A stretch of DNA of 64,000 nucleotides from Sthenelais limicola (Eukaryota; Annelida; Polychaeta; Phyllodocida; Sigalionidae), in the NCBI GenBank assembly GCA_942159475.1, contig OW804099.1, positions 11,543,146 through 11,607,145 on the forward strand, read 5' to 3'. This document shows positions 1-64,000 of the stretch, in pieces (within the stretch, counting starts at the first letter, position 1; each line of letters begins with the position of its first letter). The position numbers and the translations under genes were made by a program. Under the pieces are notes generated by a model, which was given only the letters and a program-made list of their open reading frames with translations, did no database searches and had not been told where the DNA came from.

Positions 1-361
1 GATTTTTATAATTATCAGCATCTACAACAAGATCATTTTTTACATAAATACATAAGCCCCCCCCCTTTTTTTTGGTTGCTCTGTCTTGTCAAAATAGGTT
101 GTAGTTTGGGATTGATATCGAGTTTGAGTGGGTACTGCTACTCAGCCATGTCTCAGAGAAGCAAAGGACATCTATATTTGATTGGTCAATTATAATTTCA
201 ATTTGACTGTGATGTTTTTGTAAACTTCTAATGTTCCAAGATACAAAAACCATGCCCTTATATTCTTGAAGGGCTTTAAAAGAATCGAGTTGTACATTTT
301 CCATGACTGGGTATTGTACAATTTCTTTTTGTTGTGTGGAGAAGCATGATATATGATACAT
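1..361 (-). pseudogene. LINE ORF2 N-terminus: AP-type endonuclease domain, cut by window edge
   Basis: The reading frame starting at 361 contains the signatures of a LINE apurinic-like endonuclease: SWNIRSL near residues 41-47, where the Asn is a metal/phosphate-site residue, and LCFSETWL near residues 66-73, where the Glu is the catalytic metal ligand. The frame hits a TGA at 89-91 and then continues in frame to the window edge with KKKGGGLCIYVKNDL, which is the next conserved endonuclease block. The TGA is therefore a point nonsense mutation in a decayed copy, not the natural end. The true start is uncertain, because ATG codons exist at residue 1 and again just before the domain. The enzyme would nick target DNA for target-primed reverse transcription. 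The lineage (CR1, jockey or relative) cannot be fixed without the reverse transcriptase. Confidence 0.8.
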
Positions 362-1768
362 GGGTACATAAAATATTTAGTAGATAAAATACATTGTAGT
401 AGTAGTACAGTAGCAGAGGACAGTATATATAGAACATACCAAATTTCTAAGGACAGTAGAAAGTAAAGTTTAAAACAAATAAACAAATATCAATCCACAA
501 AAATATCACATCCCCCACCAAGGCAGCCTAATACCAATGTTAAGTTGCTAGCTATCTTGGCGGGCAATGCACAGTGCATAGTGGTAAAATCATATCAGTA
601 TATCATAAGATATATTTGCTCTCATAATTACACATCATCCACCAGGGCCCTGTAGTACTAGAGTCAAGTTGCTACCTACCCTAGTGGACTCTGTGCATAC
701 ATGAGCAACAACATGTAAAAACAAATAAAGATGTGTACAAGATATGTATGTAGAGATGTAGCTGTACATACAGCCCATTCAAGTGACTGGGCTGTAGAGC
801 GCCCTATGCAATAATTTCCAAAATAGCCACTTTGTGCATTAAACTTTCGAAACACCACAAGTAAATATACTTAGGTCTATGTCTAAGTTGGTGCACAGGT
901 AAATGACATGTTTTGCATCATTTATATCAAATAATCTGATTGACTGGCAGTAAAATCAACTCAAGACAACCAGTGAAACAGACTATAGTCAGTGGTGAAA
1001 TGGACAATAAGCGCGGCGCTGATAGCACGTTATGCATTGGGCCTATGACTGTGTAGGCCTGTGGTAACTTGCATAAGTGGCAGCAGAGGCTGACGACCAA
1101 TAAAAGTGTTTTAAAACACAATTCCTTCTTAATATACAACAAAATAATGCTCACATTCACTATTTTCATAATAAGAGAGAACTAAGATATAGTTTTACAT
1201 TTATTTTGAGGGGCAAAACCTTGTGCTCTCCACCCAGGGATGGCGTGTCAATTTGAGCACTGCTTAGCAACAGACAACGTTGCATCATGATCTCAAATTT
1301 GATTGGGTGATGCGTCACAGCAGGCATGACTCGTGCGTAGCGGAACATAAACAACACTCATCGTGGACGGGACTTGTTGCAAAAGTTAGGGTTACAAAAT
1401 ACATATTGTCCCCCGCATTTAGTTAATAGGCCCGTGCATCAAATTAGTCCTATAAGATACTATATGTAAAGTTTGCCTGCTCAACTCTGTGCATATGTGT
1501 AGATCTCAGTGTTTGGTATTTATTTTGCATGGGCTGCTCTTCGACCCTATTCACGCGTACACAGTAGCCAGGTATAGGGTTGATGGTTCGGCTAGTAGAG
1601 ATGGTGTAAGCCAAGACATATAGTACTCTGAGCCAGTTTTTGGAAGGAGAGAGGGGCACATTTCTTTCCATCAAGGTTTTTTTGTAGCACGGGACTGATT
1701 CATATGATGTTGATTACTATATTTAACTGAGGTTTTAATTATTCAGTTAGTTATCTTTTTGTTTTTTC
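362..1768. other. Gap between ORF1 block and endonuclease; no clear gene
   Basis: No domain is recognisable on either strand. There is one imperfect direct repeat: 508-580 and 631-699 share a CCACCA...TTGCTA...GTGCATA pattern. A minus-strand frame at 1450-1674 (74 codons) is open but unrecognised. The segment could be a long inter-ORF spacer of the LINE or a later insertion. Confidence 0.4.
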
Positions 1769-2446
1769 CTAATGTCTGTATTTTTTTTCGACAGAGTTTG
1801 CAATGGCTGTTGCCCAGTAATCTCGTTGGTCTTCCTTTAAGTGGCACCCATCAGTATCCAATGTATCATAGTTGTGGGTGTAGGTGGAGTTAGATGGGTG
1901 ATATCTGTGTGTTTTCCTATTTGTCCACGGTGTAGCTGCATTTCTGTCTGTGTTAAACTCTTTTGTTCTTTTTCCTACCTCTTCAATCATTTGGTTTAGT
2001 AAATCCTGATGTGGGTGTTTCCTCAGGTGTTCTTTAGAGGTCTCGCCATTGTATAATTTTCGTCTATTATTATATATTTCGAGGCACATACCAGTTGGCA
2101 TTGCGAATGAGATGGTCATTGTTTGCTTGGTTTTTGATAATTTTGAGATATGGGTATATGCCTGTAATATTTCCTCCATGTATGAGTTCACAGATGATTC
2201 TACATCTGAGCAACGCAGATCAACTAGTCCATTGTACTTGTTCTTGTGGGTGATACTGCATATGCTTGCTATTATTATAACTTGGGTTGGTTTGAGTGAG
2301 ATGAGTTTACTTGTGGCCATTGATGCGATATCACAGATACTTGCTCCACTCTTTTGGAATATTTTGAAGGGAGCATTCATGTATTTGTTGAGACTACCTT
2401 CCATGTTCCTCGCCCTTGAATCCCCCAGAATCAAAATGTTCTCCAT
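1769..2446 (-). CDS. SGNH/GDSL-type esterase module of LINE ORF1
   Basis: This is a 225-residue frame. It opens with ILILGDSRARNM, the block I motif with catalytic Ser at residue 10. A block II-like Gly is at residue 34, and it closes with TDGCHLKE (residues 198-205), the block V Asp-x-x-His pair at Asp199 and His202. Block III, usually G-x-N-D, is not evident, so activity is uncertain. About 220 residues fits a compact SGNH fold. The frame is the same as that of the NADAR module upstream, and only two stop codons (TGA then TAA) lie in the roughly 33 codons between the two ORFs, so an intact relative may encode both in one protein. Esterase domains in ORF1 proteins of CR1-like LINEs are established; their substrate in retrotransposition is unknown. 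Met1 is the first ATG of the frame, but the domain could begin upstream of it. Confidence 0.75.
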   Translation of the reverse strand: MENILILGDSRARNMEGSLNKYMNAPFKIFQKSGASICDIASMATSKLISLKPTQVIIIASICSITHKNKYNGLVDLRCSDVESSVNSYMEEILQAYTHISKLSKTKQTMTISFAMPTGMCLEIYNNRRKLYNGETSKEHLRKHPHQDLLNQMIEEVGKRTKEFNTDRNAATPWTNRKTHRYHPSNSTYTHNYDTLDTDGCHLKEDQRDYWATAIANSVEKKYRH

Positions 2447-2545
2447 CGGTACGGCATATGGCGATAAACAGGGAGGATGGTAAAATATGGCAGAAATTCT
2501 ATGATGGAATGATGTGTTTTACTTATCTGATCTTCTTTCGTCTAA

Positions 2546-3022
2546 TCAGTGTGCTAATTCTAGTTTTATTTTGCCTAGAAGTTTTCCACAGGCGTTTTCC
2601 CCATTAAAATCAACTGATGTTATGGTTGTTTTTCTCCCGTTTGTGACCGTCCTTGGTAGGTTTACCCCAGTGGCCCATTTCCGGTTGGCTGTCATCTCGT
2701 AGAAATGAGTTTCCGTTAGGTTTTTCTGGTTTTCCTTTAGGTTGTTGTTCTGTTGGAATTTCATTCTTATAAGGTTCTCCAATAGTTGTGTTTGTCCATC
2801 AAACCAACTTTTTGAAGATTTTACATCCCTTGAGCTCATTTCCTTGACAACATATGGTGACGGTGTGTGTCGGAACACTTCGGCAATTTCCGGCTTATTG
2901 GCTTGTTTTGCGTTTTCAGCATGGTAGGCGTGCTCTACTGATTTATAATCAATTCCACCGAAATTGATTGTGGTTGGATACATATTAGACAGAAAAGCTC
3001 TTAAATCCAATGCCTTGCCCAT
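2546..3022 (-). CDS. NADAR (YbiA-like) domain inside a LINE ORF1 region
   Basis: This is a 158-residue frame. It contains AFLSNMYP (residues 9-16), YKSVEHAYHA (26-35), a downstream SWFDGQTQLLENLIRMKF helix, then KWATG and GENACGKLLGKIK near the C-terminus. These are the successive conserved blocks of the NADAR family (F-LSNF-P, sVEHayqa-K, WGtG, G-N-LGklLM), so the domain looks complete. Characterised NADAR enzymes handle ADP-ribose or NAD-derived nucleotides. Some remove ADP-ribose from guanine in DNA opposite DarT toxins, and plant and bacterial relatives act on riboflavin intermediates. The frame begins inside the end of the RRM-like ORF with a 38-bp overlap and is shifted +1 relative to it, which suggests either an indel in this copy or genuine frameshifting. 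It shares frame with the esterase module downstream. The position between ORF1p and esterase argues it is part of the element, but a captured host fragment cannot be excluded from one copy. Confidence 0.85.
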   Translation of the reverse strand: MGKALDLRAFLSNMYPTTINFGGIDYKSVEHAYHAENAKQANKPEIAEVFRHTPSPYVVKEMSSRDVKSSKSWFDGQTQLLENLIRMKFQQNNNLKENQKNLTETHFYEMTANRKWATGVNLPRTVTNGRKTTITSVDFNGENACGKLLGKIKLELAH

Positions 3023-3587
3023 TGTCTATCGACACATGTCGGGCATCCTCGGGGCGACATCCCTCCGGAAGTTTTTGCAAGTCATGAACGGAGAATGACT
3101 TGTGTAAGATCATGATATGGCTACCTACATGTTTGGCGTTGTAGCCGTTTAGAATCAGCAGTTTGGTGCAGTCTCTGAGAAGTTTAAAATGGTAGTGTGG
3201 AACTTTCAGGCCTTGTTCATTTATCACAATGTTTTTGCATCGGACGTCATTCCTTTTCACTCGATCTATTTGTTCGACGAATGATGTTAGCATGGCGCTG
3301 TTTGGTGAGCGCACCATGACTGGTCTGATTTTCTCAGCTGATTCTTGACCGATACGGTAAATTTGATCAAAATTCGCCATAGATACGTCTGCTTTTACTA
3401 ATTTGAACAAGGATGTGATGTCCTCTTCAATAATCTCTTCCCCCAGCTCCGGGAAATCGTCAATAACAAGAATAGTACGACCCTTCTTCGAGAACCGAGA
3501 GGGACCATCCTTTGTGATCGGCTTTTGTTGCTGTGGCTTCGGTAGAGGTCGGAGATGTCGCTCCCCTGTCAAGCCCCGAGCCGCCAT
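2985..3587 (-). CDS. LINE ORF1p RRM-like nucleic-acid-binding domain
   Basis: This 200-residue frame starts at an ATG, but the frame continues in phase upstream through a proline-rich linker to the TGA that ends the coiled-coil ORF (3654-3656). The two are therefore probably one ORF1 protein of about 540 residues split by a single TGA. The core carries an ILVIDDFPELGEE strand and then YRIGQ, RPVMVRSPN and FVEQIDRVK, the pattern seen in RRM-type ORF1 proteins (R-IG-K...RP-vVkf...vl-...). Such proteins coat the element RNA. The N-terminal 35 residues are basic and proline/glutamine-rich. The frame ends 38 bp inside the NADAR frame. No catalytic function is expected. Confidence 0.7.
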   Translation of the reverse strand: MAARGLTGERHLRPLPKPQQQKPITKDGPSRFSKKGRTILVIDDFPELGEEIIEEDITSLFKLVKADVSMANFDQIYRIGQESAEKIRPVMVRSPNSAMLTSFVEQIDRVKRNDVRCKNIVINEQGLKVPHYHFKLLRDCTKLLILNGYNAKHVGSHIMILHKSFSVHDLQKLPEGCRPEDARHVSIDNGQGIGFKSFSV

Positions 3588-3653
3588 CGCATAGGTCCTA
3601 GGATTATATGGTGATGGAGAGGGACCATTTCTCAGGTAGGGTGGTGGTATTTC

Positions 3654-4619
3654 TCACTGCATGTTGTTGACCATCTGTGTTAAGTTTTCAACTGTTGATC
3701 TCAACCGTAGTAATTCGGCCTGGTTTTCAGATATCTTATTTCTATCATCCACAGTTACTTTGTTATCCGAAATCATTATGTCGGCCATGTTGCTTTTGAT
3801 TTCGGCCTGGACAAGCAATGAGATATTCTGTTGGTTATTTTGCAGTTTTAATTTTTCCACTTCCTGGGAGTTTGATTGACACTTGGCATCAATTTTTTCG
3901 ATCTGTTTGTTATTTGATTCTAGATGTGCGTTAATTATTAACTGAAACTGGGACCCAGCTTCCCTTATGGCAGATGAAACAACTGGGATGATCACATCGT
4001 ACATTTGCCTTTGAAAAAAACTAAAGCTTTGGGAGCAGAGTACATAGTTCTGATTCGCCACATCCTGACTATTATCATTATCATTGCAACTGGTTTGATT
4101 TGATTTTATTACCCTCTTGTCCAGACCTGTTTCCTGGCAGTTTTCAGAGGGCACTGACTTTAAACCATTCGTCAACATGGCACCCCCCTCCACACGATTT
4201 GTCGTTGTATGAGCAGATTCATAATAAACCTCTGAGACTTCTAAGACCTCTGCCTGTAATGTGGTCTCTAATTCAGGTAGGTTGGTACTTGTTTTATTTT
4301 CTGTAGAGAGTTGTGATCTGGTAAAGGTGATTGTGTGTGAGTCATTCATTAAACCAGGTTTTTCCACAGGTGGTTCTCGGTCCCTATTTGTATTTTGTTC
4401 CCTGTCTTTTTCACCATTTTTCATGATATCTGTTGTTTCATCGCTATCATAATTAATGGCCACTCCAGATATGGGGGTGGATGTGAGTGGTATATCCTTA
4501 GTTGGTGATAAAAAGTCTCTGAACGATTGATCCTCTGTCCAACTGTGGTCTTGATTTAGTTTGGGTTGAGCGATAATAGGTGAGCTAGCCAGGTTCAATG
4601 TGGCGGTAGATCCCGCCAT
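3654..4619 (-). CDS. LINE ORF1 N-terminal half with coiled coil
   Basis: This is a 321-residue frame starting at ATG 4617-4619 within an AAAAAATGG context. Residues 1 to about 200 are polar, Ser/Thr/Asn-rich and probably disordered. From about 205 to the end there are regular heptad-like hydrophobics with many Gln, Asn, Glu and Lys, consistent with a coiled coil that would trimerise or multimerise ORF1p. The closing TGA at 3654-3656 is followed in frame by about 22 open codons that reach the RRM-like segment, so the stop may be a nonsense mutation in this copy. Coiled coil followed by RRM is the standard LINE ORF1 layout. No zinc knuckle is visible. Confidence 0.65.
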   Translation of the reverse strand: MAGSTATLNLASSPIIAQPKLNQDHSWTEDQSFRDFLSPTKDIPLTSTPISGVAINYDSDETTDIMKNGEKDREQNTNRDREPPVEKPGLMNDSHTITFTRSQLSTENKTSTNLPELETTLQAEVLEVSEVYYESAHTTTNRVEGGAMLTNGLKSVPSENCQETGLDKRVIKSNQTSCNDNDNSQDVANQNYVLCSQSFSFFQRQMYDVIIPVVSSAIREAGSQFQLIINAHLESNNKQIEKIDAKCQSNSQEVEKLKLQNNQQNISLLVQAEIKSNMADIMISDNKVTVDDRNKISENQAELLRLRSTVENLTQMVNNMQ

Positions 4620-4813
4620 TTTTTTCGTTGTTTTAAGCCAAGTCTAATAGTCAAATAACTTCTGTTCAATAGTCCGTTTTAACAGGGCTATTACGTCCTG
4701 CCCTTCTATAATGATTCATGAATGATTTAAAGTCCTCTGTTTGTGATATTTCACTATTGATTCATGCTTCTCCACATGTAATAATGGGACTAGGCGTACA
4801 TGACGTTCACCAT

Positions 4814-4948
4814 GGGCGTAGTAACATAGGGAGGGGGGTAGGAAAGAGTAGCATAGGGAGGGGGGTAGGAAAGAGTAGCATAGGGAGAGGGGTAGGAAAG
4901 AGTAGCATAGGGAGGGGGAAGGAGAGCAGTATAGGGAGGGGGTAGAAT
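4814..4948 (+). repeat. 27-bp minisatellite (GGGGTAGGAAAGAGTAGCATA)n
   Basis: There are about five imperfect tandem copies of a purine-rich 27-bp unit. The same unit type, with GGAGAGAGCAGCATAGGG variants, recurs at 62050-62385, beyond the stalk exon of the right-hand gene. The shared minisatellite supports the idea that the two loci are paralogous introns. Confidence 0.85.
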
Positions 4949-4960
4949 GAAGCAGCATAT

Positions 4961-5213
4961 AGGTCAGATTTTCAGAAAATGTACTATTGGCAGCTGTACA
5001 CATTTAGTAAATTATGCTAAATTAAACTGCAATTTGGTCAATACTAGGTGAATTCCCTAATATTTGACCTTGCATTGATTGTAGCAATCTGTTTGGTTAG
5101 GTTGAACTGTGTTTTGAACTTTATTTTCATCTGAAATGTGGGTTAGTTGAGAAGATTGATTAAATTAAAATTAAATTAATTGATTGAATTGTACATTTTC
5201 TGAAAATCTGACC
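4961..5213. mobile_element. MITE with 23-bp terminal inverted repeats, copy A
   Basis: The left end begins GGTCAGATTTTCAGAAAA and the right end is its exact inverse through 23 bases. A 5-bp direct repeat CATAT flanks both sides (4956-4960 and 5214-5218), consistent with a target-site duplication. There is no coding capacity. A diverged second copy lies at 10396-10617. Confidence 0.75.
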
Positions 5214-5904
5214 CATATGTTGTTGGTGGGGTGGGATAGATGAGACTTATGCTACTCATGGCTTAATGTTTGTAGAGGGAACAACATTTAATTCAATTTA
5301 TATTTAAATTCCATTTTAATCTCTTTCTCATGAAATGTATTAAATGAAACACGGCATTTTCTTTACTGCCATCTTTAATAAAAAATGTAAAAAATCAAGA
5401 AACTATCTGAATAATTTTTTTTTCATTTTCCCAACCATAATTGATTTTGGCTTCTTTGTAGATGTAATTTGTGTCATAATGTGCCCTGTATGTCCTGCAT
5501 GGATATTTGATTCCACCATCTTTATTGAGTTACTGTTACAATATTTGGGGTTTTTACTTCTCCTGCCTCAGATTAAAAGTGTACCTGAGATGTAGGATAC
5601 ATGATAATTGTATAAAAGTATGAGATTAAAAGTATGATTAAATGTATGAGATTAAAAGTATATAAAAGTATGTAGGATACTTGATACATGTAGAGGTTAA
5701 TTCCCCTAACATGGAGACACAACATAGAAATTGATGAAAAAATGTATTTATTGATACAAAAATCAATAATAAAAAATCAAAAAAATATACAAATCCGATA
5801 AAAATAATCCATATAAGTGAGTATTAGTGTGAGTTGTCTTTATGTACACATTAACTCCAGTAAAACTTGAATAACTCCATGTGACATGTGTTGTATATTT
5901 GCAG
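5214..5904. other. AT-rich intronic DNA before the NHL exon
   Basis: No supported gene is present. An 83-codon plus-strand frame (5344-5595) is hydrophobic but has no recognisable motif. 5590-5690 holds a short irregular repeat of GTATGAGATTAAAA. The segment ends with the splice acceptor of the following exon. Confidence 0.5.
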
Positions 5905-6725
5905 GTGACACCCGGTGTGAGGTACCAGCAGGACGGTATGGAAGGAAGGATATGGTTGACCTGTGCTGGGTGGATGCCAACAACCTGGTGGCAGTACAGT
6001 GGTTTGGTCAGCAGGTGGTACAGTACAGGGTAGACCAGGATGGCTGTAACCACACCATCCTGGACACTGGGTATTGGGCTAACCGTATTGCATGTGACAC
6101 CAGCACCAGGACTGTGTATGTGGTAGATAGGAGTAATGATACAGTAATGATTTATCAGCTCAATAAGCCTGGTGCTGGGGTGTCATGGCAACCACAGGGT
6201 GTGAGGTATCCATTGCGTATAAGTGTCAATGGGAGGAATATTATAGTGAGTAATGGGTCTACAACCCATGTGTCAGTATACAACATGGAGAGACAACTCC
6301 TCCACCAGGCTCAGGTCTCTAACACTAGGGTTCATATATACTACACCTACCTGACCACAGGAGGTGTGTGGTGGGCCAGTTCATACCGCAGTGATCAGGT
6401 ACTGATGTATGAACTGGCCACCAATAGTTCATACACAGTGGGAGGGAGGGGACAGACTGATGGCCTGTTTGATACCCCAGTAGGTATATGTGCTGGCCCT
6501 AATGAAGGGTCAGTACTTGTGTGTGACTATGGGAATAATAGAATCACTGTGTTGAGTCTGCGGGGGGAGTTTGTCTCCCAGCTCAATGTATCCAACACAC
6601 TGGTGGGAGGCCCTTGGTCTATATCAGTGGTGGATAGAGTGGGCAGACCCAGCCTCATGGCTCTAGGTACATTTGATGGTCGATATACATCAGAGCTTCA
6701 TATACAGCCTGCACTGATACCATAA
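5905..6725 (+). CDS. Terminal exon encoding an NHL-type beta-propeller
   Basis: The open frame follows a good acceptor (TGTATATTTGCAG, ending 5904) and ends at TAA 6723-6725. It encodes about 272 residues when read in phase 1 from the exon edge. Two kinds of segment mark the fold: DLCWVDANNLVAVQW with QQVVQYRV, and FDTPVGICAGP followed by VLVCDYGNNRITVLSLRGEF. The latter is the classic NHL pattern (P-Gi-....g.v.V-D-gN-Ri-v....G-f). Several weaker blades lie between, giving roughly five or six. A Trp-rich surface and several N-x-S/T sites (for example NGST and NNSS) suit an extracellular domain. The upstream exons are not in the window on this side. The phase-1 entry matches the phase-1 exit of the (TSPVT)n stalk exon at 61075-61350, so I infer this is the propeller of a paralogue of that gene. 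Other NHL proteins (TRIM-NHL, peptidylglycine-lyase-like) remain possible. Confidence 0.75.
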
Positions 6726-6947
6726 TAACCTTTAATAACAATTAATAACTCATTATATCAGAGCTATATATATATATACAGCCTACATTCTAACACTCTC
6801 TCCTGTAATTTGTGTAAATAGTAGTTAATTGTATTTTGGTGGATTTATTCATGTATGTAAGTAATAAGTGCCTTGAAAGTCTTGGGCTATAACCACCTAA
6901 TACAGAGATTAACAGGATTAATAACCTCCATTGCAGTCCAATATAAT

Positions 6948-7022
6948 CCGAATAATAAGAGTGAATGATAGACTGCCTTTTGATGGGCTCTGGACCCTGT
7001 TTTATTATATGATTTGAATCGC
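6948..7022 (-). repeat. Outer copy (B2-like) of 75-bp direct repeat at 3' end of YR retroelement 1
   Basis: This is nearly identical to 7269-7343 (two or three mismatches). The pair lies just 3' of the recombinase ORF. The arrangement repeat, about 245-bp spacer, repeat matches the B1-A2-B2 split direct repeats of Ngaro/PAT-type elements. Confidence 0.7.
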
Positions 7023-7268
7023 ACATTCAAAAGAAAAAATTTTCTCAAAGTTCATTCGTACAAAGTTTTCAACACCTCTCTCCACCGAGTTCCTGAGCAC
7101 ACTGCCAAAGATCTAGCTGGAAGATCCGACGAAAGGTTGCTTAGCCAATGAGAGCGTGGCTTTCGTAAACAATGTCCAAGGCAGAAGGTCTGAAGAAATG
7201 CTGGGACATCATTGGTCCTTATTCCAATTTATACACATATTTAAATAAATATATCATATAAATTCGAT

Positions 7269-7343
7269 CCGAATAATAAGAGTGAATGATAGACTGCCTT
7301 TCGATGGGCTCTGGACCCTGTTTTAGTATATGATTTGAATCGC
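7269..7343 (-). repeat. Inner copy (B1-like) of 75-bp direct repeat of YR retroelement 1
   Basis: This is the direct-repeat partner of 6948-7022, with a fixed offset of 321 bp. It begins 33 bp from the end of the recombinase ORF. The spacer 7023-7268 would correspond to the A2 segment. Confidence 0.7.
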
Positions 7344-7376
7344 CCAGGCAGTTTCTTATTATTTTTTTTTAATTAA

Positions 7377-8160
7377 TCAAGATGAAGAGAAGGCAGATAG
7401 AGATGCAGCAATTCGTTTCTCAATTCTATATTTCAATGGAGGGCAGACGTAGTCCAGGGCACAAAGAGATTTCCAATCTCCTGCAACCTTGATATCTTCC
7501 AATGGCATCCCCATCAAATGGAGATACGTAGCCGCACCACGACGCAACAAATGCATTCCAACATTCTTGGAAATGCATGCTGCTTTGACCCACCTCTTTA
7601 GCATAGACAAGGCTGTAGAATACGGCACAGGAACACCATTCCTAGCAATGATATAATCAGCAGATGATCCAGAAAAACGATGCCACAAGATGTTGACCCA
7701 ATTTACCAAGCACAGGTCACCTCCACATCTAGCCACAGGGATACGGACAGTCCTCTCACCATATTGAATCGTCTTGGAAGAAGTAACCATTATTTCGAGG
7801 CTCCAATCATGAAATTCCACGTCCTTTCTACAAAGCAAATGTGTGTCTGGCGGAACTGAAAAAATATGGCATTTTCCCAGCATTTATCCCTCGATATTTT
7901 CCCAGCTAAAGGCAAAAACCACTCCCACCCATACCAAAAGTTTGTTGTCATCACTAAGATTCACTTGTTGAAACATGGCCGACAGGTCTTCAGGTAATAA
8001 AGGATCTTTAGCTGAAACTTTAGCACCCAATTGTCTTTTTGCACCAGCCAAAACAATGCCCACAGCAAAGTCCTCACGTAGATGGACACCTTCATGCATT
8101 TTTGATAAATAATTAATGGCCGAAATCATATTATTAATTGATGAATAAGCCATAGTGTCT
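7377..8160 (-). pseudogene. DIRS/Ngaro-like tyrosine recombinase, broken copy
   Basis: Two in-frame pieces meet at a TAA near 7884. The upstream piece (from about 8150) carries the SAM-like core-binding helices (YSSINNMISAINYLSKMHEG). The downstream piece carries the catalytic half: SSKTIQYGERTVRIP, then MHLLRRGAATYLH with the HxxR box, GDWKSLCALDY with the Trp/His-position residue, and a nearby Tyr. These are the landmarks of YR-retrotransposon recombinases, which join a circular cDNA to the genome without endonuclease. The first catalytic Arg region is damaged where GCTGGGAAAAT occurs twice, 22 bp apart, around the stop. The N-terminal end merges into a 17-bp minisatellite, so the element is truncated there, and no RNase H or RT is seen beside it. 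Confidence 0.75.
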
Positions 8161-8365
8161 ATCATACATGTGATATTCACATACATGTGATATTTACATT
8201 CATGTGATATCCATGTACATGTGATATTTATATACATGTGATATTTACATACATGTGATATTTATATACATGTGATATTCACATACATGTGATATTTACA
8301 TACATGTAATATATACATACATGTTATATTCAAATACATGTGATATTCACATTTATTTCACCCTC
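8155..8365 (+). repeat. 17-bp minisatellite, array 1 (TACATACATGTGATATT)
   Basis: About twelve imperfect units contain the palindrome ACATGT. The array truncates the recombinase pseudogene. Array 2 (9405-9983) has the same unit. Confidence 0.9.
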
Positions 8366-9313
8366 GATATGCTGAGCCCATAGAAATAACATAGGCTCTA
8401 AATATTGTTTAGCTGGTCAGTAACTGATGTGATATTGCCTACGGGCAATACACAGTTGACCTAGTTTCTAGTGTTTTGATTGCATAAAATCATTTTTTCT
8501 GGGTCATGTTAAAAGTAGTTCCGACACAAAGAAGAATTCTGCTAGAATCTGTGCATAATATGCTTTGGGTTACATCCAGGAGACAGTAATATCCCTAAAA
8601 TGACCTATGATGAATCCAGTCAGAGTTAAAACATCCATATTTCCTTCGAGAGATTCATTCATTCACTTGGGTAGGTGGCCGCCATGTTGCTTCAGAACCG
8701 TCACATGTTTTGCCATTCAAATCGACAATCCAAGGTATTTTTTAGTCTTCTACAGTGAAATCTTCCCATAGTAGAATATACATGTTTTATTCTTGGTCGT
8801 TGATGAAGATTAATTGAATGACAAGCGATGTAAAGGATGTAAAAAGCCAATTCCCCTTCGGTATGCGCAAAGAACGCCAACTCTTGGTACACTGTGTGCA
8901 TGCGTGATTTCTGCTCTTCCAGACCTTCTTGGAGGCTACAGGAGTACTTATTTAATTATTTATTCCTCAAAATCGCTGTAGTTAATGTTAATTTAACATT
9001 ATCTAAGTGTCTTGGTTGAAATAGAAATAGAAAAAACATCGAATTCATGGTTTCGTGATGATCTATGTTATGCGCAGAGTTGTCAGGCCATTTCACGTCA
9101 GTTAGAACATCGGCGTATGAATACATAACCTTGAGGTGAGGCCTTCTTTGAGGCTATCCCTTGGATTGAAGCGAATCAAGTGGAAAAATATGAAGGTATT
9201 GCGTTTATAATAAATATTTTTTCGTTCAAATGGCCGTAATTCAGCATTATTTAACATTTTGAAGTCTGTAGGGTGAAATAAACACAGAACAACCCTTGAA
9301 TTCTCGGCGTCAA
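8366..9313. other. Non-coding segment with two diverged related halves
   Basis: No gene is supported. Around 8915-9045 and 9130-9310 the same succession recurs in diverged form: CTTCTTgGAGGCTA, AATCGCTGTA or AATGGCCGTAAT, TTTAACATT, GAAATA, then GAATTC. This suggests an old tandem duplication inside an unidentified repeat lying between the two minisatellite arrays. Confidence 0.4.
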
Positions 9314-9373
9314 GAATATTCACCCATGACGGTCACAGGGCTACTGCCCCTTGACCGTCATCGGTGAATATTC
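9314..9373. repeat. Hairpin: 22-bp inverted repeat with one mismatch
   Basis: GAATATTCACCCATGACGGT pairs with ACCGTCATCGGTGAATATTC across a 16-bp GC-rich loop. Flanking GAATTC sites sit on both sides. It marks the edge of the non-coding segment against minisatellite array 2. Confidence 0.8.
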
Positions 9374-9404
9374 ACTCCCGCTTCGAATTCCGGGTAGTTC
9401 TGTC

Positions 9405-9983
9405 TATACATGTGATATTTACATACATGTGATATTCAAATACATGAGATTCAATTCAATTCAAATATTCTTTTATTGTCTGATTGGTACAGAAATATGT
9501 GGTAGGCCAATTCTGGCGTGCCAGCTCTTCCTATGGATGCCACGCATCACATACATGTGATATTTACATACATGTGATATTTACATACATGTGATATCCA
9601 TGTACATGTGATATGTATATACATGTGATATTTACATACATGTGATATGTATATACATGTGATATTCACATACATGTGATATCCATGTACATGTGGTATC
9701 CATGTACATGTGGTATCCATGTACATGTGGTATCCATGTACATGCGATATTTACATACATGTGATATTCACATACATGTGATATTTACATACATGTGATA
9801 TTTACATACATGTGATATGTATATACATGTGATATTCACATACATGTGATATCCATGTACATGTGGTATCCATGTACATGTGGTATCCATGTACATGTGG
9901 TATCCATGTACATGCGATATTTACATACATGTGATATTCACATACATGTGATATTCACATACATGTGATATCCATGTACATGG
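9405..9983 (+). repeat. 17-bp minisatellite, array 2, with a small insertion
   Basis: This is the same ACATACATGTGATATT unit as array 1, with internal blocks of a CCATGTACATGTGGTAT variant repeated in two near-identical runs (about 9680-9735 and 9855-9915). At about 9446-9549 it is interrupted by sequence reading ATTCAATTCAATTCAAATA then TTCTTTTATTG. On the minus strand this looks like a LINE/SINE 3' end with a (TTGAA)n tail. Confidence 0.85.
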
Positions 9984-10395
9984 AACATCTTGGCCCCGGA
10001 GAACCAAAACATTAAGACGATTAAGGAATTTAAAACTTTCCTTTACCAGGGATATACCCTAGATTAAGGCATACAATAATAATAATTTAAATGTTGTGTA
10101 CATAGTATTTTAACCCATAATTGATGGGTCGGAGATGTACTAGAGTAAAATTATAATTAATAATTATAAGACAATAAGAGTAACAAAATATGTAATTTTC
10201 AGTCAGTTATATCTGACACAATGTTTATCATGGGTGACTTTACAGGTGAATTAAATGGTTAAACTAACACCAGAAATATTAAAAATGGGTTCCGATTAGA
10301 TTACCAAAATCTTTGTATAAAATGTAAAAAGCAACTTCAACAAATAGATTTAAATCTTAGTGTTTAATATCACACAATAAATGTGTTGTTTTTTT

Positions 10396-10617
10396 AAGCA
10401 AATGTACAGTTGGCAGCTCTACACCAATTGGAAATTCGGCTAGATTAGGCTGAACAATGGTGAAAACTGGGTATATCAAAGTATGTGGTATCACATTGAT
10501 TTAGAGTAGCAATTCTGTTAAGTGAAACTGCATTTTGAAGCTCATTTTTTGTCTTGAATTTTGGTTATTTGAGAGAATTGGTGAAGGTGAATTGTACACT
10601 TTCTGAAGATCTGACCC
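10396..10617. mobile_element. MITE copy B, diverged relative of 4961-5213
   Basis: It shares the AATGTAC...TTGGCAGCT left segment, internal blocks (GTAGCAAT, AACTG, TTTTGAA) and the right end TGTACACTTTCTGAAGATCTGACC with copy A. The left terminal repeat has decayed. Confidence 0.6.
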
Positions 10618-10859
10618 AAATGCTGTAGATACTAGAGTGGAAAGGGGTAAATTCTGTCTTGTTCACTCTCTTTTACACTATAATATGTATCACTTTACCC
10701 TCCTGTTGCTTGAGCATGCGCTCTGTGTATGTAACCTTTGGGTTTGTTGGGTTTGGGTTGAATTATTGTATTTGAAAGGATTTTGTTTTGTAAATTGAAG
10801 AATAGATATAGATTAATTAGGGATTATACCACTCTGGTTATGGCATGAGAATGGTGTAC

Positions 10860-10898
10860 GATCCCATATACCCACGAGGCCGCAGGGTATATGGGATC
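10860..10898. repeat. Perfect 14-bp inverted repeat with CG-rich loop
   Basis: GATCCCATATACCC and GGGTATATGGGATC flank an 11-bp loop ACGAGGCCGCA. The loop resembles the centres of the palindromes at 41687-41774 and 41962-42073. Confidence 0.85.
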
Positions 10899-12654
10899 TT
10901 GCACCATTTGAATGGGTCAGATCCCATACAAATAGAGAACATTACAAAACCATTACATTACACAAAACAACAAGCTATTATTTTACTAACCTTTCTGTTG
11001 TACGCACCATAATTTATATTATATTAAGAACTGGGCATGTGTGGAACTCACATGCAGTTCCAAACACAACCACTTGTAGGTGGCAGGAAGTTCTCACTGA
11101 GTCAAGTGTGACAGGTTTGAGTGGTTGCATTCGGGAAGCCAATGTTGTCTCATTGAATTAAATGTGGTAGGCTTGACACCATGGTATATGGGCTCATATT
11201 GCACTGAAAATATCAACCAAATCATACCTGATGACCAAATCAGACCTGATGACACCATAGTATATGGCCTCATATTGCATTCGAAATAAACCCAAAATCT
11301 GACCCAGAATGGACTAAGTGATGTAATAATATAGCTGGTGGATGTATCATGTATATAGCTTTTTAACAGGCAACACCAGAGACCATCCTTGAAGGACAGA
11401 GTGCTTTCTTGTTTAATGCATTTAAATATGATATCAGCCTGAATTAAATAAAAAGACATTAATAATTCATATGACTAAATACCAGGAAAAAGGTCATGGC
11501 TGTGTGAGGAACAGTGCCTTCTTATTCCTCTAAATAGGAATATTAGTTTCGTTAAAAATGTGTGACTGTTTTATACAACTCTCTTTGTCTGTATATAATG
11601 TATTATATGTGTAATATCATTTTAATCAAAACAACTTTTTCAAAGAGCATGAGGACCAATTATTTTGTGATCAATTTTATCATTGAATTATTGAATAAAA
11701 ACATTAAATGTATAATAAGCTACTCATTCTCATAGTTCTTCCTGACATATTTACTGAACCATTCATTAACTGACTCAAGTGAAAAGCCCCATGGGATGAC
11801 TCTTTCACCCAGCATAGATGAATAAATAATAATAACAAAATCAATATTTAATAAAATTATGTCCCTTTTGAATCATTCACACTTACATTTATTCATATTC
11901 TTGTTATTTTCCAGAATTTACAAGAGAATATCTGTGTAATAAGATACATTTTTACATTTGTCTCTCTCTATCATATACCCCACATCAACCTATGAAATAC
12001 TGCATAATATGCCCTTTTTGTAAATTTTCATCAAATCAGTTTATTACCTCAGTACAGCAGGAATAATGCTTGTAATAAGTGACAGTCATTATTCCACATT
12101 CTGTACACACAACTTGTGTTGTTATAAGGACACAAAATGAACCGTTCATTACACATTTTAACTTTTATGTGTTATACATGGTCATGCCATTTTGATATAT
12201 TGATTTCATAGAGAAATAATGAGTAATGTATGGTACATAGGTCACTGTCAAATCTCACCTTTACACAAACATGTTGACCTATTCTGCCATGAGAAAATAT
12301 ATATACATACACTTTATAGAAGAACTGGAAACATTATCAGCACACTACTGCCCCTGTGTGGAAGATTTGAACACTATCTTTCACATTGTATCACATCTCA
12401 TTCAACCAACCGGAAGTAGATCGACGATGACTGTAACCGATATTGATGTATAGAGAGTTGTGCCACCTAGTGGCAACTATGGGATTTACATCTCTGAGGG
12501 CTGTACTTGTACATGTGCAGTTATTAATGTAGGATTTGTGTAGCCACCATCTTGTCAGATATAAATTGGAGACTTGTATAGCCGCCATCTTGTCAGAGAC
12601 AAATTAGAGACTTGCATGGCCACTATCTTTTCTCTTGATGCTCATGGAACATTT

Positions 12655-13110
12655 GGCTTTGTATGTCCACCATCTTGTATCTTTATTCACAAAGAATTAT
12701 GGGAGGTGTATATCAGAGTGAGGCTCAATAGGGGACTTGTATGTCCACCATCTTGTATCTTGATTCACATGGAATTATGGGAGTTGTATATCAGAGCAAA
12801 GCTCAATAGGGGACTTGTATGTCCACCATCTTGTATCTTGATTCACATGGAATTATGGGAGTTGTATATCAGAGTAAAGCTCAATAGGGGACTTGCATGT
12901 CCACCATCTTGTATCTTGATTCACATGGAATTATGGGAGTTGTATATCAGAGTAAAGCTCAATAGGGGACTTGTATGTCCACCATCTTGTATCTTGATTC
13001 ACATGGAATTATGGGAGGTGTATATCAGAGTAAGGCTCAATAGAGGACTTGCATGTCTGCCATCTTGTATCTTGGTTCACAGGGTACTCAATAGGGGACT
13101 TGTATTGATA
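12655..13110 (+). repeat. 78-bp minisatellite
   Basis: There are about five to six units beginning TGTCCACCATCTTGTATCTT and ending CTCAATAGGGGACTTG. The unit is a multiple of three, so one frame stays open for 183 codons. I regard that ORF as a by-product, because weaker unit fragments continue outside it (12545-12620, 13340-13410) with stops. Confidence 0.9.
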
Positions 13111-13267
13111 AGTCCTCGTGTCTAGCTTATCAGTTAACTATGATGAATACACATCAATGATAATGGAGGTTATGAAGAATGTAATGAGTAAGGTACAGAG
13201 AGACTGAAGAAACAAGTCCACACAGTAGCTATACCGTACTCAATATGATTTTATTTCTCCTACACAG

Positions 13268-13344
13268 GTCTGGAGAGGCAGCACTCTGCTGAGGGTACCT
13301 GTGGCTCCCCCTACTTCCAGAAGCATGCTAGCGGGCTGACATGA
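13268..13344 (+). CDS. Possible small terminal coding exon
   Basis: A strong acceptor (TTTATTTCTCCTACACAG, ending 13267) is followed by a short open frame rich in Cys, His, Ser and Gly that ends at TGA 13342-13344. Base composition is less AT-rich than its surroundings. No upstream exon is identified and the peptide (about 24 residues) is too short to recognise. It could equally be chance. Confidence 0.25.
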
Positions 13345-13555
13345 CAGTATGTCTGCCATCTTATAGCTTGGTTCACAGGGAATTATAGTTGTATGTCAAA
13401 GTAAGGCTCAATAGGGGAATTCTATGCTAATTTGTCAGTGTGAGAAAAATTAATGTCAACTTTCTCTACCACATAATAATTATATGATTGATGGGATATG
13501 TATAAAATATACCTGAATGAAGAGAAGATGTCTCCACACATGAGGGGAGTGAAAT

Positions 13556-13626
13556 GGGTCAGTGACTAATGGGGTCAGTGACTAATGGGGTCAGTGACTA
13601 ATGGGGTCAGTGAATAATGGGGTCAG
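13556..13626 (+). repeat. 16-bp tandem repeat (GGGTCAGTGACTAATG)n
   Basis: Five adjacent units, the last with a GAATA variant. Similar CAGTGG/CAGTGA words occur in the dispersed repeat family copies at 16.7-17.0 kb and 33.3 kb. Confidence 0.85.
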
Positions 13627-13629
13627 TGA

Positions 13630-14000
13630 ATAGATGGAATATACACAGACTTTAAAAACCTCTGCCTCAAGGGCTGTGGTGCATGTACAATTGGTTTGGA
13701 GAAAATTACATTCATCATCAATAGAAGATCTATGCATACACTGCATTATGTGTCAACATTTTTCATATATAAATGCAGGTTCTTGATGTAATACAAAATA
13801 GCAAAAATAATGCCAAACTGCAGTTTTTTTAGCAAATCTTGTGATACTTAATCTATGTAACATGTTGTACACTTTCACCCGGCTGCATCCAGCAGAGAAC
13901 CACGTTGGTGTCTTTATGAAGTCTAACATATTGGCTGGACTCCACGTGTTTATTTTACTCCTTCTTTACTCCTAAAGACTCAGTAAACCCTCAAATATTA
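13630..14000 (+). repeat. Dispersed repeat family, copy 1 (diverged)
   Basis: It shares the order: tacaattggtttg...gaaaa, aTTGATGcAaTACAaAATA, AAGTCTAAcAT, actcct...GACTCAg with 17120-17450 and 33415-33780. No coding sequence is visible. 14000-14550 beyond it holds nothing recognisable. Confidence 0.55.
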
Positions 14001-14564
14001 TGAGAAAATCAACTTTTTTGCTATTATCTAAATGTAACCTCCCCAGTTTTGGTTAATAAAACCTAACATTTTGTGAGTTTTACCCATTTAAAGGAGGGGA
14101 AATGTAGTTCCAGAGTTTAACACTCCATTCAAGGTGCCACTGTTTAATTACGTCACAAGGTAGCAAAATCTTGAAATGAACATGCAATGTACGTAATATA
14201 CTAGTCGGGAGAGGTGATACTTTGTGACATCACACAGGACCCTCAGTGCCATCTTGTGCTAAACTAAGCTTTTGCAGTTGGCACAGGTGCCGGTCTGTGA
14301 ATGACTAGAAGTTAGACATGAATAGAGGTAAAAGAAATGGGACTTGGGTGTTGTACTTGTGGCTCCATAAAGTTTGTTGTCCTAAAAGTGACCATGAACC
14401 CGTTTACTGACCCTTTAAAGACTGGCCATACACCACTCATTTGTACTATTGATTGAGTTTGGAGAACAGTTTGCAGTATGATAAGCATTAATTCATTTTG
14501 TGACCCTCGTAAACTCTTGTCAGGTGGTGCCATGAGGGGTCCTTTCCTCCACACACCTTCCCTC

Positions 14565-15180
14565 TCTCTCTCTCTGACTCACTCTCTCCCCATCCCTCTC
14601 CCTCTCTATCCCTCTCCCCCTCTTTCTCCATTGCTCTACCTCTCTCTATCCATTGCTCACCCTCTCTCTTCCTCTCTCCCTCCCTCTCTCTCCCTCTCTC
14701 TCCCTCACTCTCCCTCTCTCTCCCTCTCTCTCCCTCACTCTCCCTCTCTCTCCTTCTCTCTTCCTCTCTCCCTCCCTCTCTCCCCCTCTCTCTCCCTCAC
14801 TCTCCCTCTCTCTCCCTCTCTCTCCCTCTCTCTCCCTCTCTCTCCCTCTCTCTCCCTCTCTCTCTCCCTCTCTCTCCATCCATCTCTCCCACTCTCCCTC
14901 TCTCTCCCTCTCTCTCTCCCTCTCTCTCCCTCTCTCTCCCTCTCTCTCCCTCTCTCTCCCTCTCTCTCCCTCTCTCTCCCTCTCTCTCCCTCTCTCTCCC
15001 TCTCTCTCCCTCTCTCTCCCTCTCTCTCCCTCTCTCTCCCTCTCTCTCCCTCTCTCTCCCTCTCTCTCCCTCTCTCTCCCTCTCTCTCCCTCTCTCTCCC
15101 TCTCTCTCCCTCTCTCTCCCTCTCTCTCCCTCTCTCTCCCTCTCTACCCTTCTCTCCACTCTCCCTCCCTCCCTCTCACT
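14565..15180 (+). repeat. CT-rich simple repeat (CCCTCTCT)n
   Basis: About 600 bp of nearly perfect CCCTCTCT repeats, purest at 14900-15145. Open frames through it on both strands are low-complexity artefacts. Confidence 0.95.
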
Positions 15181-15449
15181 TCTAATTCTTTTTCTTCTCT
15201 CCCTCTCTTCCTGCCCTCCCTATCTCCCACAGTATATTAAGTATGTCAGGAGAGCTTCATGCCCCCTTCACATGACCTGAGTATGATACTATGATATAAA
15301 TCTCCCCGTGTGGACAAGGAGTGCCACCACTGGGCTTTCCCTGGCTGGAATGTAGAGACGATCGTGCGTCATGCGGCTCCTCGTGTATGACATTCATCCC
15401 TCAGTGGTTGTACCTGTAGCTACCTGTAGCTGCCCCATATATGCTCCAT

Positions 15450-15845
15450 GTCTCTCTTCTGTCACCCCTGTCTCTCTTCTGTCTCACTTCTGTCGCTCCC
15501 CTCTCTCTCCTCTGTCTCTCCTCTGCCTCTCCTCTGTCTCTCCTGTCTTTCTCCTGTCTCTCCTCTATCCCTCCTCTGTCTTTCCTCTGTCTCATGTCTG
15601 CCTCTCCTCTGTCTCTCCTGTCTCTCTCCTGTCTCTCCTCTGTCTCTCCTCTGTCTCTCCTCTGTGTCTCCTCTGTCTCTCCTCTGTCTCTCCTCTGTTT
15701 CTCCTCTGCCTCTCCTCTGTCTCTCCTCTGCCTCTCCTCTGTCTCTTCCCTGTCTCTCCTCTGTCTCTCCTCTGTCTCTCCTCTGTCTCTCCTCTGTCTC
15801 TCCTTTGTCTCTCCTCTGCCTCTCCTGTCTCTCTCCTGTCTCAAT
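15450..15845 (+). repeat. CT-rich minisatellite (TCTCCTCTGTC)n
   Basis: About 390 bp of 10-11-bp units (CTCTCCTCTGT and variants CTCTCCTGTCT, CTCTCCTCTGC). It is separate from the previous array, with 270 bp of non-repetitive DNA between (15181-15450). Frames are artefacts. Confidence 0.95.
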
Positions 15846-16660
15846 TCAATGATTGATATACCAAGGAGTGAGGATATTTTTTTACCACTTCTAGTCTCTT
15901 TGAAATAATTCAACATTCTTTGAGATTACAGATTTGTGTGATTTGCAACAATTACAATTTAGATGTTTCAAGCCAATATTTTAAGTCAAGTCAAAACCAT
16001 CTCAAGGTGTACATTCATAAATTAAACCTTTTTGGCTCTAGTTTCTATTGCACCTGTATGTTTATATTAATTCATATTCTATCCAGTGACCACCTGGACA
16101 TCTTCCAGTCCAGGTGGAAAATGACTGAGTGTTCAGTTCGGTGGCTGGAAGGAGACTGACCATGGTCAGTAAGGGGAGACACAACTAGCCCATGCGGTGA
16201 CGCCGACTGTTGTCTAAATATACAAGCATATGTATTATATACAGAACATATACTGTGACCCAAGAATTCCTCAGTTTATATTTCAGAAAATTTACATAGA
16301 TATAATCACCCTTTGTGTCCTTTGTTTTAAATTCCCGAGGTGAGATGGGGTGGGTAGGGTTTGGCATGCAGGAGTGGTCTCAGCACACAATAATAGGATA
16401 TATATGTGGGATATGGGGATATAAATGATCCCCCCTCCCCCTTCTCCTCCTCCCCCTTCCCCCTCCCCCTCCCCCTACTAGGCCTAATTTCCTGGTAACT
16501 ACAATAGGTGGCTCCCTGTCTGCACCCCTCAACAATAAGACCCCCCTCCCCTCCACCTTGCAGCAATTGTAAAACACCCCCACCCCCTCTCCCCCCCCCG
16601 CCCCCTCTACCCTGCATCAATTGTAAAACACCAGGTAAGTACACCAATCCTGTATCATTC
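15846..16660. other. Non-coding segment with a pyrimidine-rich tract
   Basis: No supported gene. 16425-16620 is C-rich with two repeated phrases (CAATTGTAAAACACC occurs twice, about 62 bp apart). 16090-16135 contains a short inverted repeat around CCACCTGGACATCTTCCAGTCCAGGTGG. Confidence 0.5.
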
Positions 16661-16679
16661 ATCATATGTATAACAATCT

Positions 16680-17450
16680 ACCTGTACAAGGAGGGAACGT
16701 CTCCACACAGGGTGAATAGGTCAGTGGATAAGTGGATCAGTTGCTATAATATAAAAACCCTCCCTCCACCTATACTCTCCTCACTCCTCTACACCCCTGA
16801 CTGTAGTTGATCAATTGGTGAGATCCAGGTCTATGGTAACGGTTCAGTACTCCTACTGAAACGGCAGCAATCTTCAAATACAAGCAAAGAATGAACTACA
16901 ACATGGTCTAGTACAGATCTATGAGTGATGGGACATGTATAAAAAATCTACCTGTACGAGGAGGGAACTCCACACAGGGTGAAATGGGTCAGTGGATATG
17001 TGGATCAGTTGCTATACTGAATAAAACCTTTCCACTCCTCACTCCTCTACACCCCCTGACTGTAGTTGATCAATTGGTGAGATCCAGGTCTATGGTAACG
17101 GTTCAGTTGTGCAGTACATGTTACTAAAGTACAAGTACAATTAGTTTGTAGAAAAATATATTCACAATGAATAACATCTACATGAACAAACACAAATATA
17201 GATGAACATTTATCATACATATATTCAAGTACTGTCACTTGATGCAATACAAAATATCAAAGATAATGCCTCAGAGTTTATTCAAGTCTTGTGAAACTAT
17301 AATATTGAGCTATTGTACATGTTTCACTGGCCTCACCCATAGAGTCACGATTGTGTCTTCATGAAGTCTAATATCCGGGATGGTGCTGGGATTTCTCTCA
17401 CTCCTTAATGACTCAGATATTAACTTAAAGTATTGTACATGGAAACTTCC
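16680..17450 (+). repeat. Dispersed repeat family, copy 2, with internal tandem duplication
   Basis: Two copies of a roughly 160-bp block lie about 260 bp apart (16681-16850 and 16945-17110), both ending GATCAATTGGTGAGATCCAG then GGTAACGGTTCAGT. The 3' part (17328-17450) is over 90% identical by eye to 33645-33775, including CCCATAGAGTCACGATTGTG and TATCCGGGATGGTGCTGGGA. Confidence 0.8.
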
Positions 17451-18154
17451 CCTTCTTGTATTGGCTTAGGGACTTTTCCCCCTTTTTTTTTTTTTTTTTT
17501 TATTCATTTAGGGCAAAGAAATATTACTGTTACATCAATACTGAAAAAAAACGTCATATCCACCATGGATATGTTTCAGACGGTGCCACATTTAAAAAAC
17601 GAGATCAATATAATTCAGCCTAATAAAATACAAGAACCCTAATGTTTTTCTCAACAGTATAAAGGTATGACAGAATTAATACTCCAAGTGCAGAGTTTTG
17701 ACAAGAGCTTATTCAGACTAAACCGCACTCATCCCATTTGTAAATAGTCTAACAGTAAATTCAGTCTACATACATTATACATAATCAAAGTCAGTTATAT
17801 TTGACAGAGAAAATTATCACAAAAAATAAAAATCAGACAAAGAATCATCTTACAATGTTACAATAGGGAATAATAAAGGTATCACAAATTAATACTCCAG
17901 GCCAGAGTTTTGACTTAACATTTGAATGTTTGGGAAAGGAAAGAAATATATGTATAAAATTGGCTGAAGGAGATCATAACGTCACATATTCCAAGCACGT
18001 GAAGCAATTACAGTGAGTGACCTTAGTAAATGAACAACATGGCACACATGAAAACAGTACATTGTAAAGAATTGCATTCTTTGGGTTGATCACTTGACCC
18101 ACACTGAACTTGGCTGGATCATGCATGCCATGCATGAACCTTGTTGGGAGGGAA
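17451..18154. other. AT-rich DNA before the satellite
   Basis: No gene. It has an 18-base T run at about 17484. The phrase AAAGGTATgACAgAATTAATACTCCA...CAGAGTTTTGAC occurs twice (17660 and 17875), a small diverged direct duplication. Confidence 0.5.
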
Positions 18155-21100
18155 GGGACATGCTTATCTAGCACTGACCACTCCACCCAGCCATACTTAT
18201 TAAGTCTCCCTGCTCTAATGTAATCAGTGGGTAGGGGGGGGGACATGGTTATCTAGCACTGACCACTCCACCCAGCCATACTAATTAAGTCTCAATGCTC
18301 TAATGTAATCAGTGGGTGGGGGGGGGGGGACATGCTTATCTAGCACTGACCACTCCACCCAGCCATACTAATTAAGTCTCCCTGCTCTAATGTAATCAGT
18401 GGGTAGAGGGAGGGACATGCTTATCTAGTACTGACCACTCCACCCAGCCATACTAATTAAGTCTCCCTGCTCTAATGTAATCAGTGGGTAGGGGGGGGAC
18501 ATGCTTATCTAGCACTGACCACTCCACCCAGCCATACTAATTAAGTCTCACTGCTCTAATGTAATCAATGGGTAGGAGGACATGGTTATCTAGTACTGAC
18601 CACTCCACCCAGCCATACTAATTAAGTCTCCCTGCTCTAATGTAATCAATGGGTAGGGGGGGGGACATGCTTATCTAGCACTGACCACTCCACCCAGCCA
18701 TACTAATTAAGTCTCACTGCTCTAATGTAATCAGTGGGTAGGGGGGGGGACATGCTTATCTAGCACTGACCACTCCACCCAGCCATACTAATTAAGTCTC
18801 CCTGCTCTAATGTAATCAGTGGGTAGGAGGACATGCTTATCTAGCACTGACCACTCCACCCAGCCATACTAATTAAGTCTCACTGCTCTAATGTAATCAG
18901 TGGGTAGGGGGGGACATGCTTATCTAGCACTGACCACTCCACCCAGCCATACTAATTAAGTCTCCCTGCTCTAATGTAATCAGTGGGTAGGGGGACATGC
19001 TTATCTAGCACTGACCACTCCACCCAGCCATACTAATTAAGTCTCCCTGCTCTAATGTAATCAGTGGGTAGGGGGAGGGACATGCTTATCTAGCACTGAC
19101 CACTCCACCCAGCCATACTAATTAAGTCTCCCTGCTCTAATGTAATCAGTGGGTAGGGGGGGGACATGCTTATCTAGCACTGACCACTCCACCCAGCCAT
19201 ACTAATTAAGTCTCACTGCTCTAATGTAATCAATGGGTAGGAGGACATGGTTATCTAGTACTGACCACTCCACCCAGCCATACTAATTAAGTCTCCCTGC
19301 TCTAATGTAATCAATGGGTAGGGGGGGGGGACATGCTTATCTAGCACTGACCACTCCACCCAGCCATACTAATTAAGTCTCACTGCTCTAATGTAATCAG
19401 TGGGTAGGGGGGGGGACATGCTTATCTAGCACTGACCACTCCACCCAGCCATACTAATTAAGTCTCCCTGCTCTAATGTAATCAGTGGGTAGGAGGACAT
19501 GCTTATCTAGCACTGACCACTCCACCCAGCCATACTAATTAAGTCTCACTGCTCTAATGTAATCAGTGGGTAGGGGGGGACATGCTTATCTAGCACTGAC
19601 CACTCCACCCAGCCATACTAATTAAGTCTCCCTGCTCTAATGTAATCAGTGGGTAGGGGGACATGCTTATCTAGCACTGACCACTCCACCCAGCCATACT
19701 AATTAAGTCTCCCTGCTCTAATGTAATCAGTGGGTAGGGGGAGGGACATGCTTATCTAGCACTGACCACTCCACCCAGCCATACTAATTAAGTCTCCCTG
19801 CTCTAATGTAATCAGTGGGTAGGGGGACATGCTTATCTAGCACTGACCACTCCACCCAGCCATACTAATTAAGTCTCATTGCTCTAATGTAATCAGTGGG
19901 TAGGGGGACATGCTTATCTAGCACTGACCACTCCACCCAGCCATACTAATTATGTCTCCCTGCTCTAATGTAATCAGTGGGTAGGGAGGGGAGACATGCT
20001 TATCTAGCACTGACCACTCCACCCAGCCATACTAATTAAGTCTCACTGCTCTAATGTAATCAGTGGGTAGGGGGACATGGTTATCTAGCACTGACCACTC
20101 CACCCAGCCATACTAATTATGTCTCACTGCTCTAATGTAATCAGTGGGTAGGAGGACATGCTTATCTAGCACTGACCACTCCACCCAGCCATACTAATTA
20201 TGTCTCCCTGCTCTAATGTAATCAGTGGGTGGGGGGGGGGGGGGGGGGGACATGCTTATCTAGCACTGACCACTCCACCCAGCCATACTAATTAAGTCTC
20301 CCTGCTCTAATGTAATCAGTGGGTAGGGGGACATGCTTATCTAGCACTGACCACTCCACCCAGCCATACTAATTAAGTCTCCCTGCTCTAATGTAATCAG
20401 TGGGTAGGGGGAGGGGACATGCTTATCTAGCACTGACCACTCCACCCAGCCATACTAATTAAGTCTCCCTGCTCTAATGTAATCAGTGGGTAGGGGGACA
20501 TGCTTATCTAGCACTGACCACTCCACCCAGCCATACTAATTAAGTCTCCCTGCTCTAATGTAATCAGTGGGTAGGGGGGGGGGACATGCTTATCTAGCAC
20601 TGACCACTCCACCCAGCCATACTAATTAAGTCTCACTGCTCTAATGTAATCAGTGGGGGGGGGGGGGACATGCTTATCTAGCACTGACCACTCCACCCAG
20701 CCATACTAATTAAGTCTCACTGCTCTAATGTAATCAGTGGGTAGGGAGAGGGACATGCTTATCTAGCACTGACCACTCCACCCAGCCATACTAATTAAGT
20801 CTCACTGCTCTAATGTAATCAGTGGGTGGGGGGGGGGACATGCTTATCTAGCACTGACCACTCCACCCATCCATACTAATTATGTCTCCCTGCTCTAATG
20901 TAATCAGTGGGTAGGGGGACATGCTTATCTAGCACTGACCACTCCACCCAGCCATACTAATTAAGTCTCATTGCTCTAATGTAATCAGTGGGTGGGTAGG
21001 GGGACATGCTTATCTAGCACTGACCACTCCACCCAGCCATACTAATTAAGTCTCCCTGCTCTAATGTAATCAGTGGGTAGGGGGGGGGACATGCTTATCT

Positions 21101-24100
21101 AGCACTGACCACTCCACCCAGCCATACTAATTAAGTCTCATTGCTCTAATGTAATCAGTGGGTAGGGGGGGGGGGGACATGCTTATCTAGCACTGACCAC
21201 TCCACCCAGCCATACTAATTAAGTCTCCCTGCTCTAATGTAATCAGTGGGTAGGAGGACATGCTTATCTAGCACTGACCACTCCACCCAGCCATACTAAT
21301 TAAGTCTCACTGCTCTAATGTAATCAGTGGGTAGGGGGGGGACATGCTTATCTAGCACTGACCACTCCACCCAGCCATACTAATTAAGTCTCACTGCTCT
21401 AATGTAATCAGTGGGTAGGGGGGGGGACATGCTTATCTAGCACTGACCACTCCACCCAGCCATACTAATTAAGTCTCCCTGCTCTAATGTAATCAGTGGG
21501 TAGGGGGACATGCTTATCTAGCACTGACCACTCCACCCAGCCATACTAATTAAGTCTCCCTGCTCTAATGTAATCAGTGGGTAGGGGGAGGGGACATGCT
21601 TATCTAGCACTGACCACTCCACCCAGCCATACTAATTAAGTCTCCCTGCTCTAATGTAATCAGTGGGTAGGGGGACATGCTTATCTAGCACTGACCACTC
21701 CACCCAGCCATACTCATTAAGTCTCACTGCTCTAATGTAATCAGTGGGTAGGAGGACATGGTTATCTAGTACTGACCACTCCACCCAGCCATACTAATTA
21801 AGTCTCCCTGCTCTAATGTAATCAGTGGGTAGGGGGGGACATGCTTATCTAGCACTGACCACTCCACCCAGCCATACTAATTAAGTCTCCCTGCTCTAAT
21901 GTAATCAATGGGTAGGGGGGGGACATGCTTATCTAGCACTGACCACTCCACCCAGCCATACTAATTAAGTCTCACTGCTCTAATGTAATCAGTGGGTAGG
22001 AGGACATGCTTATCTACCACTGACCACTCCACCCAGCCATACTAATTAAGTCTCCCTGCTCTAATGTAATCAGTGGGTAGGGGGGAGGGACATGCTTATC
22101 TAGCACTGACCACTCCACCCAGCCATACTAATTAAGTCTCCCTGCTCTAATGTAATCAGTGGGTAGGGAGAGGGACATGCTTATCTAGCACTGACCACTC
22201 CACCCATCCATACTAATTAAGTCTCACTGCTCTAATGTAATCAGTGGGTAGGGGGACATGCATATCTAGCACTGACCACTCCACCCAGCCATACTAATTA
22301 AGTCTCCCTGCTCTAATGTAATCAGTGGGTAGGGGGACATGCTTATCTAGCACTGACCACTCCACCCAGCCATACTAATTAAGTCTCACTGCTCTAATGT
22401 AATCAGTGGGGGGTGGAGGGACATGCTTATCTAGCACTGACCACTCCACCCAGCCATACTAATTAAGTCTCACTGCTCTAATGTAATCAGTGGGTAGGAG
22501 GACATGGTTATCTAGCACTGACCACTCCACCCAGCCATACTAATTAAGTCTCACTGCTCTAATGTAATCAGTGGGTAGGGGGGGTGGACATGCTTATCTA
22601 GCACTGACCATTCCACCCAGCCATACTAATTAAGTCTCATTGCTCTAATGTAATCAGTGGGTAGGGAGAGGGACATGCTTATCTAGCACTGACCACTCCA
22701 CCCAGCCATACTAATTAAGTCTCACTGCTCTAATGTAATCAGTGGGTAGGGGGGGGGGACATGCTTATCTAGCACTGACCACTCCACCCAGCCATACTAA
22801 TTAAGTCTCACTGCTCTAATGTAATCAGTGGGTAGGGGGGGGGACATGCTTATCTAGCACTGACCACTCCACCCAGCCATACTAATTAAGTCTCCCTGCT
22901 CTAATGTAATCAGTGGGTAGGGGGAGGGACATGCTTATCTAGCACTGACCACTCCACCCAGCCATACTAATTAAGTCTCCCTGCTCTAATGTAATCAGTG
23001 GGTAGGGGGGGGGACATGCTTATCTAGCACTGACCACTCCACCCAGCCATACTAATTAAGTCTCACTGCTCTAATGTAATCAGTGGGTAGGGGGGGGGGG
23101 GACATGCTTATCTAGCACTGACCACTCCACCCAGCCATACTAATTAAGTCTCACTGCTCTAATGTAATCAGTGGGTGGGGGGGGGGGGGACATGCTTATC
23201 TAGCACTGACCACTCCACCCAGCCATACTAATTAAGTCTCCCTGCTCTAATGTAATCAGTGGGTGGGGGGGGGGACATGCTTATCTAGCACTGACCACTC
23301 CACCCAGCCATACTAATTAAGTCTCCCTGCTCTAATGTAATCAGTGGGTAGGGGGACATGCTTATCTAGCACTGACCACTCCACCCAGCCATACTAATTA
23401 AGTCTCCCTGCTCTAATGTAATCAGTGGGTAGGGGGACATGCATATCTAGCACTGACCACTCCACCCAGCCATACTAATTAAGTCTCACTGCTCTAATGT
23501 AATCAGTGGGTAGGGGGGGGGGGACATGCTTATCTAGCACTGACCACTCCACCCAGCCATACTAATTAAGTCTCCCTGCTCTAATGTAATCAGTGGGTAG
23601 GGGGGGTGGAGGGACATGCTTATCTAGCACTGACCACTCCACCCAGCCATACTAATTAAGTCTCTCTGCTCTAATGTAATCAGTGGGTAGGGGGGGGACA
23701 TGTTTATCTAGCACTGACCACTCCACCCAGCCATACTAATTAAGTCTCACTGCTCTAATGTAATCAGTGGGTAGGAGGGGACATGCTTATCTAGCACTGA
23801 CCACTCCACCCAGCCATACTAATTAAGTCTCTCTGCTCTAATGTAATCAGTGGGTAGGGGGACATGCTTATCTAGCACTGACCACTCCACCCAGCCATAC
23901 TAATTAAGTCTCCCTGCTCTAATGTAATCAGTGGGTAGGGGGGGTGGACATGCTTATCTAGCACTGACCACTCCACCCAGCCATACTAATTAAGTCTCAC
24001 TGCTCTAATGTAATCAGTGGGTAGGGGGGGGGACATGCTTATCTAGCACTGACCACTCCACCCAGCCATACTAATTAAGTCTCCCTGCTCTAATGTAATC

Positions 24101-27100
24101 AGTGGGTAGGGGGGACATGGTTATCTAGCACTGACCACTCCACCCAGCCATACTAATTAAGTCTCACTGCTCTAATGTAATCAGTGGGTAGGAGGACATG
24201 CTTATCTACCACTGACCACTCCACCCATCCATACTAATTAGGTCTCCCTGCTCTAATGTAATCAGTGGGTAGGGGGGAGGGACATGCTTATCTAGCACTG
24301 ACCACTCCACCCAGCCATACTAATTAAGTCTCACTGCTCTAATGTAATCAGTGGGTAGGGGGGGGACATGCTTATCTAGCACTGACCACTCCACCCAGCC
24401 ATACTAATTAAGTCTCCCTGCTCTAATGTAATCAGTGGGTGGGGGGGGGGGGGGACATGCTTATCTAGCACTGACCACTCCACCCAGCCATACTAATTAA
24501 GTCTCTCTGCTCTAATGTAATCAGTGGGTAGGGGGGGGACATGTTTATCTAGCACTGACCACTCCACCCAGCCATACTAATTAAGTCTCACTGCTCTAAT
24601 GTAATCAGTGGGTAGGAGGGGACATGCTTATCTAGCACTGACCACTCCACCCAGCCATACTAATTAAGTCTCTCTGCTCTAATGTAATCAGTGGGTAGGG
24701 GGACATGCTTATCTAGCACTGACCACTCCACCCAGCCATACTAATTAAGTCTCACTGCTCTAATGTAATCAGTGGGTAGGGGGGGGACATGGTTATCTAG
24801 CACTGACCACTCCACCCAGCCATACTAATTAAGTCTCACTGCTCTAATGTAATCAGTGGGTAGGAGGACATGCTTATCTACCACTGACCACTCCACCCAT
24901 CCATACTAATTAGGTCTCCCTGCTCTAATGTAATCAGTGGGTAGGGGGGAGGGACATGCTTATCTAGCACTGACCACTCCACCCAGCCATACTAATTAAG
25001 TCTCACTGCTCTAATGTAATCAGTGGGTAGGGGGGGGACATGCTTATCTAGCACTGACCACTCCACCCAGCCATACTAATTAAGTCTCCCTGCTCTAATG
25101 TAATCAGTGGGTGGGGGGGGGGGGGGACATGCTTATCTAGCACTGACCACTCCACCCAGCCATACTAATTAAGTCTCACTGCTCTAATGTAATCAGTAGG
25201 TAGGGGGGGGGACATGCTTATCTAGCACCGACCACTCCACCCAGCCATACTAATTAAGTCTCACTGCTCTAATGTAATCAGTGGGTAGGGGGGGACATGC
25301 TTATCTAGCACTGACCACTCCACCCAGCCATACTAATTAAGTCTCACTGCTCTAATGTAATCAGTGGGTAGGGGAGGGACATGCTTATCTAGCACTGACC
25401 ACTCCACCCAGCCATACTAATTATGTCTCCCTGCTCTAATGTAATCAGTGGGTAGGGGGACATGCTTATCTAGCACTGACCACTCCACCCAGCCATACTA
25501 ATTAAGTCTCACTGCTCTAATGTAATCAGTGGGTGGGAGGACATGCTTATCTAGCACTGACCACTCCACCCAGCCATACTAATTAAGTCTCACTGCTCTA
25601 ATGTAATCAGTGGGTAGGAGGACATGCTTATCTAGCACTGACCACTCCACCCAGCCATACTAATTAAGTCTCACTGCTCTAATGTAATCAGTGGGTAGGA
25701 GGACATGCTTATCTAGCACTGACCACTCCACCCAGCCATACTAATTAGGTCTCCCTGCTCTAATGTAATCAGTGGGTAGGGGGGGGGGACATGGTTATCT
25801 AGCACTGACCACTCCACCCAGCCATACTTATTAAGTCTCCCTGCTCTAATGTAATCAGTGGGTAGGGGGGGGGGGGACATGGTTATCTAGCACTGACCAC
25901 TCCACCCAGCCATACTAATTAAGTCTCAATGCTCTAATGTAATCAGTGGGTAGGAGGACATGCTTATCTAGCACTGACCACTCCACCCAGCCATACTAAT
26001 TAAGTCTCACTGCTCTAATGTAATCAGTGGGTAGGGGGGGACATGCTTATCTAGCACTGACCACTCCACCCAGCCATACTAATTAAGTCTCACTGCTCTA
26101 ATGTAATCAGTGGGTAGGGGAGGGACATGCTTATCTAGCACTGACCACTCCACCCAGCCATACTAATTAAGTCTCACTGCTCTAATGTAATCAGTGGGTA
26201 GGGGGGGGACATGCTTATCTAGCACTGACCACTCCACCCAGCCATACTAATTGAGTCTCACTGCTCGAATGTAATCAGTGGGTAGGGGGGGACATGCTTA
26301 TCTAGCACTGACCATTCCACCCAGCCATACTAATTAAGTCTCACTGCTCGAATGTAATCAGTGGGTAGGGGGGGACATGCTTATCTAGCACTGACCACTC
26401 CACCCAGCCATACTAATTAAGTCTCACTGCTCTAATGTAATCAGTGGGGGGGGGGGCATGCTTATCTAGCACTGACCACTCCACCCAGCCATACTAATTA
26501 AGTCTCACTGCTCTAATGTAATCAGTGGGTAGGAGGACATGCTTATCTAGCACTGACCACTCCACCCAGCCATACTAATTAAGTCTCACTGCTCTAATGT
26601 AATCAGTGGGTAGGGGGACATGCTTATCTAGCACTGACCACTCCACCCAGCCATACTAATTAAGTCTCACTGCTCTAATGTAATCAGTGGGTAGGGGAGG
26701 ACATGCTTATCTAGCACTGACCACTCCACCCAGCCATACTAATTAAGTCTCACTGCTCTAATGTAATCAGTGGGTAGGAGGACATGCTTATCTAGCACTG
26801 ACCACTCCACCCAGCCATACTAATTAAGTCTCACTGCTCTAATGTAATCAGTGGGTAGGGGGACATGCTTATCTAGCACTGACCACTCCACCCAGCCATA
26901 CTAATTAAGTCTCATTGCTCTAATGTAATCAGTGGGTAGGGGGGGGGGGGGGGACATGCTTATCTAGCACTGACCACTCCACCCAGCCATACTAATTAAG
27001 TCTCCCTGCTCTAATGTAATCAGTGGGTAGGGGGGGGGGACATGCTTATCTAGCACTGACCACTCCACCCAGCCATACTAATTAAGTCTCACTGCTCTAA

Positions 27101-28140
27101 TGTAATCAGTGGGTAGGGGGGGGGGACATGCTTATCTAGCACTGACCACTCCACCCAGCCATACTAATTAAGTCTCCCTGCTCTAATGTAATCAGTGGGT
27201 AGGGGGACATGCTTATCTAGCACTGACCACTCCACCCAGCCATACTAATTAAGTCTCCCTGCTCTAATGTAATCAGTGGATAGGGGGAGGGGGACATGCT
27301 TATCTAGCACTGACCACTCCACCCAGCCATACTAATTAAGTCTCACTGCTCTAATGTAATCAGTGGGTAGGGGGGGGACATGTTTATCTAGCACTGACCA
27401 CTCCACCCAGCCATACTAATTAAGTCTCACTGCTCTAATGTAATCAGTGGGTAGGGGGGGGGGACATGCTTATCTAGCACTGACCACTCCACCCAGCCAT
27501 ACTAATTGAGTCTCACTGCTCTAATGTAATCAGTGGGGGGGGGACATGCTTATCTAGCACTGACCACTCCACCCAGCCATACTAATTAAGTCTCACTGCT
27601 CTAATGTAATCAGTGGGTAGGGGGACATGCATATCTAGCACTGACCACTCCACCCAGCCATACTAATTAAGTCTCACTGCTCTAATGTAATCAGTGGGTA
27701 GGGGGACATGCTTATCTAGCACTGACCACTCCACCCAGCCATACTAATTAAGTCTCACTGCTCTAATGTAATCAGTGGGTAGGGGGGGGGGACATGCTTA
27801 TCTAGCACTGACCACTCCACCCAGCCATACTAATTAAGTCTCCCTGCTCTAATGTAATCAGTGGGTAGGGGGACATGCTTATCTAGCACTGACCACTCCA
27901 CCCAGCCATACTAATTAAGTCTCACTGCTCTAATGTAATCAGTGGGGGGGGGGGGCATGCTTATCTAGCACTGACCACTCCACCCAGCCATACTAATTAA
28001 GTCTCACTGCTCTAATGTAATCAGTGGGTAGGGGGGGGGGACATGCTTATCTAGCACTGACCACTCCACCCAGCCATACTAATTATGTCTCACTGCTCTA
28101 ATGTAATCAGTGGGTAGGAGGACATGCTTATCTAGCACTG
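18155..28140 (+). repeat. Satellite array, about 85-bp unit, about 10 kb
   Basis: The unit runs GACATGCTTATCTAGCACTG, ACCACTCCACCCAGCCATAC, TAATTAAGTCTC(A/C/T)CTGC, TCTAATGTAATCAGTGGGTA, then a G run. Length divided by unit size gives about 115-120 copies. Units are nearly identical except the A/C/T marker, CAGTGG versus CAATGG, TTAAG versus TTATG, and the G run, which varies from about 4 to 19 (longest at 20231-20249). Higher-order structure is visible: an eight-unit block 18481-19140 is repeated at 19141-19800, and a block from about 23695 recurs from about 24535, missing two units. No open frame survives. The array starts gradually at about 18155 and stops mid-unit at 28140, where a short TATAGCAGTACATG triplication leads into the next element. 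Function unknown. Confidence 0.97.
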
Positions 28141-28183
28141 TATAGCAGTACATGTATAGCAGTACATGTATAACAGTACATGT

Positions 28184-28260
28184 ATAACTTACTCAACCAT
28201 ACTATTGGATAAATTGACATAAGAGAGGAATGCAGTGTCAATGGCATCCAAGAGTCCGCC
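28184..28260 (-). repeat. Outer 77-bp direct repeat (B2-like) of YR retroelement 2
   Basis: Matches 28441-28517 with about three mismatches (for example GGCATCCAAG versus GGCGTCCAAA). Both end AGTCCGCC. Confidence 0.85.
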
Positions 28261-28440
28261 CTTTATTCAAAAACAAAAAAGAAAAAATATTCGAATCAAG
28301 TCCCCACTGCCCGCGCTGAGAGCCTGAGATCTACTGGCTCGTCGCTATGTTGTTGCTATGCTAAACAAACAGCCGCGGGAACATTCAGGGGGCACGTTAC
28401 TAATTCATAGTTATACCTTTATTGAAATACAATAACAACC

Positions 28441-28517
28441 ATAACTTACTCAACCATACTATTGGATAAATTGACATAAGAGAGGAATGCAGTGTCAATG
28501 GCGTCCAAAAGTCCGCC
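28441..28517 (-). repeat. Inner 77-bp direct repeat (B1-like) of YR retroelement 2
   Basis: Partner of 28184-28260 at an offset of 257 bp. It lies about 190 bp 3' of the recombinase stop. The 180-bp spacer between the repeats includes a CG-rich stretch (GCCGCGGGAACATT) and no ORF. Confidence 0.85.
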
Positions 28518-28709
28518 AGAAAAACCCAATAATCGTAATGTAAGAATAGCAAATGTATAACAAGATAATGTAGAATCAGGAGAGAGAAATCTCAAGTCAG
28601 TTCATGATCAGTAGGTAATAATTAGATGAATAATAGTCAGTCCAGGCTAAGCACGAATTAAGCCAAGTAGCTAATCACAGCACTAGAAGAATCACAGATC
28701 GTTGAAACA

Positions 28710-29701
28710 TCACAGTTCGTTGATAACTGAGGACACGACCGACCGAATTTTGCACTTCCTATCATATGGAGTGATCAGGTAAGAAAGTACTGCCATTGAC
28801 TTCCAATCCTCAATACACTTAATGTCCTCCAGGGGAACTCCTGAGTCATGGAGGACGGCAGCGCCCGCCCTCCGAAGAGAATGTAAACCCACAGTGGACG
28901 GATCCAGTCCAATGGAGGTAGCCAAGCGTTTTAGGAATTTCAACACATCATCATACAGGACCGGGCTAGGGCCTGTAGGGGATAGCTTGAAGAACAGGGG
29001 CCCATTAGGGGAACTGGGAAACCGAGCGAAGTGTGAATGAAGCATGGAACAGGCACAAAACGCCGGCTTATTGACGTAGAAGACAGGGATAGAGTGGACC
29101 CTGTCCCTGTACTTGATCGTCTTAGAGGAGCGGATGTGAAGAACCATTCCAGTAGAGGTGAACTCAACATCTGATCTCTGTAGAACATGGCCCAACTCCA
29201 AGGGAGCAGTTGGAACAATGTTAGACTTCCGCAATAAGGAGCGAAACGAGAGTACCACCACCGCCCAGAAGGTAACATTATTGAGATCCTTGAAATCCAG
29301 AGACAGGTACATCTTATGTAAGTCAACCGTGGACAGGCATGCCTTCTGAGAGACCTCCTTCCCACGAATACGAGCTAAGCCCATGAGAGTGAGCTTCACA
29401 AGATAACTGTCTCTAAATCCAGACTCGTGCCCAAAGAACCGGTGAAGGGCACAAATCACTGAGACGTAATTATTACAGGTCGAATAGGCTAGTGATCTGC
29501 CAAGATAGACCAAGAACCTTGCCACGGTGTGGTCTGATGCTGGAAGGGGTTGTAAGTCATTATCACCGCCCACTTCCCCCACTGACTGTTCCTGGTCTTG
29601 ATGGTGTTGGAGGACCAAGCTGAGGTGATAGTAGCACTAACTTCCTTATCCAGTACTGGTAAGTCCACCTGGAGTGAACGCCAAACTGCAACACAAGTCA
29701 A
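28710..29701 (-). pseudogene. DIRS/Ngaro-like tyrosine recombinase with one frameshift
   Basis: The catalytic part is a 302-residue open frame (28710-29618). It has SFRSLLRKSN (first catalytic Arg region), SSKTIKYRDRVHSIP (beta-hairpin Lys region), GLHSLRRAGAA (HxxR box), IEDWKSMAVLSY (Trp at the second His position) and a following Tyr. The N-terminal core-binding start lies in another frame (29701 to about 29570), with ITSAWSSNTIKTRNSQWGKW, the usual element-type opening. A single frameshift near 29560-29590 therefore splits an enzyme of about 330 residues. The enzyme would integrate circular cDNA. Its start overlaps the end of the RNase H segment, as is common in these elements. The catalytic frame is otherwise clean, suggesting a fairly young insertion. 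Confidence 0.85.
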
Positions 29702-30112
29702 AGGGAGCTATATCAGACACATCACCAGAAAAATGGATTCTAGACAACAAATCAGTTAACACATTATCACATCCTTTGACATGTCTAGCTGTAAGATGAA
29801 TGTTAGACTTAGCGCACAACCAAAATATCTCCCTGAGGAGAGACATGCTGATCCTGTTCTTGCTAACACCCTTGTTAATGGCCGCCCAGACCTGGGTATT
29901 GTCAGTATATACCCCACATGAAAATTACTCCAGACAGATCCGAAGCGAATCAGGGCTAGTTTGACAGGCCATAACTCTCACACGTTGATATTGGTAGCAG
30001 CCAAAGGTGGAAGATCGGTCACATTGACCCAGTGAGAGTGATGCGGATCAAGCAAGTCATGATTACGAGGAAGGGTGTTTTCACAGAAGAACCCAGCCTG
30101 CCAATCGGTCGC
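29646..30112 (-). pseudogene. RNase H domain fragment of YR retroelement 2
   Basis: Translating upstream of the recombinase gives the RNase H block VYTDNTQVWAAINKG with the catalytic Asp, then the helix around SLLREIFWLCAKSNIHLTAR and HVKGCDNVLTDLLSR with the last acidic residue. Further upstream an open frame (ATDWQAGFFCENTLPR ... SHWVNVTDLPP) is the N-terminal strand region. A TGA replaces a Trp before ELWPVKLALIRF near 29975, and a frame change lies near 29925, so the fragment is dead. It begins at the junction with the Crypton-like gene. Confidence 0.75.
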
Positions 30113-31048
30113 CGAATTGTAGCATTATAGTACTACCCACACAAGTTATTAGTGTGTAATTCTGTTCTGACTGTGTTGCATGATAACTACCAACTATCTT
30201 AACATTAGGTGTTTGATTAAAATAACTCAGGAGCAGGTGGTGCCTAGGCGTGATACAATTGAACCTGATGCAATGATTGGTATGCTCCCTGGAGAGCTTA
30301 CATTTGGCAGATATCCTCTTCATGAAGGTTGTGACTGGGTCGGGTCCGAGTGGTGAATTAACGTACCAGCAAGGGTCTTCAGGCTGTGCGTTGTGACGTG
30401 GGCATTGCCAGAGACGCTTGCAAAGGGGGTTGAGCTTCCCCAAGTATTTTTGGAGGGAGGCAAGCACGCAGTTGGCCCCACCAGTGGCGTAAAGGCATTG
30501 GTCGTGGCCCTGTCTGTTAGTGGACGGCTGGTGGTTTTTTTCTAATGGTATATGGTCGAGAGTAGTGTAAGTAGCGTTGCTCTCGTCAGTCTTGATAACA
30601 ATTTCTGACTTCATCATTTTCTCGAGCCCCTCTTGTCCCCTCCTGCCGAAGTGAAGAACCACTTCGAAAAGCACCTTCAGTTGCAGGCCTTGTGGTGTGT
30701 TGTTTGTGAGGACTCCTGACGAGTACATCAGCGAGAGATTGCTCTGCTTGATTGGAGGATGTCCCCTATCAATGTCTTTCCCGTCCTCCGACAAGACACG
30801 CAATTTTCCTTGGAGAACCTTGTTGGCGCATATAAACGCCTGATCATGACTAATGTTTATGTTTCTTAAGAATGGAGGATCATTGAGTCGGCAGTTAATA
30901 GCAGACTTGATTGAATTCAGTGATGAGCAGCTGTATGGTTTGCCTGACGCTGAGCACAGTTCGCCATAAAACTGTTGTAGAAGATTAGCCAATTCTGGTA
31001 GTGGTAGGTCTTCGAAGTTGGGGCTGTGTCCATTTGTGGTGAGCCATT
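30081..31048 (-). CDS. Crypton/KIAA1958-like tyrosine recombinase domain, main exon
   Basis: An acceptor (TTTATTTCAG on the minus strand, exon starting 31048) opens a frame of about 320 residues. It follows the DUF3504/Crypton pattern: EWLTTNG..., LPLPELANLLQQFYGELCS, YSCSSLNSIKSAINCRL, VLFEVVLHFGRRGQEGL (the Arg of the first catalytic box), KEN-like KNHQPSTNRQ, GPDPVTTFMKRIS and TNHCIRFNCIT (second box with the family's TNHsiR). The expected GH box is degenerate (IVGSYHATQSEQNY), though a final Tyr is present, so strand exchange is doubtful. The last dozen codons run into YR retroelement 2, so the natural C-terminus is probably replaced. Related domains occur both in Crypton transposons and in domesticated host genes (KIAA1958, ZMYM, QRICH1). 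Spliced structure is compatible with either. Confidence 0.75.
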
Positions 31049-31310
31049 CTGAAATAAAAACCAATGCTTTATGTCAAGCTGAAAGCTCCATGTAAACAGG
31101 TATTGCTAGTCTACAAACGATTGAGGACTCAGTAATTATTATTGATACATGACGCCACTGTGTTATATAAGAGTACTATGTCGGATGTGAGATTGAAGTC
31201 CCAAAGTTAATTAAATGTTTACACAGGGTAAGTATCGCCGCATCTGTAGAGGAGACAATTGATTAATAGATTTGTTGTATAAAATAAGCTGTATTGCTTG
31301 ATTGACTTAC

Positions 31311-31520
31311 CTTCAAGAATTCTAAATGACCACTCCATGTTGATGTTGCGTACTGTCTTTGGTGAAGTGCATTTCGCCATTAATGCATGAATTTTGTCGG
31401 GCGTTTTCTTCTGGAATACTCGCTTCGCGACTGTTTTCTTTTCTTGTTTTGTGGCTGGTCAGTATCTTTTCTGTTTGGCCGTGGTGTGAAAGGCTGCACA
31501 AATTCATTATCCTGAATCCA
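31311..31520 (-). CDS. Upstream exon of the Crypton/KIAA1958-like gene
   Basis: A donor CTTGAAG|GTAAGTC (exon end 31311) joins in frame to the 31048 exon, giving an uninterrupted WSFRILEEWLTTNGHSPN across the junction. That is the conserved start of the core-binding domain and strong evidence that this exon is real. In the joined frame it is open upstream as VFQKKTPDKIHALMAKCTSP, but meets a TGA about 80 codons from the donor. A different frame (DNEFVQPFTPRPNRKDTDQP) is open before that point. Either the exon begins internally or a frameshift has broken it. A possible acceptor (TCTATCTTGGCAG) lies near 31520. Confidence 0.6.
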
Positions 31521-31799
31521 GTGCCTGCCAAGATAGAATGAAATGAATTATCAGATATTTTTAACTAGCTATTCATTACATGTTTCAGTTAATGGTGTAA
31601 TTAATTGTGCAGCACATGTGACATAGATGAGAATGGTTAGACCTGTTATTATATTTAAAACAATGAAAGTAAAGCGATTGTTATCCGGACGATACCATAG
31701 CATAACTTAAGACACTGGCATAAATATTCCCGCGCCTCATGCAGGAGAAGCCAAAGTAAGAGTTGGGAAAGGATCAAGTGGCATTGAATGTGCGAAGTC

Positions 31800-32008
31800 T
31801 ATAATAAAATTGCCATATAAAAACTCATTTGGAAAGCTTGTTCGTTTGCTAAAACTCGTGGTTTCAGTATGGACACATATCTTGGATTTGCAGTTGTAGG
31901 CTTGTGCACTGTGCCGTTTTCCTGGTCAGCTTTCTCTACCGATGAGGTGTTGGCATCGCGTTGTCTGGCCATGGTGAAGCAACCCAACAGTTCTTTCAGC
32001 GTGTGGGG
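31800..32008 (-). CDS. Probable second exon of the Crypton/KIAA1958-like gene
   Basis: An acceptor TTTTTAAAACAG (exon start 32008) joins the phase-0 donor of 32120-32392 in frame. It gives a polar, Lys/Thr-rich stretch with no known domain, open to a TAG at about 31800. The donor is unclear: GTAGAG inside the exon near 31940 is the best match. Linker regions between an N-terminal module and the recombinase core are usual in KIAA1958-type proteins. Confidence 0.4.
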
Positions 32009-32119
32009 CTGTTTTAAAAATAAAAAGTCGATAAGAATACTGGTAACATCAATTCCACATAGTTAGGCACTTCAATAAACAGATGACAGTAGTACTGGAG
32101 CGATTATGTATGTGCCTAC

Positions 32120-32392
32120 CTTGTGAAAAACAGTGTCTGAGTCAGATTCCATCCTGTTGTCTGATGATAACTCCTGCAGTATATGTTGGAGTAGGAATGA
32201 GTGGTCCGACTTGGAAACAGGACGTAAGGAGTGGTTGAAAACCATGACAATATCACCCCCATCTGCTGGTATGAACTCATAGATTATAAGTTTCCCCGTG
32301 TGTTGTAACTTCCCAATCCTTCCATCTTTCCAAGAAGAGTTGAAAAAGGCTTGTGCTGGCTTGCCCTCATAGAAACTTGTGACCTCCGCCAT
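32120..32392 (-). CDS. First coding exon of the Crypton/KIAA1958-like gene
   Basis: It starts at an ATG in a good context (GGCATGGCGGAGG) and stays open for 91 residues to a donor CACAAG|GTAGGC (end 32120, phase 0). The peptide is mixed alpha/beta-like, with KLIIYEFIPADGGDIVMVFN and an acidic Ser-rich end, and has no recognised family. A plus-strand frame of 122 codons (32435-32803) diverges from this start. The intergenic sequence there is richer in CpG than the surroundings, so it may be a bidirectional promoter. Confidence 0.45.
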
Positions 32393-33117
32393 GCTTGTTT
32401 ACGAACCAGTGATGAAGACCGAAGTTGACACTGGATGTATACTGGTGTCGTGAGCGAGCGCAAAAGAGTGCCATCGGAACGGTGTATTGTTACCGGAACA
32501 GAACGTATGGCTAGCTTCTCATGTGCTGTAGGGCAGTGTCAGCTTTTCCAATGTGATTTACTTAGTTGTAATACATTTCCAGGTGAAACTGTTTCAAATT
32601 CATGTCTAAAATCATTATGTTTAACGGCTAAACAACTGCGCGGGAGGTACACTGGTATGGCGGGATTACGTTGGGTGCTTCCGTATGCCTCATGTTACGA
32701 TCCACCACAACAGACGAGCGGGTTAGGTGTAAAGGTGGAAGGTTTCAATCAGTCCGAAACGGAACGTAAGGTGTACGCTGTTGTGTTAATAGACAGTGTT
32801 TAATAACGATCGTTGTGTTGTAGTGTGTGGATGTAATATGTACTGGGTCCCCCATGTAACTGCATTACTCATTGAACTAAACGAGTCTGTTGAAGTGATA
32901 TGTAGACCATTTGAGCATGTTGATGTTCGTTCCATTCGGATAGGTGCGTAAAAGTGGATTGTTGTTTGGTTTTCCGGAAGTGACAAAGTGAAGCATCTCA
33001 AGTAGAGAATGAGGTGATGTTTGACGTAAGTATATTGACTTTACTTGTTTGGCGATGTGTTATAAGAGTTGTTATTCTTTAGAGGTGTCCTAAGGATCCC
33101 AACAATGTGAGACTAAA
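32393..33117. other. Upstream region of the Crypton-like gene, relatively CpG-rich
   Basis: A plus-strand frame (32435-32803, 122 codons) has no recognisable domain and I do not call it a gene. CpG is visibly denser at 32400-32800 than in the neighbouring kilobases, which would fit a promoter-proximal region. Confidence 0.35.
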
Positions 33118-33237
33118 GCAATTAGACCCTTTGGTTGTAGTTGTTTTTTTGGTCTATGCGGCCAGGACAACCCTCGGCTTTCAGCCTCGGGTTGGTTCCT
33201 CACCTTGTAGACAACTACAACCTCAGTGTCTAATCGC
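33118..33237. repeat. Foldback palindrome, about 55-bp imperfect arms
   Basis: GGTTGTAGTTGT on the left is exactly inverted as ACAACTACAACC on the right, with outer GCaATTAGAC/GTCTAATcGC and an inner ACAACCCTCGGCT/AGCCTCGGGTTGGT pair. The centre CGGCTTTCAGCC is a short perfect hairpin. Confidence 0.8.
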
Positions 33238-33289
33238 TCAATAGTACACATATATATATATGTATCAGTAGGTGTCTCTACAACTGGGG

Positions 33290-33780
33290 TCAAGGTAATG
33301 CATCAGTGGGTAATGGGATCAGATTGCTATTATATACATAGATAAAAAAAAACTTCCTTTTTGCACCCCGAGCAGTGTTGCTCCTTTGACAAGATCCATG
33401 TCAGTGGGCAGTGGTGCATCACATAGATACATCACTTAAAAGATGTACAGTTGTTAGGGAGAAAAACATTAATGATTAAATGTATGCATGGACCACAATG
33501 TGGATGGACATTTTCTCATGGTACTGTCAATGTAATTGATGCAGTACACAATAGCCAAGATATTCCCATACCTCAGGGTAAAGGCAAATCTTGTAAAACC
33601 AAATTTGCCAAATTGGGCTAAGCACCATGTTGTACACTCTTTACTGGCCTCACCCATAGAGTCACGATTGTGTTTTCATGAAGTCTAATATCCGGGATGG
33701 TGCTGGGATTTCTCCCACTCCTTAATGACTCAGACTTAAATTCAAAGGATAGTCCAAGGAAACTTCCCCTTCCCCTTCAC
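33290..33780 (+). repeat. Dispersed repeat family, copy 3
   Basis: Closest to copy 2: 33645-33775 matches 17328-17450. The preceding part contains the related CATCAGTGGGTAATGGGATCAG phrase. No coding sequence. Confidence 0.75.
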
Positions 33781-36620
33781 CTAATTTCTGATTCATGACT
33801 TCCCTTTTATACAACCTGAACATACGTCTGACGGCAGACTCACTTGTGACAATATATAGTGCTCTCTGAAACAGAGAGAGACATTTACCATCTAATCCCC
33901 GAGATTAGGCAGGGCTTCACTCCTTACAACAGACTACACTCAACCAGGAAAAGCAATCTACTAGACAGCCCTCACTCTCTATCCACGTTTGTTTGTCCGG
34001 CACAAGTGAAAGGTAAGACTATATTTTAACTATTATTCCAACTATAACTCACTAAACACTAGAAGCCCCAGTATCACCTGAAACCAATAGTATTATTGAG
34101 TGAAGTGTTGAGCGCTAGCTCCCTCCTAACATCTTATTCACTGTCTAACAACTAATACTCAGCTAGTATTGAGTAAAAGGTTGAGCTCCTTCCTGACGTC
34201 TGAGTCATTGTTTAACAACTAATACTCTCCCTGAACTGTAGTGTAGGTGAGAGGGATAAACTTATGGATCTGTGTGCATGGGAGAGCCATAGGGTAGATA
34301 GAGAACTAAATGAAGAATGATTTTTTTTTAATTTAACATATTTATATACCCATTAGTGATAAGGATATACAAGGCTCACAGGGACTATTATTTAGTATTG
34401 TCCATGATTTTCCGCCAGGGGCTGTTAGGTGCAGTGCTACTACTATAGTCCATTGTCTGGGGGTGATTCCGTGTGCAAGTCTGAATGTACTAAGTTTCTC
34501 TCCAGAATCATTTAGAGGGTATCCTGGGATGAAATAAAATCGAGGGTGACAGTCCTGAATCATGGGCATAAGTTGGGAAATCGCCATTGAAGATTGATAG
34601 CCATGGATTAGCCCAAATATTTTGATTGAGTTTTTGAAAATGAAAGATTGGAACTATTCCAATAAAACTTTGTGACATTATAGTCTTGAGGAATGTTGAT
34701 TTTTCAAAATATTTTTTTTTTGCATAACCATCATGAACAACCACCAGGGGGCGTTTTTCTATGGAAGGAAAGGAGTGGTGCATGAGTAAAAGTAATTAGC
34801 AAATAGTGTAAGAGGAAAGATGATAGTGATTAATTTACATAATAGGATCAGTTATTCTGTCTATCTGTAGCAGTGTGTTTTAACCGTCTGGCATATTTTT
34901 TTTTTTCACGTTTTGAAAAATATTTTATTCAGGAAACATCAGATACGAGGCTCACAACTTCAAGTGCTTTTCGTGGCGCACTGATGCTTATATCTTTATC
35001 CATTTAATAAGTGCAGAGAGTTAACGCAAACATGTATTATAATGTGATAATAAGAATTCAATATATTCAGGTGAGGAACGTTTTTTACATGAAAATTCTT
35101 AAGTTCTTACTGGTGAGTAATTTGGCGAGATTTGATGATGTTAGAGTTAATGATATGGGATGGGGTGGATGTTATAGTCTAGTTTGTAATCTAGCTATTT
35201 AGTGCAGAGGGAGTATGGGGGGGGGGGGGGGGTTGAAGCCCAGCATCAGGACTTCGTATGGAATAAGTATTTTTGATTCGCCATATAATATTGCGTTGAG
35301 TCCTAGGGAGTTCCGGTGGTCGTGGGATGGTCATTTTCAACTGTAGGTTTCCCCCTTGGGTAAAGTTGTGTGTGATTTGATTATGTGTCTGAAGAGTTTG
35401 TGGCATTCTATGTTTTTTATGTCTGAAATGACATTTGTAGGAAAACTGTTCCTCAGTGTTGAATGTTGATTGGTCTTATTGTAATGAGGGTGGTGGGTAT
35501 TATCCTTGTGTCAAATCAAGGGTGATATGGTCTTTTCATGTTTTTTTATAATATAGGGCACAATGAAACATATGATAATTAATTGGATAATGTGTAATAG
35601 AGATGATGTGAGACCGGTATCGCTTCTTATAAATTCTAGTGGTTAGTAGGATGTCCATTCATTTGAAGTATGTGTGAGGAAATGGATCAGATGTATGTTT
35701 GGTGAATAATGAGAGTGAATCTGATATTATGTTATAACAAGTAGACTGGTTTAACTTGTAGTGTGCTATGTTTTAATTGGCAGGATGTTGATGATGTTAT
35801 TTCACAATTCTTAACAAATACTTTAACTAAGGCGATGCTGGAAAACAACCATAGTGGTTACAGTGTTTTTCATTAATGTACCTGTTCTGATATTTAAATA
35901 TTGCATCGGCCTCTAATGAATAAAACAAAAACAAAAACAATGTGTAACACATAGCTTGGAAAGACAAGTCTACCCATTGTCCCACCAGTCAACATATATA
36001 CTCTAACAGGAAATAAAGATAACTATGAATATATAAGATGCTGGTAAGGGCCCTTTAAGACATGATCTAATCATGTATGGTACAACAGATTTGTGCGCAG
36101 CTATATTTCATTTCGTCAACCTGGGATTATAATCTTAGTGGCAGTTAGAGACACAAAGCAACTCCATAAATCACTTGTCAGTGAACTGGTATACGTGCGT
36201 TCATGGACCGTGAAATTACACACAGCTATTATAAACTAGGATACTTGATACATCAAACCTCAGGGGCTATTCTTTTTAATTTGAACGCTTTCTTCAAAAG
36301 AAATATATAGAAATATATAGCATTTTCTCATTCGCAACTATTTAACTGCATAGCATTCAATTAATAAGATACACAAATTGTACAACGTTACCCTTCTATC
36401 TCTGTACCAAACTTTGGATTACACTTAACTTGAAGTCATATTTAACTAAAATATGAACACTGTTACATATTATTATAAACAACTGGTGTATATTTTTTCC
36501 AACTGTAAAGTATTGGAATTTTTGTTAGCTAATATGGCAGGGTCTCTGCGGGACCTTGGAAGCCTTGATTAATGTTGAAAACATAAATAAATTCAAGGCC
36601 TGGAATATCCTCGAAAACGG
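33781..36620. other. Non-coding region with two LINE-like 3' tails
   Basis: No gene is supported. 34060-34240 is a diverged tandem duplication (TAACAACTAATACTC repeated with GAGTaAA-GGTTGAGC). Poly-T tracts at 34321-34330 and 34895-34905 are each followed by AT-rich sequence and a reverse-strand AATAAA-like word, resembling 3' ends of minus-strand LINEs, but no reverse transcriptase is seen next to them. A G run lies at 35217-35232. Confidence 0.4.
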
Positions 36621-37839
36621 TCATTACACACTCTAAGAAGAATGGGTTCTAACAAGAACCCTTCAGGGTTCTTCAGCTTGTCGACATGGCAGAACCCCTA
36701 AGGGTTCTACTTAGAACCCTTTTTTGAGGGTTCTAAGTAGAACCCCCGTTTCAGGAATAGTCAGGGTTCTACATAGAACCCTCGATTTGAAGAACCCTTT
36801 GAAGAACCCTCTGGCCAAAATAGGTAGGGTTTTACATAGGACCCTGATTTGGCATCCCTAAAATTGTTTGTAATTTACAATGTTAATTCTGAATAAAGTA
36901 TTGATTTCATTATTCCCTGTTGAATCTAGACTGGTCCTTATAACAGCAGATTTGTGCTCAGTGCTAAGGCAGCATGTTTCTCCACAGAAGCATTTTGCCC
37001 AAGAGCATTCAAGGAGAGACTGCATATTATATGCAGTCCCTTTGCTTGACATTTTCAGAGTTCCTCATCCATTTCCATCACTTAAACTTACCCTTAATAC
37101 AATCCTCTCGTGTAGCTGACATAGGTATCCATTGCAACTTGGTGTTTGACAATCTTGGTACTTCAGTAGTACTCATAGTAATAATATTAGAATTATAAGG
37201 GTGCTTTCTTCACAACATTTTTCAACATCAAGCAGGTAAGTTATACAAATAAAGTATTGATTTCATTGCTTTCAATATTCCCAAGTTTATAAAGTGTAAT
37301 ATCTATAAGGTATAAATGCCTCATATGAGTATTACTAGTGAGACTTTTGTTCTAATAGAAATTGTAAATAGCATGTAGTAACCTGTGAGGCCACCTAGTG
37401 AAAGCCAAGTTCCACGGTACTGCCACCTGGTGAGAACAGTCGGATTGCCGATAACGTCGCCAATAATGCCAATAGAAAGAATTGGAGGCCAGATTTGAAA
37501 AGAGGGGAAAAAACTGGACTAGGTCAATATCTCACAAAATTTCTATGGGCCACCAGAAAAAAGTCAACTTTTTCAGAATTTGTGCCATAGAGATGTACCT
37601 AAAAAGTGTTATTCTTCTTACCTACTTTGCAATGTCAAACAAATCCTTTGATTTGAAAATGAAAAAAAGCTCAGAATGAAACGTCCTTTGGCACGAGCGT
37701 ATAACAGGGACCTATGCATCTCATACTCAAAGATCTAAGTCCTAGCTGCCCTAAAAGTTGGTGAAATCAACCGTTCCGTTTTTGAAAATCATTTTTGAAA
37801 ATCTTAGCCCACTGGAGGTTGCATCACATTTTGGTCTCT

Positions 37840-40136
37840 GGTTTTTTTTTTTTGACAATATGTTTATTCAGGAGGTTTGTACAATAAAGCAACCAAAACA
37901 ATTTTGCTTATAAATATAGCGATTTTCCTCATGCCCTGATCATCAGGACTTTGTCTCTTGTCCATATGGTGGGTGAGACGTTCTTTTAAATAATATACTA
38001 TTGTCATCAGCATAGTTAGATTCAATTTTTGATACATTGGTCTTTTGCAATCTTTTTACCTTATTTTATACTACTATGCGATATATACATTCAATGGAAG
38101 TGGATCGATACAAGGATCGATAATGAAATTTATATGATGAGGAATGGAGTGATATGATGAAATAATAACAGGCTATTATTTGTATAGCTATAAATGGTGG
38201 GTGAGTGAGTGGCACATATGCATAGTTTGTTTTTAGGGGTGAGTAGGGTAAGCATTTCGATTTTGTAACAGTTACTGTGAAATAGTATAATCATTGTACG
38301 TCATGGCAATACATTTTCAGACATTTTTCTTATAATAGTGTGCTTGAGCGCAGTGCTAAACTCTTTACAAACATCTCTATTTCTCAATGATGGTTCTAAA
38401 GCATTCCAATCTCTGGCACATTGGTATGTCAGAGATCTCCTATCTTTCTCAGTTCGCGGTATAAAAGTAGTCAGAGTAGGAGCGGTGTTTTGTCTCGTAT
38501 TTCTAGTATCTAAATTATTTCTCTCACTATATGCTGCTCCATGAGCTAATCTCATATTGTTAAATAATATCCTATCTTTGATTAACATCGTTTTTGTTTC
38601 TATGTGCATTTCAATTATAGGCGTCCTTATATCTGCACCTAATGCACTACGAATTACTCTATTTTGGAGTTTTTGAAGTTTTTCTAATTCACTTTTATTT
38701 AGACAGCTTAGTACAGATAGACTATAATCAAATAATGATAATATCTTAGACTTACAGATAATGACTGCAGTCCTGGCATCCAGATTCTTTCTTATTTTGT
38801 TAAACGAATAGAGCTTGTAATTTATTTGCTTCACTACTGAGTTTAGCTGACCTATCATCGTTAGATGTTCGTCCAGTTTAATGCCTAAATATTCATATGA
38901 GACTACTGATTCTAGTGGCGTATTATCTATTTTGACTACTACTTGCTTGCCATGTGTTTTATGGCGCGTGTTAAACACCAGCAATTTTGTTTTTGTTTTG
39001 TTGAGAGAAAGCCTGCAGCTCAAGCACCAATTAAAAAATATTTTAAGATCAGCAGAGAGAGAATCTTCACAGTTTTTCAGGTTTGGTGCAGAATAATAAA
39101 TAACAGTGTCATCTGCATATTGTATGAATTTAGATGCAAAATTGAGGTCCTTTATATCGTTTACATAAATTAAGAATAGCAAGGGTCCGAGTACAGAACC
39201 CTGCGGAACACCAATCGGGTTTATTTCTGCCGAAGAAGCACACTCTCCAATTTTTACGCACTGAGTCCTGTTTTTCAAATATGATTTGAACCATGTTATA
39301 CCTAATTCATTTATACCAATATCATACATTTTTTTTAACAATATATCATGGTCAACACAATCGAAGGCTTTGCTGAAATCCACAAAGCATGCCAGCGTAT
39401 AATCTTTTTTGTGCATGGAATTGTTTATATCCGATACAAGCTTATATATGGCCTCATTTGTGCTGTGTCCTTTTTAAAATCCTAGTTGATGATCGCTTAA
39501 TAATTTATTTTGATTCAAGTATTCTTTGAGGTGTAATGCTATAATTTTTTCCATGATTTTCCCAGCAATGTGCGTGAGAGAAATCGGACGCGTGTCACCA
39601 GGTGTTTTAGCTAGTGGCTTCTTCGGCAGAGGTTTAACAATACTATGTTTCCACATTTGGGGAAAGATACCAGTCTCAATTGAGAGTCTGTATACATGAA
39701 TAAGTTTGTCAATCAATATAATAAATGCATCCTTATAAATCTTAGTAGAAATGTCACTACAACCTGAACTTTTAGAGACTGCTGTGTCTCTGATGATTTG
39801 CAACACCGCATCCCTGTCAACAATCGGTTGGGTATATGCATGTTCAATTTCATGATTTCTTCTCATTAGGGGCGAACTGGGAAGTCTATTTGCCGTTTGT
39901 TGGCCTATATTACAATAATACTTGTTTAATTCAGTCGCAGCTTCCATGCCTTTCAATGTATGATTGTCTTCGTTAATTATGGTAGAGATATCACTGGTTT
40001 GTTTATTTTCGATTTCATCAATAGTACGCCAAAATTTCTTAGAGTCATTTTTATTTTCTGCGAGTAAATTCCGATAATATTGTGCTTTAGCCTGTTTCAC
40101 TGCCCTATTACATAAATTCGTTTCCGTCAAGTTGCT
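37840..40136 (-). mobile_element. 5'-truncated jockey/CR1-like LINE
   Basis: The poly-T at 37841-37852 is the poly(A) tail of a minus-strand copy, preceded by a reverse-strand AATAAAC signal. The coding part covers reverse transcriptase to the C-terminus and the 3' untranslated region is about 450 bp. Endonuclease and ORF1 are missing. The insertion is nested inside the 36628-40847 element and is therefore younger than it. Confidence 0.85.
38301..40136 (-). pseudogene. LINE reverse transcriptase, single in-frame stop
   Basis: The two large frames (39474-40130 and 38301-39416) are in the same phase and separated by one TAA, about 19 codons before the second ATG. The first holds the linker and RT fingers (KPLPKK...DTRPISL, LSDHQLGF). 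After the stop come GHSTNEAIYKLV, FVDFSKAFDCVDH (block A with the catalytic Asp), GVPQGSVLGPLLFLIYVNDI (block B), FIQYADDTVIYYS (the YADD active site), and then the thumb with YEYLGIKLD. The C-terminal portion has the usual RDWNALEPSLRN. Total length is about 610 residues. All catalytic residues are intact, so only the one stop and the 5' truncation inactivate it. Confidence 0.92.
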
Positions 40137-40559
40137 CGAATTGATTCAAACTAAAGACCCCCCTGTAATCTAGAGACATGCAGCTTTAATAATATGTAAA
40201 GTTTGTGTATGAATCAACCCAGGAGACATGTGCAGAAATTCATTAAAAGTCACCCACCCACATAATTGAAATAATTCCATATGACTCGTTTTCATGTGAC
40301 ACATCACATAAAAATAATCTGTTTGAAGGGATAACATTTGTTTCACATTATTTAGAAAATGCTTTTAATTCTTTCTCTCCTGCCTATATAAACCTTGATT
40401 TTAAGATGTAGAATTTTTTTTATATGCTTTTATGATGCACTGATGTATGCAGCTGAGAAAATTTTTGGAAAAAAAAATAAAAATATTCGTCTGTTTTTAC
40501 ATGGATCCCGATGAATATTCCTAAGGAGAAAAGGAGATTCTTTGTAGAACTGCTTTGAG
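40137..40559. other. Interior of the inverted-repeat element, right side
   Basis: AT-rich, with no ORF or motif. It resumes the host element after the LINE insertion and leads into the right AGAACCC array. Confidence 0.5.
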
Positions 40560-40847
40560 CTAAAGAACCCTTCAAGTTCAGGAAGAACCCTAAAATGAGG
40601 CAAAAGCCCCTATGGTTCTAGACGGAACCCCTAAGGAGAAAAAGGGGGTTCTATGTAGAACCGCTTTTAGTTAAAGAACCCTTCAAGTGCACGAAGAACC
40701 CTTAAATCGCTGAAGAACCCCTATGGTTCTAGATGGAACCCCCGGTGGTCCCGAAGAACCCTTTTAGGTGTCGAAGAACCCTAGGGTACTTGGTAGAACC
40801 ATGGGGTTCTATCTAGAACCCCAAAGAACCCTTTTTTCTTAGAGTGT

Positions 40848-41686
40848 AGGGCGAAATATTACTAGAAATCGGTTTACGTCAAGATCGAAGTTATTATTCA
40901 AAACATTTATTATTTAGCAATATTTGTCTATATACGGAATCTGGGATATAAAAAAGATGTCAATGTACTTTGTGACTAAAAATCATGTGACTGCGTCATT
41001 AAATGTCATTAAATTCAAAGGACCGTGGGAACCCTTCTTTTTTTGGTCTCAGTAAAATCGTGTTGGTCTCCAATCCACTGTCGCAAACTGACCATATATA
41101 CTGAGATTCTGGGAAAGCGGTGATCGGTATCAAAATAAGATACAGGATTATTTTAAAATAAAGAAATATAAAGGCAAATATAGGGACGATGTTGATAAGT
41201 CTGTATTTACTCAGTGTGCCTAGCTGTGATAATGGACACAGATTACATCTGTGGTCACTGAGCAGAAAATATTGCTTCTTTTGCTGAAACGCCATTTAAA
41301 GATGTAAATTAAGTGGGGTTTCAATATCCTTCATGCTAATGTTAAAACATGGCTTGTATATATGATAAATGGCCTGCGTGTGACTGGTTTACGCAGGCCA
41401 TATTGGCTTGCGTCTATGAAAGGTTTTCAGGAACACTGTAATGGAACATGAGATTCCAAGCTATTCCACTGAGTGTTTTCATGAAAAACGGGCATATTTT
41501 TAAAGGAACATTTTTTAACTATTGGCTAAAGACTTCTGACATACAGAGGCAAAAGTAGAATGTAGAATGCAAAGATGATCCCCACTACATTGGTCCATAG
41601 AACTAGTGTGTACAGTTCTATGCTCAAACCTACTAGCTGCGCTGGATGCAGATGACGTCACAGGCTGCTTGACCCGTCTAATATAG
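40848..41686. other. Non-coding DNA with a direct-repeat member and a hairpin
   Basis: A perfect 11-bp inverted repeat ATGGCCTGCGT/ACGCAGGCCAT lies at 41369-41401. The segment 41435-41565 is a diverged direct repeat of 42335-42460 (AAGCTATTCcACTGAGcGTTTT, then GGCTtCTGACATACAG.GGCAAA). Confidence 0.55.
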
Positions 41687-41774
41687 CAATAAACAACTCT
41701 GATTTTAGCGTTTGAACGGTCTGTAGGCCCAGTGACGTCCCGAGGCCGTAGGCTAAAATCACAGTTGTTTATTG
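41687..41774. repeat. Foldback palindrome with CGAGGC centre, 1
   Basis: CAATAAACAACTCTGATTTT is inverted as AAAATCACAGTTGTTTATTG, around GACGTCCCGAGGCCGTAGG. It is related to the next palindrome. Confidence 0.8.
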
Positions 41775-41961
41775 ATTTTAGTCCATAATGGATCAGATCC
41801 CCTCCATAACTTAACCTTACACAAACAACCAGAAACAACAAGTCATTCTTTACTAACCTTTAGTCCATTTTGGGTCAGATTTTGCATGCATGTATGGTAC
41901 TACAGACCGCGTTGGTCTAGTGGCGCCACCTGACGTGTCCATCATGGACTAAAATCAATAT

Positions 41962-42073
41962 ACAACTCGGATTTAGCGTTCGAACTGTCTGTACTCCCAT
42001 AGACGTCCCTCGGCCTTCGGCCTTGGGACGTCTATGGGAGTACAGACAGTTCTCACGCTAAAATCCTCGTTGT
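41962..42073. repeat. Foldback palindrome with CGAGGC centre, 2 (near-perfect)
   Basis: Each arm is about 55 bp. The core GAACTGTCTGTACTCCCATA is exactly inverted, followed by GACGTCCC and a TCGGCCTTCGGCCTTGGG centre. Outer arms show a few mismatches. It can form a long stable hairpin. Confidence 0.9.
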
Positions 42074-42913
42074 CTATTGCTATAGTCATCAGTTAACACA
42101 TCCAACACCACCAACACTTTCAGATGAGGAGGATGATCGCGGGTATTTCTCAGTTACCAAAAACGGCGGAGATTTTAGGACATTGACCATGTTCATATTT
42201 ATTTATTTTTTGATCATTTCTTAGGTTAGTGATGTTCAGTCATTAAAAAGAAACACTTCTGAAGATTGAACAGATTAGTATATGTTTTTTTTCTTGTTTG
42301 TTATTGTTTTATGGCACCATAAGCCACCTTGTTTACATTGAGATTTTAAGCTATTCTACTGAGCGTTTTTATGAAGAACGGCCGTTTTTTTAAAAAGAAA
42401 AAAAGTTTAGCTAATGGGTAAAGGCTTCTGACATACAGGGGCAAATGTATAATGGAAAATGGTAAGCTGAGCACGCATGATTTGGGTCTTTTGCCAGCTG
42501 AAATGACACTTGCGGATTAACAAAGCTCCAGTGTGGCCCAAGGGTGACGCAATATTATTGTGCAGCATGGTGGCAGGCAGTGGGTGTGTCGCGCAGGGAC
42601 CAATGGGTCTGATCGCTAGTGCCGCCGATCAAAAATTTGAATGCTAGCCACGAAATACTGGACAGTCCAATTGCAATAAAACGCTAGTCACCTTTCAAGC
42701 AACATGCTTACTTACTAAATCCAAATGTATATGTATGAGCAGTGATTCCCTCCCTTAGTTCAAAGGTCGGACTTTCAGATTAACAGAGCTTTAGTTAGGT
42801 GCAAGGCCAGAGGGCTATGAGTTGGTATTGTGCAGTACGGCGGCAGACGGTGGGTATGTCGTGCGGGGACCAATGGGAAGCGCCCATCACTGTCATTAGA
42901 CTGTGGGTCTGGC
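42074..42913. other. Non-coding DNA
   Basis: It contains the second member (42335-42460) of the direct repeat noted at 41435-41565, and a diverged internal duplication near 42550-42610 and 42830-42885 (GGGTgTGTCGcGCaGGGACCAATGGG). No gene is supported. Confidence 0.5.
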
Positions 42914-44945
42914 TTTTTTCTTTTTTTTTTAAAGATTTTATTTATCCAGCACCTCAAGACATGATTAACAGTAAAACAGTCGAGAACAGGTAACACGAGA
43001 ACATTTGTGGCCTTCTACCTGCTGCTGCATTCTACATTTTTAACAGGTTAAAAAAATTGACTAGCAAACTAACTAACACATTCAATAGGACATATGATGA
43101 TACACGTTAATAGCAAGGTGAGTATAATATAATAATATGATATAATACAATCAGCTTCTTAGATTCAGTTAGTTTAGTTTAGTTTGCCCAGTTGTACTAC
43201 TGGGTAAGTAGTTATGCGGATGTAATGTAAATAGGTTTTTATTATCGTTCCATCTGACATTGTACTATGTCAGGATAATGGCAGAGGATATCACTGGTGG
43301 TGATTGACTGGTGTACTGTTGGCGTAGATAAACATGACAAGTGTACATAAGATAGAGAGGTAAGCAAAGGGTTGTAACATTGTAACATTGGCGAGGTATG
43401 GTGTATCTCAGCCTGTCTATTACCAGGTGGTAGAAGGATTTGGGTAGATTAGAGGGATAGTACAGGATAGGGGATAGAGAGAAAGATGGACGCAGAGGGT
43501 CTGGGTCATGTAGTTGGGGTTGGGGTTTAGGGGGATACTTTGAGGTGTGCAAGGGCTTTGGTTTTAAATCTGATAATGTCTGGTTCTTCCTTTATTTTTT
43601 TCGGTAGAGCATTCCATCTGGAGCCACCTGAGTAGGCAGGGGCTCTTTTGCATACTTCTAGCCGGGGGCGTGAGACCGGGAGGTTGAGGACAGAGGAGGA
43701 GCGGGTTGAGCGACCCTGTGGTGGGACAGGAGAGGTCATGTAATGGGCTCTTCTGTGCATGAGGAGTAGGATCTGGGTGGTTCGACGGATTTGGAGGGGC
43801 AGAAAGTTGTGTGTCTCCATAAGATCGGAGATGCTGACATATCTGCCAGATAGGGTGGCAATGCGGAGACCTCGTTTCTGGACTCTCTCCAGTTTATCCT
43901 TTAAAGTTACATTGGCCATATCCAGGAAGCAGGAGTTGAACTCCAGATGAGGGAGGACCATTGTTTTTAGAATGCGGATAGCGATAGTTTTTGATACAAA
44001 GGGTCGGATACGAGCAAAAGTGGTAACGGCAGCATTAGCATTTCTTACCGAGAGTTTTACTTGATGATGGGCACTCAAGTGGGTGTCTAGCAGTGAACCT
44101 AAGTATTTAAATTTGGTCACCACTTTCAATGGAGTGTTGTTAATGGATAAGTTAGGGATGGCAATAGTTTTTGAGGATTGAGGATGGAGACCATTACCTT
44201 AGTTTTTTGGGCATTAATGGTTAGTTCATCGCACACCAGGTCTCTAAGTGTGGGATGGCAGACTTGAGGGAGGTAGTTGAGTCCTTGAGGGATTTGGAGG
44301 AAGTGTAAATTACAGTATCGTCTGCATATAGTTGGCATGAGACCGGGAGAGAGATGACTGTGTTGAGATAGTTTGGGAGCGAATTGATGTAGAGGTTGAA
44401 GAGTAGAGGGCCGAGAATGGATCCCTGTGGGACACCAGTGCTTAGGTGGGCATTGGGGGATAGGGAGTCAGCTATTCTTGTCTTTTGTGACCTTCCTTGG
44501 AGATAGCTTGAGAACCAGGCAATTGTGTGTGGGTGGAAGTTGATGGCCGCTAGTTTCTTAATGAGGATAGGGTGATCAATGGTGTCAAAGGCTTTTTTCA
44601 AGTCAATAAAGAGGGCCAGGGTGGATTGCTTGTTATTGTGGTTAAGGATGGTGTCGTCTAAGAATTCTGAGAGGGGTATTTGTGTCGATTTATTTCTTCG
44701 GAAGCCATGTTGTTTGGGATGTAGGAGGCCATGGGATTCTATATGTTCATAAGTTTGGGAATGAATTATTCTCTCTAGGATTTTTCCAGGAATGGGGAGA
44801 AGGGAAATTGGTCTGAGGTCAGAGGGTGATTTAGGTGATTTGATCTTGGGAAGTGGGACAACAGTTGCCTGCTTCCGCCAGTAGGGAATGTGGCAGTACG
44901 GATCGATGAGGAAAAAAGTTGTAGGTAGCCAATGTGAGGCCAGGA
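42914..44945 (-). mobile_element. 5'-truncated LINE, second family
   Basis: The T run at 42918-42930 with reverse-strand AATAAA marks the 3' end. The coding part starts at about 44940 within the RT linker. Flanking sequence 44950-45020 (GGTCTGTACTCCCATAATTG, AAAATCTGATCCAAAATGGA) resembles the palindromic repeat family at 41.7-42.1 kb, so the LINE abuts another repeat. Confidence 0.85.
43527..44940 (-). pseudogene. LINE reverse transcriptase with two frame breaks
   Basis: 44940-44221 encodes YWRKQATVVPLPKIKSPK, SDLRPISLLPIPGKILERII, then GFRRNKST, LALFIDLKKAFDTIDH (block A), STGVPQGSILGPLLFNLYIN (block B) and CQLYADDTVIYTSS (active site). It then shifts frame into NAQKTKVMV (44338-44126) and again into FKYLGSLLDTHLS plus the C-terminal domain (44129-43527), ending near RWNALPKKIKEEPDI. 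All expected blocks occur in order. The sequence clearly differs from the LINE at 38-40 kb, so it is another family. Confidence 0.9.
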
Positions 44946-45059
44946 AAATAAAAAATAGACCGTGGGTACAGTCACGGTCTGTACTCCCATAATTGCACGC
45001 AAATTCAACCAAAATCTGATCCAAAATGGACTAAAGATGGCTACCCATCCTTGCCGCAC

Positions 45060-45339
45060 AGGGTTGCGGTAGCCTCAACAAATGGTAGCGCTTAGACACC
45101 TCCCACTGGTTTGAATTGTTAAATTGGATGCTATAACTTTGTAGATCGTTTCAAAATATTTAGCAGTTTTATCTATGAAATCTATAGAATCTGGACTAAA
45201 GGTACAGATTAATAAAAGAGAAAATGAAATGAATGTTGAGGGACAGGAACACTGTCCTTTCGGGTTGTAAGGTTCATAAGGAGACAATTGGATTCACACC
45301 AATAGAAGCAGGAGGTGGAAATGTTTCATACCAAGCAAA
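45060..45339. other. Non-repetitive flank of minisatellite
   Basis: No gene or motif seen. Confidence 0.4.
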
Positions 45340-46030
45340 GGTTAGAACCCTGTACCTGCAGCTTTCTACTCTAGCACAGGTGTGGGTTAGAACCCTGTAC
45401 CTGCAGCTTTCTACCCTAGCACAGGTGTGGGTTAGAACCCTGTACCTGCAGCTTTCGACCCTAGCACAGGTGTGGGTTAGAACCCTATACCTGCAGCTTT
45501 CTACCCTAGCACAGGTGTGGGTTAGAACCCTGTACCTGCAGCTTTCTACCCTAGCACAGGTGTGGGTTAGAACCCTGTACCTGCAGCTTTCTACCCTAGC
45601 ACAGGTGTGGGTTAGAACCCAATGCCTACAGCTTTCTACCCTAGCACAGGCATGGGTTAGAACCCAGTACCTTCAGCTTTCTACCCTAGCACAGGTGTGG
45701 GTTAGAACCCAATGCCTACAGCTTTTTACCCTAGCACAGCCATGGGTTAGAACCCAGTACCTACAGCTTTCTACCCTAGCACAGGTGTGGGTTAGAACCC
45801 TGTACCTGCAGCTTTCTACCCTAGCACAGATGCGGGTTAGAACCCAATGCCTACAGCTTTTTACCCTAGCACAGCCGTGGGTTAGAACCCAGTACCTACA
45901 GCTTTCTACCCTAGCACAGGTGTGGGTTAGAACCCAATGCCTACAGCTTTCTACCCTAGCACAGGTGTGGGTTAGAACCCAGTACAAGCATTTTTCTGCT
46001 TTTCTACCCTTGCACAGGTGTAGAACCCTG
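45340..46030 (+). repeat. 45-bp minisatellite
   Basis: About fifteen units of the form GTTAGAACCCTGTACCTGCA + GCTTTCTACCCTAGCACAGG + TGTGG. Units are arranged as a run of TGTACCTGCA types, then alternating AATGCCTACA and AGTACCTACA types. The length is a multiple of three, which keeps a 268-codon frame open on the plus strand and a shorter one on the minus strand; neither is supported as a gene. Confidence 0.93.
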
Positions 46031-46251
46031 AAGAAATGAGACTAAACAGTACTGCGAGCACCAACGCTTGGAAATGGCTTTGTTGGTTCTGTCTTAGGAG
46101 CTAGGCCCCCTTGATTGGAATGGCCAACTCCGAGACCATAGAGACAGGGATATGGTGATAGAAGCACTATAAGCATTATAGGAACTTAGATGTTTTGTAA
46201 CCGTTACTACCACACAGGAAAATGATTTTCACATTCCACCACTACGGGTAT

Positions 46252-48805
46252 CTACGGAAGCCGAGCCTGCTCACACACTAAAATAATTAATGTTACAAAA
46301 AAAAATAATGTTACAAAAAAAAATTAAAAAATGTTGTTCGATGTTACAATATAAAAAAATTACACTAAAACAAAACAAAAATCTTTAAGTGTTAGAATTA
46401 AAAAAAGTATGAAAGGTTTAAAAAAGTTAAAGTATAAAAGTTTATGTGAACGGAGAAAAAAAGTTTTCTTGCAAAACAAGAACAACAATCTAGATGCAAA
46501 AAGAAATTGAAAGGAAAACATAAGTGATGTGTTTCAGGAAAATGAGTCATAAGATAGAAAAAATAATTCTATGCTAATAATATTTTTAACAAACTTCTGA
46601 ATAAAAAAAACAATTTACTTTCGAAAATTATATAAAAAAAGAATTGTTTACAGTTTATAAAGTTTTCAGGAAAACACTGTTGGTGTGAAAGAATATTTAA
46701 TCACAGCAAGATCTCGTGAGAACTCACGAGAACAGGCACCGCCATCTTCGATTTAAAAGTGAGCACTTAGTTCTCATGCTGAAAGTCGTTGGCCATGTAT
46801 CTGTGGCTTCCTGCAGTCCCAGAAAATTTGAAATCAAAACTTAAAATAGAGAGAACTACAACCAACCATTATTAACTATCTATGGTATATATCACTGGAA
46901 AACGAGTTACATACAGGGCACAAAAATAGAATTTTGAAATACTAATCTTGCTAAACAGCTAAATATTTCTATATTTTCACTTCGATATTTTTCAATACAT
47001 TGTCTCTGTACTTCATACAACCCCAAGGACTAGTACAAAAAATTAATAAAGAGGGGGGGGCAAGTAACCCCTTTGGCCCCCCTTTTGGTACCCCATTTGT
47101 CCCCACCCCCTTTTGGTACCCCTTTGGCTATGTATAATGTGTTTCTCGCTTCCCATTGGTCCCCACGACGGCCGCACATCTTGGGCACTTTCGAGAGCAC
47201 TGCAGAGGGGGAGAAAGGGCGGGGGAACGGGAGAGGCAGAGGAAGAGTTGTGCAGTAGTAATAGGTAGTAATCCAATAGCTTTTAATCAGTGGGTAGTGG
47301 GGCGAGGGCAAGTGAGAAGGGGGGAGACGTCTGAAACAGAGAAGTAGTGAGACAGGGAAGGAGACAGAGAGGGAGAGGCAGAGAGAGGGGGAGAGAGACA
47401 GACGGGGAGAAAGGGCGGGAATGGGAGAGGCAGAGGAAGAGTTGTGCAGTGGTAATCCAGTTGCTATTATATGGTGACCAGACTCATACGAGTCTTGACT
47501 AGTGACAAAGGGCAGAGAAGGGAGGGAGAAAGAGAGAGTGGGTTAGTATGTCAAGCAGACGAAACTTACTCACAGGCCAAAGTAAAATGTAGTTATGATA
47601 TAATCTTAGATCTTTTTAACTTGTGAACATTTGGCTGTTCGTCCCTGAGGAAAATAAGAGGTTACATTATTTTGTATATGAAAAACGGAGCATGAATGTT
47701 AACAGTAAAGGGATCTCGTGAAGTCTCACGATAATATGCGAGATTTGCAAGGTAGATACTTGCATGACAAATATTTTTTTTGCGTCATGACAGTGCGTTG
47801 TTCCACGAGATTCTGCAAAGTTATAGATTTTTTTTCTTAAACCACAATCTTTTTATTTTTTCATATAAGAAAAAAGTATTCATATGTGTTGAAAAGAAAT
47901 ATCTGCTGAAAGTATTTTTAAATATACAAGGAGGACTATGGACGTTGTAACCAAACGACTTGACCCAGTTAAGTTGAGTTGATTTTCCCCCGAGCCTACA
48001 CAGGACTGACCTGGATCTGCGCAGTGCAGTCGCACCGGTCATTGACTAGTGGCCACGACCGGGAGTTGGGAGGGCAAGGCCAAGTGGTGTGGGGGGGCGG
48101 GGGTGGTGCATGGTATAAGGGGCGGGGGTGGTGCGCATGGTACCCTCCATGCAGGGGTGGTATAAATAGAAGTAAATATCAATTGTTTCGTATACATTAT
48201 GTAGGCCTAAATATCAATTGTTCCATACATTTTTATAGATTCTTTTAGGCAAGGGGGTGGGGGGACTAGGGTAAGAGAGAGCTTATTTAGCCATCTAGAA
48301 TGACTCTAGAAGAAACATTGTGAAAATCAAAAAACGGGAGAATTATATTAATAAACATATTACAATAAAACCACTACAGATTGGGTTTGGTTTTGATTCA
48401 TAAGACCTTGAAAAGCTGTATCTCAGGTCTAAAAACATATAGGGACATACACAATCATTAAAAGAAATATATTCACATTCATAAAGTTAGGAATAATTCT
48501 TTTTTTATGTATAATTTTCGAAATGTACATTGTTTTATTTTTTTGTATTCTGGAGAAGTTTGTTTAATTATTTTTTTTACCTTATGACTCATTTCCTGAA
48601 TTTTTCTTGGTTCACATAAGCTTTTGTACTTATTTTTTACTCCGATAACTTTTTTTAGCCCTTTCAAAAAAAAATTATTCTAACATTTAAGATTTTTTTT
48701 TTGTCTTAGGATAAACAATTTTTTTTTAGTATAACTTTTTTATTGTAACATAAACATTTTTTTTTTACTTTTTTTTTGTTGTGTGAGCAGGCTCGGCTTC
48801 CGTAG
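46252..48805. mobile_element. 2.5-kb element with long (about 350-400 bp) inverted repeats
   Basis: The left end CTACGGAAGCCGAGCCTGCT is exactly inverted at the right end (48786-48805). Inverted homology continues inward, for example TTATGTGAACgG, CAGGAAaATGAGTCATAAG, AACAAACTTCT and TTTCGAAAATTATA near 46440-46640, matched in inverse order at 48480-48640. The arms are A/T homopolymer-rich. The inside is GC-richer with a roughly 50-bp direct duplication (47213-47260 and 47408-47455, GGGAGAGGCAGAGGAAGAGT) and a perfect hairpin CTCGTGAGAACTCACGAG (46713-46730). No transposase, hence a non-autonomous foldback/MULE-like element; no target duplication is obvious. Confidence 0.75.
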
Positions 48806-48814
48806 TAATCATCC

Positions 48815-49560
48815 TTAGATGCTACATACAAAGCTAGATAGAAAATTTCTAGACCTGGGCTTCTCTCCTATGAAAGTAGCGAGTGGTTCACCAGCTAGTG
48901 ATACATCGTCTATTAGGATGAATACACATGGCCAACACATGGGATTCACAACATGGTCTATGCCATGGACTAATGGCTTTATGCTCAATAGGTCTTTGGC
49001 GCACACAATGATTCCTTTGCTGGATAATGACCATTATTGTATGGACACTGGCATGGATATCTGTGGTCCATTAAAACCAACAAGAGGTGAAAGAGGCCAA
49101 TGCAAGTCTCTGATGCTAGAGGTGGTTGCCAAGGTGGTCTATGAAATCCTGTTACATCACACTGGTGACTGTATAGCACAAAAACCCAAACCTCTGAAAC
49201 CTTACTGTGAAGGCGAGGATTGGTACGAGGAACGTATCGAGGAATTCCATGGCCATACACAGCAGCCATGGGAATCCTTTTTTTTTTTTTTTTTTTTACC
49301 CCTCAGCTGGCGGTCAGCCCCTCAGCTCCACCTGGAGGCAGAGTGAACGTTCTTCGATGGCTGATGGAGACCAACAAGTGGTTTCCTTCAACCCGCCTCA
49401 CGCTATGCCTCGTCATCGAGGTTTGCTGTCGGAAGTCAGTTTTGCCTGACGTCCTGGCGATACATACTCTAGAAGTGATCCCTAAAAGTATGATCTTAGT
49501 TAACCTTTGCAACGAGAGTACCCAGAGCACATGAAGAAAGAGGCTATACAACTATTCTGT
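48815..49560 (+). other. Unrecognised open frame next to the long-TIR element
   Basis: A plus-strand frame (48819-49346, 175 codons) lacks low complexity in its first 150 codons and includes MDTGMDICGPLKP, LEVVAKVVYEILLHHTGDCI and EGEDWYEERIEEFHGHTQ. Composition and absence of repeats make it look like real protein, possibly an exon of a transposase or host gene. I recognise no family. It is interrupted by a 21-base T run (49278-49298). A further open stretch (49331-49534) lies in another frame. Confidence 0.3.
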
Positions 49561-49668
49561 GCAGGTCTGTTGGACACATACATGGGCATGTGAGTGCTAA
49601 CCCAAGGCCCTGATTCCATGCAGCAATGTGTGGAGCTTGCCATGAAGTTTGCCACCAGTTTGGGTGTT

Positions 49669-49840
49669 TTCACTCAGTGAGTGTGGTGTTAATATCTTAC
49701 ATATTGCCACCTGTTTGTTTCACTCAGTGAGTGTGGTGTTAATATCTTACATATTGCCACCTGTTTGTTTCACTCAGTGAGTGTGGTGTTAATATCTTAC
49801 ATATTGCCACCTGTTTGTTTCACTCAGTCAGTGTGGTATT
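49669..49840 (+). repeat. 50-bp tandem repeat
   Basis: Three full and one partial copies of CACTCAGTGAGTGTGGTGTT + AATATCTTACATATTGCCAC + CTGTTTGTTT, virtually identical. Confidence 0.95.
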
Positions 49841-50947
49841 GTGAGAAGCCAGACAACCACTTCCCAGACTCATGCCTCTTAATTTGGCTTTGTAGCATGT
49901 TATTATCATATCAGTTATTTATGTGACTTTAAATATAATGATCTCATATGACGCATTTGGAAATTATATAATTCATATTTTTGCTATGATACAGAATGGG
50001 ACTAAAAAATTCCTAGAATGATCTGACATCCAATAATCAATGAGGCCTAGCTTTAAATAATTCCTAGAATGATCTGACATCCATTATATTGCCAAGAACA
50101 TTATGTTTTTATCAAAGTTTTTTTCTCCAAAACTAGAAAAGAGGGGATAAAAACGAAGGTTCAGCCCCCCCCGCCCATTTCTGGAGAGAGATAAGAATTA
50201 AAATAAAATATGTCATTGTCAAGTTAGTTTGGATGTGTGATGGTCCTGAAAGCGCTACCACAACTAGTTTGACCGCGTTGGTTAAAATGGCTGGTATTTG
50301 TGGTGCACTAAGTTGGATGTGTGATGGTCCTGAAAGCACTACCACAACTGAGGCTCAGGCCTCAGATAGAACAATCTCCCTTGACTCACCTGGGCAACGT
50401 TTCTTGCTGCTATGTCAGCTTGGTAACACCCGATTGTGACCTCATCCCAGTTGTTGTTGCAACTCAAATTTGGTTGGAGATGAGCTGTGAGGGCTCGGAT
50501 GACTTCATCAAAGTGTGATCATATGTAACAATTGATGAATTGATGCTATTAAATTTGAAAAAAAAATAAGATCAAATCCGTTGGGTAGACCATAGTAGGT
50601 CTCATCAGGCGCTAGTTTGGCCACAACAGTTAACATAATATTTACCTCTGGGCCCAATATCATTGCCAAGTTAGAAATGTTCCATTCTGACCACTTTAAT
50701 TAATCCCTCAACACCTCCTACCCCAAGATGACTAGACCAATCGGCGAAATGGCATAATTTAAATTATGCACCTGCATAACAACATAAACTAGCAAATTCG
50801 CCTCTCCCGTACGGGGGATACTATAGGGGACAGATCTGGTGAGATTTCAAAAAAACCCTATGTTTCCCATTGCCCAACACCCCTCAATTATCACAGTGTC
50901 TAAGTTAGACCCACACGACCAGATTTCACCTAGAAATTTAAGAACTT
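49841..50947. other. Non-coding DNA with short duplication
   Basis: CTAGAATGATCTGACATCCA occurs at about 50012 and 50064. GTTGGATGTGTGATGGTCCTGAAAGC and the following CTACCACAACT occur at 50228 and 50309. A short plus-strand frame ends at 50518. None is supported as a gene. Confidence 0.45.
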
Positions 50948-51765
50948 TACTGGTATAATTACTGAATAACAGACCTCTCGCGTTCACGCTTTATCTGCAT
51001 GAAGAACTTGGAAACCATGACCATGCTTGTAGGCTCGGTGTGAATCATGAAAACTCGGGGCAAACTTCGGGAGAATGGTTTCTCACCCTCCCATCAGGTA
51101 GCGCCATCAGCAGTGCCCAAACACCCAGAAACAAAGCTATATATGTGGGGAAGCATCGCCTATACATCAGCGATGCTTACCGCAGAAATTTCAGACAAAA
51201 ACGAAACGAAAATTTTAATGCCACTAGCCACGGGAGGAGGGCGGGACAGTAAGGAGAATGATGGACGGGATGGTGGGCAATATCAGCCTACAAAAACAAT
51301 CTATATTTATGAACGTAAATAGCCCAAGACTTCCCCTCATTCCCATCAAACGGTGACGATAGGCCTCTACTGGTGCCATCATACTCTCTAGACCATTAAT
51401 GTTCAACTAGTTATAAACTGTTGAGACAATGACTGTACATTTTTATATTTCACAGATCATGATGTCACGTTTTTACAATCCTACGTACAGCAGTGTATTA
51501 CCAGACGATGTCTATGATGACGCCCTACAGGTGGACACCTCACCAGTAAGTTAGATACAATTTATTCATATATATTGTGGTGTCTGGAGTTAGTCATGCT
51601 GGCTGGCCTTAGCACAACTCCTTCCCTATATAGGCACCAGGTGTAGTGACTGTATATTCCACTGGGGTTTCCAGGACAGTGCTGTATATATAGACCACTA
51701 GAGGTCACTCTTATGCACTGCAGTCTTGTATGTGTGATTACTACTGTAGTGTCTTATGTTATGTT
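50948..51765 (+). repeat. First-exon duplication unit, copy 1
   Basis: This 818-bp block is about 97% identical by eye to 51954-52770 and contains the complete first coding exon with its acceptor and donor. Between the copies lie about 190 bp of unrelated sequence (51766-51953). Confidence 0.93.
51456..51545 (+). CDS. First coding exon (copy a) of a type II membrane mucin-like gene
   Basis: TATATTTCACAG precedes the exon and a GTAAGT donor follows at 51546. The exon starts ATC-ATG-ATG and encodes 29 residues in phase 0: MMSRFYNPTYSSVLPDDVYD and so on. It contains an NPxY motif (NPTY), a binding site for PTB-domain and endocytic adaptors in known receptors, plus a second Tyr in an acidic setting (DDVYDDAL). 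An acceptor directly before the start suggests an upstream non-coding exon. The next exon (53280) is in matching phase. This copy and copy b encode the same peptide, so they are alternative or redundant first coding exons. Confidence 0.65.
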
Positions 51766-51953
51766 TATCATTTTTAATGGGTCATGAAGAGCCCAACCAC
51801 TGGTCGGATTTTGTTGGAATAAAGTTTTCCTGAAATCTTAGACCCAGAATATGGCGATTTGATAGAGAAAGGATGAATTCTGTTTGATTTAATTTTGACC
51901 ATTACCCAAGCTCCATTAATTTGAAAACAGCACACTTGAAAAAACTGTCCCAG

Positions 51954-52770
51954 TTACTGGTATAATTACTGCATAACAGACCTCTCGCGTTCACGCTTTA
52001 TCTGCATGAAGAACTTGGAAACCATGACCATGCTTGTAGGCTCGGCATGAATCATGAAAGCTCGGGGCAAACTTCGGGAGAATGGTTTCTCACCCTCCCA
52101 TCAGGTAGCGCCACCAGCAGCGCCCAAACACCCAGAAACAAATCTATATATGTGCGGAAGCATTGCCTATACATTGGCGATGCTTACCGCACAAATTTCA
52201 GACAAAAACGAAACAATTTTAATGCCACTAGCCACGGGAGGAGGGCGGGACAGTAAGGAGAATGATGGACGGGATGGTGGGCAATATCAGCCTAGAAAAA
52301 CAATCTATATTTATGAACGTAAATAGCCCAAGACTTCCCCTCATTCCCATCAAACGGTGACGATAGGCCTCTACTGGTGCCATCATACTCTCTAGACCAT
52401 TAATGTTCAACTAGTTATAAACTGTTGAGACAATGACTGTACATTTTTATATTTCACAGATCATGATGTCACGTTTTTACAATCCTACGTACAGCAGTGT
52501 ATTACCAGACGATGTCTATGATGACGCCCTACAGGTGGACACCTCACCAGTAAGTTAGATACAATTTATTCATATATATTGTGGTGTCTGGAGTTAGTCA
52601 TGCTGGCTGGCCTTAGCACAACTCCTTCACTATATAGGCATCAGGTGTAGTGACTGTATATTCCACTGGGGTTTCCAGGACAGTGCTGTATATATAGACC
52701 ACTAGAGGTCACTCTTATGCACTGCAGTCTTGTATGTGTGATTACTACTGTAGTGTCTTATGCTATGTGT
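51954..52770 (+). repeat. First-exon duplication unit, copy 2
   Basis: Tandem partner of 50948-51765 at an offset of about 1004 bp. Differences include a 3-bp deletion near 52214 and several substitutions, none inside the coding exon. Confidence 0.93.
52460..52549 (+). CDS. First coding exon (copy b), identical peptide
   Basis: Same acceptor, double ATG (from 52463), 29 codons and GTAAGT donor (52550) as copy a, with no coding difference. Being nearer to exon 2 (about 730 bp), it would be the default choice for splicing. If both were spliced in series, exon a would join exon b at its own acceptor and add ATC-ATG in frame after 29 residues, repeating the peptide. Perfect coding identity despite intronic differences means recent duplication, gene conversion or selection. 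Confidence 0.65.
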
Positions 52771-53279
52771 ACTCAGTGTTCTCTGTGTAACATGTATATT
52801 GTGATGTGACACCCTATTTGTGGTGTATGTGTTTTAGACACTAGTCCCTCTGAGGCTAGTTGGGACAGGTTCAGTTTGCAGTACTGACCTCCTGAGGTGT
52901 TGGAATGTTGTTTGAATGTTGGAATAAAGAAGGAAAGCTGGCAAGGACCAAGAACCTGAGTTAGTGATATGTTCGTTAGTTAGTGCGGTACTAATTAGCA
53001 AGAACCACAATTCACTACTGAGTGTCATTATTGCTATGAATACAATCACGCATAAATAGCAGACACTACAATATAAACATTTATATCAATGTTTTACAAG
53101 GTCTTACAAACTAAGGTTATTCTTGAAATGCCAAACTGCTTTGAAACCAAAATTGATTTAGAAATACATACATGTACAAAGTTAACCTAGAATTAGGTCT
53201 GAGATTATTTCAATGTTGAGTTAATCCACAACAGGCTTTATATCCATGTACCACACTGACATCATATTCCCTATTACAG
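52771..53279. other. Intron between exon 1b and exon 2
   Basis: No repeat or gene recognised. It ends with CCCTATTACAG, the acceptor of exon 2. Confidence 0.5.
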
Positions 53280-53330
53280 GAGTATGCCTACATTGATGAG
53301 TTAAACATCCCCCAACAACACGCAACACCA
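53280..53330 (+). CDS. Exon 2 of the membrane mucin-like gene
   Basis: A 51-bp phase-0 exon between CTATTACAG and GTAAGT encodes EYAYIDELNIPQQHATP. It adds two Tyr in acidic context (EYAYIDEL) to the predicted cytoplasmic tail. Such micro-exons with YxxI/YxD-type motifs resemble tyrosine phosphorylation or sorting sites. No domain. Confidence 0.65.
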
Positions 53331-53334
53331 GTAA

Positions 53335-53690
53335 GTAGGACTCTTTATAACTACTGTATATGATCCTATACTACATAGGACATCTGTACTTCATATACTA
53401 CGTAGGACATCTGTACTTCATATACTACGTAGGACATATGTACTTCATATAATACTACACTACATAGGACATCTGTACTTCATATACTACATAGGACATA
53501 TGTACTTCATATAATACTACACTACATAGGACATCTGTACTTCATATACTACATAGGACATATGTACTTCATATACTACATAGGACATATGTACTTCATA
53601 TAATACTACACTACATAGGACATCTGTACTTCATATACTACATAGGACATATGTACTTCATATAATACTATACTACATAGGACATCTTGT
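53335..53690 (+). repeat. Minisatellite of about 34 bp, segment 1
   Basis: Units of ACTACATAGGACATCTGTAC + TTCATATAATACT, irregular with shortened variants. The same array resumes at 54656-54815 and 58466-59710, so it was one array split by two insertions in intron 2. Confidence 0.93.
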
Positions 53691-54655
53691 AACCTTCAGT
53701 TTCTATAGTTACATAGTGCTAGTTGATCTTAAGTTGACCGGTGTGATTCAGAAACAATTATTATATAAATGTTACACTGAATAAAATAAGACAACTTGTG
53801 TCAGTGAGTGCCAGAAGAAGAAGCCCAGATTTTATTAAAATCATCAATCAATTCACATACATGCTATCACATGGTATGGTTGATTATATAAGAGAAGCAA
53901 TCAAAAAATACTAATCGTTTTTAAAGTCTTCTACATTAGGAAATCCTAAGTGTAGCCTTGAAAGGTCAACTCGATTTAGCATCAAATACTTAATACTATG
54001 CGTTTCCAACAAGCAATTTATATTTAAAGAGAATAATATATAGATTGATTAAATAGAAGTTAACATGACATGTTCCCTTAGTTTTATTCTACTTTTGCAT
54101 CAACTCTAGGAGCAAACTAAAACAAAAGACATCACATTATTTATGACCATTTGCTAATTTGGAAGAAATAAACACTATTGAAACATCGCTTCATTTTATT
54201 ACTATTGGGAATATATCATGTTCACTAATAAAATGATAAACCAAATTAATACTATCATTTTCAGCATAATATGCCATTTCCTAAAATGACAATGCCCTGG
54301 GTCCTATATTTCATTAATAACTGGTCCTCTCATGCTGAGGCCAGAGTTGTGGGCGCTGTCCCAGTTACGTCACTGATAAGATGTCAACTCAAAATAATAG
54401 ATGTAAACATCAAACAGGAATGTCCATTAAATCAACATGTCCCTGAATGAACTCAAAATAGTGTATAGTTAAATAGAATTTAAACTAAACATTTGCCAGA
54501 TAAGTGCAGAACAACATGTTATCTAAAATTCTTTCAGACTTACAAATATAATCTTGGAGTGCATGTCACCTTACCAGTTTCAAGCTATAAGCTAATATAT
54601 GAATTTATAACTATTAGATTTAATATATATGCCAATATATATTTCCCAATCTAAC
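53691..54655. other. About 960-bp insertion splitting the 34-bp minisatellite
   Basis: The minisatellite breaks off after GGACATCT and resumes with TCTGTACTTC. The inserted sequence is AT-rich with no ORF or inverted ends, so its class is unknown. Confidence 0.5.
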
Positions 54656-54815
54656 AATCTGTACTTCATATAATACTATACTAGATAGGACATCTGTACT
54701 TCATATAATACTATACTAGATAGGACATCTGTACTTCATATAATACTATACTGCATAGGACATCTGTACTTCATACAATACTATACTGCATAGGACATCT
54801 GTACTTCATATAATA
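54656..54815 (+). repeat. 34-bp minisatellite, segment 2
   Basis: About five units, with GATAGGACATC and TGCATAGGACATC variants. It ends at the left palindrome of the 3.6-kb insertion. Confidence 0.93.
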
Positions 54816-54825
54816 CAATTTAAAA

Positions 54826-54950
54826 AATAATTTCCGAAGTTTTTTCTGATCGAGGGTATTATAGCCTGAGGGAAGTTCGAGGGCGAAGCCCAAGAACTTC
54901 TGGCAGGCAGGCTATAATACCCGAGATTAGAAAAAAACGAGGAAATTATT
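54826..54950. repeat. Snap-back palindrome, about 58-bp arms
   Basis: AATAATTTCC, then CTATAATACCC-type arms are inverted around a GAAGTTCGAGGGCGAAGCCC-like centre. Arms match with a handful of mismatches. Confidence 0.85.
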
Positions 54951-56582
54951 GCTTTTAGAAGAGATTTGATGAGATTCCCTTCATGGTAGAGAAAAAAAGA
55001 TACACAAACCTTTTTTATTACGGCCGAAAAACATCAGCACACGCCATGAAGTCGCCATACTCTCTATGTGACCTGACCCAGAAGTGCTTGCCTGGCAAGC
55101 CCACCGATGCTGGTCATCATGTATAGGGAGGGGAGGACTAATTTTATGTTTGAACTGGGTTTATGTATAGTATATACACCCCCTCTCACACACCCCTCTG
55201 TGCGAATCGGAGCGCCCTCCACCTAAATCCCCCTCCCCTGCTCATTACCCCAATCTACCCCCACCAATATCTAAAGAATAGGACTTTGCATCTCCCCTAT
55301 GAATACATAATGAATGGTCCTCCCTACAAAAACACTCACAGCGTCACTTCCCCACTCCAAACAAGGCCTGTGTGACCTGCGTGTTTCTGACCCAACCTAG
55401 ATGGCCATATATAGAACTATGACATATATGGTCAAATCCGGAAATTTTGTAACATTTTTGGTTTGTTTTACAAAAACACCCACAGTTTTTGCAAAATATG
55501 TCCGAAACTTGATTTTTTTCTTGCATTGTATACGAAAATATGTATTATATGATGTTGGAAAATTTTATCACTGTAGTCCATGTCTTTAGTTATCAATTAT
55601 AGCCCCTGATTCATGATATAAATAAGTTTTATACTACGAATCCATTTTCATGGCACAAGAATCAGTAAAATTATTTTAATTATAATTTAATTAATATATC
55701 TCTGAGATACACATCACATGTCAGAATAAGTGTGGCATAAGATTTGTAACCTGGCTATAATATCTTAGGACTGAGCAGGGAAAGACAAAAAATGCCTAAA
55801 AATGGACCAAAAAAGCTTTTATACTACGAATCCACTTCTAAATGAGATATCTAAAGAAATAAAAAAGAATAAGAATCCAGCTTTTCAATTATCATTATTA
55901 GATTCTTGTGATTCTATGGGCAAAGTTTTAAAGATTTAGTGTTTATGCATTTGGTGTGGTGGGAGCCAGTCTGAAAAAAGCCAAATGCCAAATATTTATA
56001 CTACAAATCCACAATGTCATCTAGTGTTAGTTTAATGAACAGTGCCACCACCTACCATTTTACTGCTTAGCTGACTTATCCAGTGTCAATGACCGTTCAA
56101 GCTTTGTGGCTTTGAAACCAATGTAAGTCTTATTTCTACTGGTTTTCTTGATAGATTGTCTTATAAAGTCGGAAATATTAAAGATCAGGAAGATCAATTC
56201 AGCCATAATTTATGTTTTAGCCATATTTAAGTCAAATTTTCACTATGAATCCATTGGCCATACGGCCTGAGCAATAATAGGAGCTGTTCACCGCTTATTT
56301 GTAACTGGTTCTTTTGGTATTGATGGTTAACATAGGTGGATTTGTAGTATAAATGGATTCGTAGTATAAATGTAATTTATAGTTTAAGCGTTTTTCACTC
56401 AAATTCTTGGCATATTTATCATCATTTTGAAGGAAATGAACGTTGCTAGAGGTAATTTAGTCGATTGGATGCCAGTGGACGTATCATATATGCTTTTTTA
56501 TTTCTATTATTATTATAACTACCATTACGTCTGTCGGATTTAAATGCTTGCTGTGGGAAGAGAAATGCTTCTAGGACAATAT

Positions 56583-57540
56583 GATAAAAAATACCTGAAA
56601 CCATGCTACAATATCCCTGGTCACCAAGGATGAAGATTAAAATAATTTTAGAACGTACACATTAGATGAAAATCAAGCCATTCAATTTCAATAATTATTT
56701 TTATACTACGAATCCACTATGAGAATATTTATACTACGAATCCACTTAATTACATAGGAAATAATATTGTTTAACATCAATTTTTTTTTAGAAATGTTTT
56801 ACAGATGCTGACAGCTTCCTCTACACACAGTTTCAGGAGTTATACTTGATTGATATTGGAATCAGGAACGATACAACATTTCATATATTTGAAAATTAGA
56901 GATTCATTCCAGAAAAATTAATTGCTTTCGCATAGATGGATAAAAAATACCTGAAACCATGCTACAATATCCCTGGTCACCAAGGATGAAGATTAAAATA
57001 ATTTTAGAACTTACATACAGGATGAAAATCAAGCCATTCAATTTCAATAATTAATTTTATACTACAAATCCACCATGAGAATATTTATACTACGAATCCA
57101 CGTAATTACATAGGAAATAATATTGTTTAACATCAATTTTTTTTTAGAAATGTTTTACAGATGCTGACAGCTTCCTCTACACACAGTTTCAGGAATTATA
57201 CTAGATTGATATTGGAATCAGGAACGATACAACATTTCATATATATATTTCAAAATTAGAGATTCATTCCAGAAAAATAAATTGCTTTCGCATAGATGGA
57301 TAAAAAATACCTGAAACCATGCTACAATATCCCTGGTCACCAAGGATGAAGATTAAAATAATTTTAGAAGTTACATACAGGATAAAAATCAAGCCATTCA
57401 ATTTCAATAATTAATTTTATACTACAAATCCACTATGAGAATATTTATACTACGAATCCATGTAATTACATAGGAAATAATATCATTTAACATCAATTTT
57501 TTTTTAGAAATGTTTTACAGATGCTGACAGCTTCGAATCC
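56583..57540 (+). repeat. Three tandem copies of a roughly 358-bp unit
   Basis: Each unit begins GATAAAAAATACCTGAAACC, contains GGTCACCAAGGATGAAGATT, two TTTATACTACGAATCCA motifs and TTTAGAAATGTTTTACAGATGC. Units start near 56583, 56939 and 57299. The third is truncated. Confidence 0.9.
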
Positions 57541-58114
57541 ATTTCTTTGGTCTCTCATAGTGAATTTATTGATGATCTCAGCACCATGAAAAGTTTATGA
57601 TACCATAGATACAACTCTCAGGTTGGACTAGCATGAAATCTTCATTATCTAACTCCTCTGTCCTATTATTTATTGGGTTTGCCACAACCTAATGTCAATT
57701 TCGACTGGTTCCAGGAGCTCCTGATTAAAAATGTCATGAGATGAAAAAATATGAAAGAATGAAGTTCATTAACTTTCTCACCTGTTTTTCAGGCCACCAA
57801 AACATTCCTTTTACTGGGACTAATCAATAAATAACCAGGATCAATTCATAGAGGGTAAAGAAAAGCATAAAAGCAGCATAAATCAATGGATTCGTAGTAT
57901 AAAAGTATGAAATTCACTTTGTATTTCAACCATCAACCCTCCTCTTAATATAGAAAAATAAGAAATGATATTTTCAGGGATTAATCTATATATTATCGAC
58001 ATTATATGGACAAAAGATGAAAATGATCAAAGAAAATTTTTTTGAAAAAAAAATGTTACAAAATTTCCGGATTTGACCATATACAGTTATAGAGTCACGC
58101 TGTCCAAACCAAAA

Positions 58115-58190
58115 TGCGTAGCTCAGTGGAAGAGCGTTCACGGTCAGTGCCAAGGGTTGGGAGTTTGATTCTTGCCTGGGCAGCTTTTTT
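58115..58190 (+). ncRNA. tRNA-like sequence (tRNA pseudogene or SINE head)
   Basis: TAGCTCAGTGGAAGAGCGTT fits a pol III A box with D-arm, and GGGAGTTTGATTCTTGCCTG fits a T-arm/B box (GTTTGATTC for GTTCGAATC), spaced as in a tRNA. The acceptor 5' strand does not pair with the 3' CCTGGGCAG side, and an intact anticodon arm is not convincing. A T run follows, as at a pol III terminator. Likely a SINE-derived or decayed tRNA. Confidence 0.55.
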
Positions 58191-58465
58191 TTTTTCATCC
58201 TTGCAACGTTCCTACTAACATTTCTCTATGAAGGAATCCTGGGAAGACAACAAGATTTCAGATATCATAAGAAATCATATTGATTAAGATGTCCTGAAGA
58301 TTTTGTCTTTATATCAACGTTTGAATACGGTCACCACTTGGCTGGTCGACGGAAGTGACAGGGAACTATAGATCTGGCCGTCCACTGACCCCTCGAGACG
58401 GAAGTCGTAGGCGGGATTCTATAGAGAAAAAAAACCTCCCAGAATCTCATCAAATCGATTCTAAA

Positions 58466-59710
58466 CTACATAGGACACCTGTACTTCATATAATACTATA
58501 CTACATAGGACATCTGTACTTCATATAATACTATACTACATAGGACAACTGTACTTCATATAATACTATACTACATAGGACAACTGTACTTCATATAATA
58601 CTATACTACATAGGACAACTGTACTTCATATAATACTATACTACATAGGACAACTGTACTTCATATAATACTATACTACATAGGACAACTGTACTTCATA
58701 TAATACTATACTACATAGGACAACTGTACTTCATATAATACTATACTACATAGGACAACTGTACTTCATATAATACTATACTACATAGGACATCTGTACT
58801 TCATATAATACTATACTACATAGGACATCTGTACTTCATATAATACTATACTACATAGGACAACTGTACTTCATATAATACTATACTACATAGGACAACT
58901 GTACTTCATATAATACTATACTACATAGGACATCTGTACTATACTAGATAGGGCATCTGTACTTCATGTAATACTATACTACATAGGACATCTGTACTTC
59001 ATATAATGCTATACTACATAGGACATCTGTACTTCATATAATGCTATACTACATAGGACATCTGTACTTCATATGATCCTATACAACATAGGACATCTGT
59101 ACTTCATATAATGCTATACTACATAGGACATCTGTACTTTATGTAATACTATACTACCTAGGGCATCTGTACTTCATATAATACTATACTACATAGGACA
59201 TCTGTACTTCATATAACACTATACTACATAGGACATCTGTATTTCATATAATACTATACTACCTAGGGCATCTGTACTTCATATAATACTATACTACATA
59301 GGACAACTGTACTTCATGTAATACTATACTACATAGGACATCTGTACTTCATATGATCCTATACAACATAGGACATCTGTACTTCATATAATGCTATACT
59401 ACATAGGACATCTGTACTTCATGTAATACTATACTACCTAGGGCATCTGTACTTCATATAATACTATACTACATAGGACATCTGTACTTCATATAATACT
59501 ATACTACATAGGATATCTGTATTTCATATAATACTATACTACCTAGGGCATCTGTACTTCATATAATACTATACTACATAGGACATCTGTACTTCATGTA
59601 ATACTATACTACATAGGACATCTGTACTTCATGTAATACTATACTACCTAGGATATCTGTACTTCATGTAATACTCTACTACATAGGACATCTGTAGTTC
59701 ATACATGTAA
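58466..59710 (+). repeat. 34-bp minisatellite, segment 3 (main array)
   Basis: About 36 units of CTATACTACATAGGACAACT/GGACATCT + GTACTTCATATAATA. The left part is homogeneous (ACAACT type). The right part alternates CCTAGGGCATC, GATCCTATACAAC and GTAATACT variants in a repeated higher-order pattern. The last 180 bp before exon 3 (59711-59891) are plain intron. Confidence 0.95.
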
Positions 59711-59891
59711 TACTTCAACAGAAGGAATATTCTAATTGACAGTTTTTTTGTTTACCGTCACAAGAACTGACATGATAATTTGAATAATGTTTGTCATGTG
59801 GTTGATTATATTGATGCCCTTTTATTTAACTTCTTATCTTACTGTGACTAGCTAGATTAATTTTTCCACTGATGACATATTATACTTACAG

Positions 59892-60114
59892 GCAGCAGAG
59901 GTCGACCAGGAGGAAGCTTATGAGTACATTGGCGATACACCAAGGCCTCTACCTGAACTGAGAAGAGAGACACAAGGGCAGCGTGCACAAGCTCCACCTT
60001 TCTGCAAGTGCTGCAAGGCTCCACCCACCTGGGGCTGGGTCCTTATAGTTGTTGTCTCCCTGATAGTTGGTGCCACCATAGCAGGCATGGTATTCTATCT
60101 ATCACAAGGCAAAG
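59892..60114 (+). CDS. Transmembrane exon of the mucin-like gene (exon 3)
   Basis: The acceptor is TATACTTACAG and the donor GGCAAAG|GTAAGAAG, 223 bp, entering in phase 0 and leaving in phase 1. It encodes an acidic Tyr segment (EEAYEYIGDTPRPLPEL), a basic stretch, FCKCCKAPP (a Cys cluster suited to palmitoylation next to the membrane), then one hydrophobic helix WVLIVVVSLIVGATIAGMVF and YLSQGK. There is no signal peptide in the preceding exons and positive charge lies before the helix, so the protein should be type II, N-terminus inside. The end of this exon is repeated downstream in the intron. Confidence 0.7.
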
Positions 60115-60815
60115 GTAAGAAGCCTTCACCTGGGGCTGAGTTATCATAGTAGTTGTTCTCCTATTTGGTGCTGTAATACCTGGGGTAGTTGTCCTTCTCT
60201 TACAAGGCAAAGGTAAGAAGCCTTCACCTGGGGCTGAGTTATTATAGTAGTTGTTCTCCTACTTGGTGCTGTAATAGCTGGGGTAGTTGTCCTTCTCTTA
60301 CAAGGCAAAGGTAAGAAGCCTTCACCTGGGGCTGAGTTATTATAGTAGTTATTCTCCTACTTGGTGCTGTAATACCTGGGGTAGTTGTCCTTCTCTTACA
60401 AGGCAAAGGTAAGAAGCTATACCTTCACCTGGGGCTGAGTTATTATAGTAGTTGTTCTCCTACTTGGTGCTGTAATAGCTGGGGTAGTTGTCCTTCTCTT
60501 ACAAGGCAAAGGTAAGAAGCCTTCACCTGGGGCTGAGTTATTATAGTAGTTATTCTCCTACTTGGTGCTGTAATACCTGGGGTAGTTGTCCTTCTCTTAC
60601 AAGGCAAAGGTAAGAAGCTATACCTTCACCTGGGGCTGAGTTATTATAGTAGTTATTCTCCTACTTGGTGCTGTAATACCTGGGGTAGTTGTCCTTCTCT
60701 TACAAGGCAAAGGTAAGAAGCCTTCACCTGGGGCTGAGTCATTATAGTAGTTGTTCTCCTACTTGGTGCTGTAATACCTGGGGTAGTTGTTCTCCTACTT
60801 GGTGCTGACATCCAC
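60115..60815 (+). repeat. Seven tandem partial copies of the transmembrane exon with its donor
   Basis: The units are about 98-103 bp and start TTCACCTGGGGCTGAGTTAT. The first six end ACAAGGCAAAG|GTAAGAAG; the seventh is truncated. Each aligns with the last roughly 85 bp of exon 3 plus donor. In the exon's frame the copies still read as a hydrophobic helix (VIIVVVLLFGAVIPGVVVLL QGK), but Trp is replaced by TGA at the same place in every copy. They are pseudo-exon copies lacking an acceptor, presumably spliced out. Confidence 0.85.
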
Positions 60816-61074
60816 CACAGACAATAATGTCACTGCACCTGTAGTCAGCACACCTTTTGTTCATAATTCAGGCCCTGTAATCTATCAGACACTAGCTTTT
60901 CTATAAAATCCAGATAAGAAAGAGATCAGATCCGCTTAAAAATGTACCACATCCTGTTCATGTAGCATTATGGGACAATACTGTGGGTGTGTCTGTGTGT
61001 CTGAAGCCAACAGTTCTTACTTCCTACTCACCTTTTAACACACCATCAATACATCATGTCTTGTTTCTTTTCAG
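60816..61074. other. Remainder of intron 3
   Basis: Nothing recognised apart from the TTGTTTCTTTTCAG acceptor at its end. Confidence 0.5.
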
Positions 61075-61350
61075 CAACCTCCCCAGTGACAACCTCCCCA
61101 GTGACAACCTCCCCAGTGACAACCACCCCAGTGACAACCTCCCCAGTGACAATCTCCCCAGTGACAACCTCCCCAGTGACAACCTCCCCAGTGACAACCT
61201 CCCCAGTGACAACCTCCCCAGTGACAACCTCCCCAGTGACAACCACCCCAGTGACAACCTCCCCAGTGACAACCACCCCAGTGACAACCACGTCACCTAT
61301 AACCACCTCAACTAGCTGTGTCACCACTCCTACCCACATACCAACTAGAG
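61075..61350 (+). CDS. Stalk exon: (TSPVT)n mucin-like region (exon 4)
   Basis: A 276-bp exon, phase 1 in and phase 1 out (donor GTGAGT at 61351). It encodes about 13-14 repeats of the pentapeptide TSPVT with TTPVT and ISPVT variants, then TTSTSCVTTPTHIPTRG. Dense Thr/Ser/Pro without hydrophobics is typical of an O-glycosylated extracellular stalk. Symmetrical phase means the exon can be gained, lost or skipped without changing frame. The phase-1 exit equals the phase-1 entry of the NHL exon at 5905, and both have Gly codons split at the junction. The next exon of this gene lies beyond the right edge or is lost in the LINE region. Confidence 0.75.
61080..61290 (+). repeat. 15-bp coding VNTR (ACCTCCCCAGTGACA)n
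   Basis: About 14 units within exon 4. Open frames on the other two plus frames and on the minus strand are artefacts of the 15-bp period. Confidence 0.95.
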
Positions 61351-61849
61351 GTGAGTGTTAGTTATCCTCCTCTGATGAAGTCATTTTATTCAACTCATTC
61401 CCGTCCAAAAACAAAAGCACATCATGCAACTTTTATTCACAAACATATGTACATACAACAGGAAGAAGGCCCTTCTAAATTAAGAATTGATAATTTCAAG
61501 TGAAGGTACATAAGAATGGCATTCAAAATAGTTAACATATTCATAGACATTATACCAAAATCAATGTAGGGGTTTTGGATGGATTAGAAGAATTTGATGA
61601 GAAGAATGTGAATGTATAAGCATGGTATGATAAGATAAGTAAATAATTCATTAAAAGTAAAGTATATCAAACTTCCTAAATCCTATGTACTAGACACTGG
61701 AATTATAGAAAAGCATGTAATGTTGAAACCAGTCCAGGATATCTTGAACAGACAAATCCTTAAAAAGGGCATAACAACACATGAAATGTTAAAATGAGTA
61801 AGTACAGTTTGAAATATCATAATGTTATAGATAGGTTGGTGACATTGTC
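61351..61849. other. Intron after the stalk exon
   Basis: AT-rich, no gene or repeat recognised. Confidence 0.45.
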
Positions 61850-62045
61850 ACCTAATTAGGTGAAAGGTAAATATAGGGCAGGGTGGTGTATAGGTTGGTG
61901 ACATAGTGACCTGGTTAGGTAGATATAGGTTAGGGTGGAGGTAGATAGGTTGGTGACATAGTGACCTGGTTATGTAGATATAGGTTAGGGTGGAGGAGGA
62001 TAGGTTAGTGACATAGTGACCTGGTTAGGCAGATATAGGTTAGGA
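61850..62045 (+). repeat. Tandem repeat of about 62-66 bp
   Basis: Four units of GATAGGTTGGTGACATAGTG + ACCTGGTTAGGTAGATATAG + GTTAGGGTGGAGG, the first diverged. It passes directly into the 27-bp minisatellite. Confidence 0.9.
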
Positions 62046-62049
62046 TGGA

Positions 62050-62385
62050 GGTGGATATGTTGGGCAGCATAGGGAGAGGGGTAGGAGAGAGCAGCATAGG
62101 GAGGGGGGTAGGAGAGCAGCATAGGGAGAGGGGTAGGAGAGAGCAGCATAGGGAGGGGGTAGGAGAGCAGCAGAGGGAGGGGGTAGGAGAGCAACATAGG
62201 GAGGGGGTAGGAGTGAGTAGCATAGGGAGGGGGTAGGAGAGAGTAGCATAGGGAGGGCGTAGGAGAGATCAGCATCGGGAGGGGGTAGGAGAGAGCAGCA
62301 TAGGGAGGGGGTAGGAGAGAGTAGCATAGGGAGCGGGTAGGAGAGAGTAGCATAGGGAGGGGGTAGGAGAGCAGCATAATAATAC
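62050..62385 (+). repeat. 27-bp minisatellite (GGGGTAGGAGAGAGCAGCATA)n
   Basis: About twelve imperfect units. It is the same family as 4814-4948, on the same strand. Confidence 0.93.
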
Positions 62386-64000
62386 TAATCATAATAATAA
62401 TAAAATTCTTTTATTTCATGACTAGTTTACAAAATATAGGTTGTACATGTCAGGTCAAGACCTGGTCTTCCCATGCATGCCTAGCTACAGAGGGATGACT
62501 AGCTAGTTTTAGGGGTTGACTAGGGGTTTGGTTGTGGTGCTAAGGTTGGGAGTTTGTTACATTTTATAATATCATATCATATAGCCTCTTATCGAGTGAG
62601 AAAATATTAAGTTTTTGACTTTGTGCGTCTTATGTAGAGGCAAGAAGGTGGCTTTGTAGATGGCATTGTATAGGACTCACAGTTTTAGTTGTAATATAAT
62701 TTGTAATAACAATCTTTCTGCAATGCTGCACTGAGTCATCCATCCCAATATAAACATTATATACATAAAAGTTAATGAGTGTCTCTGAGCTGAGCCACTT
62801 AGTAGCTGAGATTACATGGACTTGAGTGAGAGACCTTAAACGTATGTTTGTACTAGGCCCTTTTTGTTTTGTAGCATCTATGTGATTATAAGAAAATATA
62901 AGTATCACTAACATATGCATCTAATAAGACTAAAATTACAATAAAATATAAGTAGCACCAGAAGCATATATAATAAAAAACGCTATTCCAGTACTTATAT
63001 ACAAGGTGTTGGATGGCACAAAATATAACATAAGTGTTAAAATGTTAACAGTGGTTACATACAATAGTTATAAGTGGTTACACTTTGCGGAGATACTTTC
63101 TAGACATTCAATAGTTTGTAAGGAACTTTGTGAAGTCTTTTCTGTCAATATATGCATGAGCCTCAGTTGGGAGTTCATTCCATCTGGTTTGACACTTATA
63201 TTATAGAATTTGTTATTTTTGTTGATGTGGGCTGCAGAACTATTAGGTTCCTCCTATTTTTTGTATGACTACGGGTTTTTAGATTTCTTTGGTCTAAGTT
63301 GTTTTGGTTTGATGCTAAGTAGTGAGCCATGTTTAGGATATGTAGATCTCTTCTTTCTTTTAGTGGCATTATATTGAATATTGTTTGCTGGTTATCCATG
63401 TTGTCATATTTTGATTTGTTTGAGATAATTCTTAGGGCCGAATTTTGGAGTGTTTGCAGTTTAGTAAGTAGTGCTTTTGGGCCTGAATCGTATATAAAAT
63501 CACAGTAGTCAATTTGTGGGAGTATGGCCATTTTGTATAAGTCTATTTTTGCTTTTTGTGTGAGGGAGCATTTTGCTTTGTACATCAGTGATATTTTTAC
63601 CTGTTTTTTTTTATCGTGTTGAGGATATGAGGTTTGAAAGTAAGATATTCATCTAGGGTGAAGCCCAAATATTTATATTCTGCAGCCGTGTTTAGTTTTG
63701 AATTCCCTAATTTAAGAGTGAGAGTTTCTTCCTTTGATTTCCTCCTGAATTTGAAGTTGACTATGCTACATTTTTCTGCATTTACTGAGATTTTGTTGCT
63801 TTGGCACCATGTATTGATGGCATCTAGGTCCGCCTGAAGCTTTTTATTTAATGTAGCTGGTTCTTTACAGTTTAGATAGACTAGGGTATCATCCGCAAAG
63901 TGTGGTATTTTTGAGTTTTTTACCACTTTGTGTAGGTCATTTATGTATATGGTGAAAAGTACCGGTCCCAAAATGGTTCCTTGTGGTACTCCATATGTTA
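62386..64000 (-). mobile_element. LINE, third family, running off the right edge
   Basis: The 3' end on the minus strand is a (TTATTA)n-type tail (62386-62405, seen as AATAATAATAATAAAATTC on the plus strand), typical of CR1/L2-type elements that end in a short repeat instead of poly(A). About 800 bp of 3' sequence without ORF precede the RT coding part. It overlaps the region where the next exon of the membrane gene would be sought. Confidence 0.8.
63196..64000 (-). pseudogene. LINE reverse transcriptase C-terminal half, frame broken, cut by window edge
   Basis: From the right edge: YGVPQGTILGPVLFTIYIND (block B), IPHFADDTLVYLN (active site with FADD in place of YADD), then CQSNKISVNAEKCSIVNFKF and EYKYLGFTLDEYLTF. 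A frame break near 63590 leads to the C-terminal domain (LYKMAILPQIDYCDFIYDSG, LQTLQNSALRII, ERRDLHILNMAHYL) ending at 63196. Blocks A and upstream lie outside. FADD is a known variant of the catalytic loop. The sequence is unlike the other two RTs. Confidence 0.88.

What the first reader, a model, noticed from the sequence alone, without database searches (positions are those of the whole stretch)
1769..4619. A LINE ORF1 region that carries a complete NADAR domain between RRM and SGNH esterase
The minus-strand order coiled coil, RRM-like ORF1p, NADAR, SGNH esterase is seen directly. Esterase domains in CR1-like ORF1 proteins are established, and NADAR enzymes are known to remove ADP-ribose from guanine (against DarT) or act on related nucleotides. 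I know of no described LINE with a NADAR module. Inference: the element may use it to reverse host ADP-ribosylation of its RNA, cDNA or target DNA, or to exploit an NAD-derived metabolite. This is my best candidate for an undescribed system.
Basis: partly seen in the sequence, partly recalled or inferred. Interest (0 to 1): 0.88.

Follow-up and report, generated by a model that had tools for sequence, protein, structure and literature searches.

The report
LINE retrotransposons carrying a NADAR domain
A large, recently active group of animal LINE retrotransposons carries, in its presumed RNA-packaging protein, an enzyme-like domain of the kind that removes ADP-ribose from DNA and RNA bases, which hints that the host may use that chemical mark against jumping genes.

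The parts
3657..4619 (-). ORF1 N-terminal part of the broken copy: low-complexity region and putative coiled coil, ended by an in-frame stop
   Evidence: ORF listing; this locus (L001) is 94% identical to the open ORF1 of L032 over this part; coiled coil not confirmed
2985..3653 (-). ORF1 RRM-like and following domain; runs out of frame just inside the start of NADAR
2546..3022 (-). NADAR domain (PF08719), frameshifted relative to the RRM piece; the K50-equivalent lysine is Asn in this copy
   Evidence: Pfam E 9e-13; residue table
1769..2446 (-). SGNH-fold hydrolase-like ORF, separate from ORF1 in relatives with open frames
759..1594 (.). 836-bp insertion in the spacer between the SGNH ORF and ORF2, flanked by a 9-bp direct repeat; not part of the element
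   Evidence: Absent from relative L032
1..304 (-). Start of ORF2 (endonuclease); a stop lies at 91-89, and the rest, outside the window (L036), is in several frames
   Evidence: PF03372 E 9e-4, below its cut-off; L036; open ORF2 in relatives
1595..4814 (-). Element body 5' of the insertion; the 5' end of the element lies at about 4814
   Evidence: 96.1% identity to L032 begins at this point in both copies

Best explanation
Shown: this is a dead copy of a LINE family whose ORF1 protein joins an L1-like RRM region to a NADAR domain. A separate SGNH-fold ORF and an endonuclease/RT ORF2 follow. Relatives with open frames are numerous, some are nearly identical to each other, and the NADAR pocket is kept by purifying selection.

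Inferred: ORF1p coats the element's RNA, and its tethered NADAR hydrolyses ADP-ribose off guanine bases of that RNA, of the new cDNA or of nicked target DNA. This undoes a host modification that would block translation or reverse transcription. The SGNH ORF would act in another step, perhaps at membranes.
For: Family and mobility: 300 scored NADAR loci, no overlap between the two lists; 87 of 150 and 86 of 150 lie in open frames of 600 codons or more with no stop in the match. L033 shares its 5' end with one other copy, and its 3' end with a (TTA)n tail with three others, at 99.7% over about 790 nt, on four different contigs. Order RRM-NADAR-SGNH: of 30 loci fetched by NADAR, 30 have the RRM region and 27 the SGNH ORF. 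110 of 150 listed SGNH hits have a listed NADAR within 2 kb upstream; of 20 of the other 40 read, 14 carry NADAR remnants, 6 none, and 0 have RRM without NADAR.

Mechanism: a Phytophthora NADAR removes ADP-ribose from guanine in DNA (PMC11543638, passages). [quoted passage not shown]
Against: No enzyme activity, RNA binding or host transferase was shown. The D130-equivalent, which contacts the pyrophosphate through water in the Phytophthora enzyme, varies (D 18, N 14, S 12, other 2 of 46 rows). The equivalent of E43 was not essential in vitro as an Ala mutant in E. coli C7 NADAR, and R79 and R93 were not counted here, so conservation does not prove activity. Natural substrates outside DarT operons are unknown. 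The loci are not independent: 16 of the 30 fetched are at least 93% identical in NADAR to one of four reference elements. Six SGNH copies read upstream hold no NADAR, and the 10 RT copies read hold none in the same orientation; I read these as 5' truncations.
Confidence: 0.4

Rival explanations
1. RNA-processing or recognition role: the NADAR pocket binds a nucleotide feature of the RNA (cap, spliced leader, modified end) and helps ORF1p pick or process its RNA, as NADAR domains are thought to do in the nematode trans-splicing protein SNA-3.
For: Mutating NADAR residues inactivates SNA-3, which contacts the cap-binding complex (PMC9303266, abstract and passages). D130 is not kept in part of the family, which fits binding without full catalysis.
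Against: The two glutamates around the distal ribose are kept, which pure binding would not obviously require. NADARs tested did not act on ADP-ribosylated RNA phosphate ends (PMC11833690). Whether this host trans-splices was not tested.
Confidence: 0.22
2. Counter-signalling: the domain destroys soluble NAD-derived alarm molecules (ADP-ribose derivatives) made by the host when elements are active.
For: Proposed for viral NADARs, mainly of phages (PMC9503650, passages).
Against: The same paper favours macromolecular targets for NADARs of eukaryotic RNA viruses. Tethering to a presumed RNA-binding ORF1p suits a nucleic-acid target better than a diffusible one (inference).
Confidence: 0.15
3. 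Structural or captured passenger domain with no catalytic role.
For: D130 replaced in many group-a copies.
Against: dN/dS 0.08-0.28 in group a and near-invariant pocket residues in both groups.
Confidence: 0.1
4. Artefact: chance frame, host gene or contamination next to a LINE.
For: The window copy alone is broken and could mislead.
Against: 300 scored loci on contigs C1 to C9; shared element ends; open ORFs.
Confidence: 0.01

Closest known systems
Tx1 LINEs of Crassostrea gigas with YbiA-family NADAR in ORF1 (PMC12477816, passages read)
   Same: NADAR inside the ORF1 of a LINE in an invertebrate animal
   Different: Reported in one sentence as divergent Repbase hits. Tx1 belongs to the L1 group (recalled); the RT here reads GVPQGTILGPVLF where human L1 reads GTRQGCPLSPLLF (alignment). 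The passages read describe no separate SGNH ORF, copy numbers or selection
NADAR-bearing Gypsy elements of Ectocarpus (same paper, passages read)
   Same: NADAR captured by a retrotransposon
   Different: LTR element; [quoted passage not shown]
Type II (CC-RRM-CTD) and type IV (esterase) ORF1s of L1, CR1 and L2 elements (PMC4120745, PMC3905857, passages read)
   Same: L1-like RRM in ORF1; SGNH-fold esterase in the element
   Different: NADAR added; esterase is a separate ORF, with Cys where I align the oxyanion Asn; both modules in one element
P0001, an unnamed 628-aa ENA protein
   Same: NADAR (E 3.9e-20) followed by an SGNH-like region (my reading; Pfam only E 0.098, below cut-off)
   Different: NADAR and SGNH-like region in one protein; similarity to group b in NADAR only, 26-30% identity
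NADARs of DarTG1, YbiA and RNA viruses (PMC11543638, PMC9503650, passages read)
   Same: Fold and ADP-ribose pocket
   Different: Toxin-antitoxin, metabolic or viral setting; no LINE

Membership tests
NADAR superfamily (PF08719) | Profile score above Pfam's cut-off | tested here: met
   Window copy 49.2 against 35.1 bits; 16 of 16 A3 members match at E<=1; 150 of 150 scored genome loci over the cut-off
NADAR superfamily (PF08719) | YbiA-like fold | tested here: met
NADAR superfamily, YbiA subfamily | Glu at the E125 position (Asp in BC4488, His in phages; PMC11543638) | tested here: met
   Glu in 45 of 46 rows, His in 1
NADAR superfamily, YbiA subfamily | Asp at the D130 position, which contacts ADP-ribose through water | tested here: inconclusive
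   D 18, N 14, S 12, K 1, G 1 of 46 rows; Asp in most group-b rows, variable in group a; spacing differs by one residue from YbiA and 8bau
NADAR superfamily | ADP-ribosyl-guanine hydrolase activity | not testable with these tools
   Needs biochemistry
Non-LTR retrotransposon (LINE) | Endonuclease and reverse transcriptase in ORF2 | tested here: met
   PF00078, PF14529, PF03372 over cut-off in ORF2 of L033, L034, L035; PF00078 and PF14529 in L080
Non-LTR retrotransposon (LINE) | Common 3' end with a simple-repeat tail, and 5' truncations | tested here: met
   Four copies end at the same point with (TTA)n; homology of other copies stops at different 5' points
Non-LTR retrotransposon (LINE) | Target-site duplications | tested here: inconclusive
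   None clear by eye at the two copies whose ends were printed
Tx1 clade (NADAR LINEs of oyster) | RT of L1/Tx1 type | tested here: inconclusive
   RT motif differs from human L1 and looks CR1/Jockey-like (recalled); no clade tree without reference RTs
CR1/Jockey group of LINEs | RT clade by phylogeny | not tested
   No reference RT set at hand
Type II (L1-like) ORF1 | L1-type RRM with following domain | tested here: inconclusive
Type II (L1-like) ORF1 | Coiled coil | tested here: inconclusive
   3.5-residue periodicity not above shuffles for the window copy (145 of 200 reach it; best of six proteins 13 of 200); weak coiled-coil profile hits in group b
SGNH hydrolase / type IV ORF1 esterase | Ser-Asp-His triad | tested here: met
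   Ser 12 of 12; Asp and His 11 of the 11 rows that reach them
SGNH hydrolase / type IV ORF1 esterase | Oxyanion Asn of block III | tested here: not met
   Cys in 12 of 12 at the position I align by eye; so SGNH-fold, not filed as a canonical member
SGNH hydrolase / type IV ORF1 esterase | Esterase lies in ORF1 | tested here: not met
   Separate open frame wherever both were open

The most novel reading that the evidence does not exclude
A whole radiation of animal LINEs, spanning at least two old RT lineages, carries its own nucleic-acid de-ADP-ribosylase in the RNA-packaging protein. That would mean the host restricts retrotransposons by ADP-ribosylating guanines in their RNA or cDNA, an undescribed layer of genome defence, with the paired SGNH ORF as a second counter-defence or assembly enzyme.
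Probability: 0.3. Interest if true: 0.9.

Novelty: new variant of a known kind. Interest (0 to 1): 0.72.

Why it matters
In one published panel NADARs were the only hydrolase family that removed ADP-ribose from guanosine in RNA (PMC11833690), and their role in animals is open. A mobile element that keeps such a pocket across many copies and two distant groups gives a direct, testable link between nucleic-acid ADP-ribosylation and control of retrotransposons. It also adds an enzyme-like module to LINE ORF1, and NADAR appears beside an SGNH-like region again in a different protein, P0001.

Tried and rejected
Single NADAR frame against the protein database: 6 candidates, none at E<=1e-4. Group-a ORF1 alignment: 7298 candidates, none at E<=1e-5. 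Group-b core: 6612 candidates, one protein at E<=1e-4. Viral contig scans gave one 17-residue match (L031, not pursued) and otherwise nothing. No PDB sequence hit for the SGNH ORF, single or as alignment; the fold gave it.

NADAR-less relatives: for 10 RT hits without a NADAR or SGNH hit in my lists (picked by eye from 46 scored) I read 3.3 kb upstream. None has RRM or NADAR in the same orientation and 2 have SGNH remnants. Where copies could be compared, homology stops at different points, so I read them as 5' truncations, not as a NADAR-free variant; this is not proved for each. The six SGNH copies with no NADAR also lack RRM. Twenty unmatched SGNH copies were not read.

Rejected: chance frame, host gene, contamination. 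The 3.5-periodicity test for a coiled coil did not beat shuffles. Target-site duplications unclear. The host taxon could not be named. In one search I left out L001, L036 (same locus as the window) and L031, and open frames under 120 aa.

Papers: searches. PMC12477816 is the only paper tying NADAR to retrotransposons that I saw, but searches listed only 20 of 104 and 20 of 137 papers, and the library lacks most subscription papers. Repbase was not searched.

Bias: lists of 150 are the scored part of 4197 and 5561 first-look candidates, so counts are lower bounds. dS above 1 is poorly estimated by the simple correction used, and the pairs are not independent.

Full report
1. What is there. On the minus strand of 1-4814 lies a broken LINE. 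Its ORF1 begins at 4619, meets an in-frame stop at 3656-3654, continues as an RRM-like piece to 2985, and changes frame into a NADAR domain at 3022-2546. An SGNH-like ORF follows (2446-1769), and the start of an endonuclease/RT ORF2 lies at 304-1 (the endonuclease fragment alone is below Pfam's cut-off). An 836-bp insertion with a 9-bp flanking repeat sits at 759-1594. The copy is 96% identical to L032, whose ORF1 lies in an open frame of 715 codons. In the window copy and its neighbour L002 the equivalent of the lysine that coordinates phosphate in known NADARs is Asn. So this copy is dead.

2. The family. The NADAR frame found 150 scored loci of 4197 candidates in the host genome, all at E<=5e-32; 87 of 150 lie in open frames of 600 codons or more with no stop in the match. 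The Pfam NADAR model found another 150 scored of 5561 candidates, all over the cut-off, 86 of them in such frames, with no overlap with the first list. Both lists hold hits on contigs C1 to C9. I call the first list group a and most of the second group b. Group a: ORF1 frames of 701-786 aa in the four elements read whole, NADAR at the C-terminus. Group b: ORF1 frames of 574-827 aa, NADAR followed by a low-complexity tail. Of ten stretches fetched from the second list, nine show LINE-like ORF1 frames (L071 broken in two), six of these with an SGNH-like ORF recognised by eye downstream, and one, L079, is a stand-alone NADAR ORF. ORF2s of three group-a elements are 53-54% identical to each other and 30-32% to the single group-b ORF2 at hand (L080), about as distant as other LINE fragments of the window (25-40%).

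3. Architecture. L033, L034 and L035 show ORF1, then a separate SGNH-like ORF of 230-249 aa, a spacer of about 0.6-1.6 kb, and ORF2 of 975-1003 aa. L080 has the same order, with overlapping ORF1 and SGNH frames and an ORF2 of 981 aa. ORF2 carries RVT_1 and the LINE endonuclease. L033 and a copy on another contig share the 5' end; L033 and three others share the 3' end and a (TTA)n tail at 99.7% identity over about 790 nt. The whole unit, NADAR included, therefore moves, and has done so recently.

4. Is NADAR constant? Of 30 loci fetched by NADAR, 30 have the RRM region and 27 the SGNH ORF at E<=1e-6. From the other side, 110 of 150 listed SGNH hits have a listed NADAR within 2 kb upstream. I read 1.3 kb upstream of 20 of the other 40: 14 hold NADAR remnants, 6 hold none, and none of the 20 has RRM without NADAR. 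Ten RT hits without a listed NADAR have no RRM or NADAR in the same orientation in 3.3 kb and look 5'-truncated.

7. How it works. Shown: the anatomy, mobility and constraint. Inferred: ORF1p brings a de-ADP-ribosylating pocket to the element's RNA and cDNA. [quoted passage not shown] RNA viruses of invertebrates carry NADARs too, for which host macromolecular ADP-ribosylation is the proposed target (PMC9503650). The strongest rival is an RNA-end or splicing role as in SNA-3 (PMC9303266).

8. Known or new. Of the papers that my searches listed (searches list only 20 each of 104 and 137), one ties NADAR to retrotransposons: PMC12477816, which notes NADAR-like ORF1s in C. gigas Tx1 LINEs and describes NADAR in Ectocarpus Gypsy elements (passages). 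The ORF1 types named in the passages I read of PMC4120745 do not include NADAR. One unnamed ENA protein, P0001, joins NADAR and an SGNH-like region. So the kind is in print in brief; this three-ORF, two-group, large and constrained family is a new variant.

Noticed in passing
L079 (G000:C1:94854300-94856700): Stand-alone 162-aa NADAR ORF (Pfam E 3.2e-31) next to an ORF that reminds me of a viral or Polinton-type DNA polymerase (recalled; no Pfam hit). Two further hits with the same frame length on C1.
   Followed up: partly
L063 minus strand 407-1570: A more diverged NADAR ORF1 (34% identity to group a; Pfam E 6e-17) followed by an SGNH-like ORF (by eye).
   Followed up: partly
window 62068-64000 and G000:C6:11609852-11613328: A second, 98-99% identical copy of the same broken LINE about 65.66 kb away in the same orientation, suggesting a segmental duplication or an assembly duplication; related AGGGAGGGGG minisatellites lie at 4820-4942 and 62064-62376.
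   Followed up: partly
window 18155-28140: About 119 copies of an 81-bp tandem repeat, 10 kb long.
   Followed up: no
window 38301-40145 and 43527-45030, minus strand: Fragments of other LINE reverse transcriptases, 25-40% identical to the NADAR LINE ORF2s.
   Followed up: no
window 7377-7883, 28710-29636, 30081-31073, minus strand: ORFs that look like tyrosine recombinases of mobile elements (my reading, no search done).
   Followed up: no
window 759-1594: 836-bp insertion of unknown kind with a 9-bp flanking repeat inside the LINE spacer.
   Followed up: partly
A4, SGNH ORFs: Invariant Cys where I align the oxyanion Asn of canonical SGNH enzymes, plus a strongly kept TPWT..R..HRYHP...THNY motif of unknown role.
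   Followed up: no
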